Below, piece after piece: positions 1 to 64,000 of a stretch of DNA of 64,000 bases. The DNA is from Periplaneta americana (lineage: Eukaryota; Arthropoda; Insecta; Blattodea; Blattidae). Below the pieces are notes generated by a model. That model had not been told where the DNA came from, ran no database searches, and saw nothing but the letters and a program-made list of their open reading frames with translations. The stretch is taken from contig NC_091123.1 in NCBI RefSeq assembly GCF_040183065.1, positions 114,593,127 through 114,657,126 on the forward strand. Reading direction: 5' to 3'. The translations under genes were made by a program, and so were the position numbers. How positions within the stretch are numbered: position 1 is the first letter of the stretch; the number at the start of each line of letters is the position of its first letter.

Positions 1-950
1 TGCATAACAAAGCTAGTCATTAGTTCACTGACTAAAAATACATTATAAATACCTACACAAATTAAATACATTCCTATGTATAACGAAACTAGACATTGGT
101 TCACTAGCTTCTAAAAAATAAAAAAATAAAGACATGAATATAAATACATTTCTGTGTATAACGAATGGCTGTCCACCGTTGTGGCTGAGGGGTTAGCGAG
201 TCTAACTCCGAACCCAGCGGTCCCGGGTTCTATTCAGGACGAGCTGCCTGGGTGAGGTTTTTTTTTTTTTTTTTTTTTCCCTCACTCCTATGGATGAATA
301 TCAGGTAACTTTATCAGGTGATTGGAACCCACTCATCTTCGCCACTTCCTTTCCTTCCCCATCATCCTTTCCTCATCATCCCGTTTTTGGTTTTTCAGAT
401 CACTCTACAGGCGGCCTCCCGAAACTACTGGCTCTCTCGACCGGCCTCCGTGGATTGTAGTTAAGCGACGTTGGATGGCTTCTGCAACGAGCACCCGAGG
501 CGGACCTACTCGGGGGAGGAGTTTCGCCTCGGACCGGAAGGAGGGCCTTGGGGGAAGTTGCCGAAGCAGGAATGGTATATGGATTCTGTCGGCTATAGGG
601 ACCGGCCGTTAAGGAAATCATGAAGTTGGGTTGTTGCGCGTAGGAGATGTGGCAGGCAACTCATTCCATATCGAGGGCAAGCCCAATAGATCTCAACAGC
701 TCGCAGTGCTGGGCCATCCGTGCCCCCCCCTCAGTTAAATTCCATTGCATAACCAATGGCTAGTTTTGTTGTACTAGACCGATTTACTAAGTTTTAAAAA
801 ATACGAAATAAAAACATGAATTAAATACACTTGGAGATAACAAAACTACTCTTTGGTTCACTGACTTGAAAAATACAGAATAAATACGTAAATTAAATAC
901 ACTTCTGTATATAACAAGACTAGTCAATAGTTCACGGATCTTATATGTAC
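1..950. repeat. Tandem repeat, ~75-80 bp unit, five partial copies
   Basis: Units begin near 1, 81, 749, 836 and 909. Each carries the order 'tgtataac...actag...ttcact', an A-rich stretch, then 'ttaaatac'. The array is interrupted between the second and third units by the tRNA-headed insertion at 171-748, and is otherwise continuous. Divergence between units is visible but modest. No coding potential was seen. Confidence 0.7.
171..748 (+). mobile_element. tRNA-headed SINE-like insertion with 13-bp target-site duplication
   Basis: A tRNA-like head at about 172-232 has an A-box-like GTGGCTGAGGGGTTAGCG and a B-box-like GGTCCCGGGTTCTATTC. A T-run and a ~450-bp body follow. The body contains a 96-aa open frame that resembles no protein. 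The insertion is flanked by ATAACGAATGGCT (158-170) and ATAACCAATGGCT (749-761), 12 of 13 identical, which marks retroposition into the surrounding tandem array. The body is longer than usual for a SINE, so a composite is possible. Confidence 0.7.
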
Positions 951-1826
951 ATTATGAATTAATCAAACGAGAAGCTTCTGCTACGATCACGCAAACAAGC
1001 GCGACTATTGTTGCTTTGATATTCTACTGAACTACTCTTTATACCGCTAAAAGAACCTGTTTGCAGTGTTTTGGTGAATGAAATCCGAGCTTTATGATAC
1101 ACGTATAAAAGTAATAATATACTTACCGAAATAAATGGTGCAATCATGTTGAAGAAATGTCCTCTGGTTGCAAGCGAATGTGTACGTATGTGCAGAAAGA
1201 CGGGATGTTTATTATAAGGTATGATATGATTTATTGTCACTCAATCGTTTGCTCCTGCTGATCCTTCACATTCCTGTATTCCGTTCTTATACTTACTGTC
1301 CGTTACTCAGAAGAAGACGAACGGAATGAATGTGACCTTCTTGATTGTCGCTCAGATAAGCATCCCAGTAGCCAGGTTATTACTCGTACAGGAAACATGA
1401 GTAACAATGCATATGGAAATTAAAGCTAAGTTGAACAGAAGGAGACCTAATGTTTCCGCTTACTGCAGTACAAATATTGCACGTGTTGTCTTACGTTATC
1501 TGTTCACATCCCTTCCTCGTCAGTCCGCTCTCGTCTTCTCCTGTCCGTGACGGACAATACATCATTTACAAACGACTCATGCACTTGTCTTCCTTTATTC
1601 AACACTGTCTCTTATCACTTCATCTATTTCGGACTTTAATTATCTGACAATATCGTTCTAAAACTTATCTGAAACTAATTCCCCTATCCTAACACTTCGT
1701 TTACTATTTAGTACAGGCTCTATTTTCACTACACATACTATTCATTACCGTTTGTATCTATTCTTTGTTTTACTCATATGACATAAATATTTTTTCGTAT
1801 TCTCTATCCCAGTTGATACGCCTATT
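951..1826. other. No gene recognised
   Basis: This is AT-rich sequence with short open frames only (up to 93 codons). None has recognisable composition or splice context, and no repeat ends were recognised. Confidence 0.5.
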
Positions 1827-2520
1827 ATTATTTATTTTTTTATTTATTTAACCTGGTAGAGATAAAGCCATCAGGCCTTCTCTTCCTCTCTACCAGGGGA
1901 TTACAACTATAATATTAAGAATACAATTACATTATAATTACAATTAATATTAAATTTACAAATACAATAAAAATCAAAGTACTAAAAGATTAACTGATTA
2001 ATAAAGGCTAGACAGTTTATTGTATAAGTTAAGAGAGAGAGAGAGAGAATTTTTTATTAATTAATTAAAAATTAAACTTACTCTACGCTGTAAGAAAATG
2101 CTTAATAAGTTTGCTTTTGAACGCTACTAAATTCCGACAGTCTCTGATGTCACTGTGTAGGGTAGTCCACAAGCGCGAGTGTGTATGATGATGAATACGA
2201 TTATGTCTTATGTGTTGGTATGGCTAGTATGCGGCTATTTTGCGTGCGTGTGAAGAGATTATGATATGATGACGGGTAACTGAAACGGAAAGCAAGGTAG
2301 GTAGGTGTAGAGGTGTGAAGGACTTGGAAAAGGAGAACAAGGGAATGACAATTTTTATGTTCGTTATGCCGTAGCCAGTTTAGAGTTTGGAAGGATGGGG
2401 TAATGTGGTCAGCGCGATGGACATCGCAGACGAAGCGAATACAAGAATTATGAACACGTTGTAATCTTTGCGACTGGTTGACATTGAGGTCAGTCAGTAG
2501 AAAATCACAATAATTATATT
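1827..2520 (-). mobile_element. LINE fragment: 3' end of reverse-transcriptase ORF plus 3' UTR
   Basis: Read on the minus strand, the stretch near 2150-2520 gives broken text resembling the C-terminal part of jockey/I-type LINE reverse transcriptases (leucine-rich segments, then 'HTSTPTYLAFRFSYPSSYHN'). Stops and frameshifts interrupt it. The 3' UTR (1827-1915) contains the 'CTACCAGGTTAAATAAATAA' tail, which is also seen at 28,100-28,160; a related 3' end occurs at 40,640-40,690. A GA run lies at 2033-2047. It is a dead, 5'-truncated copy of the same family as 39,735-40,690. Confidence 0.6.
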
Positions 2521-4050
2521 CCTTACTTTCCTACTTCGTAGACTTTACTGACATGTATCATGGTTAATTCCTACTCCTCGCTCACTTTGGTTTTTTTTAA
2601 TACCTTTTCCCTATATCTTTTACTACCTTTACATTATATTCTTACACTTTACATTATTTATAACATTGTGATATGATCTTATCACTCTTTCTCCCCACTA
2701 CACTCTATCCTTTTTATTTTCAATAATCTTTGTCACTTGTTCACCACTTACACACCATTTTCTTAAAATGTAGTTGATTTTTTTTACTACTGCACACTTG
2801 CTTCCCACTCTCTGTTTGCTACTCATTGTCTGCTTCCCTTTCTACTCGATCCATCTCTTCTTGTCGCTTTATCTTCTTTCCCGGTCTTCTCTTTACTCTT
2901 CGCCTACTGACCTAGATTTAGAATGGAATGTGTATAGTCCTACAAAGAGATGGAAACTAATTTTGGTTTTTCCTATTAATAATTTAGAATCGTCAACCGT
3001 ATCTTTAGATTAGTTGCTTCTGATATTTCGAAAGTACTTTCAGACACTGGTAATACCTTGTAGGCTTGTCTATTTTTGTATCTGGTCCGGTTTGTTTGGG
3101 CCAGTCATACGTAACGGACCAAACAGTGTAGAAAAGTCTTTAGGTCTTAGACATTACGAGTCTGATGATGAATGTTGTAAAAGATTTCGAAACTTCTGAA
3201 ACAGTAAATCTAAAGATGCTATTGATAATCCCAAATTATTCTTCGCAGCAGTGTTGTTATCCTTTGACCTCGGAACGGTTAAGAAAGAACCAAATCCTTG
3301 AAATACTGAAACAGTAGGAGAAGAATAAGATTTAGATTCCTTTAAAAGCCTGTAAAATACCGGGTCTCGTAACGTTTGGAGTGTGTGACGCAATGTTTGA
3401 TTTCTTAAGTTGATTGATTGAAGTCTTACTGCTGGAGGTTATAAACGAGTTTTTCTAGTATCGTTTACGTGAGTTGAAATAATATACATAGTGGCACATC
3501 GGGGCTTTGAGGTTATGATTGATATCTTGAAAATAATGATTATTTGAAGAATATGAACCCATGATCGCTAAATGGGAGAAGGCAGAGTTTGAAAGAAGCT
3601 TCTGAAAAGTTAGATACACACGCTTGATATACGCATGAGACTGGATTAATGAGCACGTGTCTGATACGGTCGATTAAGTAGGTGTGTTCCTAAAGAGCGT
3701 GTAGATTCATTCACAGAGAACGAATTTTCAATTACAGTACATAGCCTATATCTATTAATAACGTATCATTTCTTTAACTTCTCATCATTTTGTATTAACT
3801 TGTATTTTGTTTAAAGGTCTTTTGAATTTTTCTTGCCAAAAGGTTAATATTTGCGTAATAGTTTCTCCTGGGGCGGTCTCTCCTTAAATGTATCTCTTAC
3901 TCTGTATCTCGTTACAGAATCCTACGAACTTTGCGTAACATTTGGTGTAGTTTCAATCTGTCAGCATTCTAATATGACAGCCATCTTTCACTAGAGCATA
4001 AGGTTCTCTTTTATATTACCGGTCTTACTAATAAAAACTCTTATACAGAA
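2521..4050. other. No gene recognised
   Basis: Between the LINE fragment and the SINE the sequence is AT-rich, pyrimidine-biased near 2,570-2,900. Open frames of 60-79 codons are not protein-like. Confidence 0.5.
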
Positions 4051-4059
4051 GTTTAACTG

Positions 4060-4319
4060 GCCACCGGCGTGGCTCAGTCGGTTCAAGCGCTTGCCTGTCG
4101 GTCTGACGTTGCGCTCGCGCGCGGGTTCGATCCCCGCTTGGACTGATTACCTGGTAGAGTTTTTTACGAAGTTTTCTCAAGCCGTAAGGTGAATGCCAGG
4201 TAATCTATGGCAAATCCAGGGCCTCATCTCGCCAAATACCATCTCGCTATCACCAATATCATCGACGCTAAATAACCTGGTAGTTGATAAATCGTCGTTA
4301 AATAACCAACTAGAAAAAC
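4060..4319 (+). mobile_element. tRNA-derived SINE (family with 'CGTCGTTAAATAACC' tail)
   Basis: The head has an A-box-like GTGGCTCAGTCGGTTCAAGC and a B-box GGGTTCGATCCCC. A body with 'ggtgaatgccaggtaatc' follows, and the 3' end reads CGTCGTTAAATAACC. Flanks carry a 9-bp direct repeat, GTTTAACTG, at 4051-4059 and 4320-4328. The copy at 26,978-27,234 belongs to the same family. It is Pol III-type and non-coding. Confidence 0.8.
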
Positions 4320-4328
4320 GTTTAACTG

Positions 4329-5850
4329 TCTTATACTTAAAAAGTGAATAGCTGGTTTATAAGTCGTGTGTAAATCCCCGACTAATAATCACTTCATACG
4401 TTTTGTATAACAATGCAACGTCATAGTTTCGTCATTATTTTATTACGAAAGGTAACAGAATAACTGAGATTCTCTATTGCATCCGGTAGTGTTGTGCTAG
4501 TGTGCTGCAATGAGTATCGATAGTACAACGGGTCTGAGTATACCACGCTAATAATACAGTTGATCAAAGAGTACAGCTGCAGCAATATTATTCTAATTAT
4601 TCTCTGCTCTTTCATATTTTGTTCTGTGATTACAAGGCAACTATTATCATAAAATGACAATCGATACGAACTGCTGTTAGAGAAGCGGCCATTTTTTTCT
4701 CTTTATACAACGCTTAAACAGTAGGTTACTTGTGTATAACTACTGCAAAGCAATTCTCATGTATACTTACACACTGCTTATATATTCATCGCTTATACAG
4801 TGTTTATTAGTAATATTTTCTGTCCCAACTTTGCACAAGTTTCGTATAAAAATTATACATTATTTATTAGTAAGACCGTAAGTGTTTAAACAGAGATTTT
4901 CCACTTCTGATACCGTCCAGCTCCAGTGAGTTTCTATAGATGTCTTTTCGATTTCTCCTTTATTCTTTAATACCTTTTTCTCCCTTCCATGCCATGTTTT
5001 GTGCTTCTGTGCTTTGTCATTTTTATTAACTGTAAGTATTTTATATAGGGTAACATTCCTTATTTATATTTTCTTATTATATTTTAAGAAATAATAAAGG
5101 GAAGGTATGTAAATGCTACACAAATTATTCCAACATTACACACTGACATACAAGTTTTTAACATCTCTGATACAGAAAAGTAGTTTGGTAAGCAACAACG
5201 AAGTCTCACGCACCTTCCCCGTCTATCCCGGGCACCTCTAGAAAATATTGTAATGTTTCAGCCGCGAGGCGTATCCTGCTCAATTTATATCGACATCCAG
5301 TTTACGAACACATTCGTGTTCGGCGTCGCTGTAAAGCGCGGTGAGAGCTACCCAATGAAATGAGGATTTACATCATTTAACGTGAAATTAACTTTAAATA
5401 TTCTTTTCATTAAAGGACAAAAGTTTTGAAGATACTACGCAATACCGCTTATGAACGTAATAAAAAATGGCGGAGATCTCGACAGGAGACAAGAGCAGTT
5501 CAATAAGATTCGGACAAGCTTAAAATCACCATTGGCTTGCGTTGCCAAACACGCCAAGAGTTGTCTTTCCCATCAATCTCCTATGTTCATCCGTGAGTTT
5601 TCAAACTCTGCGTTAAGGTAACACTTTTCATGATGGCAACGAACTTTGCATCTGATACCACTGTTGTCACGACTCTTAGAAATCCTTGTAAAAACATTGT
5701 GTGTGTATGAAATCTATCGAAAATTACTTTAGCTGTCACAAATCTGCATTTGCTCTGACAATCAAATAAATTCACTTTTGTTCAAAAGAAATTTTCTTAT
5801 CAATGATCCAACATATGACGTAGTCCTGCGGAAAACTCTGCGACTCAATC
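4329..5850. other. No gene recognised
   Basis: AT-rich unique-looking sequence. No convincing exon, repeat end or RNA gene was found on either strand. Confidence 0.5.
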
Positions 5851-5854
5851 AGAC

Positions 5855-8430
5855 TTGAACCTATTTTTGACGTGAATGCGTCTATAACTTCGGTCTAGTA
5901 CTAGGATGTCATCCTAGAACGTCGACAGATACATTTTCAGGCCTGTATTATCGCGCCTATAATTTCTAAACTACATGAAATATTCCAATGGAGTAAACGG
6001 CAATCGATAGACGAATCAATGTATCCACTGTGATCTTGAGTTGTAGCAGATAACATAATGTAGCGATACGAGGGAGGAAGGAATTTGCATGAATTGGCAT
6101 GGCGCGCGAAAGCCGAGGCAGTATAACTCGAGAATGCGAAGCAATAGAACGTTCACGTGACGTCAAATGATTCGTAACGAACCACGCTACAATCTAAATT
6201 GAACAACAATCAGCAGTGAAGTTAAATTCGAAAAATTTGAAAGTGAACTTGAGTGAAAATTGAAAATTCAGTTTCGAGGCATAGGCCTATGTAGCGCAAA
6301 TGGGAGCGGGAAGATATATGAGCAACTGGTAGCAAACGATTGAGCACGATGGTTACTATAGCAACCGACATGTTTACTCTCGGTTCATATAAAATGTCTA
6401 CTTTCAGGAGTTCCATCACAGCGAAGATTGTCATTGTTGACGTTTATTTTAATAGCAATTCTATCAGCGACGTATTCATGAATAAAACTTGCGGTTGCCC
6501 CTCCGATACTGCCTACCCAGATTTTATCACGTATTTAACATAGCTTTTCAAATCGAAGAGAATAATCACACGATGATAACGACTATGCTGGACAGCAATG
6601 GTAGTATGAGTGTCTCAGAGGAAATGGAAGTACGCGGTGGAAGTTGTTCCATAATCTTTGTCTATCTCTGCTGAATCGCATTTGTACAGGGACATCATTT
6701 TATTTTTACAAACATTTTTAATATTAACCTGGCTATACCTTTGGATTAAGGTTGAGAACCGGAAACACCGTTTGCTACCCCCTTCCACAACTGGAGTTCG
6801 ATGATACTGGCGTAAAATACAAACAAATCACTTTACTGAGTATAGCAGGGAAGAAAAGTAGTTCATCCATTTACGTAAACTAGGAAATATCGCAATTTTG
6901 AGTTTGATAATTTTGATCAAGTTTTTGTTTAATCAAAATATAGTAAAAGTATTAACAATAAGTGTTTTTAGTCACGAATTGAGCTATACATTCGGACGTA
7001 TTCATTATGCAGTGTATATTATACTGTCTACAGCACATTAGCGTACACAATATAGAGAATGAAGTTACATTGAAAAATAATCATAATATTTAAGCACATT
7101 TTTGAAAATGGTGGCCGTTCATTTCGATACAGGCTTCAGTTCTTTTGTGCATATTTTCGAACTGTAGACTATTGTACCTAATTCCAATTACCAGTTTCAT
7201 CCTTCGTACTAGTAACTCATGTTGAAATAATTCTGTACCTACTCTATAAAAGAGTACCTTACGTACTGTAAACTCAGTCTTCACTTCTGCCCGATCCGAA
7301 AAGATAAAATTATTCAGATATGCTATCTACTGTCCGTCCAAGTGGATTTGTTGCAGGGTCGTAGAAAGGGGGGGGGGAATCACGTGACAGTTAATTACTT
7401 AATTTATTTAAGTTATTTTAAACAGTTGTATAATATTACGTAGACATCCAATTTCTAACAGAAATTAATGTTTTCAGAAAAGAGCTAAGACAGCCTAGCC
7501 ACTAGGCTTCATAGAGGGGCGAGCAGAAGCGTGTGGGGGAAATCGGGATGCGACATAGGCAAACGGACGACAGTACCTTTGCGAAAATGTGATTCAATAT
7601 TGAAAGCTCTTTCGTCACTGGAAAACGTGAACATATTTCTGGAACGTACTATACTCACTCAGTTCTGTTTGCTATATGTGGCCTTGGTTCTGTGTGGAGG
7701 ACAGTTGTAACTTCTTTAGCAGAAAAGGGGTAGGAGTGAAGTACGTTAAAAACTCAGGTACAATAAAAATTGAAGTAAAAATAAAATTATGTCCCTGTAT
7801 AACTTTGTTGAGCCTAAGCCAGGCATGGCAAGCGCCGGCATTTGTAGGTAGCCTTTAAAAGAGTGTAATAGTGACGTAGAATCTATTTTAAGCGTATTCT
7901 TGCATGTGATTCTATAAGCCGAAAGTCTCTTCACTCCTTGTCGGAGGGTAGTGTTTCGGAATGGGATGCTGAATGTAAGATATCCGTTACTTATACGCCT
8001 GCTGCCATTTGCGCTGCATATCCCAGAACATGGTGAATTTTTTCCCTTCACACAACTCCACTCGCTATTTTTTTACAATTGAACTTGTCGACTGTTAATT
8101 ATATTACTCAATTGATATTGTAGCCTTACGAATCGTTTGACGTCACTCCGAACATTCTATCTACTCACATTCTTTATTGCACTGCATCGGCTGCCGACCG
8201 ACTCGCCAGTTCGTGCAACTTTCCCTTTCTCGCTCGCTCCAACTCAAGGTCACATTGGGTACATTTATCCTTCGTCTTTCGATCGCCGTGTACTTCATTG
8301 GAATATGTAGTATAGTTTAGAAATCATAGGCGCAACAAAACTGGCCTGTAAATGTGTTGGCCGATTTTCTGGAATGACACTCTAGTACTGGAGCAAACTT
8401 GCAGATACATTCACGTCAAAAACGTTGGAC
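5855..8430. repeat. Very long inverted repeat (arms ~470 bp) enclosing 1.6 kb
   Basis: The left arm (about 5855-6330) and the right arm (about 7965-8430) are reverse complements with many substitutions and small indels. Shared landmarks are 'TTTTTGACGTGAATG' at the outer ends, 'TGACGTCAAA', 'GATTCGTAA' and 'GCGCAAATGG' near the inner ends. The arms are less AT-rich than their surroundings. The interior holds the TA-flanked element at 6687-7797. It could be a fold-back transposon or a head-to-head duplication. No transposase frame was found. Confidence 0.65.
6687..7797 (+). mobile_element. Tc1/mariner-type terminal-inverted-repeat element, copy 1
   Basis: The ends read CAGGGACATCATTTTAT and, inverted, ATAAAATTATGTCCCTG. 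TA lies on each side, as expected for a TA target duplication. Length is about 1.11 kb. A minus-strand 64-codon open frame (7090-7284) ends in 'CIEMNGHHFQKCA', which loosely resembles the C-terminus of some insect mariner-like transposases, but nothing longer is intact. A second copy lies in the opposite orientation at 17454-18553. Confidence 0.7.
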
Positions 8431-10013
8431 GATCTGCTCTTTCATACTGTACGAGTCCAAGTTAAATCTGCATCCGGAAAGAATGTGAATCACCGTTCCC
8501 TCTCCCTCTGGCCTTTGTGACCTATAAATAAATACTAAGTTGATAAAGAGGTGTTTACTGTTTGTACGAGCGAGTTGTATGATATACTGTAGAGGTGAAT
8601 ACACTTGTATAGGAGGTGCTGAAAGTGTTAACTCGTAGTCTATAAATACTGTGAAAGTGTTAATATTATGCAATGTATTTCTACACACATTATATAATAT
8701 ATTACCTTACTCACTGGATTATCTCTTGTAACATGACCTCACTCACAGACAAAACAGTAGGTTGTATACTAACAACTAGAGTACGAGTATTAGGCCTCGC
8801 AAGCAGGGATTACCGACGACAGGAATGCGAACGAAACAATTCGATAAGGAAGAGCGGGCGACAGGAAAGGTCACGAGATAACTTTAATGATATTCAAGAT
8901 TACAGTCTGAAGAGAAACGACATCGATAGAATCAGTCTTGCATTGCGATAGTTACAGTACGGTTTTACTTTCAGTTTCACTGCATGTGAATACGTGTCTT
9001 GTTCCAAGTGCATTTATTTTATATTTATGATGGAGCGTTCCTCTCGCAGAGTATCATTATTTCATTCGTAAACATAATGTTGCGCGTTTACTTCGCTTAG
9101 AATTTTTCTCTTGCTACGCTCTTCATTTCCACAGGCGATGTCCCCATCTGTTTATCTTCTTGGAAGACGCAGTACTTCCTCGGCCCGTCCTCTCGCTCCC
9201 TCAGCGTGCCTACATACACATATCAAAACAGATAGTAACGCCACCACTGTTTTTTCGGTAATCGTTCCTTGCGCGAGCTATACTAGCGCTCGTCTGTTGC
9301 ATTCACGGGACGCAAATTTAACTTGTGGGGTAAAATACGTGTGCAGTGAAGAGTGTTCTTGCACGAAGAGCACGAGTTGGTCTCTACTGGCCTAAGCTAT
9401 GCCGAATCTGGATGTCAGTACTCAAAATCGTATACTATTGGATGAAACGAGTAAAGACATATCACTGTTGCCATAGCTACACTAGCTTCCTCCCTGAAGA
9501 GTAGCCTAAAGCGAAGCTTCATATTCTTCGGAAGAGGCCTAATGCTTGCAAGTAGATGATGAATAAATAACACATTAGTTGCTGTAGGTATGTGGTGGTG
9601 TGCGTTACCAGTAATCTGCCTGCGAACTTTGTGCTTATTTCGTTACTTTTAATGCGGAACAAATGCAGGGCTGAGTGACCTTTAAGAACGTAATATGTGT
9701 TTGTTTCACGGTGCATCTGGCAAAGCTGCAATCTAGAACCTCTCGTGCAGCGGATGTTGAAACTCTCGTGCGCGCACTCATTCATGGGAACGCGGCGCTG
9801 TGCCACTTCCAGCCACACACTATTGCAATAAATACGCCAAATATAACGAAAACATTGCATAGGATGGAACCAATCTTCCGATAGTGCGTCGTTAGCCGTC
9901 TTATAATTATGTCTTGACAATTGATTACGGATGTCTGTCTTATACGACACATTCTTTGAGTCACCTCACACGTAGTTTTTTTTTTCTTATGCATTAACGA
10001 AGTTGGTTATTAT
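8431..10013. other. No gene recognised; mildly CpG-rich patch
   Basis: Open frames of 90-143 codons overlap on both strands here and have no protein-like features. The stretch 9,100-9,340 is somewhat richer in CpG and has an acceptor-like 'tcttcatttccacag' at about 9,120, but no supported exon follows. Confidence 0.4.
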
Positions 10014-10946
10014 TAGAGCCCGGATGTTCAGGCATTTATTTTGGTTAAAATAGGCAGGCATATAGCCACTAAAAGTAGTAAAAATAGGCAGTTAAATGGG
10101 CATTTATTATTCATGGAAACAGACACAAAATAGACAAATACTTAAACTATCCCATAAGGTACTCACTTTCCTTGGTTACATGTCACAACAAGATGCTTTT
10201 TTAAATTGTCATGGTGAGCCGCCTGTCAGAGAAAACGTTTTTCATGGTGGAAAAAGATCTTTCTACTTCTACTGAAGTGATTGGAGCAAACTAGAAACAA
10301 CTTTATTTCAGAAGGACTCTTTCTACTTTCTTTCAGAGATCGGGGAAAAACCGACTGTGTATTGTCTCAAAAAGAGGGATGTGAGAAGGGATTGCAGACT
10401 TCAAAGTACGCGTGACTTGTGCGTGCAAGCGACAATAGTAATGGGACCTGGAGACTTGCTTTTAATACTTCCCTCATCCCCTTTCTTTCGCTGATAAACC
10501 CCGAAGTGATCTGAGCACTGAGGATTATACTGTTCAAACATCTTTGTTAAGTGATGTAAAAGATGGAATCGGTAGGGGAGAAAAGTTTACGACTTCTTGG
10601 ATATATATTTATTGCTGGAGAATAAGATTCTCAGCAAATATTTGTGCGAGGTGAATATATTATATTTTTAATTTGTACAACCGTTCTTCTTTGTTTTTTT
10701 ATATAATTTATGTGCGGTTTATTTTAAATGCATTAAATATACTGTATAGAAAATGTAGAATGACATAAAAAGGCTAAAAAAGGCATTTAACCTTAAAATA
10801 GATAATGGGAACTAAAATAGGCAAAAAAAGGCAAAATAAAAATTGGGCCTATCGTCCCCAAATGTGTGGAAACGTATTTATCTCTAATAGGTTTTTCATA
10901 CATACACTCAGTTTAAAAAAGTATTTTGTTTAACATCCGGGCTCTA
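10014..10946. mobile_element. Non-autonomous hAT-like element (~0.93 kb)
   Basis: Inverted ends TAGAGCCCGGATGTT (10014) and AACATCCGGGCTCTA (ending 10946) match perfectly over 15 bp. Inside both ends, 'AAAATAGGCA'/'AGGCATTTA' motifs recur, like the subterminal transposase-binding repeats of hAT elements. There is no transposase frame. A clean 8-bp target duplication is not visible, so the superfamily call is an inference. Confidence 0.65.
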
Positions 10947-12570
10947 ACTTAATTATTATTTACTTGTTTCTTTTGCTCTCTTTCTGTCATTCTTGCTTTC
11001 TTCTTGTATATTCCATTTTCTTAATTTCATTTATTCACGAGCTTCCTTTAGTCTTTTATTCTTTACTATAGAATTTTAATGTTAGCCTACATGCTAGAAA
11101 CATTCGTGGCGGGACCGCTGTTACGTAGGGGTAGAATTGTGTTCGATCCTAGTTTTTTTTTTTCTTTCCGGCCTTTCACGATTCTTTCTTTATTTTATTT
11201 TTTTTAGAGCGGAAAGGTACCGATGCACCAAAATTAAGAGGTGATTCTACATGTTAAATATAAGAAAACTTTTATTACACTTTTTCTTCGATGAAGCACC
11301 GTTAAGCGGGAAAAAAAATAGTCTTTTCCCAATGTTTGCAGCGCTCTATTGCGGTAATTGCGCGAGATAAATGGCTGATTGCTATAGGCTACAAGCAGAT
11401 AGGTACAAATAATCTGTGTAATAGTGACTTGGGTTTTTGTTTTTTTTTTTCTTGCAAATTCATCCGTTTAGCCTTGAATTTCAATTGAATATTTGCGAAA
11501 ATCATTAAAATAAATCTTGTAACATAGCGCAGTGTCGCGTGCGTGTGACTGAGTACAGCAGAGGGGGAGGGGAAGGTAAGACAAGGCTGACCGTGCATGT
11601 TAGAGTTATTGCTGTAACCGTGACATTGCAAAATGTTTCATAGAAACATAACGATTTCCTCTAAAACGGTGAATGTTAGAAATAAAATTTGTTTAGATTT
11701 TTCAAACCTCTCCTTATGACCTATTACCGGTTTCATTTTGGTGCAGTGGTTACCTTCCACTCTGTATGGTTTTGTTCCTTACCACTTTCATATTTCCTAT
11801 CTTTCATCTTTCGACTCGTATTTTATTATTTGTTTATTTTACTTCATCTTTCTACAGGATGACAAATAATGAAATCCTATGTCGAAAATTATAGGCCTAT
11901 ACTTTTAAAACTAGTAATACATATTAACTAAAGAATTAATGTACAGTAAAAGTAGTGTGGATCGATAAAGACGAGAGTTTAATGCATGGCGGTAGCGATT
12001 GTTCGAAATGAACTTGAGCGCTTGATGGAGGCCTTATGCGAATAGGTTAAAAATATCACGCGTCTTCCTAACTCGGGCAGGCATAACTCGGCAACGAAGA
12101 CTGTCAGATCGACCGGATTTGCAACAAACATTTTTTGTAGAGTTCTATAAGATTATCAAGCAAGCACTTTCAGACTTTATTTAAATCAGTGTACCAGTAG
12201 GACTCTAACATTACAGTGAAAATTCATTAATGTGATTATGAGAATTAGAGGAGAAAACGTACACAGAATGAAAGTGCGTTAGATAAGAAAGAAAACGAGT
12301 AGCCCCTGTCGTAGGCAGAGGGTCGAACAATGCTTTTGAGGTAGCGTTGCAAAGATGCCTCACAAGGCGTAAACATGTTCCTACTTATAGCACTATTGTT
12401 TTGACTATTCATTATCGATATATTTCTGAGTAAAGGTAATTGCTTAAAGGACTTTACTTTTAGGTAGAGAAAATATCTTCCTATTATAACTGGAATGAAA
12501 CAATTAAATTTATTGATGGTGCTGCGGAGGTCTGAATACAAAATGATACTTTGTCATTACCCGTGAAAAC
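10947..12570. other. No gene; one weak terminal-inverted-repeat pair
   Basis: Around 11,205-11,238 and 11,725-11,765 the sequences around 'TGCACCAAAATTAAG' and 'TTCATTTTGGTGCA' are reverse complements with mismatches. This may mark an old ~0.55-kb element. Otherwise nothing was recognised. Confidence 0.4.
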
Positions 12571-12589
12571 GTAGCGGATGTCTCCGACA

Positions 12590-12900
12590 TTACCAAACCA
12601 GATTTGTTTGTTTCTTTATATTCACTTTTTTATTCCTACCTTTAAACTTCCTTTCTTCCTTTGTTTCATTTCTACATTGTCTCCGATTTATTTTCATCTT
12701 CCTACATTTTCTTATTTCGTTTCCTTTTCCATTCTTCTACTCTTTCTGTTTTTAATATTATCTTCTTCTTTTCCTCTTTCATTATTTTATTGATATTTTC
12801 TTCCTTCCTCCTTCCCTTCATTTCCATATTCCTGTTCTTTCCTCTTCTTTATTACCATCCCTTTTTCTTTCTTTCATCATTTCTTAGTTTCGTCTTTTAA
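12590..12900. repeat. Polypyrimidine tract (+ strand)
   Basis: About 310 bp of almost uninterrupted C/T-rich sequence. It creates overlapping Phe/Leu/Ser/Ile open frames of 71 and 79 codons that are composition artefacts. Confidence 0.8.
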
Positions 12901-12965
12901 CGTAGAATTACTTCTTTCTCTTTACTTGGTATGGGGCTAAATTAAGAACTGACAGTTAAATAAAA

Positions 12966-13975
12966 GTGCATCCCCTACTCTTTTCTTGCTTTCATTGCAA
13001 ACCCCGTCCGTGTTATTCTTGCATTCCCCTGGTTCTGCTTCTCTTCCCATTTTCTCCTTATCCACCTTCTCTTCTCCATGTTCTCCTTAAATTCCCTTGT
13101 TCTACTTGCATTACCCTTATTCTTCTTGCATTCCCCTTATTCTTCTTGCATTCCCTCATTCTCCTTGCATTTCCATTGCTCTCTTTGCATTCCCCTCGTA
13201 TCCTTGCATTTTCCTCGTCCCCCTTGCATTTCCCTCGTCTTCCCTGCATTTCCCTCGTCCCCCTTGCATTTCCCTCGTTCTCCTTACTTTCCCCTTGTCC
13301 TCCTTACATTCTCCTTGTACTCCTTGCGTTACTCTCGTTTACTTGCATTCTCCCCGTTCTCCTTGCATTCCCCTCGTCCTCCTTGCATTTCCCTCGTCTT
13401 CCCTGCATTTCCCTCGTCCCCCTTACATTTCCCTCGTTATCCTTGCTTTCCCCTTGTCCTCCTTACATTCTCCTTGTACTCCTTGCATTACTCTCGTTTA
13501 CTTGCATTCCCCCCGTCCTCCTTGCATTCTCCCCGTTCTCCTTGCATTCCCCTCGTCCTCCTTGCATTCCCCTCGTCCTCCTTGCATTCCCATTATCCTC
13601 CTTGCATTCCCTTTGTCCTCTTTGCATGCCCCTTGTCCTCTTTGGATTCCCCTTGTCCTTCTTGAATTCACCTTATCCTCCATGTATAACTCTTGTTCTC
13701 CATGTCTGAACTTTGTTCTCCATGTTTAACCCTTGTTATCCATGTCTTCCTCTTGTTCTCCTTGTCTTCCCTTGTTCTCCATGTCTTCCACTTATTCTCC
13801 TTGTCGTCACTTGTTCTCCATGTCTTCCCCTTGTTCTCCTGTCGTCCCCTTGTTCTCCTTGTCTTCCTCTTGTTCTGCTTGTCTTTTCCTTGTTCTCCTT
13901 GTCTTCACCTTGTTCTCCTAGTCTTCTTGTCTTCCCCTTGTTCTCCTTGTCATCTCCTTGTCTTCGTGGTCAGTA
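12966..13975. repeat. 20-bp minisatellite, ~1 kb
   Basis: The unit is close to CTTGCATTCCCCTCGTCCTC and stays in 20-bp register from about 13,100 to 13,960. It drifts from 'CTTGCATTCC' forms to 'CATGTCTTCC'/'CTTGTCTTCC' forms at the 3' end. A higher-order duplication of about 155 bp is visible (13,300-13,440 versus 13,455-13,600). The consensus has no stop in any plus frame and 20 is not a multiple of 3, so long Leu/Pro/Ser/Cys open frames (195-247 codons) appear in all three frames at once. These are not genes. Confidence 0.9.
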
Positions 13976-14929
13976 AAACGTAATCATCGTACTCGATACA
14001 AAACTGAATGGCAATTTACTACGTACACACCACCTGTGCGCCTTAGAAGTTATTCAAGCACAAAGCTTTGGCCTTCACTCAACCTTATATCTGCAAGTGT
14101 AGGTCGTTGTATACATCGCTGCCGATACGAAGTTCAATAACGAAAAATGTTGCTTGCGTTTCACAACAAACTTTTTTTTTTAGAAGGGGAAACTCAACCA
14201 GATCAGGTAGTGTAGTTAACACTTTAGCAGGAGACAATACAAAATGAGGGCGCACGCCAACTCTCTCTGGGAGGGAGATAACAATTCATATCTGCAATAG
14301 TCGAATGGATTCAGTGTGAAGGACTTTAAAGTTAAAATAGCTGCATAAAATCGTCCGTAGCTGGAAAGTGCTTCGTACATTTTCGGGGTTCAGTAGCATT
14401 ATTGTGTACGAGAAAAGAAGGGGCAGGCCTCGTAACATGTCTATTGCCTCCTGTTACAGACAAGGACGTTCACCAATCACTATCAGCCCTTGCTGTAGTT
14501 GAACCAATTGAAGTAACATATCTAATTTTGTTGATGCAATTACGTTAAGTAAAAAATATATATGTTTATAAGTAATGTACATTTTGCTGTAAATTTAAGA
14601 AACTCAGGCAGCGAGGTAACTAAATAAATGGATGCTTTTAAAAATTAATATTACTTTTAGAGTGCCAATGTTTGAAATGATTGCTAACATTTTATAAATA
14701 CCTCCTTCGATTAAAATAACTGAATTGAAAACACAAGGATGCTTGAAAGCGTCTGTGCGTTTTGTTTCAGCCTGTTGTCGACGCCATCTCTGTGTTGTCA
14801 TGGATGAAATCCCCAGTTCATAGAAATGTCATTATATATTTACTTAGTTTTACATCATAGGAAGAAATAAAAGTAAATTCCAATCTACCTCTATAGAATA
14901 TTACGGGAAGAAGACAGTATTAAACAGAA
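13976..14929. other. No gene recognised
   Basis: Mixed-composition sequence between the minisatellite and the polypurine tract. No exon or repeat end was recognised. Confidence 0.45.
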
Positions 14930-16084
14930 CTTAAGAAGGAAAAAAAATTAAGGAAAGACGGAAAGGAAGACACCTACCTATATAAAAAGGCAGGTGAAGG
15001 ATCAAGAAAGGAAAGAAAAAAGAGAGACTCAAGAAAGAAAGGAAATAAGAGAGAAAGGAAGAAATTAAGAATTTAAGAAGAAAGATCAAGGAAGATAGCC
15101 TATAAAATAAGAAGACAGATAGAGGAAGATACAAAATATGAAGAGAGACACAAGAAAACAAGAAGAAATATACAGGGAGGAAGAAAATAAGAAGAGAGAT
15201 AAAAGAAGATATGCAATAGGAAGAGAGATAAAGGAAGGCATAAAATAAGAAGATAGGTGAAGATATAAAATAACAAGAGAAATAAAGAAAGATAATATCA
15301 GAAGAGAAATAAATGAAGATATAAAATAAGAAGATACACAAAGGAAGATAAAATGAGAAAGGAGATTAAGGAAGATAGAAAAAAGTAGATAGATAAATGA
15401 AGATATAAAATAATAAGAGAGACAAAGGAAGATATAAAATAATAAGAGAGAGAAATTTAGAAAAAATAAGGAGAGTTGAAAGAAGATAGGAAAGAAATAG
15501 AGAAATAAATGAAGGTATAAAATAAGAAGATAAATGAATGAAGATATAAAATGAGAAGAGAAATAAATGAAGATATAAAATGAGATACACAAAGGAAGAT
15601 AAAATAAGAAGGGAGATAAAGGAAAATAGAAAATAAGCTGATAAATAATTGAAGATATAAAATAATAAGAGAGATAGAAGAAGATATAAAATAAAAAGAG
15701 AAAGAAAGGAAGAGAAAATAAAAAGAAACATAAAGGAAGATAGAAAATAATATATCTTGATTACAAAACTTTTAACACTATATCACTTCGGAATATGTAT
15801 AGTATATCTTTCGCGTGTTAAATATTACAGTACCTGGTTAACTAGTTTCAGCCTGTTATTGGCCATTTTCAGAACTGGTTGGTGCTGGTCTTGGCGCCTT
15901 TTGTTTGTGTTTCCTGTGGGGGTGTGTTTGTTTCAGAACACATACTCTTTGACTCCACATTACACTACACATACACACCCCCACAAGAAACACAAACAAA
16001 AGGCGCAAAGACCAGCACCAACCAGTTCTGAAGATGGCCAATAACTAGTTAACCAGGTACTGTACTATTTAACACGCGAAATAA

Positions 16085-16138
<54 letters not shown>

Positions 16139-16850
16139 CATATTCCGAAATAGAAAATAAGTAGTCATTTAAAGGAAGATATAAAATAAAAAACTATATA
16201 TAAAGCAAAATATAAAAAATAGAGAGATAAAGGATGGTAGAAAATGAGAAGCGAATTATAGGAAGATAGAAATTGAGAGGAATGTAAATGAAATAGAAAT
16301 TAAGAAGGAAATACAGGAAAAATAAAGATGGGAAAGGGATATATAAATGAAGGAAGAAAGGAATAAATGTAGAAAATGAAGGGAACTGTATGAAGAGAAA
16401 ACGAGAAAAATGAGGAAGGGAAGAAAGAAGGGAAGGAGAAAAAGGAAGAAAACGCAGGAAGAATGAAAGAAAAGAAGAAAGGAGAAATTTAATGAATTAT
16501 AGAATAAAAGGAAAGAGAAAATAAGGTAAGGAAGATAATGAAGAACTAATGTAAGAACGTGAGTGAAGGAAAAAGAGAAAAGAGATAAGAAAAATAAGAA
16601 AGAAGAGAGAGAAGTGAATAAAATGGAGTAAGAATTGAAGGGAATAGAGTAACAAAGAAAAGAAATGGAACAAGACAGGAGATATATGGAGGAAGAAAGA
16701 AAGGAAGTAAGAAAGGGCGCGAAATAAGAAAGAACGAAAGAAAAGGTAGCAAGGAAAAAGGGAACGTTGATAGACAGAAGAAGGAAATTAGATTGCTCAG
16801 AGGAAAAAAAAAGACAAGAAAGAACGGAAGAAGAAAATACCTTCATCTGT
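14930..16850. repeat. Polypurine minisatellite tract, split by a fold-back element
   Basis: From 14,930 to 15,750 and from 16,150 to 16,850 the plus strand is almost entirely A and G, with a recurring ~30-bp motif around 'GAAGATATAAAATAAGAAGA'. The minus strand therefore shows long Phe/Leu/Ser/Ile/Tyr open frames (up to 196 codons) in several frames, which are artefacts. The two halves are separated by the palindrome at 15,767-16,152. Confidence 0.85.
15767..16152. mobile_element. Fold-back (long inverted repeat) element A
   Basis: The arms 15,767-15,927 and 15,973-16,152 are reverse complements (for example GGTTGGTGCTGGTCTTG and its inverse in 15,973-16,078). The spacer is about 45 bp. The outer ends carry 'CACTTCGGAATATGTAT' and its inverse. 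In the right arm a (TA)n run (16,090-16,133) has expanded. There is no coding capacity. The same outer motif bounds the palindrome at 57,329-57,528. Confidence 0.8.
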
Positions 16851-17453
16851 TGAATCTTTCAGACAACAGAGAAACAATTTTTCAATTTTTTTCTTTTCTG
16901 GTGATAATCATATATACATGATCTAAGAATAGCATCTCCTTTTGATAAAATTAAGAGACTGAACATAAGATATTAATTTATATCTGGCCTGTTGACATCT
17001 TATTTCACACGACTCACCTTTCAGCTTCCGGAATGTTACCCGAATTGTTAAACATCCCACACAGATAGCTGGCGCAGCATTGCACGACTTGCATTGTAGA
17101 GGGCGGAAACTGACAGCTTGAATTTTCAGAAAAGAACACCCGCCGAACAAGCACGGTAACAAGCCTTGTTCTACCGGTTTTTAAGAACAACTTGTAGCAC
17201 CACCGACCTGTAGATTTCTGAGATGGACAAGGGGAGTAATGGCAGGGAATTAGCGAAAGACAAAGAATGAACGAAGAAAGAAAAAGACAGATCTTAATTG
17301 AGTAATCAATTCTAAAAGTCTATTCAAATCCTGTCACTTGACTGCTTCAATCTCCATCATTTTTATTCTCGGTGAAAACAAGGAAATAAAACCGCAAGAT
17401 TGTCATTCTCGCAACCAGAATGTTTATGTTAATAGTAAAGGTAATTGCTTATA
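16851..17453. other. No gene recognised
   Basis: Ordinary AT-rich sequence between the polypurine tract and the next transposon copy. Confidence 0.45.
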
Positions 17454-18553
17454 CAGGGACATCATTTCATTTTTACTTCAATTTTTATTGCACCTGAGTT
17501 TTTGAATGTACTTCACTCTCACCCCTTCTACTACTGAATTTCAACCGTCCTCCACAAAGATCCAAGACCGCATATACAGTCATAGTAGCCTTACGGTCAT
17601 AGTAAACAGTACGTTCCAATAATATGTTCGCGTTTTCCAGTGACGAAAGAGCTTTCAATATTGAATCATTTTCGCACAGGTACTGTCGTCCATTTGCCTA
17701 CGTCGTATCTCGGTTTCCCCCACCAGCTTTTATTCACCAGCTAGTGGCTGGGCTGTCTTAGCTCTTTTCTGAGAACATTAATTTCTGTTAGGAATTGGAC
17801 GTCTACGTAATATTATACCCATACAACTGTTTAAAATAACTTAAATAAAAGGGCCTCGTTAAGTAATTAACTGTCACGTGATTTCCTCCTACGACGCTAC
17901 GACATAACCACTTGGAAGGACACTAGATAGTATGTCTGAGTAATTTCATCTTTTTGGATCGGGCAGAAGTGAAGATTGAATTTACAGTACGTAAGGTACT
18001 CTTTTATAGAGTAGGTACAGAATTATTTCAACATGAGTTACTAGTACGAAGGACGAAACTGGTAATTGGGTTCAGGTACAATAGTCTATAGTGCGATAAT
18101 TTGCACATTAGAACTGAAGCCTGTATCGAAATGAACGGTCACCATTTTCAAAAATGTGTTTAAATATCCATATTATGATTATTTTTCAATTTAACTTCAT
18201 TCTCTATATTGTACGCTTATATGCTGTAAACAGTATAATATACACTGCATAATGAATACGTCGGCATGGAAAGCTCAGTTCGTGAGTAAAAACACTCTTT
18301 GTTAATACTGTACTGTATTTTGATTAAACAAAAACCTAATGAAAATGATCAAACTCAAAAGCACAATATTTCCTAGTTTACGTAAATGGATGAACTACTT
18401 TTCTTCCCTTCTATACTTAGTAAAGTGATTTGTTTGTATTTTACGCCAGTATCATCGAACTCCAGTCGTGGAAGGGGGTAGCAAACGGCGTTGATCCAGA
18501 GGTATAGCCAAGTTAATATTAAAAACGTTAGTAAAAATAAAATGATGTCCCTG
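17454..18553 (-). mobile_element. Tc1/mariner-type terminal-inverted-repeat element, copy 2 (inverted)
   Basis: Starts CAGGGACATCATTTCAT, ends ATGATGTCCCTG, and has TA on both sides. Its internal sequence is the reverse complement of 6687-7797 over essentially its whole length (about 1.10 versus 1.11 kb), with scattered substitutions and indels. The two copies are therefore independent insertions of one non-autonomous family. Confidence 0.75.
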
Positions 18554-18779
18554 TACTACAACTACAACCATTATTAGAATATTGTTGCTGTACATCTAGA
18601 CCGAAATATAACAAACAAATTGGAAGGAACGGAAGAATACATAATTTCTAAAATAATTGCAAAATGTATCCTCAGAGTAAAATAATTGTCGACTAACTTA
18701 CCGCACATCATTGCTATTACTGTTATTTCGTTTTTTTTTTTTTGTATTAGCTTAACGAGTTCAGGACTATCATCCTGAT

Positions 18780-19980
18780 TGACGAAGATTCTCTTGCGAA
18801 TAATGAATCGAAGTTTATATTCTAAGATGGCAGAACAGTTGGAACAAGAGCAGTTTGGCTTCAGGAACAGAAAAGGTGCGAGAGATGCAATTGGACTGCT
18901 ACGAACAATCTGTAGAGAAGTATGAAGAAGTGTATGTAGTATTTGTGGACTTAGAAAAGGCTTTTTACAGAGTGAATTGGAATAAAATGATGGGGATCCT
19001 AAAGAAAATAGTTGTGGATTGGAAAGAAAGAAGGCTGAAATATTAGAAGGAATTGAAATTGGGAGAGGACTACGTCAAGGATGCTCTTTATCACCTACAC
19101 TGTTCAACATCTACTTGGAGGATTTAGTGAAGAACTGTTTTCAGAACATGGGAGGAGTGATAGTAGGAGGAAGAGGAATAAAGTGCATAAGATTTGCTGC
19201 TGATATGACCTTGTTAGTAGAAGAGGAAATGGTACTAAGTTATATGCTACTGGAGCTAAATGGTAGCTATGAGCAGTATTGCATGAAGATAAATGCAAAT
19301 AAGGCGAAGAATATAGTCTTAGGAAGGAAAATAAAGAAGGTAAACTTGCGAATTCTAAATGAGGCAGTAGAGCAAGTGGACAGCTTCAAATACTTGGGGT
19401 GAACTATCAGCAGTAACATGAGTTGCTGCCAAGAAGTCAAAAGGAGTATAGCAATAGCCAAGGAAGCTTTTAATAGAAAAAGGAGCATCTTCTGCGAACC
19501 TCTGGAAAAATAAATAAGGAAGAGACCAGTGAAGTGCTTTGTATGGAGTGTTGCATTTTATGAGGTACGACGAAGTGTAGAGGAGCGAATAGAAGCATTT
19601 GAAAAGTGGATATACAGAAGAATGAAACGTGTGAAGTGGACAGACAGAATAAGAAATGAAGCTGTGTTGGAAAGAGAAAGAATGATGCTGAAACTGATCA
19701 GGAAGACGAAAAGGAAGTGGCTGGGTCACTGACTGAGAAGAAACTGCCTACTGAAGGATGCACTGGAAGGAATCGTGAACGGGAGAAGAGTTCAAGGCAG
19801 AAGAAGATATCAGATGATAGACATTAAGATATATGGATCATATGAGGAGATAAAGAGGAAGGCAGAAAATGGGAAAGCTTGAAGAAAGCTGGGTTTGCAA
19901 TGAAAGACCTGCCTTTGGACAGAACATTATGAATGAAAGAATGAATGAACGAACGAACGAACGAACGAACTTAGTAAGTG
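18780..19980 (+). pseudogene. Decayed LINE reverse-transcriptase gene fragment
   Basis: Three successive open frames give recognisable reverse-transcriptase blocks. The first (18855-19046) has 'VFVDLEKAFYRVNW', corresponding to the conserved D-x-K-A-F-D block with the second Asp lost. The second (19019-19402) has 'LRQGCSLSPTLFNIYLEDLV', then 'FAADMTLL' where the catalytic Y/F-A-D-D box should be, so the second catalytic Asp is missing. The third (19529-19732) is a C-terminal region with 'RRMKRVKWTDRIRNEAVL'. Stops and frameshifts separate them. A (GAAC)n run (19,947-19,971) ends the copy, consistent with a LINE 3' tail. No endonuclease domain is visible, so the copy is 5'-truncated. The clade (RTE-, CR1- or jockey-like) cannot be settled by eye. 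Confidence 0.8.
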
Positions 19981-20453
19981 CTCTGTAGTGTTTTTGATCT
20001 TGTTGATCCTTTATTGGACTTTATTGCAAATTGTATTATTTTTGTCACGTGTGTATTTTTTGTATTTGTATATATTATCTGATAGGATGGAATAGAAGGC
20101 CCAATGACCTTAATCCAGCCAAATTAATAAATAAGGGTCAATTTCGCCAAGCTTATTTAACTTCAACTAAGATTTAAATCATGCCTGTCAAACTCGCACT
20201 CCCAACGCGAACGAATACGGAGGGTGTGATTACTAGTCTGCTAACTGCTTCATGTCTCTTGCATTGACTCAACGTAAGGTGAGACCGGGTACGTGAAAGT
20301 AAACAGAGCATGTACTAGTAACAGTGGCGGCTGGTACTGTGCATATACTTTGCACCCCTATTTTGGTATATACTTATTACTGTAGTAACTTTATCATCAT
20401 CCACGTCTTTCTCAGGTCAGGTCAGGTCTTTGGTCAGGAAAATGTATATAGAG

Positions 20454-20638
20454 CAGTGGTCATCAGAACTCGCTGAAATGAGTAAAGGATGAGCGGAGCC
20501 GTCCCATGTGCCCCGTCGTGCAGCAGCAGGAGGAGGTAGAGAGCATACCCGCTAGCAGCTACGAATGCACCATAGTGCAGTGTGTTCTTTGCGGGTAAGA
20601 GACGCTAGTCCCAGGGTGCTCTGTGCTGATGACCGCTG
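20454..20638. mobile_element. hAT-type MITE (185 bp)
   Basis: Inverted ends CAGTGGTCATCAG and CTGATGACCGCTG match the CAGNGGT start common in hAT elements. The 8-bp flanks ATATAGAG and ATATAGTT agree at 6 of 8 positions. No coding capacity. Confidence 0.7.
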
Positions 20639-20654
20639 ATATAGTTTGATTCAC

Positions 20655-20782
20655 GAGGAGTTACCGCCACTTACGGAGTATAGTCCCGAAGACATTTTGA
20701 GAAAAGAAAGTCATATAAACATGGGCCCCATTCTCAATATGTCCAGAGTTACACTAATTTGAAGCTGTTAAAAATACCTTCG
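20655..20782 (+). repeat. Dispersed repeat, copy 1
   Basis: This stretch matches 33,265-33,392 in the same orientation (shared 'CACTTACGGAG', 'CGAAGACATT', 'GTCATATAAACATG'). It is unidentified, non-coding and has no visible terminal structure. Confidence 0.6.
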
Positions 20783-20839
20783 TACGTATACGTCATAATA
20801 ATAACAAATGAACCCACTACAAAGATGACTGCGTACGTA

Positions 20840-21231
20840 CAGTAGTGGGGAAAAAAAAAAAACCGGAACGACCCTTGTAGCAGATTTCGGAGCCTTGTTC
20901 ACAGTGACAGCACGATAGACTGATAACTAAGACTTCTATGGTTCGAATCCTGCCTGGGAAGGAAACTTTTCTTTTTGTTCCTTATTGAAATTTATTCTCA
21001 ATACTTTTCGATTGCAGCGATATTTTACTACTTAATTAACTTATTATTTCCAGAACATGAATTTTACCAGCTTATTTTCTAATGCTTTCGAAATGGGCTA
21101 CGTCAGCAGTCGAAACTACAATAATTTCAATAGATTACTCGCTATCTTGTGAATGCGGGCGTGGCATGCGCAGTGGCTCATTTCGGGGACTTTGATTATT
21201 CAGTCGGTCCGTTTTTTTTTTGCCACTACTG
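20840..21231. mobile_element. TA-flanked MITE (392 bp) with internal tRNA-like segment
   Basis: The ends CAGTAGTGG(A-run)CCGGA and TCCG(T-run)GCCACTACTG are inverted repeats. TA lies outside both, or a GTAC tetranucleotide if read more widely. Inside, 20,930-20,965 has a B-box-like 'GGTTCGAATCCTGCC' preceded by tRNA-like sequence. Confidence 0.65.
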
Positions 21232-21752
21232 TACATTAACAAGGCACATGGCCTTATAAATTACAATTTTACTAAGATTCCGAAGGCCGTGATTACATAA
21301 TCGGAAATTAAATTAATTGCTTTTATTTTAAATGCGTACAAATATTGTATTAGTTTGGTGAAGTGCAAACGAATTAAATAGGATTTAACTACCATATTTA
21401 ATTTTACAACTTATTTTGAATGTAGTAACGACGAAGTAGTGACGAAAACGTTAATACCGACAATTAAATATGTAATATAAAGGTTTTATACCTTATATGA
21501 TACGTTAAGTCAGTGATGGAACAACATTAAATTATTTATTGTATTCCATATTTAAGTTAAATTACAATTAGTTAATTGTGGATTAGTAACAATATGTTAG
21601 TGAAATCGACCCTACATAAAACATCATGTAAGTAATCCTGCAGATAGCAAGAATTTAGGCTGAATCTTGTCGGAGTGGCTTTCCGGGATCTCACAAATCA
21701 AGAAGTCTTGCTTATTGCAAGAGGCCCTTGCTCTTTCAGGAATTTTATAGGC

Positions 21753-21754
<2 letters not shown>

Positions 21755-21801
<47 letters not shown>

Positions 21802-22961
21802 CCGGTTGTACAATGTCAGCACTTCTTTTTGCTTCCACTCACAAGGAGAGGGCACGCTCTGTATATCACCGAATGAAATAAGATTGTGTAAGATGAAAGT
21901 ACAAAACGTACTGTTTAAAGTCATACCTGGTATGGGTGGCCAATGATCCCTCGTTTTGGAAATATTGGCTATTGTTTGTGACATACTTCCGTTAGGTGCC
22001 TGATAGGAAAGCATTAGACTGTGTGAAAGCGTAGCTCATATGGTTGGGTGCTGAGTTGTTATCTAGGCAACCTGAGTTCGAGTCTTAACTGGTCCTATAT
22101 TTTTTCCTTTTAGTATTGATTAATAGTGTGATCACAGTAATCTATTTACATATATTATATTTCTCAATGTATTGAACGCTTCATCATGTTTTAAACAAAT
22201 TACTAATTAACTAACATTGTATTGTAAAGAATAAACAAAGTAATGTTGCTCACCTAGGCAGGTCACTGGTGTCTGTTCTGTTTCTATTCCACTTCATTTT
22301 GCACATGATTCATTATGATAAATGTCATAAAAACACACAAAACATACATATTTCCTGCACCATGCACAGCAAATGAAAGAAGGTTGTCCACAGTCACACA
22401 CATTTTTCCGCACTTCTGCTGCGAAACAGATATTTTTCACATTCATAAACACTTCTCGTTCGTTTATTAATTTTGATCCATACCACGCATATTTCAACAT
22501 GGCTTTGAATATAGGAGCTGACAACTGAAAGTGAATTAAGGATTGAGTTTTGAGGGCACCTCCCTTGAAGGAATTTGTCGTCCAGTTTGCAAAAGGAAAG
22601 AGCTATTTTGCATATATTTGATAAAAATCTTCACGTGTCTAAAAAAATAAACATGACAGGACTGGCATAATCCAGTACATTTGGGTGAAATCACTTTAAG
22701 CTTGCACGTTACTTCATTTGTAAATATTTCATCATACAAAGAAGATTTACATACCCTTCCCACGAGTCCAGAATTAGAAGAAATGGCTGCTCTTTCACAT
22801 AGAGTATGTCTTTATTACTTTCTCTAGGTAATGGTTATGGAGTTGAGATGTCAGCTTTCCTGATGAAGAACGTGTTACACATGTATTTCCGAATTTAGAA
22901 GTGAGTTCATCTACTTGACGTTGCACTCTTGGGCCAAATTGTCCTTTTGGTTGTAATAATA

Positions 22962-23024
<63 letters not shown>

Positions 23025-23300
23025 TCAAGTTTAAAAAAATGAAAAGGCTTTAGGATTCGAACTGGGGTTGCCTGGATGAAAACTCAGCATCCAATCACAT
23101 AAGCTACGCTGTTACATAGTCTAATGATTCCTATTAGGCACCTGACACAAACAATAGCTAATATTTCCAAAACGAGGGGGCATTGGCTACCCATACCAGG
23201 TATGACTTTAAACAGTACGTCTTGTATTTTCATCTCACACAATCTTATTTCATTCGGTGATATACCGAGTGTGTCCTCTCCTTGTCAGTATATCTTCATT
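21755..23300. mobile_element. Inverted-arm element with decayed minus-strand coding core
   Basis: The left arm (about 21,838-22,085) and the right arm (about 23,037-23,290) are reverse complements. Each contains a tRNA-like stretch with a 'GAGTTCGAGTC'/'GGATTCGAACTGG' B-box-like core. Between them lies decayed coding DNA on the minus strand. (ATT)n runs at 21,757-21,800 and 22,953-23,023 adjoin the arms. The whole looks like a composite transposon or two opposed insertions. The superfamily is unknown to me. Confidence 0.5.
22294..22990 (-). pseudogene. Transposon-like ORF remnant with Cys-rich C-terminus
   Basis: On the minus strand, 22,990-22,795 reads 'QRQVDELTSKFGN...SSGKLTSQLHNHYLEKV'. 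After several stops, 22,524-22,294 reads a 76-aa frame ending in a C-x-C, C-C-x2-C, C-x2-C, H-x4-C cluster ('CDCGQPSF'...'HNESC'), which resembles a small zinc-binding tail. Similar tails occur in repeated insect proteins I associate with transposases. I cannot name the family. Multiple stops between 22,536 and 22,795 show it is dead. Confidence 0.4.
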
Positions 23301-23571
23301 CTTCAGTTGTTTCTGTCCTCCCAGTCTCTCTCTGTTAATCGTTTCTCTCTCATCATTCCACCAATTCTTTGTAACCAATCAAGTAAGTCTGATCCTGCCT
23401 TGTTTCCGTCTTCGTGATGGCTATCATTCCATAAATTCTTTTGTTAACCTGCCCTCTTCCATACTCTTGAGATGTCCATACCATTTCAGTTGTTTTGTTT
23501 TAATATCCTCCTAAAGTTACAGTACGTTCACTTTTTGTTTAATTGTTGTAGTCTTAATTTTGTCCTCCTTA

Positions 23572-24647
23572 AGGCCCGCTCCCACTTAGCGGAATCAAAT
23601 CGAACATAATTTCCTTTCACAATGTATTTATATTGAAGATGGCAGAAAGCGGCGCGGTTCATCGAATCGAACAGAATTCATAAGCTAGAATATTTATTCC
23701 ACTGCAGGAACAGAGCTTCTTGTTTCGGGTATGGTCGTATGTTCTCCTGAAGCCTTCGTGAAAATACAAATAAGCCATATACATTTTTGGTAGCGTAATT
23801 TGTTTATTGAAATTTATTGCTGAAACATCACCTTTGTAGTGTAGGGGTCATCATGCTGGTCTCTTACGCAGAGGGCCCGGGTTCGATTCCCGGTTGGGCT
23901 AAATTTCCTGGTTGAGGTTTTCAGGGTTTGTCCTCAATCGCAAGGCAAATGCCAGGGAATTCGGGCCACAACATCCCTGAGTATCACCGGCCTCATTCAT
24001 CACCGAAATCATATTCAACAAATCAGTAATACATATACAGTCGCCATCTAGTTCACAACAATAGAACCAGTCTCAACAATAGTACACAGGCCTTCGGATT
24101 TCAATCAAAGATTAACTTGCGATATGATCAAAGATGTTAAAGCGAGTATAAATAACAGCGAGGAAAATATACGTGTAATGTAGAACATTACAATTCAATA
24201 ATACGAACGAAAAAAAATAAATAAATATTGTTCAGAATTATCCGCGATTGTATGACAAAATATAAACTTATTACTGTAATAAAAAAGCCTGTGATAATGC
24301 TTGGAGCGAAACAAGTAAATTAACTGAAATATCAGGTAATCATTAAAATGCAGGGAAGCGCAAAAGAACGGAATTTTGTTTCACCTCTCACGAGATAGTG
24401 AAACTGGAAAATTCTCCATGTAGGTCTATAGGCCTATCTCTAGTTCAAAATATCATGGATTTTGAGTTTCCTTTTCTTGTTTTGAATATTTATTCTTTTT
24501 GCGCCTCTTCACATAACTATGATAAAGCTATTATCCATTTTAAACTGCAACAAGGTTCGGTTCTGTTCGGTTCGATTCGAGTCCGCTAGATGTGAGCGGC
24601 GGCAGACATTTCGTTTCGGTTCGATTCCGCTAAGTGGGAGCGGACCT
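23572..24647. mobile_element. Non-autonomous terminal-inverted-repeat element, possible PIF/Harbinger
   Basis: The ends AGGCCCGCTCCCACTTAGCG and CGCTAAGTGGGAGCGGACCT are inverted repeats, extending inward through 'TCGATTCCG'-type sequence. TTA flanks both sides, the 3-bp target duplication typical of PIF/Harbinger. There is no transposase. It contains the nested SINE at 23,828-24,012. Confidence 0.65.
23828..24012 (+). mobile_element. tRNA-derived SINE nested in terminal-inverted-repeat element
   Basis: The head has an A-box-like 'TAGTGTAGGGGTCATCATG' and a strong B-box GGGTTCGATTCCC, followed by 'ttcctggttgaggtttt' and 'aatgccagggaattc', a SINE body. I do not call it a tRNA gene because the acceptor arm is not closed. 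Confidence 0.65.
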
Positions 24648-26560
24648 TTAGAAATCCCAGCTGACAATGGCCAAAAATTCATTTCTGTTCATCTTAATTT
24701 TGCTGCATTTCTTGTTCTTGAATTCAATGTTTCCCTACACATGTAGGCCTAATTGTACTTTTAACTATTGCATGATAAATATGTCTTTGTTTTAGAAGTC
24801 ACGGCCTGATCTTACGAAACACTGTTTAGTTTCGATATAGCTCATCGTCCTTTATTAATGTTTCCGATTCATGATTTCCATCTTGGTTTATTTTCAACAG
24901 TAATCTCACTAGAGGTTTTGATTTATCTAGAGAAAATCAAAACTCGAGTGGGATTTAATTCACTATTATAGGATTAGAAGAAAGTATATAAAGATTAGAA
25001 GTAACGAAGTACTCCAAAACAATAAAATATTAATTGACTTAACCAAAATACAACTGTCTTCAAATGTATTATTGTACCATCTCAACATTACGGTAGATGG
25101 CAGTAGTGTGTTATGATTAGCTGTTTTCTTGTTATCAGTTGTGCCAACTATCTAATCTTCATTGAACTCTGTGGACGGTTGCTAGTCAAGAAGGCTTTGT
25201 TGATTCAGTTTCATTTTTATTACAACAGTTGCATTCCACTTCAGTCATCCGGATCCCAGTAATCAACGTCACTTGACAGATGATTTTCAATAAATCTTAG
25301 TATTAAAAAAATCTCTGATACGTGACTATTCATAATATCATATAGCAGAAGCTATAACATAACCTAAATAATATAAACAAGTGTTAGAAAAGTTTTAATT
25401 AGGGGTGATGACATAAACAAGAAAAGTTTTAATTAACGATGATGAAATAAAAAATAAACATGAATAATTTTAAAAGAAACAATTATTGAAAGTACGATTT
25501 TCAAATTTGAATGTTTTAGTGGTTGGTGGTTCAGTTGATGTTATATTGGACGTGTGCGTAAAAGAAGTGAACTCGTTGATATACATGGTGTACCCTTCAA
25601 CTTATTCAGGATTTCCGAATGGTGCTCTTCATTTATTTGTAAATAGGATTTCAGAGGAGATGCATAGCTATGACCAGTGATCTTTATTAATTTTTGTTCT
25701 TGAATGCCAATGCGAGTCATATTTGAAAGTGCTGTGCATCGACTGGAGTGGTTTGTAATTTTCTGTTTTTTGACATCTAGACCAGTGCAGTTTGAAATGT
25801 TGGCAAACGAAGAAACAAATGCTAGGGTAGTGATAAAAATAAACAAATGCTAGGAACGCGATAAAATTGTGCGATAAGCAGCCATGATTGGTTGAAAGAC
25901 GTCCTTTCGTACTGTTTTATTGGTCAAAAGTAGTGTGACGTAGTAAAAGTGTAGGCCTAATAGTCACCGCAAACGTATAAGCTTATAGGCCTATTAATTA
26001 TATAGAAAAATATTTTCAGGTAATATTAACTAGCCTGTCTCATTAGGCCTGTAAGTTTGTTACTCATAGGTTAATACAAAAAAAAATCGTCTAATGATTC
26101 TTGAAGTTGAGCAATACTGTGTGTTTTAGGGTTTTAAATAAAGATCCAATAATTATGTGATAAAACTGTTGTACTTTGTGTACATAATTCTTGGAAAATT
26201 AAGTTGTAGATATGAATATGACTGAAATCAAACCATTAATTATTTCGGGTGCTAAAAGCTAATATTTCAGTGAAAATCTTGAAATGATGTTTTGAAGCAT
26301 TCTTAGTTACTTAGGCTAATCTTTTAAATTTCGTATTATGAAAAAAAAAAAAAAAAAAAATATTATGGTGTGTGTATTAATGTCTACCATTAATAACGTA
26401 ATTTCAGAATTGAAGACTTGTATCTTCATGTATCTTAAAGCTGTCCTTTTTAGTTCGTAGTTCTATAATGAACGTGAACATTCAGGTAATTGAATTTATC
26501 CCATAATATTTGTTAGGACTGACAATTTTCTATATTGGCGATGAAGTGTTCATTGTTTCC
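24648..26560. other. No gene recognised
   Basis: AT-rich sequence with several 'taggcctat' motifs and an A-run at 26,341-26,361. Overlapping open frames at 25,486-25,846 on opposite strands have no protein-like features. Confidence 0.45.
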
Positions 26561-26564
26561 TGTA

Positions 26565-26770
26565 AAGGATGGTTCACAATAAACCGGGAACGGAAACGAC
26601 AGCGACGACGGGAACGGAAATAATGTTAAAATAAATGAATTTAAATACGAGCATTCACAGTTAACTATTAACTATTGTGAATGCTCGCATTTAAATACAT
26701 CTATTTTAACATTATTTCCGTTCTCGTTCTCGTTCTCGTTTCCGTTCCAGGTTTATTGTGAACCAGCCTT
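26565..26770. mobile_element. Palindromic TA-flanked MITE (206 bp)
   Basis: The ends AAGGATGGTTCACAATAAAC and GTTTATTGTGAACCAGCCTT are inverted repeats that continue through 'GGAACGGAAA' motifs to a centre near 26,665 ('GTTAACTATTAACTATTGTG'). TA flanks each side. Nearly the whole element can fold into one hairpin. Confidence 0.8.
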
Positions 26771-26977
26771 TAGTATGAATATTGAATCATCGTCAATTAA
26801 AATTAAAACCGAAAAGATAAAAAAAATCCTTCAGAGGGATTTCCGCGACAGCTTACCGTTTCATTAGATCAGTTTACGATTTTATTTTGTAGGAGGCGCT
26901 GTACGAGATGTTAGCGACTAACATTACATTTCTGAAGACTTTCTGTTAACTTGTTAAAGTTGCCGAAATTTTGTGAA

Positions 26978-27234
26978 AGCCACCGTCGTGGGTCAGTCGG
27001 TTAAGGCGCTTGCCTGTCCGTCTGAAGTCGCTCGGGCGCGGGTTCTTCCGCGATTGGGCTTATTACCTTGTTGGGGTTTTTCCGAGGTTTTCCCAACCGT
27101 AAGGTGAATTCCAGGTAATCTATGGCTAATCCTCGGCCTCATCTCGGCTAAATACCATGTCGCTATCACCAATCTCATCGACACTGAATAACCTCGTAAT
27201 TGATACAGCGTCGTTAAATAACCAACTAAAAAAA
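26978..27234 (+). mobile_element. tRNA-derived SINE (same family as 4,060-4,319)
   Basis: The head has GTGGGTCAGTCGGTTAAGGC. The B-box is partly lost ('GCGGGTTCTTCCG'). The body ends CGTCGTTAAATAACC, followed by A residues. The flanking TTGTGAA direct repeat lies at 26,971-26,977 and 27,235-27,241. Confidence 0.8.
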
Positions 27235-27480
27235 TTGTGAAGATAAGTGTAAATATATCTTATTGGCGAAGAAAATAAAAATCTATAGTCTACTCCTTGT
27301 GTTACCAGCCGTTGGATAAACGTTTTCATTTTTGTAGCCAGTTCTGATGCGCTGAGGCTACTTTTAACGAAACTACAGAGCAATACAGTAAATCTATTAC
27401 CAAAATGTTTATTATCATCGCTTCAACAAACATAGGCCTAGTCTTGAGACAAATTGTCTAGCTTTACTTTACAGTGAGTT

Positions 27481-27508
27481 ATTATTATTATTATTATTAT
27501 TATTATGC

Positions 27509-27569
<61 letters not shown>
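27481..27569. repeat. (ATT)n microsatellite
   Basis: About 30 ATT repeats with one GCT interruption at about 27,507. No gene is visible between the preceding SINE and this tract. Confidence 0.9.
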
Positions 27570-27571
<2 letters not shown>

Positions 27572-27639
27572 ATAGGGATATCATGCAAGAACTCTAAGTA
27601 CAGCCAGTCTCACAATTTATAAACAAGTACCAGTTGCAG

Positions 27640-27860
27640 TGAAAAAACCATGTACAGTATAACGAATGAATCGGAATAGACTTCCAAAAGCCATGCCGGA
27701 ATATCGTCCGCAAGGGGAGAGATCTTTGGGCCGTCCAAAAAAAGAAATGGACCGAGAATGACTCGCTGAGACCGTAACAGACCATGGGCATTATATTACT
27801 CGACCAAGACCAGTGGAGTCCTGCAGCCCGGAGCCGTGGCGCTACTGCTCCTGCGTTCGT
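27640..27860 (+). mobile_element. LINE 3'-end fragment (ORF2 C-terminus)
   Basis: The plus-strand reading 'MPEYRPQGERSLGRPKK' resembles the Gly-Arg-Pro motif near the end of LINE polyproteins in this genome (compare 45,859-46,235 and 42,290-42,425). 'GAGACCGTAACAG' is shared with 46,196-46,208. It is frameshifted and short. Confidence 0.5.
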
Positions 27861-27934
27861 AATACCTCATCGCAATAGTTCACATTACGCCCACGACTCC
27901 ACTCGCCTCGGTCGAGTTATACTTATTTGGATGA

Positions 27935-27936
<2 letters not shown>

Positions 27937-28002
<66 letters not shown>

Positions 28003-28003
28003 G
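27937..28003. repeat. (ATT)n microsatellite
   Basis: About 22 uninterrupted ATT units. It separates two LINE-derived fragments. Confidence 0.9.
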
Positions 28004-28019
28004 TATACCTGAGGGGGGA

Positions 28020-28175
28020 AAAGACCTTTTGTGAGACCAAGACGTAGATGTAATTGTAATTGTAAATTTAATATTAATTGTTATTTTATTGTTCATATTA
28101 TAGTTGCAATCCCCTGGTAGAGGGCAGAGAAGGCCTGACGGCCTTATCTCTACCAGGTTAAATAAATAAATACTA
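28020..28175 (+). mobile_element. LINE 3' UTR fragment
   Basis: It contains 'CCCTGGTAGAG', 'GAAGGCCTGACGGCCTTATC' and 'CTACCAGGTTAAATAAATAA'. It matches the minus-strand LINE end at 1,827-1,915 and, more distantly, the end at 40,640-40,690. Confidence 0.65.
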
Positions 28176-28189
28176 AAATACTAGATGCG

Positions 28190-28315
28190 AGGATAATATT
28201 AAAATGGATTTGAGGGAAGTGGGATATGATGGTAGGACTGGATTAATCTTGGTCAGGATAGGAACCGATGGCGGGCTTACGTGAGGGCAGCAGTGAACCT
28301 CCAGGTTGTCTACAA
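28190..28315 (+). mobile_element. LINE ORF C-terminal fragment, 'NLRV' family, copy 1
   Basis: About 125 bp encoding a broken version of the domain seen whole at 28,406-28,807, from the 'MDLREVGYDG' region to the end. It faces the next copy, with an (ATT)n run between their 3' ends. Confidence 0.6.
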
Positions 28316-28335
28316 GGCTTTGTATTTGAGTATTA

Positions 28336-28375
<40 letters not shown>

Positions 28376-28384
28376 GTTCGGCCT

Positions 28385-28870
28385 TACTTAATTACTTACT
28401 GGCTTTTAAGGAACCCGGAGGTTCATTGCCGCTCTCACATAAGCCCGCCATTGGTCCCTATCCTGAGCAAAATTAATCCATTCTCTACCCTCATATCCCA
28501 CCTCCCTCAAATCCATTTTAATATTACCTTCCCATCTACGTCTCGGCCTCCCCAAAGGTCGTTTTCCCTCCGGCCTCCCAACTAATATTCTATATGCATT
28601 TCTGGATTCGCCCATACGTGCTACATACCCTGCCCATCTAAAACGTCTGGATTTAATGTTCCTAATTATGTCAAGTGAAGAATACAATGCGTGCAGTTCT
28701 GTGTTGTGTAACTTTCTCCATTCTCCTGTAACTTCATCCCTCATAGCCCCAAATATTTTCCTAAGTACCTTATTCTCAAACACCCTTAACCTATGTTCCT
28801 CTCTCAAAATGAGAGTCCAAGTTTCACAACCATAAAGAACAACACTGGTAATATAACTTTTTTTTTTTAT
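28385..28870 (-). pseudogene. LINE ORF2 C-terminal domain, 'NLRV' family, copy 2
   Basis: An open frame of 133 codons (28,807-28,406) ends in stop and carries 'KSRRFRWAGYVARMGESRNA', 'EGKRPLGRPRRRWEGNIKMD' and 'RDQWRAYVRAAMNLRVP'. This resembles the C-terminal tail I associate with non-LTR retrotransposon polyproteins of cockroaches and termites. The reverse-transcriptase core is absent, so the copy is 5'-truncated. The frame itself is intact. Related tails lie at 33,903-34,228 and 63,661-63,969. Confidence 0.75.
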
Positions 28871-29013
28871 AAATTTCGAGGGTTAATTTGAGGTTTCGTA
28901 ACAACCTGTTTTTTTACGGTGATGGGTTGTTAGCCTTCCGCCCAACTCCCAAGCTGGAAAACCACCCCTCATTATTATTATTATTATTATTGTTATTATT
29001 ATTATTGTTGTTG

Positions 29014-31251
<2,238 letters not shown>

Positions 31252-32350
31252 ATTATTATTATTATTATTATTATTATTTTGAACTGCGCCTATGCTTTTA
31301 TAAAGTGAATAAAGTTAAATGAATTTAGTGGTACAAATAAGAGCATTGTTTAGAAAGTTTGAAGGTATTGAAGTTACGATAATTGATACAGAAAGCAGTA
31401 TTTTCACTTCAAAATTTTATTGCGATAATTAGCTAACTGAAGCGAGACTGCGCAAGACCTATGTACCTGCCGGAAGTTGACCCCGACAAGTTGCCGCATG
31501 ACCCCTGAGGTTTGCGTGTACTATAGGAAGGCGCCTCGCCACGGAGAGGTGAGAGTGTAGTGCAAGAATGCGGCTATAATGGTGCTTTATTGGTATGCAG
31601 GCATCCTCGTCTCCTAAGGCGAACATTATTCACAGGAAAAACCTTCTTATTAGGCAGGAAGACCATTCGAAACGAATAAATGCTGCAGGTGCACTCAAAA
31701 TGCTGCTATATATAAAATATTTAGTAGAAAAATAACAATGTCTTTCGCTATCACTTCTGCTTTCCGATTTACAAAGATATTAGTGTAAAGGTTACAAGTT
31801 CAGATCTTGTGCTTAAGAACTAGATTGCCGATAAGGGTAAGACGGTATTGCGTAGGTCGTGTCCCCTTGTGATATTCTCGTTCCAGCCATGGCTCAGTTA
31901 GGAGAAGTATTCTCATCAAAGGAGACCTGAGAACTAATGTTCAATTTCAGTCAATTTTGATATTTTTCGTTGAGAAGACCCTTGAGGTTTGAGTGGAATT
32001 GTGTCCAAGTAAAACCTCAGAGGTCGTCATTTTGAGGTCATGATTGGGATATTATCCTGCTAGATGAGAATGTTACGAAATAATATTACTATAATGCATA
32101 ATCAGGTTCTAAATGACACATGTAGACTTCCAATTTAGTTGAACATATATGGGAACAATCTTACAATGTAACAAAAGTAAATTGACGTGATTCAGTGTAA
32201 TAACTTTTAAATGCAGTAAAGTGCACAGAAAATATAGAACCAAGGACTAAATAACTATTAAAAAGAAGTACAATAAAATGTCCAGATGGAACCTTATTAG
32301 ATGATTTCAAATTACAAATCCAAGGGGGATGAACAAGGTTAATATGCTAC
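31252..32350. other. (ATT)n remainder, then no gene recognised
   Basis: The microsatellite interrupted by the hAT insertion resumes at 31,252-31,277. Beyond it the sequence is unique-looking and lacks protein-like frames. Confidence 0.5.
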
Positions 32351-32799
32351 CACAGTCTAGTATATACAGTCACGAAGCTCAATACGTAGTAAATATGCAT
32401 CCATAGATAGTTGCTAACCACTAGGATCGCTAATATCGCCTCATTACAGACAATGCGAAATAGTACTTGCACAGTCTATTGTTTCTAGCACCCTCACAAC
32501 TCAAGCTTCGTGGCTTTTTTTTGGGGGGTTATTTTACGACGCTTTATCAACATCTAGGTTATTTAGCGTCTGAATGACATGAAGGTGATAATGCCGGTGA
32601 AATGAGTCCGGGGTCCAGCACCGAAAGTTACCCAGCATTTGCTCCTATTGGGTTGAGGGAAAACCCCGGAAAAACCTCAACCAGATGATAACCTGCCCCG
32701 ACCGGGATTCGAACCCGGGCCACCTGGTTTCGCAGCCAGACGCGCTGACCGTTACTCCACAGGTGTGGACAGCTTCGTGACTGTATATACTAAACTGTG
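32351..32799. mobile_element. TA-type MITE disrupted by a SINE
   Basis: Arms 32,351-32,379 and 32,771-32,799 are inverted repeats (core ATATACAGTCACGAAGCT). The MITE proper probably begins at CAGTCACGAAGCT (32,367) and ends at AGCTTCGTGACTG (32,783) with TA flanks. The symmetry extends beyond that. The right arm sits directly after the nested SINE. Confidence 0.7.
32515..32770 (-). mobile_element. tRNA-derived SINE, minus orientation
   Basis: In reverse orientation the head (32,770-32,700) has 'GTGGAGTAACGGTCAGCG' and B-box GGGTTCGAATCCC, and the tail is 'GATAAAGCGTCGTAAAATAA'. Flanks AGCTTCGTGGC (32,504-32,514) and AGCTTCGTGAC (32,771-32,781) form an 11-bp target duplication with one mismatch. 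The copy at 61,290-61,545 and a truncated one at 50,826-50,935 are related. Confidence 0.8.
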
Positions 32800-33264
32800 A
32801 TGCTATTTACCCCATTCCCCAGTATTTCAGACTCATCGTGTCGAGATTACGTGCGTATATGGTCGACGGCATATCAGAATAACATCAAGTAGAGACCTCT
32901 GCCGGTCTGTGACCGTTAAATTTCAAACGGCTTACCTTATTCGTGGGCGTCAACGTATTGAAAAGCATTACAACCTTTCTGCCATCTCGTTACTTTCCAC
33001 CACAAATGTGACGTAGCACAGAGGAAGAGGTAAAATATAAGATCTGTATGTAGATATTCTTGACGGACAATCTAGCCAAGTGGAAGGGATAATAAGAGTG
33101 GGGATGGGGGTAGATAGAAGAGCGAGCTCAATAGGGTAAAAAAGGGAAAGAAGCTAGAGACTTTTAAAAATTGGTAGCTAGTTGAACTGCTATATTGTGG
33201 TGTTAAAAGGGGCTACGGTGTAGTGTTTCTTACGGACTTAGATATCCCATGCTTTTTTATATAC

Positions 33265-33392
33265 ATGGTGATTTAACGTCACTTACGGAGCTTATTTCCG
33301 AAGACATTCTGAGCAAGAAATGTCATATAAACATGTGTCCTAATATCAATATTTTCAGACTAATTTCAAGTTGTTAGTAAAATACTCTTTTT
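33265..33392 (+). repeat. Dispersed repeat, copy 2
   Basis: Matches 20,655-20,782 in the same orientation with many substitutions. Identity unknown. Confidence 0.6.
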
Positions 33393-33902
33393 TCTTTAGT
33401 TTTAAGGATAAAAAAATATTACAAATAGAGAATGAACTATTCAGAAGTGTCAATTTTTTTAATTGGGTATTGTTTTGAAGCTAAAAGTATGTTGTTAACT
33501 GCTTTGTACAAATTTTGTTTTTCAATTTTTAACTAAAAATGACATTATTCTTACTCGCTTAACACAAAAATTGTTACAAATCATACGACTTTAAGAACCT
33601 GATTCTTCAGAGTTTAATTGTGTATCCTAATGTGCAGTCTTGAAGAATTTACAAGAGTGGCGTGATTTGTAACGATTGTGATAAATGGGTAAGAAAATGT
33701 AATTTTGTAGTTAAAAACCGAAAAAAAAATCTGTACGAAGCGACTATGGAATTCAGAACAGTTTTTTAGTTTCAGAATATTAGCTGATTAAAGAAACGAT
33801 ACTTCTTATCTATAATATTCTCTTACCCTTAAAGGAATGGAATGGACAAAGGAACTAGACTAGACTAAATTACTGTCTGTGTACGAAATATAGTACATAA
33901 TT

Positions 33903-34165
33903 AAGAACATTAAATCCAGACGTTTGAGATGGGCATGGCATGTAGCACGTACGGGCGAATCCAGAAATGCATATAGAGTGTTAGTTGGGAGGTCGGAGGG
34001 AAAAAGACCTTTAGGGAGGCAGAGACGTAGATGGGAAGATAATATTAAAATGGATTTGAGGGAGGTGGGATATGATGATAGAGAATGGATTAATCTTGCT
34101 CAGGGTAGGGACCAATGGCGGGCTTATGTGAGGGCGGCAATGAACCTCCGGGTTCCTTAAAAGCC

Positions 34166-34215
<50 letters not shown>

Positions 34216-34228
34216 CAAGTAAGTAAGT
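33903..34228 (+). mobile_element. LINE 3' end, 'NLRV' family, copy 3, with (GTAA)n tail
   Basis: A 78-codon open frame (33,924-34,160) encodes 'VARTGESRNAYRVLVGR'...'RAAMNLRVP' and stop. It is followed by 'aaaagcca' and about 16 GTAA-type units (34,165-34,228). Because copies 2-4 all lose similarity soon after the stop, the (GTAA)n is probably the transposition tail rather than an independent microsatellite. Confidence 0.75.
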
Positions 34229-34433
34229 ACGAAATATAGTAGGAAATATTACGGCACTGTGAAAATGAAAATAAAATAAAAATATAAGCGTCAATTCAGT
34301 TAGGAAACTATAATCTTCAACTTTACGTATTAGGCTTGACTGAAAATGTTACACTCCAGTTTCTCATTTCATGCATTCTTTGGTTGTGCTACAGTTCCTA
34401 CTGCTTTCGGTTTTTGTTTCCAAATATATTTTA

Positions 34434-35568
34434 CAGAGTGTCCCAAATTAATGTATACACATTTTGAAACACTATTCCTCAGCAACGAGATGAGACAGAA
34501 ATACGATTTTTCCGGTTTTGTATTCCTTAAACCCGTATATGTTCAAAATGCCCCCCTTCCGCCACAGTACACTCCCTACAACGACGTACAGTATATTAGA
34601 GCGACATACCAACTAGATTGTTGCTAATGGAATATCATTACAGGCATGTTCAGTCTGAACTTTCAGTTCCTCCAGCGTTTGTGGTTTTGTGACGTACACT
34701 GTGTCCTTTAGAGCTCTCCACAACGACGTACAGTATAATAGAGCGACATACCAACTGGATTGTTGCTAATGGAATATCATTACAGGCATGTTCAGTCTGA
34801 ACTTTCAGTTCCTCCAGCGTTTGTGGCCACAACGACGTACAGTATAATAGAGCGACATACCAACTGGATTGTTGCTAATGGAATATCATTACAGGTATGT
34901 TCAGTCTGAACTTTCAGTTCCGCCAGCGTTTGTGGTTTTGTGACGTACACTGTGTCCTTTAGAGCTCTCCATAGGTAGAAGTCGGGAGGGGTTAAATCCG
35001 GAGAACGAGGTGGAAACTCCGCAGAACTTCTTCTTCGTCCTATACTGTACGTCTCTGGGTCGTCCTCATTTAGTGCGTGCACAAGTCTTGGAATGTAAGG
35101 CTTCCATTTTTGAGCTCGCAAAATTCGATTAACACTGGATTTGCTGCTACCAATCTCACGAGAACATTGCCTTATTGACTTCTTTGGGGATTATGCAAAA
35201 GCCTTCATGACTGCATCAACACTCTCGTTATCGGTGGAACTTCTCTTTCTTCAGTAGCGCCCTTTCAACACATCTCGCACCGTTCCGTCGACTTCAAACT
35301 TGTCTCTAATTCGTGTGATAGTTAACCTTGTTGATGGTTGTGTACCAAACTCAACCCGCCAACGTCGTTGAACCTCAACATCATTCTCCACTTTCCAATA
35401 ACATTTCAATATCCACTTACGTTAATCGCATGTTTGTTTGTTTATAAACAGATGAACATGTTTCCATGCTTTCCATGCCTTCTGAATCACAAAAATCTTA
35501 TTTCTATCTCATTTGTTTGCTGTGAAATAGTATTTCAAAGAGTGTATACATCAATTTGGGACAATCTG
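34434..35568 (-). mobile_element. Mariner-like element with internal tandem duplication
   Basis: The inverted ends share GTCCCAAATTRATGTATACA and continue about 20 bp further inward. They start CAGAGTGTCCC (34,434) and end GGGACAATCTG (35,568), with TA on both sides. The minus strand encodes broken transposase text: 'RLVHALNEDDPETY' and 'FPPRSPDLTPPDFYLWRALK', the latter containing the S-P-D-L-x-P-x-D motif of mariner-type transposases. The 3' part of the gene is repeated about three times (34,575-35,000). The catalytic core upstream is eroded. Confidence 0.8.
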
Positions 35569-35603
35569 TATAATTCTGTTTGTTACATCTTCCTGGAGTT
35601 TAA

Positions 35604-37718
35604 CCCTTCAGTACTCTCGTGGAGGACACCTGTCAACCAGAGTGTTTCTTTTCATTATTGTATTTCCTACAAAGGGTTTATAACCGTAAAACACTAAGGT
35701 ACCTTCAGAACCTAACTCATATAATAACATTTTTGTGTTTTAGTCTTGAAATTGCTCATTTAACGTTTGTAGTTAATGTTTTATTTTTTGGGTGACATTG
35801 TCACCACGTGACTTTTTAAGTTGCGGATTCTGCAAAGTTTCGGTAAGTATTCATTATCACTTTTGTGAGTTACTTACAATATCTTTAGGGATAATTTGTT
35901 AATTGAACATCGAAGGATTGTAGATCTTCTTTTATCAAATTCCTTCAGAGATTAGAAGGTGTTCTCGAGTACATATTACTGGGAATTCAAGAATCCGCTA
36001 CGCCAGCTCCAGAACAAATGGATCTACCAATTTGGCAGGTGTCGAAACAACGACTAAAAATGGTGTCTGAAATGTTCAATACAGACATGTGTCGACCATT
36101 TGAGGGATATCTGTGTAAATTGCTTCTAAGTAACTAGGTATTGTAAAGCCATGTCTGCAAAAAACATTCAGGAATAAAGACGTTTGAAGGATAACCCAAG
36201 GAAAATATGACAATAGAACACAAGCTACTCATTTATTATTGTATACAACAATTTTTACAACAGAACAAGAATTATAAACTTGTTTCCAGTGTTAATTTTG
36301 TAGGTAAATGTAGAAAGTATTTGTTATTTACACACATAATTGTCTAATATCTATACTAATAATAAATCTGTAATCGAAATTTTTCTGGTAATTTTCGATT
36401 TTCCTAAATAATTGGTCCTAACATATATAATTAACCACCCTGAAACCGAAAATCGCTTTTTTGACATTTTTGTTTGTATGTGTGTCTGTCTGTATGTTTG
36501 CTACCTTTTCACGCGATAATGGATGAACGGATATCAATGAAAATTGGAATATAAATTATGTTCGTTGTAACTTAGATTTTAGGCTATATGGCATTCAAAA
36601 TACATTATTTAAAAAGGGGGTTATAAGGGGGCCTGAATTAAATAAATCGAAATATCTCGCTTATTATTGATTTTTGTGAAACATATTATGTAACAAAAGT
36701 TTCTTTAAAATTAATTTGCGATTAGTTTTATTCCTTGAAAAAATTTGATAGGACTGATATTTAATGAGATAAATGAGCTTTAAAATTAAAATAACTGCCA
36801 TCTAAGGCCGTATAATGAAATAAAAAACAAATGACTTCGTCTATAAGGGGCCTTGGACAGCAACAATCGAAAGCTATGAAAGATAGCCTACAGAGAATGT
36901 TTCTGTGTTTGTATGAAGTAATATCGGAAGCTAAATTAACCGATTTGTATAATTAATTATTATTTCACCATTGGAAAGTGTAGTTTCTCTAGATGGACAT
37001 AATGCTATAATGTTACTACAATAATTCTGATATAATATAATGTAATATAATATATAACATAATACAATACAATATATATGTAATGTAATATTATATAATA
37101 TCATTTAAGTTATTTGAAGGGTTCAGAACCATAGTGGGCCAAACACCATTTACTGAATACGTAGAAAACAAGGGTTAAAATTAAGTTATTACCATAATTC
37201 AATGGAAACCTATAACAAGTAAAATAAAGTATACACATTAAATCTAAATGATGTCAATGTTCACTAAACTATGGTTGCATGTAATAAAAATTAGAAACAT
37301 GTTAAAGGAATTGTCATTGCACCAATGAGTGGTCTCTGGACCAAAATGATCGCATTTTAATTATTTGGATGCAATTTAAATTAAGTAACATATTAAACGA
37401 TTTATCCTTCTATCAAACACGAATGTTCCCTGGATCAAATGTCCTATTTTAATTAAGTAATTACTTTATATTTATTTCTAACGGGTGCAGCGGAGCGCAC
37501 GGGTACGGCTAGTGTAATTACAATTGTAATTCTGTTTCAAAACTATTTTTTATTTATTTATAAATAAACTGTGTATACTCCGTAGTAACACATTTATGTA
37601 ACGATTCATATTGAAAAGAATGTTCAAATTCATTCTCTAAAGCAAGAATGTAACTTGGGTTACAGCTGTCCCCCAAGCGAGTTAATACGTCACGAAAAAG
37701 TATGCGAGTACTGAAGGG
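35604..37718. mobile_element. piggyBac-like shell (952 bp without the nested Helitron)
   Basis: The ends CCCTTCAGTACTC (35,604) and GAGTACTGAAGGG (37,718) are 13-bp perfect inverted repeats. The left flank is TTAA (35,600-35,603) and the right flank TAAA, one change from TTAA. A TTAA target and CCC start suit piggyBac. There is no transposase frame. Confidence 0.65.
36350..37512 (+). mobile_element. Non-autonomous Helitron (1,163 bp)
   Basis: It begins TCTATACTAATAATAAATC and ends CACGGGTACGGCTAG. It is inserted between A (36,349) and T (37,513), as Helitrons are. Just before the CTAG end, 'GTGCAGCGGAGCGCAC' can form the short terminal hairpin. There are no terminal inverted repeats, no target duplication, and no Rep/helicase frame. 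It sits inside the piggyBac-like element. Confidence 0.85.
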
Positions 37719-37788
37719 TAAACAGCATCATTTTTTTTATTAAAGGTGTTATTAATTAGTCCAACAGTATATATCTGTTATAGTAACA

Positions 37789-37987
37789 TTAATATTTGAG
37801 GAGAAAATGTTGACGTATATGCCCAACTTGGAGCCAGGCCACGAAAGGGACACTGTAGGAGGAGAGTTCGATCCGGTGCTGTGGATTGAATTCGGGGTAG
37901 CTCAGTGGTCAGAGCGCTTGGTACGTAGAACCAAGGACGCGGGTTCGATCCCCGGCGCCTGAGGGAATTTTTCTCCTCAAATATTAA
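37789..37987 (+). mobile_element. tRNA-like cassette bounded by a perfect 19-bp inverted repeat
   Basis: TTAATATTTGAGGAGAAAA (37,789-37,807) is exactly inverted at 37,969-37,987. The inside carries a tRNA-like unit (about 37,892-37,962) with A-box-like GTAGCTCAGTGGTCAGAGCG and B-box GGGTTCGATCCCC. A second B-box-like 'GAGTTCGATCCGG' lies upstream at about 37,867, so it may be a dimer. The anticodon loop would have C instead of the invariant U33 and the acceptor arm does not pair, so it is not a working tRNA gene. Confidence 0.65.
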
Positions 37988-38159
37988 GCATCATTTTTGC
38001 ATGGCTGGGTTACTAGCCCAAAACATATGAGGGAAGGGTTTATTTCGAAATAATTTATTCTAGACTAGTTACCGATCGAAACTAAGGAATAATATCTTCA
38101 AAATATTATCTCTCTATAACCAATTCTACAGACGCTATATCATTTCGAAGTTTATTTTT

Positions 38160-38410
38160 AATTAATTATGTTTTTTATTTAAAACGCTTGTAACTGCTGA
38201 GGTCATATCAGCGTCGCCGTATGCCCTGAGAAGTTCTTTTACATGCCAGTAAACGTACTGACATGAGTCTGTCGAATTTAAGCACACTTAAATGTCATCG
38301 AACTGAGATAGGATCGAACCCACAAAAACGGCCACAGAAGACCAGCACTCTACCGACTGCGCCACCCAGGCCACTTTCGAAGTTGATACATCGTCGTTAA
38401 ATAATCTATA
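38160..38410 (-). mobile_element. tRNA-derived SINE (minus) abutting a truncated SINE tail (plus)
   Basis: In reverse, 38,373-38,300 reads 'GGGTGGCGCAGTCGGTAGAG' and a B-box 'GGGTTCGATCC'. The body extends to about 38,160. Immediately after, 38,385-38,410 has 'CGTCGTTAAATAATC', the 3' end of the other SINE family. Confidence 0.6.
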
Positions 38411-38806
38411 AAAAATAATCTAACTTCTTTTCTTTTAGCATTTCACCTCACAGTTTACGATGTTTGTTTTATTTGAAACCCTGTTTGTGTTGAAAATGGA
38501 ATTAATTATCAGGAAATGTTCTTGTTTCCAACGACTCAATTTTTAGAAATGCATCGTAGATAAGTAATCGTTGCTCTAATGCGTATTCTACTCTGACAGT
38601 AAGTTATTACACACGATTTGACAGATACTAAGCATTTCTCATCAAAATTATTTTTTATCTCAGAAGTTCTCGAAGTTTCTCTCAAAATACCACTTATTCA
38701 GTGTATAGAAGACTCAAGAATCAACTCCTGGTATTTACCATAAATTTAATTTAAATTTATAATGTTTACAAATTACAAAATATATTCTTAATGGGAAGCA
38801 TGACAT

Positions 38807-39061
38807 TATTCGTTCCATAATGTCTGGCGGACGACGTAAACATTGACGGCAGAGAGAGGGAGAAGAATGATTGCTATTCAACCAATGGCAGAGGACTCAT
38901 TCCACGCTTGTCTTGAAGTTGGGCGAGGGTAGAACACTTCAGACCGTCCAACTTGAAGATAAGCTTTGAATGAGACCTCTGCCATTAATTCAATAGCAAT
39001 TATCCTTCTGTCTCTCTGCCGGTAATGTTTACGTTGCCTGTCAGGCATTATAGAACGAAGA
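38807..39061. mobile_element. Fold-back MITE (~255 bp)
   Basis: Arms 38,807-38,905 and 38,965-39,061 are inverted repeats ('TTCGTTCCATAATG', 'CGTAAACATT', 'TGGCAGAG' and their inverses). The middle has a smaller inverted pair, CTTGAAGTTGG / CCAACTTGAAG. Confidence 0.75.
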
Positions 39062-39734
39062 AGAGCTTTTTAATGCCACGAAAATTGTTTTCAAGTGGAC
39101 CTATTTATCTCAGGACATGTTCAATTTTTATACTTGTTCTGAAAAGCACTATAGGAGAAACAATACTTTCACATAAATAGGATATGTTGTGAAAGACAAA
39201 AATAAATGTAGGTCTACACCATTTGTAGTCAACGATGGGTACTCCATTTGCTTCTGAGTTAAAAAATCCAGCAGATTTGTTCTAGAAAATATATGAAGCT
39301 CAATTAAGGTCAAGTAAGTTCAATTAACTATTTTTAGAAGAAATCTTTAAAGGCATACTTTTTTACGAATACAAATAGATTTTAACCGAGATCTTCTGTA
39401 AAGAATCTAGCTCCAGAAGTCTTATCAAACAATGACAGTGAACCTGTTTCTCAGCCATTACTTTGGAATTGAGACGAATATCGTTTTTTTCAACAAAGCC
39501 TTCTACAAAAGTAAACAACGATATTTGCTTTTAGGGATAATGAAAACACATGTTATTGTCGCCAGCATTAGAAATCAGAAATATACAGTTGGTCAAATTG
39601 CATGCTAAATAGCGAGTACTAGTAGCTTACTTTCAAATGAAGCGATTGGATATTTGTATAAATTTAAATGTGTACCATACATGCTAATCCCTTATTCATC
39701 TGTCCAAAAAAAAAAAAAATCTTGGCTTCTCTTT

Positions 39735-40684
39735 CGATAATAATCTAAATTGAAATTTTCAAGTTAAAGAAACGATAAAAAAATCTGTTCCTCCATTCAT
39801 TGTTTGAGTCGCTTAAGAAACTTCTTGCCCCAGCAACTAAACTTACCCTAGTACAAACCCTAGTAATGCCGCACTTCGATTATTGTGACGTTCTGTTAAG
39901 TGACCTAAGTTCTGAACTGTCAGTCAAGTTACAGCGAGTTCAGAATATGTGCGTCAGATACGTATGCAACATCCGATGATATGATCACATATCACCGTCC
40001 GTCCGTCGTGGCTCCGACTTAAAGAACGTAGAACTTTACACTCTTTGTCTTTACCCTTTCGAATTCTGCACACTTCAACACCAAATTACCTTCCGTCTCG
40101 TTTCTCTTATTTATACTCTAACCACTACATAAATACCAGATCACTTATCTGTGGCACGCTAAGTATACCTCTTCATAGAACATCTCGTTATTCATCATCT
40201 TTTACAATATCCACCTCGCGACAATGGAATTCCCTGTCACAAAGTATTAGGGGCTGCAAGACAATAAACACTTTTAAAAAGCAGCTTAAAAGATAACCTT
40301 CTTAGCATTTCACTCCAATCATATTGACTTAAACTATCACTGTCTACATTGTTACTCCTTCCTTTAGACATGCATCCTGATAGTGCTGTATTTTCAAAAT
40401 TGTCTCATAATAATCTCTTTCTATTACTTAACATTATTTGAAATATATTAACATTCTATGTATTTTAGCTTAATTCTGCTACATAGTTTGTGTTTGAGTG
40501 TTTAATTAATAGTTCATAGCATTTTATTGTTTAATTCGTAAATAACTCTTGTATACATGTACCTCTTATCTAAATCAAATTGTTGAATTCTTTGTAAGTT
40601 CATACATATGTATGTATAGACCTACTTTTTGCTGGTTGAGTGGAAGAGAAGGCCTTATAGCCTTAACTCTGCCAGCTAAAATAA

Positions 40685-40690
<6 letters not shown>
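39735..40690 (+). pseudogene. LINE reverse-transcriptase C-terminal fragment with 3' UTR
   Basis: Broken reading in the plus frames follows the C-terminal region of jockey/I-type LINE polyproteins: 'HCLSRLRNFLPQQLNL', then 'LPSRFSYLYSNHYINTRS', 'SRQWNSLSQSIRGCKTINTF'. The only sizeable open frame is 83 codons (40,045-40,296). The 3' UTR ends in 'GAAGGCCTTATAGCCTTAAC' and 'CTGCCAGCTAAAATAAATT' next to (ATT)n (40,686-40,743). Same family as 1,827-2,520. Confidence 0.7.
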
Positions 40691-40746
<56 letters not shown>

Positions 40747-41393
40747 CCAAACTTCTGCGTACCACTAGTGGTAAGCGTCTCACAGTTGGAGAACCCCTGG
40801 TTTATGCGAACTTGAAGTCCGCGGGGCTGAGGAATACGACGAATTCTAAAAATACGATACAGACTTTTTCGTTGCCGATTTCTTTAAATATTATTCTGTT
40901 GTCTAGGGTTAATAGAGCTCGTGGCTGGTGATAACGAAAATATATTTGGCTGGTGATTCCAAGAATTTGCCGCGGAATTGACCGATAGTTTTGCCTGTTA
41001 GTTTGGGATAACCTTGGAAAAATACCCAACCATGTAATCAAAAGGGATTCAAACCTATACTCCAATGCATCCCCGAAGTATGAGTTCCGCTCGTTATCTC
41101 TAGAATACGCTAGTGGTCTTATTAGTGAAATATATGCGGCAGTGTTTGAATACCGAAATGCGTGAGGTATATTTCGTGCCGGTCATTGCCATACACGAAC
41201 TGCTTTTTTGTAACTGAGAAATGATAAAGTATTACGTATTGCAGAGTTTTCACACCCTCGTCGTCTGCTAAACGGCTAACGCTATGTTGACGTCAGTAGT
41301 GATGTATTTCGTGACTAAGTTCACGTTCGTAAAACCTCGGAATAATTATCAGGCAGTATATCTCACTTGACGATACTTGTCAGAGAATTGTTT

Positions 41394-41970
41394 CTACACA
41401 TCTGAAGTCTGATTAGTGTAATATTGTATACGTTTCGCTGTAAGGCTCCCATTCTCAATGAAGACCAGGTCTGTCCTTGCTGTCAAGCTTATTCCAGCCC
41501 ACACTGTCACAGAACTACTCTGGAAAGCGACCCTGGAAGAAAATGTGTAAGGGGAATGTGAACGAGGCCTCACGAAAGATATTTCCCTGCACATTTTGGT
41601 AGAGGGTCGCTTTTCAAGGTGGTTCTGTGATGGTGTGGGCTAGAATAAGTTTGACAGCAAAGACAGATATGGTATTCATTGAGTTCTTCGGTACGTGCAA
41701 AAAGTTCTTCGGGAGCATGTTGGGATTCATGATATGGAATGGCCTCCTCTAAGTCCGGATTTGAATCCTATGGAGCAACTGTCGACTTATCTGGGAAAAG
41801 GGTCCGTCAGCATTACCCAGACACCCTGCATTTGCGGGAGACGATCCCACAAGACTGGAAACTGATCCCAGAGAAGGATATTGCAACTTTGTTCAGGAGC
41901 ATCCCTGGGAAGTTTAATGACGTAATTTATGCGAAAAGTGGCAATACAAGCTTCTAAAAATGAAAAGAAA
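41394..41970. pseudogene. Tc1-like transposase fragments in head-to-head inverted duplication
   Basis: On the minus strand, 41,594-41,394 reads 'SSVTVWAGISLTARTDLVFI'. On the plus strand from 41,595 the same protein segment recurs, then 'EWPPLSPDLNPMEQL', the S-P-D-L-N-P motif of Tc1 transposases. A frame change is followed by the 72-codon frame 41,739-41,957 ending 'RSIPGKFNDVIYAKSGNTSF'. The first and second segments form a fold-back centred near 41,580. No intact transposase is present. Confidence 0.75.
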
Positions 41971-42289
41971 GTGTCAGTGAAGTGTATTAAACAAAAAACA
42001 AGTGTTAGGGTGGTTAATGAATGACTTTTTGAAACACAATTCAATGAAGTTGTTTATAAAATAAACTTTTTTTCATAAACAGTATTTCAAATTTGACTAT
42101 AACTTAATATTGTGCCAGAAAATAATAATATTCAGGAATTTAAAATAAATATTAATTTTAAAAGAAATTGAAGTGTTGCTTTTTTGTGCCTGTCAGTATG
42201 GTATGAACAAGGAGATTTATCACATAGAAGAAAGCAGCAGAAACATCAACGACTAATGCTACTACCAGATCACCAAAATAAATACTGTC

Positions 42290-42651
42290 TCATAATCCAA
42301 AATGGAGATCTTTTAGGAAGACCAAGAGGAAGATGGTTGGACAGCAATTGAAGACGGAATAGGTCAACGATCTAATCCTGGAGTCAAGATTGATGATGAT
42401 GATGATGATGATGATGATTATGATTATGAAGTGAGAAATGTGTACATGCGTAATATATAGGAATATCCAATATAGCACAATTTGTTGATATAAATATGTA
42501 ATGAATTAAAAACATTTAGGCCTAACTGAAAATCTGAACTTTATTAAATGTATTTTTTTACACTGGGAGCAAAGGCAGCTTAAAACATTTCATTTTGCAA
42601 AACCTATTGATTGTCACATTTATGTGGGGAGACCTATGTCAAGATTGATGT

Positions 42652-42691
<40 letters not shown>

Positions 42692-42735
42692 GTGAGAAAT
42701 GTGTACATGCGTAATATGTATCCAATATAGCACAA
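42290..42735 (+). repeat. LINE tail with (GAT)n, then a ~265-bp-spaced duplication
   Basis: 42,310-42,345 reads 'GRPRGRWLD', a LINE ORF tail, followed by (GAT)n. The segment '(GAT)n ... GAAGTGAGAAATGTGTACAT ... CCAATATAGCACAAT' at 42,385-42,481 recurs at 42,640-42,736. Confidence 0.6.
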
Positions 42736-42736
42736 T

Positions 42737-43950
42737 TACAAAAACATTGTTTTGCGTCACCCTCTAAGGGATACAGAAACTATCAACATGGCAATAGAGT
42801 ATCCATTCTTTGCCAGAATTTGAATCTACTCTGGCGCAAGAACAATACATGTTTGATTGCTTCATGCACGAGAGATAGAGGGACAATGGTATAAACAATT
42901 CTCTCAAACGCATATTAATTAGATCGAGGCTAAATAGGTAAAAAGTTATATTTGTTTGTGTATTTCTTTTTTCAAAATAGACAGCGCACTTCAAAATATG
43001 TAAAACATTTAATATACAAAATATATGTAACTTGAAACTTCAGAACAGGCTGTCTTTATTTTCATTCGCCGACATTTTTGTTTGTCTTAGCTACATATCG
43101 TAGTCGTTTTTATGAAACATCCTATGTGACAGCATAGAAAATAATTTTTCAGGAGCAAGAAAACATTAATTAAATATGAATAGGCCTACACTGATCCTCG
43201 ATGATGTCATTTATGTTCATCATATTCACAAACTTTTTTGCCGAATTATTTCATATTCTTATTACGTCCATTGATTTTTAATTAACTTTTTCTTCCTCCT
43301 GTGTACGGTCACAGGAGGTTTCATAAAAACAACGACTATAAAACGAATAGAATATGTAGGCCTACTTACTTAAAATTCGGACTTCAATTATAAGATTAAA
43401 AAATACGTACACTTAACTTCAGAAAAATAATGAAAATTAAAATAACTTGTTGCCTTTCAATCAAACTTAAAAAAAGACAGTCACACGAGCTAGAAATAAT
43501 TCAACTTCTTCTTTTTATTTTATTTTTTTTCACTTTTGAGCATCTTGTTGTACAGTAGTTCTACACGTTCTGTGCATTTATGAATGGATTAACATAAAAA
43601 CTTACACTTGCTGAAGTATTTCTTGAGCGCGGTGTACTAGCGGACGTTACAATTTGAGTGAAACTGGCATTTGTTGACGCCAAACTATAAACATTGATCT
43701 CATAATTCATCTGACATAACTGATGTGTTGTACCTAGAGTGTAGAAATCTGTGTAACTCACACACAGTAGGTATCACCCACTTCCAATCCAACATTCGCT
43801 GACTCTCACAATACACTTCGAGGTAAGTAGAACTCTTCGACGATGTAATGAAACACAGTTACGAAACAATGTTTACAATTTACTTCCTCGTAGTGAAAGA
43901 TGATATTTAAACAGGAATCTTGTACCATGCTGACTACATTAGACACGTTT
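42737..43950. other. No gene recognised
   Basis: AT-rich sequence with scattered 'taggcctac' motifs. Small open frames on the minus strand lack protein-like features. Confidence 0.45.
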
Positions 43951-44455
43951 AAATATATGTTTCCAAATTCCATTACAATAAAGGTAGGAGAGTACATCTT
44001 GACACTATTTTCATGAACTGCTGCTATTCACTATTCAGGGTTAGGGCAGAAACAAGAGATTATTTCTCTTCGCGACCTTTTTAAAATTTGCTCTGTAAAA
44101 CATTGGACTGGGACACACATAAATATCTAATGTTTTCAAATCCCGTGACAACATATGTAGGAGATTACATTTTAAAACTATTTTCATGAACTGCTCCTAT
44201 TCACTGCGTAGTATTAGGACAAAAACGTGAGATTTTTTTCTCTGCTCAATTTTTTTTTTTAATTTTCTCTCTAAATTATTGGACTGGGACACGTCTACAT
44301 ACCTAATGTTTTCAAATCCCATGCCAACATATGTAGGAGATTACAACTTAAAGCTATTTTCATGAGCTGCTGTTATTCACTGGCCAGTGTTAGGATAGAA
44401 ACGAGAGATTATTTCTCTCCTCTATTTTTAAAGAATTTGTTCTCTAAAATATTGT
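43950..44455. repeat. ~175-bp tandem repeat, nearly three units
   Basis: The landmark 'TTTTCATGARCTGCT' starts near 44,009, 44,182 and 44,358 (spacings 173 and 176 bp). 'AGAGATTATTTCTCT', 'TTGGACTGGGACA' and 'TATGTAGGAGATTACA' recur in register. Divergence is modest. A (TA)n and an (AGATAT)n run follow at 44,516-44,570. Confidence 0.8.
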
Positions 44456-44699
44456 GCCGCGAGACATCTCCTGTACTCTGCACCAGCGGTATTCAGTCAC
44501 ATAGCACTATAAAGATATATATATATATATATTTATATATAGATATAGATATAGATATAGATATAGATAGCTACTTTATTGCTTGGTCATAAGTACGCTA
44601 TGCATAGCAACGTCAATATAAATAAAATCATACAAAATTATTTGCCAAGTTAAAATATTCGTTAATGCTATACAAACTGTGTTAATATAATTTTCTTTT

Positions 44700-44960
44700 A
44701 ATTAACGATTTGAATTAATCATAATTTAAATTTTTTGTTGAATTTGGTAAGCTATTATAACACTTCAGAGACATATAATAAAAACTGTTTTGTGTAGTCT
44801 TGTATCTCCATAAATCAAGTCTTATATCGTTACAACTTCTCGTATGGTGTTCGTGAAAATGCAAGTTAAAAGGGAAATTATCTATATTCATTTTGGTATA
44901 TAACAAACGCTGCAATACATATAGGGATGGAAGAGTGAGAATTTTAAAGGATTGAAATAA
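44700..44960 (-). pseudogene. LINE reverse-transcriptase C-terminal fragment
   Basis: The minus-strand frame 44,915-44,715 (66 codons) contains 'HFHEHHTRSCNDIRLDLWRY' and 'MSLKCYNSLPNSTKN', matching the H-x-H-x-T-R ... Y/F-N-S-L-P arrangement at the end of jockey-type ORF2 proteins. Only this terminal piece is present. Confidence 0.6.
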
Positions 44961-45850
44961 AGGTTTAATATTTATACGAGTAATTAATTTACTTACCTAC
45001 GCTGCTTACTTTCTGGCTTTCATAATAATACACAGTGTTAATGCTTTTTGTTCTCGTCCATGGTAAATGGGTTTTTAAAAACTTTGGAAGAAACCAAACC
45101 TGAAATTACCCAAGGCTGACATACAAAATCTCCAGTGACTGACAACCCGTCAGCTTTCGACTTCATATTTATCATTCAGAAATATAACATCATAACATAT
45201 TGGAACTCTCTAAAAATTAGTTTCTATTGAAAATTCTCAAAACGTGACATGACAAGTCAAACCAATGGTGAAACACTGTACAATTTTACTATAACTTACA
45301 CCTAAATTTTTACCTCGAAACAGTTTCAAATCACAAGTAAAATATAAAAAGTGTAACGTTACTCTGTCACCATACCCACATTACTTAATTTTAAGATGAT
45401 ATGTATTAGTGAATGAACACAAATTCAAATTTTCACTTGCAGTAATATCGCTGTAATGTTGTGCTTAATGGTCAGGAAGAAGGTTATACGTTTAACAAAA
45501 CTTAATAAAAACGAAACAGTGTAGGTGTATCAACATTATAGTAGACAATAAAGAGTCCCTTAATGCCATAGATATTATTTGAAAGGCCATATCTTGTTTC
45601 ACACCCTATTCCTTAAGGAATTTTTATTAAAAGTTCAGCTTTCACCTTAATAGGAATGAGAACGAAACAGACTAAAGGTACTCACTCTTTGAAGTATTTG
45701 GTGATGATTTCTTCTTCTTCCTGGCCATAGGATTGATTGACCTTTAATGAAGCACTCGACCACGAATGATCCATTTTGCTTGATGATGATCAAATTATGC
45801 ATACAAATTATGTCCGGCTTTTTTTGCATTTGAGACTGCTTAGTAACATT
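44961..45850. other. No gene recognised
   Basis: AT-rich sequence without supported features. Confidence 0.45.
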
Positions 45851-45858
45851 TTTTTTTC

Positions 45859-46240
45859 ATGGACGGGTTACGCCAATTAAAATTTTACAATGTAATGGCT
45901 GTACCCGTTTTCTTATATGCAAGAGAATCATGGATTCACAGAAAAAGAGATGAAAACCGAATCCAAGCAGCAGAAACGAAATTCCTAAGGACCGTCAGAG
46001 GATGCACTAGAAGAGATAAAATACCAAATGCACAAGTAAGAGATGAACTGAATATATATGCAGTGAAAGATAAAATTTTACAATGCAGGCACAATTGGAA
46101 AGAACATTTTTATAGAATTGAAGAAACCCGTATCCCGAAAATGGCCTTGAATTAGGTAGAAGAAATGTGGGAAGGTCTAGAAAAAGATAGCAATGAGACC
46201 GTAACAGGCCGAGGGCCCTAATATTAGAGGATGATGATGA
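45859..46240 (+). pseudogene. LINE ORF2 C-terminal fragment with (GAT)n tail
   Basis: A 98-codon frame (45,859-46,155) reads 'FYNVMAVPVFLYARESWIHR', 'ENRIQAAETKFLRTVRGCTR' and 'RRDKIPNAQVRDELNIYAVK', a familiar C-terminal segment of insect endonuclease/reverse-transcriptase polyproteins. It ends at 46,240 in GATGATGATGATAA. It lies just beyond the likely 3' end of the cuticle gene, pointing toward it. Confidence 0.75.
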
Positions 46241-46462
46241 TAATACAGATTATGTATCGACTGCTCTTTCACCGTACTTAATAACACAAAATGCTCTATC
46301 TATATGTAAAACAACGATAAATGTTAGGAAGTTCTGTTAATTATTGTAGATTGCATTACATCTGATCAGTTAAATGCAGGGAATCAAAGGAGTTATGAAT
46401 GAAGCAGGGTATTGAAATATATTGAAATTAAAACACCTCTATTATGTGTTAAAGGAACATCC

Positions 46463-46468
46463 TTTATT
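46463..46468 (-). promoter_or_regulatory. Candidate polyadenylation signal of the cuticle gene
   Basis: Minus-strand AATAAA lies 632 bp beyond the stop codon at 47,100, with a T/G-bearing stretch just downstream. It is the first canonical hexamer I found on the minus strand in the 3' flank. Usage is inferred. Confidence 0.4.
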
Positions 46469-47099
46469 TCACATAAAATACATGGCAACACAATCCCTCA
46501 GATAATGAAGGATTTATAAGTCTGTACAGATTATTACGAAAATAAAAAATACAATCTCTTTATATTAAAACATTTACACTGCAATAAAAAACAAAGCATA
46601 TAGTTCTGTCGGTAAACAACATTTTGCAAAGTAATAATACTTATACTGTATAACGACCTCAAAAATGAGATCGTGTGTACTCGAAAAGAAGAGATTTGGC
46701 AAGTAGAAAAAAATAAGTTAATACTATCATGAAAATCTTCACTGGCACACTTTTACTCTTAACACCAAGAAGAATTTGGCGTATTACAACAAATGAAATT
46801 AATTTTGAATCATCAAATCAAGTCTATGATTGGCTGCATTTACTCTATTCGCTGTGGCGCGAACTTTGCAGCCTCTTTCTTATAACAAAATATTGGTTGT
46901 TGGAGAATGTGTTGGCACTGGGGTGCTTTTGACATTACACCTGACCTAAAAGTACGTAACAAATATGAGACTTGTAAATACTGATTCTACAAAACTTATG
47001 TACACTTAAATAAAAAGTTCAGCACAACAATCGTATCGCTCGCCGTGCCGAGTAGTCCTAGTCCGTGCGCGTGGAGTCGAGCAGTCGTTGAAATGTCGT

Positions 47100-50000
47100 T
47101 TACCCGTTGTAAGGAGGGAGGTATTCTCTATCAGGCTGAGAAGGCCTAGTGCCTGGGAACTGCGTGTCCGAGGATACGCCAGGTCTTCCTGCTCCTCCAC
47201 TAGGACCACCTGGTCCACCAGGACGACCAACAGGCCCAGTTGGACCACCAGGACCGCTAGGGCCACCGGGACCTGGGTAACCTCCGCTCGGTCCACCAGG
47301 ACCCCCTGCGCCAGGGAATCCACCAGTAGGGCCTGAGGGACGGCCTGATCCTGGAAATCCTCCGCTAGGACCACTTGGTCCACCTCCACTTGGGTATCCT
47401 CCACTAGGACCACCTGGACCAGCAGCTCCTGGGTATCCTCCACTGGGGCCTCCTGGACCACCAGCTCCTGGGTATCCTCCGCTGGGACCTCCTGGACCAC
47501 CAGCTCCTGGGTATCCGCCGCTGGGACCTCCTGGACCACCAGCTCCTGGGTATCCTCCGCTTGGACCTCCTGGACCACCAGCTCCTGGGTATCCTCCGCT
47601 TGGACCTCCTGGACCACCAGCTCCTGGGTATCCTCCGCTTGGACCTCCTGGACCACCAGCTCCTGGGTATCCTCCGCTTGGACCTCCTGGACCACCAGCT
47701 CCTGGGTATCCTCCGCTTGGACCTCCAGGTCCGCCTCCACTAGGGTATCCTCCACTGGGTCCACCAGGTCCGCCGGCGCCTGGGTATCCTCCACTGGGAC
47801 CTCCTGGACCTCCTGCACTTGGGTATCCTCCACTAGGACCACTTGGTCCACCTGGTCCACCGGCACCAGGGTATCCTCCACTGGGACCACCTGGCCTACC
47901 TGCACCTGGGTATCCTCCACTGGGACCACCTGGACTACCTGCGCCCGGATATCCTCCGCTTGGACCACCGGCGCCAGGTCGGCCTCCAGGACCACCTGCA
48001 CCAGGGAAACCTCCTGGACCGCTAGGACCTCCTGGACCTCCAGCGCTTGGATAACCACCGGGACTTCCTGCGCCAGGATAACCTCCAGGACCTCCAGCAC
48101 CAGGGAAACCTCCAGGTCTAGATGAACCTCCAGGACCACCAGCTCCAGGGAAATCATTTGGACGACCACCAGGTCCAGAGGGACCTCCGGGACCACCAGC
48201 ACCAGGAAAACCTCCAGGACGACCACCAGCTCCAGGCCCACCACCTGATGGGAAACCCCCAGGACCTCCAGGGAACACTCCGCCGGGCCCTGCGGGGAAT
48301 CCGCCAGGACCAGCAGGGAAACCAGCCACACCACCAGGACCACCAGGACCTTGCGGCCCTCCGATTATAGAGTAATCATAGATGAATTCATTGAGGCCGT
48401 AGAGACTAGGAGCAGTGTTGCAGTCGAACTGGTCCCACCACACACACACGAAGTATTCCTGATGGAAGACTGTACCGTTGGGACACAAGAAGTCGTATGT
48501 TTTGTTGTTGGCGCAAACATGGAAAGCTTGGCACTGTGTCTCCACATCAGCATAGTAACCGGGGAAGGGCTGTTGATCGCATGAGAATGATGTTAGAGGT
48601 ACCTCAGCGTAAATAGGATAATCGATGCCGGGCTCGCCAGGAATTGCAGAGTAATCTCCTTCATCGACTGTGCCCTCATCGCCTCCAGGAAAACCTCCCG
48701 GTCCACCAGGGAAACCACCAGGTGAGCCAGGGAATCCACCAGGAAAGCCACCGGGTCTACCTCCTGGGAAACCTCCGCCTGGGGCACCACCGCCTGTGCC
48801 TTGTGGTCCGCCGCTAGGGAATCCACCACCTTGCTGACCTCCGCCAGATGGGCCAGTGGGAAATCCACCTGATGGACCACCAGAACCTGGTCTTCCGCCT
48901 TGTTGCCCACCGCCAGCAGGTCCAGACGGGAATCCTCCAGAAGGTCCGCCGCCAGATGGGCCAGAGGGATAATCGGCTTGTGGGCCTCCACCAGAAGGTC
49001 CAGAGGGGTAGCCACCAGGACGTCCGCCGGAGGGTCCAGAAGGAAAGCCACCAGGACGACCAGTTGAAGGTCCACCAGAAGGGCCAGAAGGAAAGCCACC
49101 AGGACGACCAGTTGAAGGTCCACCAGAAGGTCCAGAAGGAAAGCCACCAGGACCACCAGTTGAGGGTCCACCAGAAGGTCCAGAAGGGTATCCACCCTGA
49201 GGTCCGCCACCAGAAGGTCCGCTCGGGAAGCCACCTGGTCGTCCACCTGGCCGTCCACCAGAAGGACCTCCAGATGGATATCCTCCTTGAGGTCCACCAG
49301 ATGGTCCACCTGATGGGAAGCCGCCTGGACCACCACTAGAAGGTCCACCAGATGGATAACCTTGTTGTCCGCCACCGGCAGGTCCTGAAGGAAAACCGCC
49401 AGGTCGTCCACCGGATGGACCACCAGATGGTCCGCCAGATGGGTAGTCGCTTTGAGGTCCACCAGAAGGACCACCGGAAGGATATCCTCCTTGTTGTCCG
49501 CCACCAGAAGGTCCAGAAGGAAAGCCACCAGGTCGACCACCGGAAGGTCCAGAAGGAAAGCCACCAGGTCGACCACCGGAAGGCCCACCGGATGGATAAC
49601 CGCCTTGAGGTCCACCAGATGGTCCGCCTGATGGGTATCCTCCCTGAGGTCCGCCGCCAGAAGGTCCGGAGGGAAAGCCACCTGGACGACCACCAGAGGG
49701 TCCACCGGCTGATGGTCCACCAGATGGTCCGCCAGATGGGTATCCCTGAGATCCACCGCCGGATGGTCCTGAAGGGAAGCCACCAGGACGTCCACCAGAA
49801 GGTCCACCAGAAGGTCCACCAGATGGATATCCTTGAGTTCCGCCACCAGAAGGTCCTGATGGAAAGCCACCGGGACGACCTCCTGATGGTCCACCGGATG
49901 GATAACCGCCCTGAGGTCCACTTCCAGGTCGACCTCCGGATGGTCCACCGCCAGAAGGACCAGAAGGGAAGTCGTTTGGTCTGCCAGTGGATGGGCCACC

Positions 50001-50300
50001 AGAGGGAAAACCTCCTTGAGGACCACCGCCCGATGGGCCTGATGGGAAGCCCGGACCAGAAGGACGGCCGGAGGGATATCCTGCCTGGCCACCCTGTTGC
50101 GATCCCCCGGAAGGGAATCCGGGCCCGCCACCTGGAGCTCCACCACCAGATGGTCCACCTGATGGGTAACCACCTGATGGTCCTGCACCAGGTCTGCCAC
50201 CTGAGGGGGAAGGACCACCTGTACCTCCACCAGGCTGTGAGCCGGGACCCCCTGATACTAAGGGATTTTGGGGTCGATTATAGGTGTATCCTTCTTGGGC
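47100..50300 (-). CDS. Exon 3 of secreted chitin-binding, Gly/Pro/Ser-repeat cuticle protein
   Basis: It encodes residues 19-1,084 of the inferred 1,084-aa protein and ends in TAA (47,102-47,100). It begins right after a minus-strand acceptor, 'attgttgtaattcacag', with 'AQEGYTYNRPQNP'. Residues ~30-555 are a Gly/Pro/Ser array built from 'RPGGFPSGPSGGG' and 'QGGYPSGGPSGG' modules. An acidic linker follows (~557-591). Then comes one type-2 chitin-binding domain (CBM14/peritrophin-A) with cysteines at 592, 608, 614, 624, 637 and 645 (spacing 15-5-9-12-7) and aromatics 'PFPGYYADVETQ'. The C-terminal arm repeats 'GGPSGGYPGAGGP' (13 residues, 39 bp). One chitin-binding domain plus low-complexity arms suggests a CPAP1-type extracellular cuticle protein, perhaps elastic like resilin. 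It has no RR domain. Antisense open frames of 445 and 545 codons are shadows of the repeats. Copy number of the 39-bp repeat may be misassembled. Confidence 0.92.
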   Translation of the reverse strand, partial: AQEGYTYNRPQNPLVSGGPGSQPGGGTGGPSPSGGRPGAGPSGGYPSGGPSGGGAPGGGPGFPSGGSQQGGQAGYPSGRPSGPGFPSGPSGGGPQGGFPSGGPSTGRPNDFPSGPSGGGPSGGRPGSGPQGGYPSGGPSGGRPGGFPSGPSGGGTQGYPSGGPSGGPSGGRPGGFPSGPSGGGSQGYPSGGPSGGPSAGGPSGGRPGGFPSGPSGGGPQGGYPSGGPSGGPQGGYPSGGPSGGRPGGFPSGPSGGRPGGFPSGPSGGGQQGGYPSGGPSGGPQSDYPSGGPSGGPSGGRPGGFPSGPAGGGQQGYPSGGPSSGGPGGFPSGGPSGGPQGGYPSGGPSGGRPGGRPGGFPSGPSGGGPQGGYPSGPSGGPSTGGPGGFPSGPSGGPSTGRPGGFPSGPSGGPSTGRPGGFPSGPSGGRPGGYPSGPSGGGPQADYPSGPSGGGPSGGFPSGPAGGGQQGGRPGSGGPSGGFPTGPSGGGQQGGGFPSGGPQGTGGGAPGGGFPGGRPGGFPGGFPGSPGGFPGGPGGFPGGDEGTVDEGDYSAIPGEPGIDYPIYAEVPLTSFSCDQQPFPGYYADVETQCQAFHVCANNKTYDFLCPNGTVFHQEYFVCVWWDQFDCNTAPSLYGLNEFIYDYSIIGGPQGPGGPGGVAGFPAGPGGFPAGPGGVFPGGPGGFPSGGGPGAGGRPGGFPGAGGPGGPSGPGGRPNDFPGAGGPGGSSRPGGFPGAGGPGGYPGAGSPGGYPSAGGPGGPSGPGGFPGAGGPGGRPGAGGPSGGYPGAGSPGGPSGGYPGAGRPGGPSGGYPGAGGPGGPSGPSGGYPSAGGPGGPSGGYPGAGGPGGPSGGYPSGGGPGGPSGGYPGAGGPGGPSGGYPGAGGPGGPSGGYPGAGGPGGPSGGYPGAGGPGGPSGGYPGAGGPGGPSGGYPGAGGPGGPSGGYPGAGGPGGPSGGYPGAAGPGGPSGGYPSGGGPSGPSGGFPGSGRPSGPTGGFPGAGGPGGPSGGYPGPGGPSGPGGPTGPVGRPGGPGGPSGGAGRPGVSSDTQFPGTRPSQPDREYLPPYNG

Positions 50301-50403
50301 CTGTGAATTACAACAATCCCAAGTTATTTGATTAGGTCTACTCTTGATATTTGACATCAAAATTATTCGACAAATACTATAATGGTATATTGTTTATACT
50401 TAC

Positions 50404-50432
50404 CAAACATGTACGGCTAATAGCCAGGAGCG
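50404..50432 (-). CDS. Exon 2 (29 nt) of the cuticle protein: core of signal peptide
   Basis: It is bounded on the minus strand by an excellent acceptor (cgcttcttttgtttcag) and donor (GTAAGTATA). The exon supplies two bases of a split codon and then 'LLAISRTCL', ending in phase 0 at exon 3. The alternative frames either hit a stop or lack the phase match. The intron to exon 3 is 103 bp. Together with exon 1 it gives MKACTLFIALLAISRTCLA, with predicted cleavage before QEGY. Confidence 0.88.
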
Positions 50433-50825
50433 CTGAAACAAAAGAAGCGAACTGTGAAATTTAGAGAAAAGTACAGCCACAGCTATGGCTATTACAAGTT
50501 ACTATTTTACAAGAAGTCAGGATTAAAATTCTAGTTTACAAAATTGGAGTTTAAAGCCGTAAGAGACAATAAAATATGCGTCACACACAATTTGCAGTGA
50601 TACAAGATACACACCACTTCATAGTTCCTTACTGCAACTTTACATAGGGGTATTTCTGAACTGATTGTTACAATAAGTAATTTTATAAACGGCAGATAGC
50701 GATTACATCGTTCGCACGCACATAAAGAATTCAACATTTTATTGGAATTCCTTGCGCAAAATGTTGTCTTCAAGCGGTAAATTGGCAACATTATCTCGGA
50801 ACCGAAATTTGTCGTGATATATATT

Positions 50826-50935
50826 TTTATTCGATTATTTAACGACGCTGTATCAACTACTGGGTTATTTAGCGTAGATAGAATTCATGATACCGAGATG
50901 GTATTTGGAGCGATGAGGATGCTGGTAACTTAAAG
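50826..50935 (-). mobile_element. Truncated SINE in the cuticle gene's long intron
   Basis: It starts 'TTATTTAACGACGCTGTATC' (inverse of the SINE 3' end) and continues with 'GGTTATTTAGCGT' and 'GGTATTTGGAG'. The tRNA-like head is missing. Same family as 32,515-32,770. Confidence 0.6.
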
Positions 50936-51650
50936 TATAGGTACACTGGTGATAATTTTAGGGCGCTGAATAAACTTTCAATTTCGCGTTAGTGTGTGGC
51001 AACAGAACCTCATCTGAGTAGGACAAAACGATGCTTCTAGTTTATTTTGTCAGAGATTGGAAACAAAGATAGTAGTTTTCACCGACTTCTCAAAAGGAAA
51101 TTTGAGACTTTGAACTTGCATGTACGGTATCGTTGTCATGCAACATTAGGAAGTGAAGAGAGGCTGGTCCAGAAACACTTGGATTATTATTATATAAGCA
51201 AATATTATATTGAATTATATTAAAGTATTTCCAGAAAGTAAAAAAGTTGTAGCTGCAATTTTTCTGTATGTTGAACTGAAATAATAAACATATTTTGATT
51301 ACGTATAAAATGTTAAAAAATAAAACACTCCTGTCAGATTTTTTTTTGAAATGACAATAACACTTTTTTATTGTTCTCTCGTGGAAGCAGGTGACTGCTT
51401 TGAAGCTTAAGAATTTCATCAATGATAACATTGATTTCAAGTAGGAGAGAATGTAAGATGTGATGTAGAATATCGGCTGGCTCTTGTAAGTTAATTGCGT
51501 GAGTTATCAAAACCTACCTCTAAAATATCTTAAGTCAGTCAAGCTATACTTAGGAAATAAAATACAAATTCGAATATATTTGACTTGCATAGTTTGTGTT
51601 ACTGTAAGTATACTTTATTCGAGAATTCACTTTATACCAATTTTTAAAGT
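50936..51650. other. Intron sequence, no feature recognised
   Basis: AT-rich interior of the 9-kb intron. No exon-like frame with flanking splice sites was found. Confidence 0.45.
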
Positions 51651-51665
51651 AATTATAATAACTAT

Positions 51666-51817
51666 ACACGCGTTTAGCATGAGACGAACTCGATAGCTCA
51701 GTGGTAGAGCGCCTGACCGGAGAACAGGAAGTCGCAGGTTCGATTCCCGCTCGAGGTTGTGAAATTTTTCTTTCATACCATGGCATGATTGTGACTATAA
51801 TAGTATTTAAATTCATC
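51666..51817 (+). mobile_element. tRNA-headed SINE with a perfect 15-bp target-site duplication
   Basis: AATTATAATAACTAT occurs at 51,651-51,665 and again at 51,818-51,832. The head (about 51,687-51,758) nearly folds as a tRNA: acceptor AACTCGA/TCGAGGT with one mismatch, D arm GCTC/GAGC, anticodon stem CCTG/CAGG with loop CCGGAGA (anticodon GGA, Ser), and T arm GCAGG TTCGATT CCCGC with one mismatch. C at position 33 instead of U, the target duplication and the extra 3' body make it a SINE rather than a tRNA gene. It lies in the cuticle gene's intron 1. Confidence 0.8.
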
Positions 51818-52182
51818 AATTATAATAACTATTCCAATATTGAATAGTTGAGGAAAAAGTAAAAGACCGTTGAGACGAATATATATAATATATACATAAT
51901 TGAGATTATTATAATATTTTTTCGATGTCGGAATTATCTAAGATGAAAGTTATGTAAGTTGCAAGTATGAGTTTTTAAGCATTTTAGCAGTCGTTGAGAA
52001 TTGTTTTTTAATTGAATAAGTTTATAAGTTTAATGCCAGAAAAATAGAATACAAATAAATTGTGAATATGCAAAATTCTAGCACTCCCCTGAAAGAGAGG
52101 AGAATTTAAAACACAATAAAGTTACATGCATAAATCACAATAAAATAACATCTAAAAGAAATCATATAAATTAATATACAAT

Positions 52183-52561
52183 AATAATAATAATATTAAT
52201 AATAATAATAATAATAATAATAATCCGTGGCGCTACAGTCCGTGAAGAGCCTAGACCGACCAGCCGGCTTCTAGCCTCACGGCCACATGCCGAAGCAGAG
52301 GTGGACGATCATCTAACCAGAATAGAGGTATCGTGTGGTTAGCACGATAATCCCCCCAGTCGTTATAGCTGCCATTCGCAACCGGATTTCGCTACCTATC
52401 GTAGCTCCCCAAGACCATCACGATGCTGGGTGGGCACCGGTCCCATACACTGTCCGAAATTTCATGAGAAAATGTCTTCCCCCCATGAGGACTCGAATCA
52501 GCGCGCATTTCGTAACGCGAGTCCTAGGCAGGATGCCTTAGACCACGACTCCACGGCGCGG
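52183..52561 (-). mobile_element. tRNA-derived SINE, minus orientation, with (AAT)n tail
   Basis: In reverse, the head starts near 52,561 with 'GCGCCGTGGAGTCGTGGTC' and a B-box 'GATTCGAGTCCTC'. The body runs to 52,225, where the (AAT)n tail (52,183-52,224) begins. It resembles a SINE I know from cockroach and termite sequence. A (TA)n run follows at 52,569-52,595. Confidence 0.75.
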
Positions 52562-52599
52562 GACATATTATGTATATATATATATATATATATATAATA

Positions 52600-54625
52600 T
52601 AATTGTATGGACAATTTTTATTATTATTAAATAGATAATATGCAATTGAACGTCTAATATTTACTCGGGTGAAACAACTTCAAAATAAGAATTTAGTACT
52701 GTATTAAGAACTCATTTCCAAATACATTAAAAGTGGGATAGTTTTAAGTCTCATATTTTTTAAAAGTCTTACTAACAGAGAAAATGTAAAAAGTTTATCA
52801 TCATAATCACCATAATCTTCTGATGATATGTATAAGTAAATCTTGGTTCTGAAAAAATATAACAGTTTGAATTTGAGGATTGTGAGTGAAAAATAAATTT
52901 ATATGTGTCATTATATCTTAAGACCTGTTTAAGAAACAGAAACGCGGACTATAATATGTTGATAGGGCACCGTTAAGAGTAAGCTTTCAGAACGTCAAGA
53001 AATCACCTGGAATGTAACCATTAACATCTATTCAAATAAATTACAACAAAAAATCGTAAGCCATCAGTAAGTGTCGGAAATAGACCTATCATTGATTAAT
53101 TAATGAATTCCATCACCATTATCCTATGCAGTAAAGTAGTGAACACGTTGTTCCGTCCTTGTGAGGAATATAAACTAACATTACATATTTGATAAAACGG
53201 TTTCCTTTGTTATGTAGTTATAGTTAGAAGACTGAAGACCACCGCTTAAAGGAAACACAGACCAAACATATCCAGTCTGTATGAAAGAGACATAAATTGT
53301 TTATTCTTATTTGAATCGATCCCGGGTCCGCTGGAATTGTGAATTATTTTATTATTTAAAAGAATAGGAAGTGTTGTAGACCCCGTTTAAGTTAGTGACA
53401 CAGAATCCTTGTACCCGATTGCGTGATTCTCTGTCCGTAACACTGAACCCGTTTCTGGGCAGGAAGTGAGAGACTGAATCTTCCATGAGAATCCTCTGGA
53501 TTCCACAAAATAAGTAAAGCATTTAATTAATTAGAGAATTTTTAGAGAAGCGCTGTTATAATAAGGGGAACTAGCACTCTCACTTTTGTCCCACACTCGT
53601 AAAAAAATTACGTTACGTCATATTTCATAGAAACACTCGCTCTTTATCGTCTGCCTTTGTTTCCTGTTTTCGCACGGTCGTTTAGGAAACTTGAAAAGGG
53701 TTTAGTTGTGAGTATCTTTTGCCAATCTCAGGCAACGAGCTTGTCAGGTGTTGTAATACTTCCCTTTTGTGTTGGAAGATAATCTGCAGAATGGATAGTA
53801 CAAAGCAGCTATTGTAAAATTACATGTGGGAATTGGAACAATTCTTATGACCACCTGCAGTCTTTATGGCCATTAGTATTATATTTCTATTCAAAGTTAA
53901 ACTAGTAGTTTAATAGAGTTATTTGCAGTTTACACAAATCTCCTTCACTTGGGGACACAGAACGCATTAGGTTCACAGTTATTTTAAATATTTCACAACA
54001 GATTTAAGGACACGGACTTCTTCAATTATTTTAAAATCACCAACATCAAGGTTGTCTTAGAGAATCTTTCCACTTTTTCCTTGAACGTCCTTCCATTATG
54101 TTTGTTACTTTGTATGTCATACTTCGTGTATTCTACTTCCCTTCTGTTTTCTATGTTAATAAGCTTTCAGCTCAAATGTTTGGTCTTAAGTTCCCTTTCG
54201 TATAATTCGAATATTAATATTTTTATACTTTCTGGTTATATGAAGTATACAAAAAACGTTGTGCTGCTGTAAAACATATATTACGAAATTTTCTCTTCCA
54301 TTTTTTTAATAAAACTAAAACCTATAATTTACAGTGTCGTTAAAACAACGATCCAAGAAACAAGATACTTTGAAACTGGCACATATTACACCGTCTCTCG
54401 TGTATACCTTTTATATATCATCAGTAGGTACTTGAAATGTATATTAATCTTGGTTATATGCAAAACATCTTAGTATTTCGCACTTTAAGCGAAACTTAAT
54501 TCTTTTTTCCTCTTTTACGAAGTATAAGAAAAGTGTTTTAACACAGTGAAAACTGAGGTTTCGAAATAGTTATGTACATATACACAAATATTCAACTTCT
54601 CTGGTGTTGAAAAGGTGAGTTATTA
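52600..54625. other. Intron sequence, no feature recognised
   Basis: AT-rich part of the cuticle gene's intron 1. A 63-codon frame at 54,081-54,272 is Leu/Ser/Phe-rich without family resemblance. Confidence 0.45.
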
Positions 54626-55071
54626 GTCTAAAGCCCGGAATTTTAGGTGCTAAAAGTTAAGAATGACACTGAGCGTAGATGAATAGAAGTGGTGCCCTGA
54701 AGAGGATTTTAAGCTTAGTTCACAAGAGTCCGATATGTAATAATAGACAACAGAGTCAGAAGGACTGAGCAATGAATCTTGTAAACCGTGCGCTAATTTG
54801 TAAGTGGTGGTTAAGAGGATTAGAGACCCTTAATGGTACCAAAGGGAAAATACTGAATGACAAGAATGGCATCTCAAAGAAGTGGAGGCATGGCAATGAT
54901 AAATCGTGTGCTAGTTTGTAAAGTGGTGGTTGTGAGGATTAGAGATCTTTAGCGGTACCGAAGGGAAAATATTGAATGACATATCAAAGAAGTGGGGGCA
55001 TGGCTTCTATATTTATAAACTATAGCGAGGAACAATATTAACTTTTATCACCTAAAATTCCTGGCTCCAAC
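54626..55071. mobile_element. Terminal-inverted-repeat element with internal tandem duplication
   Basis: The inverted ends share GGAATTTTAGGTG, then TAAAAGTTAA after one mismatch. TTATTA flanks both sides. The inside contains two copies of a ~120-bp unit (54,775-54,890 and 54,898-55,005: 'GTGGTGGTTRWGAGGATTAG', 'GGGAAAATA'). A hAT-like MITE is likely but the target duplication is not 8 bp for certain. Confidence 0.6.
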
Positions 55072-55243
55072 TTATTACATGGCAGCCAACTGTTCATTTA
55101 CAATCTTTTTTCTTATTCACAACTTTCAAATCAGCTGTTAAAAATATATTAATGTGACTTAAATATTCCTACCTGCAAATAATGCCTTTCATGGCGATTT
55201 ATTTTTTATTTTTTGTGAGAATTACTTTCTCTATGAAAAATAT

Positions 55244-55479
55244 ACTATAGATCGTCTGTGGATTCTGTAGAGCAACTTGCGCATGACGTCACTTGAGAGA
55301 GGGCGGAGCCTTGCTCCCTTCCTTTCTCCAGGCGAGCTGGCGAGACTTCACATAGCGTTCCACTCCCACGGAATTTCTTTTGTGCCTTGACTACTCAGTG
55401 AATTAGCCAGCTATGACGCCAGTTGCGCAGGTCGTGTTTTGTGACTGACACTCTACAGATTCCACTGACGATCTATAGT
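55244..55479. mobile_element. TA-flanked MITE (~236 bp)
   Basis: The ends TATAGATCGTCTGTGGATTC and GAATC..-type inverse (GACGATCTATAG) form ~28-bp inverted repeats with two mismatches. The inner part also folds ('TTGCGCATGACGTCA' versus 'GACGCCAGTTGCGCA'). It is GC-richer than the surrounding intron. Confidence 0.65.
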
Positions 55480-56690
55480 TAATATTTTTAAATAATCAAT
55501 TACTTCATACCTCTCAAACATGTAACGAGGCAATTTGATTTTGCTATTTAGATGAAACTATGGATAATACACCGTTACTATAATTAACATGATTAAAATT
55601 AGCTAAGTAACTGAAAACAAATTTACAGAAATTAACACAAGAGTGATGACATAGAGAATTGTAAATTTTTCCTGTATAGCATACATTGTGAAGACACTAT
55701 GGTATGCAGGACAGTAGAAGTGCAACACTTCTTTAACTTCGTCATTAGAAGAAACAAATTAAAAGCTGTATTATAAATTGAATTATACAGATTAAAAGAC
55801 TTTCAATATTTTTTTTATCTAATGGCGGGACACTTGACTTAAGTCATTCCCCAATCGTCACCATGTAATGGGCGTCTCACTGAAGCTGTACAGTAGATTT
55901 TAACCGCATTAGGCGTAGCAATTGTTGCAACATGTAAGACGAACTACTACATAGCATCGTATGATGATTGATAGAGCTATGGTGAAGGAAACGGGAGTAC
56001 CCAGAGAAAACCTATTACCAAGCCTCACAAATTTGAGTTGGGCCTACAAAAAAAATAACTTATGTTTGTAAAACCTCTGAACTTCGCGAATCAAATTCTC
56101 ACTTATTAAATTTCATACAAACAAATCCTAAGTAATTGAGGAACTTAAGGAAAGCTATTTTTTTGTTTAGTTATTGCATTATAGTTATGTAGTATATATA
56201 ATTATTAATACCAAAGCATTGAAAAGGATGGGCCCTTTAACTAAAAGTCTACGCTTTCAGTACCTTTTTTCTTCAACGATAGTCCCACTGCATTGTTGAC
56301 GATTGTGGAGTGTTGACTGAAGCTACAAACTCTGAATATAATGTTTAACAGCATTATTTTCATTATGGCTATTTTCAAATATATTTAACGATTGATTTAT
56401 ACGCAGTCGGTGAGATTTTAGTGGTACTGGCTGGAATGATGCCAACTGAGGAAATATATGACAGTACACAAAGGAACTTCGTGATTTAAAAGATAGAACC
56501 TATTCGAACCGAAGATTATAATTTTCATGAGGTTTAGAGATCTATTAAATTATTCTTTTCTAAATTATTACTTCATTTACTGATTATCATGAAACTGAAA
56601 TTAGTTTATGAATCTGACAGGTTTAAATATGTTTCGTAAATAATAATTTCTCAGGAATTTTAGTGATTTTTAATGAAATTTTTTATCTTT
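55480..56690. other. Intron sequence, no feature recognised
   Basis: AT-rich sequence without supported features. Confidence 0.4.
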
Positions 56691-56694
56691 GTAG

Positions 56695-56892
56695 TTGCCA
56701 CGGTAGCTTAGTGCTAGCGTACTGGGATTATATTGCAGAGAACCTGGATTCCAATTTGTGTTGAATCACCTTGAATTTATAAGTTTTGTTGGGCAAGCCC
56801 GTGGTGCGGGCAACACAGGGGTTTTCTTCGGGTTCTCAGGTCCCCCTGTGACATTTCAACAATTATTTTTCATCATCATCATCATCATCTCC

Positions 56893-56924
<32 letters not shown>

Positions 56925-56926
56925 TA
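56695..56926 (+). mobile_element. tRNA-headed SINE with (ATC)n tail
   Basis: The head 'GCCACGGTAGCTTAGTGCTA' and a degenerate B-box 'CTGGATTCCAATTTG' are followed by a ~120-bp body. (ATC)n at 56,874-56,926 ends the copy. Confidence 0.6.
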
Positions 56927-57328
56927 TTACGAGTATAAGGTGCCGGTACAACCACCGTCTGTAGTGCACTCTGGACAGTCTCTGACGAAATATGTGGTCT
57001 ACGCTTTTCGGCACTAGTGACATCTATGAGCTATGTTCATAGAGTCGGTGCAATTACGGAAAATTAGAGACCCTGCCGTTATATCCACAAAATAATTGCT
57101 TCTATATTTTTACTATTTGATTGGTAACTTCAATATTTTTGTTGTTTTTTATTTTAGTAATTAGACTATTCTATAAATAAACTTACAAACGAACTAAAAT
57201 TTAATGTTACGTGATCCAGTTTCGATGCAAGATACATACTTTAGCGAACTGAGTTCTATTCAAAGCAGGGAATTGGGGCATTATCTTCCTTTAATGGGAA
57301 CGTCTTTGTACATCTTGATTACACAACA

Positions 57329-57528
57329 TTTAACACTGTATCACTTCGGAATATGTATGATAAGACTTTCTTGTGTTAAATTCTAACGTACTTTGTTTAC
57401 ATTTTTCTACCTTTTATGGGTCATCCTCAGTTCTGAGGATAACCCATAAAAGGTGGAAGGAAACATGTAAACAAGGTACGTTAGAATTTAACACAAGAAA
57501 GTCTTATCATACATATTCCGAACTTTTT
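57329..57528. mobile_element. Near-perfect palindrome: fold-back element B
   Basis: Symmetry is centred near 57,430 (CTCAGTTCTGAG). Arms run out to TTCGGAATATGTATGATAAG (57,345) and its exact inverse ending at 57,522, with few mismatches over ~178 bp. The outer motif is shared with 15,767-16,152, so both belong to one fold-back family with different centres. Confidence 0.85.
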
Positions 57529-58900
57529 TGTGTTGTGTTGGGCGTTAGCCTTGTATTGTGCTGACTACGTGGTCAGAGATTCCAGATATTGAGACAAGAG
57601 TGAAATTGGAACGAACCACTGGGTTTCAATACTCTTTGAAAACAGCTCTACGTAACATATGCGACAAATAAATTTCATTACTTTCCTTGCTCTAATAATG
57701 GACTGACATAGCTCTAATACGTTGATGTCTGACACTTGTAACACTGTAAAAACTCCAACAATTTTAATACTGTAAACATATTTAATTCCACTACTAGACT
57801 CAGTATTTTTGTGAACATACTTAAGGTGAAAGTTTTCTACATTGCTAATAAATTTGTTTTAAATACTGCAGTAACAAATGTTCGATTTAAAATATATTTT
57901 TTTAAATATCGCATAAGTATGCTATCCACTGCCTATCCAAGTAGACCGTAGTTCGATTTACCGCGTTGGCAATGAACGAGCTTTATCTTTCGTCCACGGA
58001 ACTGAGTTTTATCCACTGTCATGTGCTATGCTGAGTTGTCTCAGCGGTGACAGAGTGGTGTACTAACCACACGAATAGGGAGGCCCGCAATGTGAGCTTG
58101 TCTTCAATGTTGGTTCAAAGATATAACTCCTCCACACCACATTGAATTTTAAATCGGTATTATAAAGAGGTAAGACAAACGAAAAAAAAGAAAGCATAGT
58201 ATGGCTCTTCATAAAGCTAAAAGCTTTCTTATTACCTGGGAATAAGAATAATTTCATTTCTGAGTTGGGAGATGTGTGAGAAGTAATTGATTTGCTAGAA
58301 CGAGGATGATGATAGTAGAGCCTCCTATGGTTGAAAAAAGGCCTTTCATTTACAAGCATAAACCCTTTGTTTGTTCTAAAGTTTCTAAATAAGTTTTGTG
58401 GATTTACTTTACTTCCTAAAGGAACCATGTTGCCTTTTATAAATCTCTTAATCTCGGCCGGATTTGAACCCGTGTCAGTCGGTTCTGGTGACAACTACTT
58501 CACTACTTTAAATATTTATTTCTGCTTAATTGCAGATTATTAATAATTCATACAGATATTTGAATTCATAAACAGTAATATTAATAAAATACCTGAACAA
58601 ATAATTATCTTATACGTATATGAGGTATCATGTTAATATTTGGAACAAGAAATACTTTATTTACTATAAAAACGATCATTCTTAATATTTATTCCATTCC
58701 ATTCTGTTCTGTGCCTATGAAATTCGACCAGTCACTAGCAACGTGATTCAAATACAAGAAACGACAGACATGAAAAAAAAATTGTCAGCAGTACTATGAG
58801 AAATGATGACACTAGAAACATATAAAGTACAAACGGTGAAGAACTACATATATCAGGAAAAAAAAATTGAATGAACATAGTGGGATGAGTAACGATCTAA
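57529..58900. other. Intron sequence with degenerate tRNA-like patches
   Basis: 58,030-58,100 and the reverse strand at 58,450-58,500 ('GGCCGGATTTGAACCCG' in plus sense) look like eroded SINE heads. No boundaries could be set. Confidence 0.35.
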
Positions 58901-58927
58901 TCGCTCGGATAGCAACAGATTGGAGGA

Positions 58928-59134
58928 ATGTACGTAGGCTGTGTATGTTTAGTCAGCAGTTCTAAATCTGGTTTAATCCTCGTAAATGACACTAGTAAGG
59001 CATCACTCGTGAGACAACTAAGCCAGGAGATAATGGATATGAGTGGCCAGTTCCTTACCCATCCATTACACATATCGCTGACTAGCAATACAATTGCACT
59101 AATCAGACTTGAAGTGTATGCATTGGAAAAATAA
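58928..59134 (+). pseudogene. Possible chemoreceptor-like C-terminal fragment (weak)
   Basis: A 68-codon frame reads 'GLILVNDTSKASLVRQLSQE', then 'FLTHPLHISLTSNTIALIRL'. The pattern of a helical 'Q-L-x-Q-E-I' segment followed by 'Q-F-L-x-H-P-L' recalls the region before the last exon of insect gustatory receptors. There is no TYhhhhhQF signature. No flanking exon was found. Chance is a serious alternative. Confidence 0.2.
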
Positions 59135-59217
59135 TTATTTCAATTTTGTATCAGTTCAATCGTAAAAAAAAAGTTTATATAACGCAGATGGTTGGTATGT
59201 GAATTGGAGTAATACTG

Positions 59218-59304
59218 GGTGAACAGTATAGAGCAGAACAGGTTTCACTGCTGGCCGGCCGGCTATGCGCGCGAGGCTTCTGTTCTGCTCTGTACTGTTC
59301 ACTA
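59218..59304. repeat. Short GC-rich hairpin in intron 1
   Basis: GTGAACAGTATAGAGCAGAA (59,220-59,239) pairs with TTCTGCTCTGTACTGTTCAC (59,283-59,302). The ~35-nt loop is GC-rich with GGCCGGCCGGC. It lies about 160 bp downstream of the exon-1 donor. It could be a tiny MITE or a structured RNA segment. Confidence 0.65.
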
Positions 59305-59461
59305 AGTATAAGATCGGCTTAGTAGTTACAGTAAGAGTACTGGCATGTTATTTTGGGATACAGTATTTTAAAAAATGTCGTAAGTAGGGTATGAAATTAA
59401 TTTTTGTTATTACTACAAACATCTCTGATTTATTTTAATCTTTGTGTATTTCTATACTTAC

Positions 59462-59486
59462 CTATAAATAGCGTACACGCCTTCAT
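59462..59486 (-). CDS. Exon 1 coding part (25 nt) of the cuticle protein: start codon
   Basis: ATG at 59,486-59,484 has A at position -3. It encodes MKACTLFI plus one base, then donor GTAAGTATAG. The single leftover G joins exon 2's CG to make Ala, so both introns are phase-consistent (1, then 0). A short first exon, one long intron and signal-peptide splitting are common in insect cuticle genes. The intron is 9,029 bp and full of repeats. The ATG at 50,360 that would extend exon 3 lies inside intron 2 and is not needed. Confidence 0.85.
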
Positions 59487-59565
59487 GATTGTTGTGCAGC
59501 TTCTGTAACAGCATGAAGTTACGTGTTAAAAATGTATATGAGTAAGAAGAAACTGGTAATCCACT
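59487..59565 (-). promoter_or_regulatory. Predicted 5' leader of the cuticle gene, with an overlapping upstream ATG
   Basis: A transcript starting at about 59,565 would have a 79-nt leader. An upstream ATG at 59,514-59,512 is 28 nt ahead of the main ATG, out of frame, in poor context (T at -3). It would run through the exon 1-2 junction to a stop in exon 2. The start site is inferred from the TATA spacing. Confidence 0.45.
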
Positions 59566-59590
59566 AACACTTACTTGTATATTTCGAAGG

Positions 59591-59598
59591 TATTTATA
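59591..59598 (-). promoter_or_regulatory. TATA box of the cuticle gene
   Basis: Minus-strand TATAAATA. An initiator-like TTAGT (59,567-59,563, compare arthropod TCAGT) puts the start A about 33 bp downstream, close to the normal TATA spacing. Tissue-specific cuticle genes commonly use TATA promoters. Both elements are short, so the support is mainly their spacing to the exon-1 ATG. Confidence 0.6.
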
Positions 59599-60328
59599 TT
59601 TAATTGCTTAGAAACAACTGTCCCTAAAGATATTTAATGACAAAATGTTTTAAATAGTTAAATTTACAACAAAATATCACAGTTGCGTAGAGATGAATGA
59701 TCAGAATGATATACTGGTATATTTACAAAACGCATCGCTGTGAAATTTAGAATAAAAATTCGAAATTTTCTGTCTCGTAAAAAAAATCAATTTGAATTTT
59801 TGTATGTATCTTCATACACATCTCAACGAAGAATTTAAATTTAAATTTCAGTTTCAGTTTCCTTGAAGGAATTCTATTTTTACACTTTGATTGGAAGTAT
59901 ATATCTAGTGGGATAGATATCTATTAGTAATGGCATATTTATAAAATGATTAACGAAAACTATACCGCATCAGTAGAGTAGAAAAATATTATCTTCCATA
60001 TTTATATTAGAATACTTGGCACAAAGATATTGGCTTATCTTAAACATTTAACATGAAAAATATGGATTTTAATTAGGGGATAATATATGTACTTGGATTT
60101 AATATAGTGGACTCGTAGTTTCTCGAAATATGACGCGAGATGTAAGTTACTCATTAAGAATTAAGAAAATTGTTATCTGTGCGTGATTCGTTAACGAACA
60201 CGTGTTCGCAATAATAAAAACAAGAATATGGCTTAAGTCTTTTTAATGTTTACAAATATTAAACTTAAGAAATCAACGTTATTGAAACGTTCATTAATAG
60301 AAGTGTTAAATTATTTAATAATTTTCAG

Positions 60329-60408
60329 ATGATGCTCGAAGGAAACAACTAGAGTTACGGATTCGTTTCTTCAAGTCGAACACAGTGAAGGATGCCATCT
60401 ACGATACG
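60329..60408 (+). CDS. Candidate internal exon of an unidentified gene
   Basis: The 80-nt segment is preceded by 'ttatttaataattttcag' and followed by the donor GTGAGTAGT. Only one frame is open. It takes one base from an upstream exon and then reads 'DARRKQLELRIRFFKSNTVK' and 'DAIYDT', ending in phase 0. The composition (charged, hydrophobic, no low complexity) is protein-like. I do not recognise the family, and no partner exon was identified in the window. It runs in the opposite direction to the cuticle gene, 0.76 kb upstream of its predicted start. Gene partners may lie many kilobases away given the intron sizes here. Confidence 0.4.
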
Positions 60409-61285
60409 GTGAGTAGTGAAATGAATATTACCATTTATTATAAATATTTACGGAATGAACGGTATTTTATGTACATTTTGGGGTATGTCTTTCAAATGGT
60501 GACTAGGGAAGACTCCAACATTTCGGAATCCAATTCTGTTTCTATCTTCCTTTTAAGTTAGTCGGAGATGTTGCAATCTCAATTAAATTGGCTAGACAAG
60601 GAAGTATAACTTTGACAAAATGGCCCTAAAAAGTTTTATAGATTTATTCTCATGATAGATAAGTCTTTATTGAACCAGAAACAGAAATTATTTATATTAA
60701 TGTGGCATATAAAATAGATAAGTTATATGTTGTATGTATAAGTTTAGTTAATTTTAAATTATAATTTATAACTTCTATATTTCACTGTGATCAATTAAAA
60801 ATGTAATATTATATATGTGTATATATATATAATATTCTTTGATTTCTTTCTAGTATAGCAAATAGTAGGCCTAGTCCTTTACGTAGGAAATCAAATGTGT
60901 AAAATATAGGCTTCATATAGGATTTGGTACGCCTTAAGTACTTGTCGCTCGGAACGCAAGCAAAAATTCAAGACCGGTGGCTTTCACCTGTTTAACACGA
61001 GCTCATGTGCCTTAAGGTCTTGGTTTCCTCGCCTACTGTTACGCCTTGTTGCGCGGTCAGTGGCAAGATCCAGCACGTGGCTAGTGACTTGTTTACGGAC
61101 TTGCTACAAGTCTCTGGGAGATCCAGCCATAGGCTACGATTCAGAATTTAATCTCTAGTAACAAACGTGATGCAGTTAAAAAAGAACAAGTGACAAATTA
61201 AACTAAATTTAAATAAATAATAAATTGTAATAAAGTACATTGTGATTCTCTGTGTATAACACACCTTTTCATATACCTACATGTC
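60409..61285. other. No feature recognised
   Basis: AT-rich sequence following the exon candidate. Confidence 0.45.
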
Positions 61286-61289
61286 TTAT

Positions 61290-61545
61290 TTACTTTTTAA
61301 TTGGTTATGTTACGACACTTTATCAACTGTTCTGGTTATGTATCGTCTGAATGAGATGAAGGTGATAATGTCAGCGAAATGAGTCTAGGATCCAGCGCTG
61401 AATGTTACCCAGCATTTGCTCTTAATGAGTTAAGGGAAAAGCCCGGAAAAAACCTCAACCAGGTAACTTGTCTCAACCAGGATTTGAACCCAGGTCCACT
61501 CGTTTTACGATCAGACGTGCTAACTGTTACACCAAAGCGGTGGAC
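61290..61545 (-). mobile_element. tRNA-derived SINE, minus orientation
   Basis: In reverse the head (61,545-61,470) has 'GTCCACCGCTTTGGTGTAAC' and B-box 'CTGGGTTCAAATCCTGG'. The tail is near 61,300 ('GATAAAGTGTCGTAACATAA'). It matches 32,515-32,770 over its length. Confidence 0.75.
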
Positions 61546-63000
61546 TCCTACAAATTTTAGCAATTCCCCATTCAGCGAGTGACTCTCAAAGAAACCAAGT
61601 ACTCAGCATGTGCCCATATGGCAATAATGGATTAAAAATGACAGGGAAATTGAAGAATATTTTATCTAAAAACAATATCGTACAAATCTATCGTTAATCG
61701 AATTTCTACCTCTTTCGAGGGAAAAGGTAAACTGAGTTACATGTAGGCCTACCATGTTTACCATGTTTGTCGTGGTTAATATTACCAGTAACGAGTCTTT
61801 TGTGCTATTATTCCACATAAAATACTAGACATGATTATTCCAATGGCGATTTGCATTACCATTTCAAAAACGCGCAGAAATTGGCATGACATAACTTGAA
61901 GATGTAGGTCTGTGAATAATTTTTAATTTCACGCAAAAAATGTGTACATATTTCGACGAGGAGATCAGAAACGTACTGATTATGTCTGTGACAAAATGAC
62001 TGCCGATTGGTTTGAAATATTTTCAGTATGAAATATTTTTAATTTGTAATAGTTTCCCTTTGCAATTAAATTTTTAATGTCATTATACACCAAAAACGTT
62101 TGTTTTGTTACATTTGTGCAAAGCAAATGGTTCTTAAACAGATACTAAAAAGGTCTATGTAAGAAAATTTTGATCAGATGCTCTTGATAACAAAATGGCT
62201 TCCAATATCTTCCTTAGAATTTTGTGTTTGAAGTAAGATAATTTCTCATAGCAATAGTCCAATTGATCAGGACCTCCGATTAGAGTCTTCTGCTTTTATG
62301 TTGCCAGAAACTTAATTTAATTTCTTTGCATGAGGTTCGAGTTAATGTCCATAAAAATTCGATTTCTTCCCGAAATGTCACTGAAGTTCCACTTTTCTTC
62401 ACACACTGCTGTGGGCCTTACCTCGCCTGTCTGCGAAGCTCCACTTGGTTTGTGTCTTGAAGGCAAGCACTAGACTGATGCTTCCATGATTCCTCCTGCC
62501 AGTATTTATACCAACACTTGCCATCCAGGGCGCCCTCGCAAAACACCCAGAGAATTCGAACCCTACCTTCTAGCAAACTCTTCTTCAAGGATGTATGCTC
62601 CATAACGTCGGAGGAGGGGGTTGAGAATAATTCGTGCAATATGGTAAGCAAAGCCACCTCCACCCGCATTGCTAACAATAAACAAGAGATGGTTTTTCTG
62701 ATTGGCTCTCTTTTGGTCTGCTTGGAGGGAGATCTGGTCCGGAAACTATCTTGAGCTTCGGTTACATAGTATGACGTCAGGGATTATGTGATTGTGGCTG
62801 TTTTGTGGTGGGAATAATTTCACTAACTTGGATGCAACAAGGCTAAGGAAGAAAGGAGGAGAGAGAGCGAAAGAAATGAAGGAAGTGGTGGGGGGTGTCT
62901 TCGTGTTGCTCTTCGCTGACCTGCAGAATGAGGAGAGTGGGTTTCTTAAATGCATTTCTCTCTCTTTCGTTCTTGTTGAAGATTCACATGCTTCGATTCG
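61546..63000. other. No gene supported
   Basis: Overlapping frames at 62,418-62,754 on both strands and a donor-like ATG|GTAAGC at about 62,643 were inspected. No consistent exon could be built. Confidence 0.4.
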
Positions 63001-63019
63001 GATACTGTTATAGACCGCT

Positions 63020-63250
63020 TTGTTGCAGAGGAGAAGCTATTACATGATAGCCGAGTACTTTCACTGCTCTCAGAAGCCGGGCGTGCGCTGGATGTGGGGT
63101 AGTAGTGTACCATATCGCACGAGCTGGCGGGAGCGCTCTGCCTGCAGCCGGCCTCCAAGACCATCGGCCGCCGTTATCTAGATACGCGGGTACGCCGATT
63201 TCAGTGACTGTGTAACGCCGCGCCGTCTGCGGCATATTCGTGAACACTTT
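63020..63250. promoter_or_regulatory. CpG-rich patch, possible promoter (weak)
   Basis: This stretch is clearly richer in CpG than its surroundings and has an initiator-like TTCAGTGACTG on the plus strand at about 63,198. No TATA box is visible. Direction and gene are unknown. Confidence 0.25.
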
Positions 63251-63415
63251 CTACGGAATTTAAACTGTAATTATTCTAAGTGATTATGCGTAACTCCATA
63301 GAGACATGGACGAAATATAGAGGCTGAGTTTTAGTTTTATCCAATCTAGTCCACGGATAAGGTCATTGATTGACCTAATTTTATTGTTCCTTCGTTTTAT
63401 GCACGGTATGTTGTC

Positions 63416-63417
<2 letters not shown>

Positions 63418-63465
<48 letters not shown>
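63418..63465. repeat. (ATA)n microsatellite
   Basis: About 16 repeats, followed by imperfect GAT repeats. Another (AAT)n run lies at 63,618-63,655. Confidence 0.9.
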
Positions 63466-63466
<1 letters not shown>

Positions 63467-63617
63467 TAGTGATAGTGATAGTGATGATAATAATACTGAT
63501 GATAACAATAATATATTTCAGTTGCTTTGTAGCTGTACATTTGAAATGGAATCGAATGTAACTGCATTCCCTGTAGGATACTCAATCTACTTTAATAAGA
63601 ACAGAAAAAAAAAAAAA

Positions 63618-63656
<39 letters not shown>

Positions 63657-63660
63657 CTTC

Positions 63661-63969
63661 ATCCGACACAACTAGGAATATTAAATCCAAACGTTTGAGA
63701 TGGGCAGGACCCGTAGCACGTACCTATGGGCGAATCCAGAAATGCGTATGAGTATACTGTAGAGTGTAGACCGTAGAGCGTTTCTTGCGAGGTCGGAGGG
63801 AAAAAGGCCTTTTTTGGGGATGTCGAGATGTACATGGGAGGATAATATAAAAATGTATTTGAGTGAGGTGGGATATGATGGCAGGGAATGGATTAATCTT
63901 ACTGAGGATAGGGACCGATGGCGGGCTTATGTGAGGGCGGCAATGAATCTCCGGGTTGCTTAAAAACCA
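63661..63969 (+). mobile_element. LINE 3' end, 'NLRV' family, copy 4
   Basis: It reads in broken frames from 'IKSKRLRWAGPVAR' through 'MYLSEVGYDGREWI' and 'DRWRAYVRAAMNLRV', then stop. A small insertion near 63,750 and other indels disrupt the frame. It is followed by (AAT)n (63,977-64,000), which runs off the window. Confidence 0.7.
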
Positions 63970-64000
63970 TTTGTAAATAATAATAATAATAATAATAATA

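Follow-up and report, generated by a model that had tools for sequence, protein, structure and literature searches.

Chitin-binding cuticle proteins and their genes

Pro-resilin, one of the closest described systems, consists of repeats A, a chitin-binding domain and repeats B (PMC7737337 and PMC10743668, in the text available), and the latter source defines it by short Gly/Pro repeats of two types, located N- and C-terminal of the domain. Cq-M13 from the crayfish molar tooth, a pro-resilin family member with an RR-2 domain, is described in the available part of PMC4444123 as a chitin-binding protein of demonstrated, if limited, elasticity that is rich in Gly, Pro and Tyr. CPAP1 proteins have a ChtBD2 domain with the consensus CX15-17CX5-6CX9CX12CX6-7C, and those of Bombyx range from 110 to 1902 aa (PMC7379184, as far as its text was available). 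In Anopheles, introns interrupt the signal peptide in 86% of the intron-bearing CPR genes, first coding exons measure 3-36 nt, and a TATA box plus initiator is the norm (PMC2259329, portion available). The open-access literature searched yielded no protein of the CPAP1 or CBM_14 kind that carries resilin-like repeats, no record of the repeat strings described below, and no paper on micro-exon signal peptides of insect cuticle proteins.

The locus described here lies on the minus strand of a 64 kb stretch of Periplaneta americana DNA (the window). With a probability of about 0.78, it is a real three-exon gene for a secreted, CPAP1-type, chitin-anchored cuticle protein with disordered Gly/Pro arms that would work in a resilin-like manner.

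Gene structure

A three-exon model with two tiny coding exons had been proposed in an earlier note, and its coordinates and phases are borne out: 59486-59462, 50432-50404 and 50300-47100 join in phase into 1084 residues (conceptual product MKACTLFIALLAISRTCLA followed by QEGY, with the stop at 47102-47100), the 25 and 29 nt of exons 1 and 2 together restoring the frame into exon 3. The coding part of exon 1 (59462-59486, minus strand) encodes MKACTLFI plus one nucleotide and ends at a GTAAGT donor that ranks 7th of 3563 GT sites; its 5′UTR may extend back to about 59565, near which transcription would begin. Exon 2 (50404-50432, minus strand, 29 nt, (A)LLAISRTCL) lies between a TTTCAG acceptor (rank 15 of 3663) and a GTAAGT donor (rank 32 of 3563) and is third among 19521 short AG..GT exons on the same strand. 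Searched against the genome, both exons match only themselves. Exon 3 follows intron 2 (50301-50403, 103 nt) at a CACAG acceptor at 50300 (score 2.26, rank 200 of 3663), and its coding part (47100-50300, minus strand) comprises 1066 residues and a TAA stop. Polyadenylation would occur near 46445, following the AATAAA at 46463-46468 (minus strand), the sole AATAAA or ATTAAA from the stop to 46400.

Intron 1 spans 9029 nt (50433-59461), and a six-frame Pfam scan of about 50300-64000 at E<=0.1 found no domain in it. It contains a 178-bp MITE-like copy (57345-57522) and, on the plus strand, a tRNA-Ser-like sequence (51686-51759).

The split-signal, tiny-exon layout is ordinary for cuticle genes, judging from the available text of PMC2259329. 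The short first coding exon falls within the 3-36 nt of Anopheles CPR genes and is likewise associated with a TATA box, whereas the signal region here has two introns within it or at its edge, the first of them 9 kb long.

Signal peptide

The signal would be assembled from exon 1 (eight residues and one nucleotide), the 29 nt of exon 2 and a single codon at the start of exon 3. Its von Heijne-type score is 9.7, with the cut after residue 19; this score, like the splice-site scores given here, is approximate. The two junctions thus yield the 19-residue signal that had been claimed, but it does not end at the exon-3 acceptor: Ala19 is encoded by the opening codon of exon 3, which places the predicted cleavage one codon inside that exon and would leave a mature protein of about 1065 residues. 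The earlier note was right that the repeat reading frame alone lacks a signal peptide, although the in-frame ATG that it called false, and placed at 50360, is at 50357. Translation from this ATG was rejected as a start, since it gives no signal (-3.3 versus 9.7). A cleavable N-terminal signal, a criterion for both CPAP1 and pro-resilin, is accordingly predicted with the three-exon model alone. Models that omit exon 2 were also rejected, the best of the 15 two-exon models listed scoring 7.2 versus 31.0; skipping its 29 nt breaks the frame.

Support for the exon model

The predicted core of a three-exon secreted cuticle gene is backed by the strength of the splice sites, the phases, hydropathy and the shuffle controls. 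With splice and signal matrices combined, the model comes first of the 860 in-frame ones in the window; at other thresholds it is likewise first, of 22 and of 135. When all sequence upstream of exon 3 was shuffled with dinucleotides preserved, none of 300 shuffles matched it (best 27.9 versus 31.0).

Exon 1 is less certain, because exon 2 alone provides a passable signal with many partner exons. Among 88 candidate first exons across 53.5 kb, the proposed one (donor 6.45, hydropathy 2.86) has the highest sum of donor score and three times hydropathy. Cut-offs of donor >=6.4 and 10-residue hydropathy >=2.4, chosen after the candidate was seen, were passed by 26 of 2000 shuffles; adding a TATA box 40-160 nt upstream reduced these to 5 of 2000, and a purine at -3 as well to 2 of 2000. 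Some candidates exceed it on a single measure: the one at 55097 has a higher signal score (10.6 versus 9.7) but a donor of 0.42, and those at 89330 and 83763 have higher hydropathy (2.98 and 2.99) with donors of 1.4 and 1.0.

That exons 2 and 3 are right while the true first exon is a different one, or while first exons alternate between tissues, is improbable. With exon 2 held fixed, chance alone produced an equally good exon 1 in 28 of 1000 shuffles, and concrete candidates are available: 71370-71313, upstream of and outside the window (MFAEAFFQSYVIVKVLTTA plus ALLAISRTCLA; donor 6.17, hydropathy 2.41, with a TATA box), 51590-51518 (donor 6.28, TATAAA at 51636) and 62603-62567. All of them nevertheless fall below the exon at 59486 by donor plus hydropathy, and the hydrophobic core is weak at both 51590 (KD10 1.71) and 62603 (KD10 1.82).

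Promoter region

Upstream of the ATG that opens exon 1, the TATA box TATAAATA (59591-59598, minus strand) is where it had been reported; the same string occurs 14 times on the minus strand of the 64 kb. The accompanying claim of an initiator at the right distance fares worse, as the initiator-like sites that would put the TATA box at the usual -27 and -33 are weak, agreeing at 4/6 bases, a level that 12% of all positions equal, and the 5/6 matches would put it at -44 and -59. Ahead of the start codon, the assumed 5′UTR contains an ATG out of frame at 59514; read by hand, the 22-codon frame that it opens passes across the main start and stops within exon 2.

These features bear on a different 5′ structure, in which an extra non-coding exon lies further upstream, the acceptor TGTTACAG sets the start of the ATG exon at 59502, and transcription is not driven from the TATA box at 59598. 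This arrangement is judged unlikely, though less so than a different first exon. The 59502 acceptor scores 2.12 (rank 228 of 3663), nearly as much as the accepted exon-3 acceptor (2.26), and splicing into it would also remove the ATG at 59514; against this, TATAAATA already sits at a fitting distance, TATA box and initiator together are usual in Anopheles CPR genes (PMC2259329, available text), and the context of that ATG is weak, with T at -3.

Protein architecture

Exon 3 encodes about 950 residues of Gly/Pro repeats around a single CBM_14 domain (ChtBD2, peritrophin-A). The N-terminal repeats A (48717-50300, minus strand; 528 aa including a short N-terminal lead) are of the GPSGGRPGGFPSGPSGGGPQGGYPSG type and contain 42.8% Gly, 21.6% Pro and nine copies of GYPSGG. 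The domain (48420-48581, minus strand; exon 3 residues 574-627) matches Pfam at E 4.3e-10 with 40 bits against a cut-off of 22.1, has the cysteine spacing 15-5-9-12-7, and is preceded by IPGEPGIDYPIYAEVPLTSF. The C-terminal repeats B (47103-48371, minus strand; 423 aa; 46.8% Gly, 23.4% Pro) carry the 13-residue unit GGPGGPSGGYPGA across much of the array, seen in the DNA as a 39-nt unit in 17.6 copies (TRF, 47272-47966). Tyr makes up 3.0-4.7% of the arms, Thr 1.7% (A) and 0.9% (B), and Ser 15% (A) and 9% (B).

Codon pairs from in-register copies differ synonymously 96 times and non-synonymously 26 times in A, and 147 versus 52 times in B, with 110 of 144 and 183 of 241 differences, respectively, at third codon positions; this synonymous excess indicates that the protein frame has been maintained. 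It also tells against exon 3 being a pseudogene or repeat artefact, or a frame open merely through a repeat unit that is a multiple of three. Long frames do occur elsewhere in the repeat region, on either strand and in the alternative frames, yet the exon 3 frame has no stop while the remaining two have 3 and 25, and the CBM_14 domain is intact with its six cysteines, so that such an origin is very improbable.

A PDB sequence search returned five chitinase-type matches, all of them weak (E 0.0017 at best), structure prediction for the CBM_14 domain from the single sequence was uninformative (pLDDT 41), and a scan of viral contigs for relatives gave three pattern matches, none confirmed.

Relationship to CPAP1 proteins

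The gene looks like a CPAP1 in its predicted signal peptide, its exactly one six-cysteine ChtBD2 with canonical spacing, and its long flanks. Membership of that group would also entail expression in cuticle-forming tissue rather than in the midgut. Its nearest genomic paralog, a neighbouring locus at C7:115.49-115.50 Mb, is 66% identical and has IPGEPGxDYPIYxxVPxTSFxC in common with it; the CBM_14 domain of that paralog is split by an intron after Cys-Gln, an intron that the present gene lacks, and some other paralogs seem to be split likewise, judged by broken matches. A difference from CPAP1 lies in the flanks, here Gly/Pro-rich repeat arrays: among 25 other loci in the same genome, most viewed over about 1.5 kb on each side and some overlapping, none had an open stretch of 60 residues exceeding 40% G+P; eight of these loci are not close kin but top CBM_14 matches. 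In a tree of 12 CBM_14 domains, built from same-genome paralogs with no named orthologs, no branch was starred and six of nine were open, and thus no orthology is claimed.

Relationship to pro-resilin and proposed function

As in pro-resilin, two types of Gly/Pro repeat flank a chitin-binding domain, and GYPSGG is common to both: the present gene has 11 copies (9 in A, 2 in B; mean <=0.05 per region in shuffled composition), and in the pro-resilin of this genome (C12:120.44 Mb), repeats and an R&R domain are followed by 8. The chitin-binding domain is instead CBM_14; the R&R consensus (PF00379) was not reported by a Pfam scan to E 10, in which HMMER filters drop most matches above ~0.1, and for want of that domain the protein is not classed as a resilin. 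The pro-resilin N-terminus xxEPPVNSYLPPS is absent, the predicted mature protein starting with QEGYTYNRPQNPLV, and YGAP repeats are lacking. A true resilin would also form a di/trityrosine cross-linked rubber. Cq-M13 resembles the present protein in being Gly/Pro-rich and in an elastic, chitin-binding role, which is only predicted here, but differs in its RR-2 domain (PMC4444123, part available).

The likely role is that of a chitin-anchored, disordered and possibly elastic cuticle protein. The CBM_14 domain would hold chitin, and the two Gly/Pro-rich arms (528 and 423 residues), probably linked to their neighbours through Tyr, would serve as disordered, extensible filler, a pro-resilin-like working on another chitin-binding chassis. 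Elasticity is suggested by composition and layout. A competing possibility, itself doubtful, is that the repeats form a mucin-like coat, or a material that is stiff or serves as a barrier. Pro reaches 22-23% in the arms, far above the 6-8% in those of this genome's pro-resilin, and Tyr stays at the level given above versus 3.2% (A) and 8.1% (B) there, both of which speak against elasticity. Gly at 43-47%, the Gly/Pro repeats on both sides of the domain and the shared GYPSGG point back to a resilin-like material, and the low Thr is unlike a Ser/Thr-rich mucin, though Ser is not low.

Significance

As cuticle genes are known to have short split signal exons, the gene model is of use without being out of the ordinary; the resilin-like protein layout, on which the earlier note is silent, is, in our view, the more interesting point. 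Tentatively, the protein may be a second, independently built chitin-anchored elastomer, with resilin-like arms on a CPAP1 (CBM_14) chassis, and the motif common with pro-resilin might allow the two proteins to assemble together or become cross-linked within one flexible cuticle. If elastic, the protein would offer a natural starting point for designing chitin-binding elastomers whose anchor is rich in disulfides and would be a new candidate for the "resilome", a term of PMC7737337 (available text), and the resilin design of disordered Gly/Pro arms with a chitin anchor would not be bound to the R&R domain.

Exon structure and signal peptide

The candidate cuticle gene on the minus strand of the window (C7:114593127-114657126) is assembled from three exons. 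Exon 1 (59486-59462, ATGAAGGCGTGTACGCTATTTATAG) is followed directly by the donor GTAAGT, the 29-nt exon 2 (50432-50404, CGCTCCTGGCTATTAGCCGTACATGTTTG) is flanked by a TTTCAG acceptor and a GTAAGT donor, and exon 3 starts at 50300 behind the acceptor CACAG. Translated from the window sequence, they join as MKACTLFIALLAISRTCLA-QEGYTYNRP... and run 1084 residues to the stop, with an intron 1 of about 9 kb and both introns falling in the signal region. The splice signals and the open joined frame bear out the junctions and phases proposed in an earlier note. That note ended the signal peptide right at the exon-3 acceptor; the end lies one codon beyond, since exon 3 opens with the Ala19 codon, and the misleading in-frame ATG given as 50360 counts to 50357, inside intron 2. 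A split signal peptide is ordinary: for Anopheles, PMC2259329 reports interruption in 86% of intron-bearing CPR genes, first coding exons of 3-36 nt, and a TATA box plus initiator in 93% of genes.

Gene models were scored with donor, acceptor, and signal-peptide matrices, and the proposed model ranked first among 22 in-frame models under strict thresholds and among 135 and 860 under looser ones. None of 300 dinucleotide shuffles of all sequence upstream of exon 3 attained its score. Of the 19521 short AG..GT intervals on the minus strand, just two have stronger splice sites than exon 2. Exon 1 is less secure than the rest of the model, because LLAIS..CLA is already supplied by exon 2; with exon 2 held fixed, an equally good exon 1 arose in 28 of 1000 shuffles. 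Under cut-offs set post hoc, with the candidate already known (donor at least 6.4 and hydropathy at least 2.4; proposed exon 1, 6.45 and 2.86), 26 of 2000 shuffles passed; requiring a TATA box too left 5, and a further demand for a purine at -3 left 2. Searching the genome (3.23 Gb, 91 contigs) with the DNA surrounding each tiny exon gave no match beyond the window itself.

Use of a different first exon is an unlikely reading. The exon at 59486 has the top combined score, strongest donor, and highest hydropathy among 18 window candidates; a candidate at 55097 exceeds its signal score but has a poor donor. When the search was extended 40 kb past the window, 59486 kept the top donor-plus-hydropathy score of 88 candidates. 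Two of those beyond the window surpass 59486 slightly in hydropathy, but their donors are poor. The closest rival, 71370, is also outside; its donor is good and a TATA box accompanies it, but its donor-plus-hydropathy score is lower.

Upstream of this exon, the TATA box of the earlier note is real (TATAAATA at 59598), but its initiator is doubtful: initiator-like sites at fitting distances match only 4 of 6 bases, and sites matching 5 of 6 are too distant. The assumed 5'UTR contains an ATG at 59514 whose 22-codon frame, read by hand, runs across the main start to a stop in exon 2. A splice to a possible acceptor immediately upstream of 59502 (score 2.12, against 2.26 for the exon-3 acceptor) would remove this ATG, so that a non-coding first exon upstream, with the ATG exon beginning at 59502, is possible. 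At the other end of the three-exon gene, the 3' end put forward previously is consistent with a single polyadenylation signal, AATAAA at 46468.

Other elements in the window

Intron 1 also holds a 178-bp near-perfect palindromic element (57345-57522) of a MITE-like family with many copies: the 40 scored of 1207 candidates gave at least 84 match rows, for the most part the two strands of a single site. Just inside the intron (59212-59309) is another foldback element, its arms 30 bp long, and a tRNA-Ser-like sequence, gene or SINE, with anticodon GGA (51 bits, Rfam) lies on the + strand at 51686-51759. Elsewhere are a pyrimidine-rich array of 20-nt units keeping several long + strand frames open (12960-13965), a reverse transcriptase fragment (RVT_1, 18986-19402), two overlapping minus-strand frames (29303-30885), one with DUF659, a domain that goes with transposases, and a 109-bp tandem duplication with 98% matches (34718-34935) overlapping a 132-residue frame for which no Pfam match was found.

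Repeat arms and the CPAP1 domain

The repeat units have lengths divisible by three, 39 nt among them, which keeps several frames open across the region; openness by itself therefore means little. Differences between in-register repeat copies fall mostly at third codon positions in both arms. Codon pairs differing synonymously and non-synonymously number 96 and 26 for the N-terminal arm, 147 and 52 for the C-terminal one, ratios that are indicative because the pairs overlap and were selected for agreeing neighbours. The arms (528 and 423 residues; 43-47% Gly, 22-23% Pro) flank an intact CBM_14 domain (E 4.3e-10, Pfam) with cysteine spacing 15-5-9-12-7. A genome search with C-terminal-arm units scored 51 candidates, of which 4 matched, every one within this gene. 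In 25 other fetched loci, some overlapping and mostly with about 1.5 kb of flank per side, no open stretch of 60 residues exceeded 40% G+P.

CPAP1 proteins are defined, in PMC7379184, PMC5377371, and PMC3504105, by one ChtBD2 domain and a signal peptide, and the product has these features. Its domain gave 46 genome matches among 58 candidates scored (E ≤ 1, self included). Ten other CBM_14 match rows, some being two exons of one gene, lie on both strands at C7:114.395-117.863 Mb, a CPAP1-like cluster surrounding the window gene. The nearest kin, at C7:115.49-115.50 Mb, is 66% identical with its two exons joined and shares IPGEPG.DYPIY..VP.TSF.C; its CBM_14 domain is split after Cys-Gln by an intron, in phase 0 by the best donor, whereas the window gene lacks this intron. 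Broken matches suggest that some other relatives are split at the same point. The domain tree included no named ortholog and had no well-supported branch, and therefore no CPAP1 letter is given.

About 220 kb away, a 2391-residue frame (locus L023, 1135-8310; C7:114.418 Mb) starts with half a CBM_14 domain, looks Ser/Thr-rich, and looks like a giant CPAP1-like protein. Another CBM_14 match (C10:74658153-74658296) falls within an open frame with a reported length of 10,491 residues.

Comparison with resilin and proposed function

The layout of repeats A, chitin-binding domain, and repeats B is that of pro-resilin as outlined in PMC7737337 and PMC10743668. The same genome carries a canonical-looking pro-resilin at C12:120435521 (locus L029, C12:120.435 Mb), with YGAP repeats before and GYPSGG repeats after an R&R domain 71% identical to that of Drosophila; resilin-like R&R matches cluster next to it, and R&R cuticle-domain matches also form large groups at C11:143.9-144.7 Mb and C16:22.4-50.5 Mb. 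The window protein contains GYPSGG 11 times, and the C-terminal arm of the C12 pro-resilin contains it 8 times, whereas shuffling gives a mean of no more than 0.05 per region. The two arrays also show short DNA matches to each other (67-90% identity, E down to 5e-9), which common ancestry might explain, or else alike codon use on the same peptide. The window protein is not a resilin, as it lacks both the R&R domain and the EPPVNSYLPP start. Outside insects, crayfish Cq-M13 is described in PMC4444123 as an elastic chitin-binding protein, but its domain is RR-2 rather than CBM_14.

Probably the protein would be secreted by epidermal cells and anchored to chitin by its CBM_14 domain; its disordered Gly/Pro arms would stretch, perhaps linked through tyrosines. 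The arms hold more proline than the C12 pro-resilin and less tyrosine than its C-terminal arm, so the material may instead be stiffer, or the arms may do no more than fill space. The two signal-region introns and the 9-kb first intron are details. Searches of the open-access literature showed no other protein in which resilin-like arms are joined to a CPAP1 domain.
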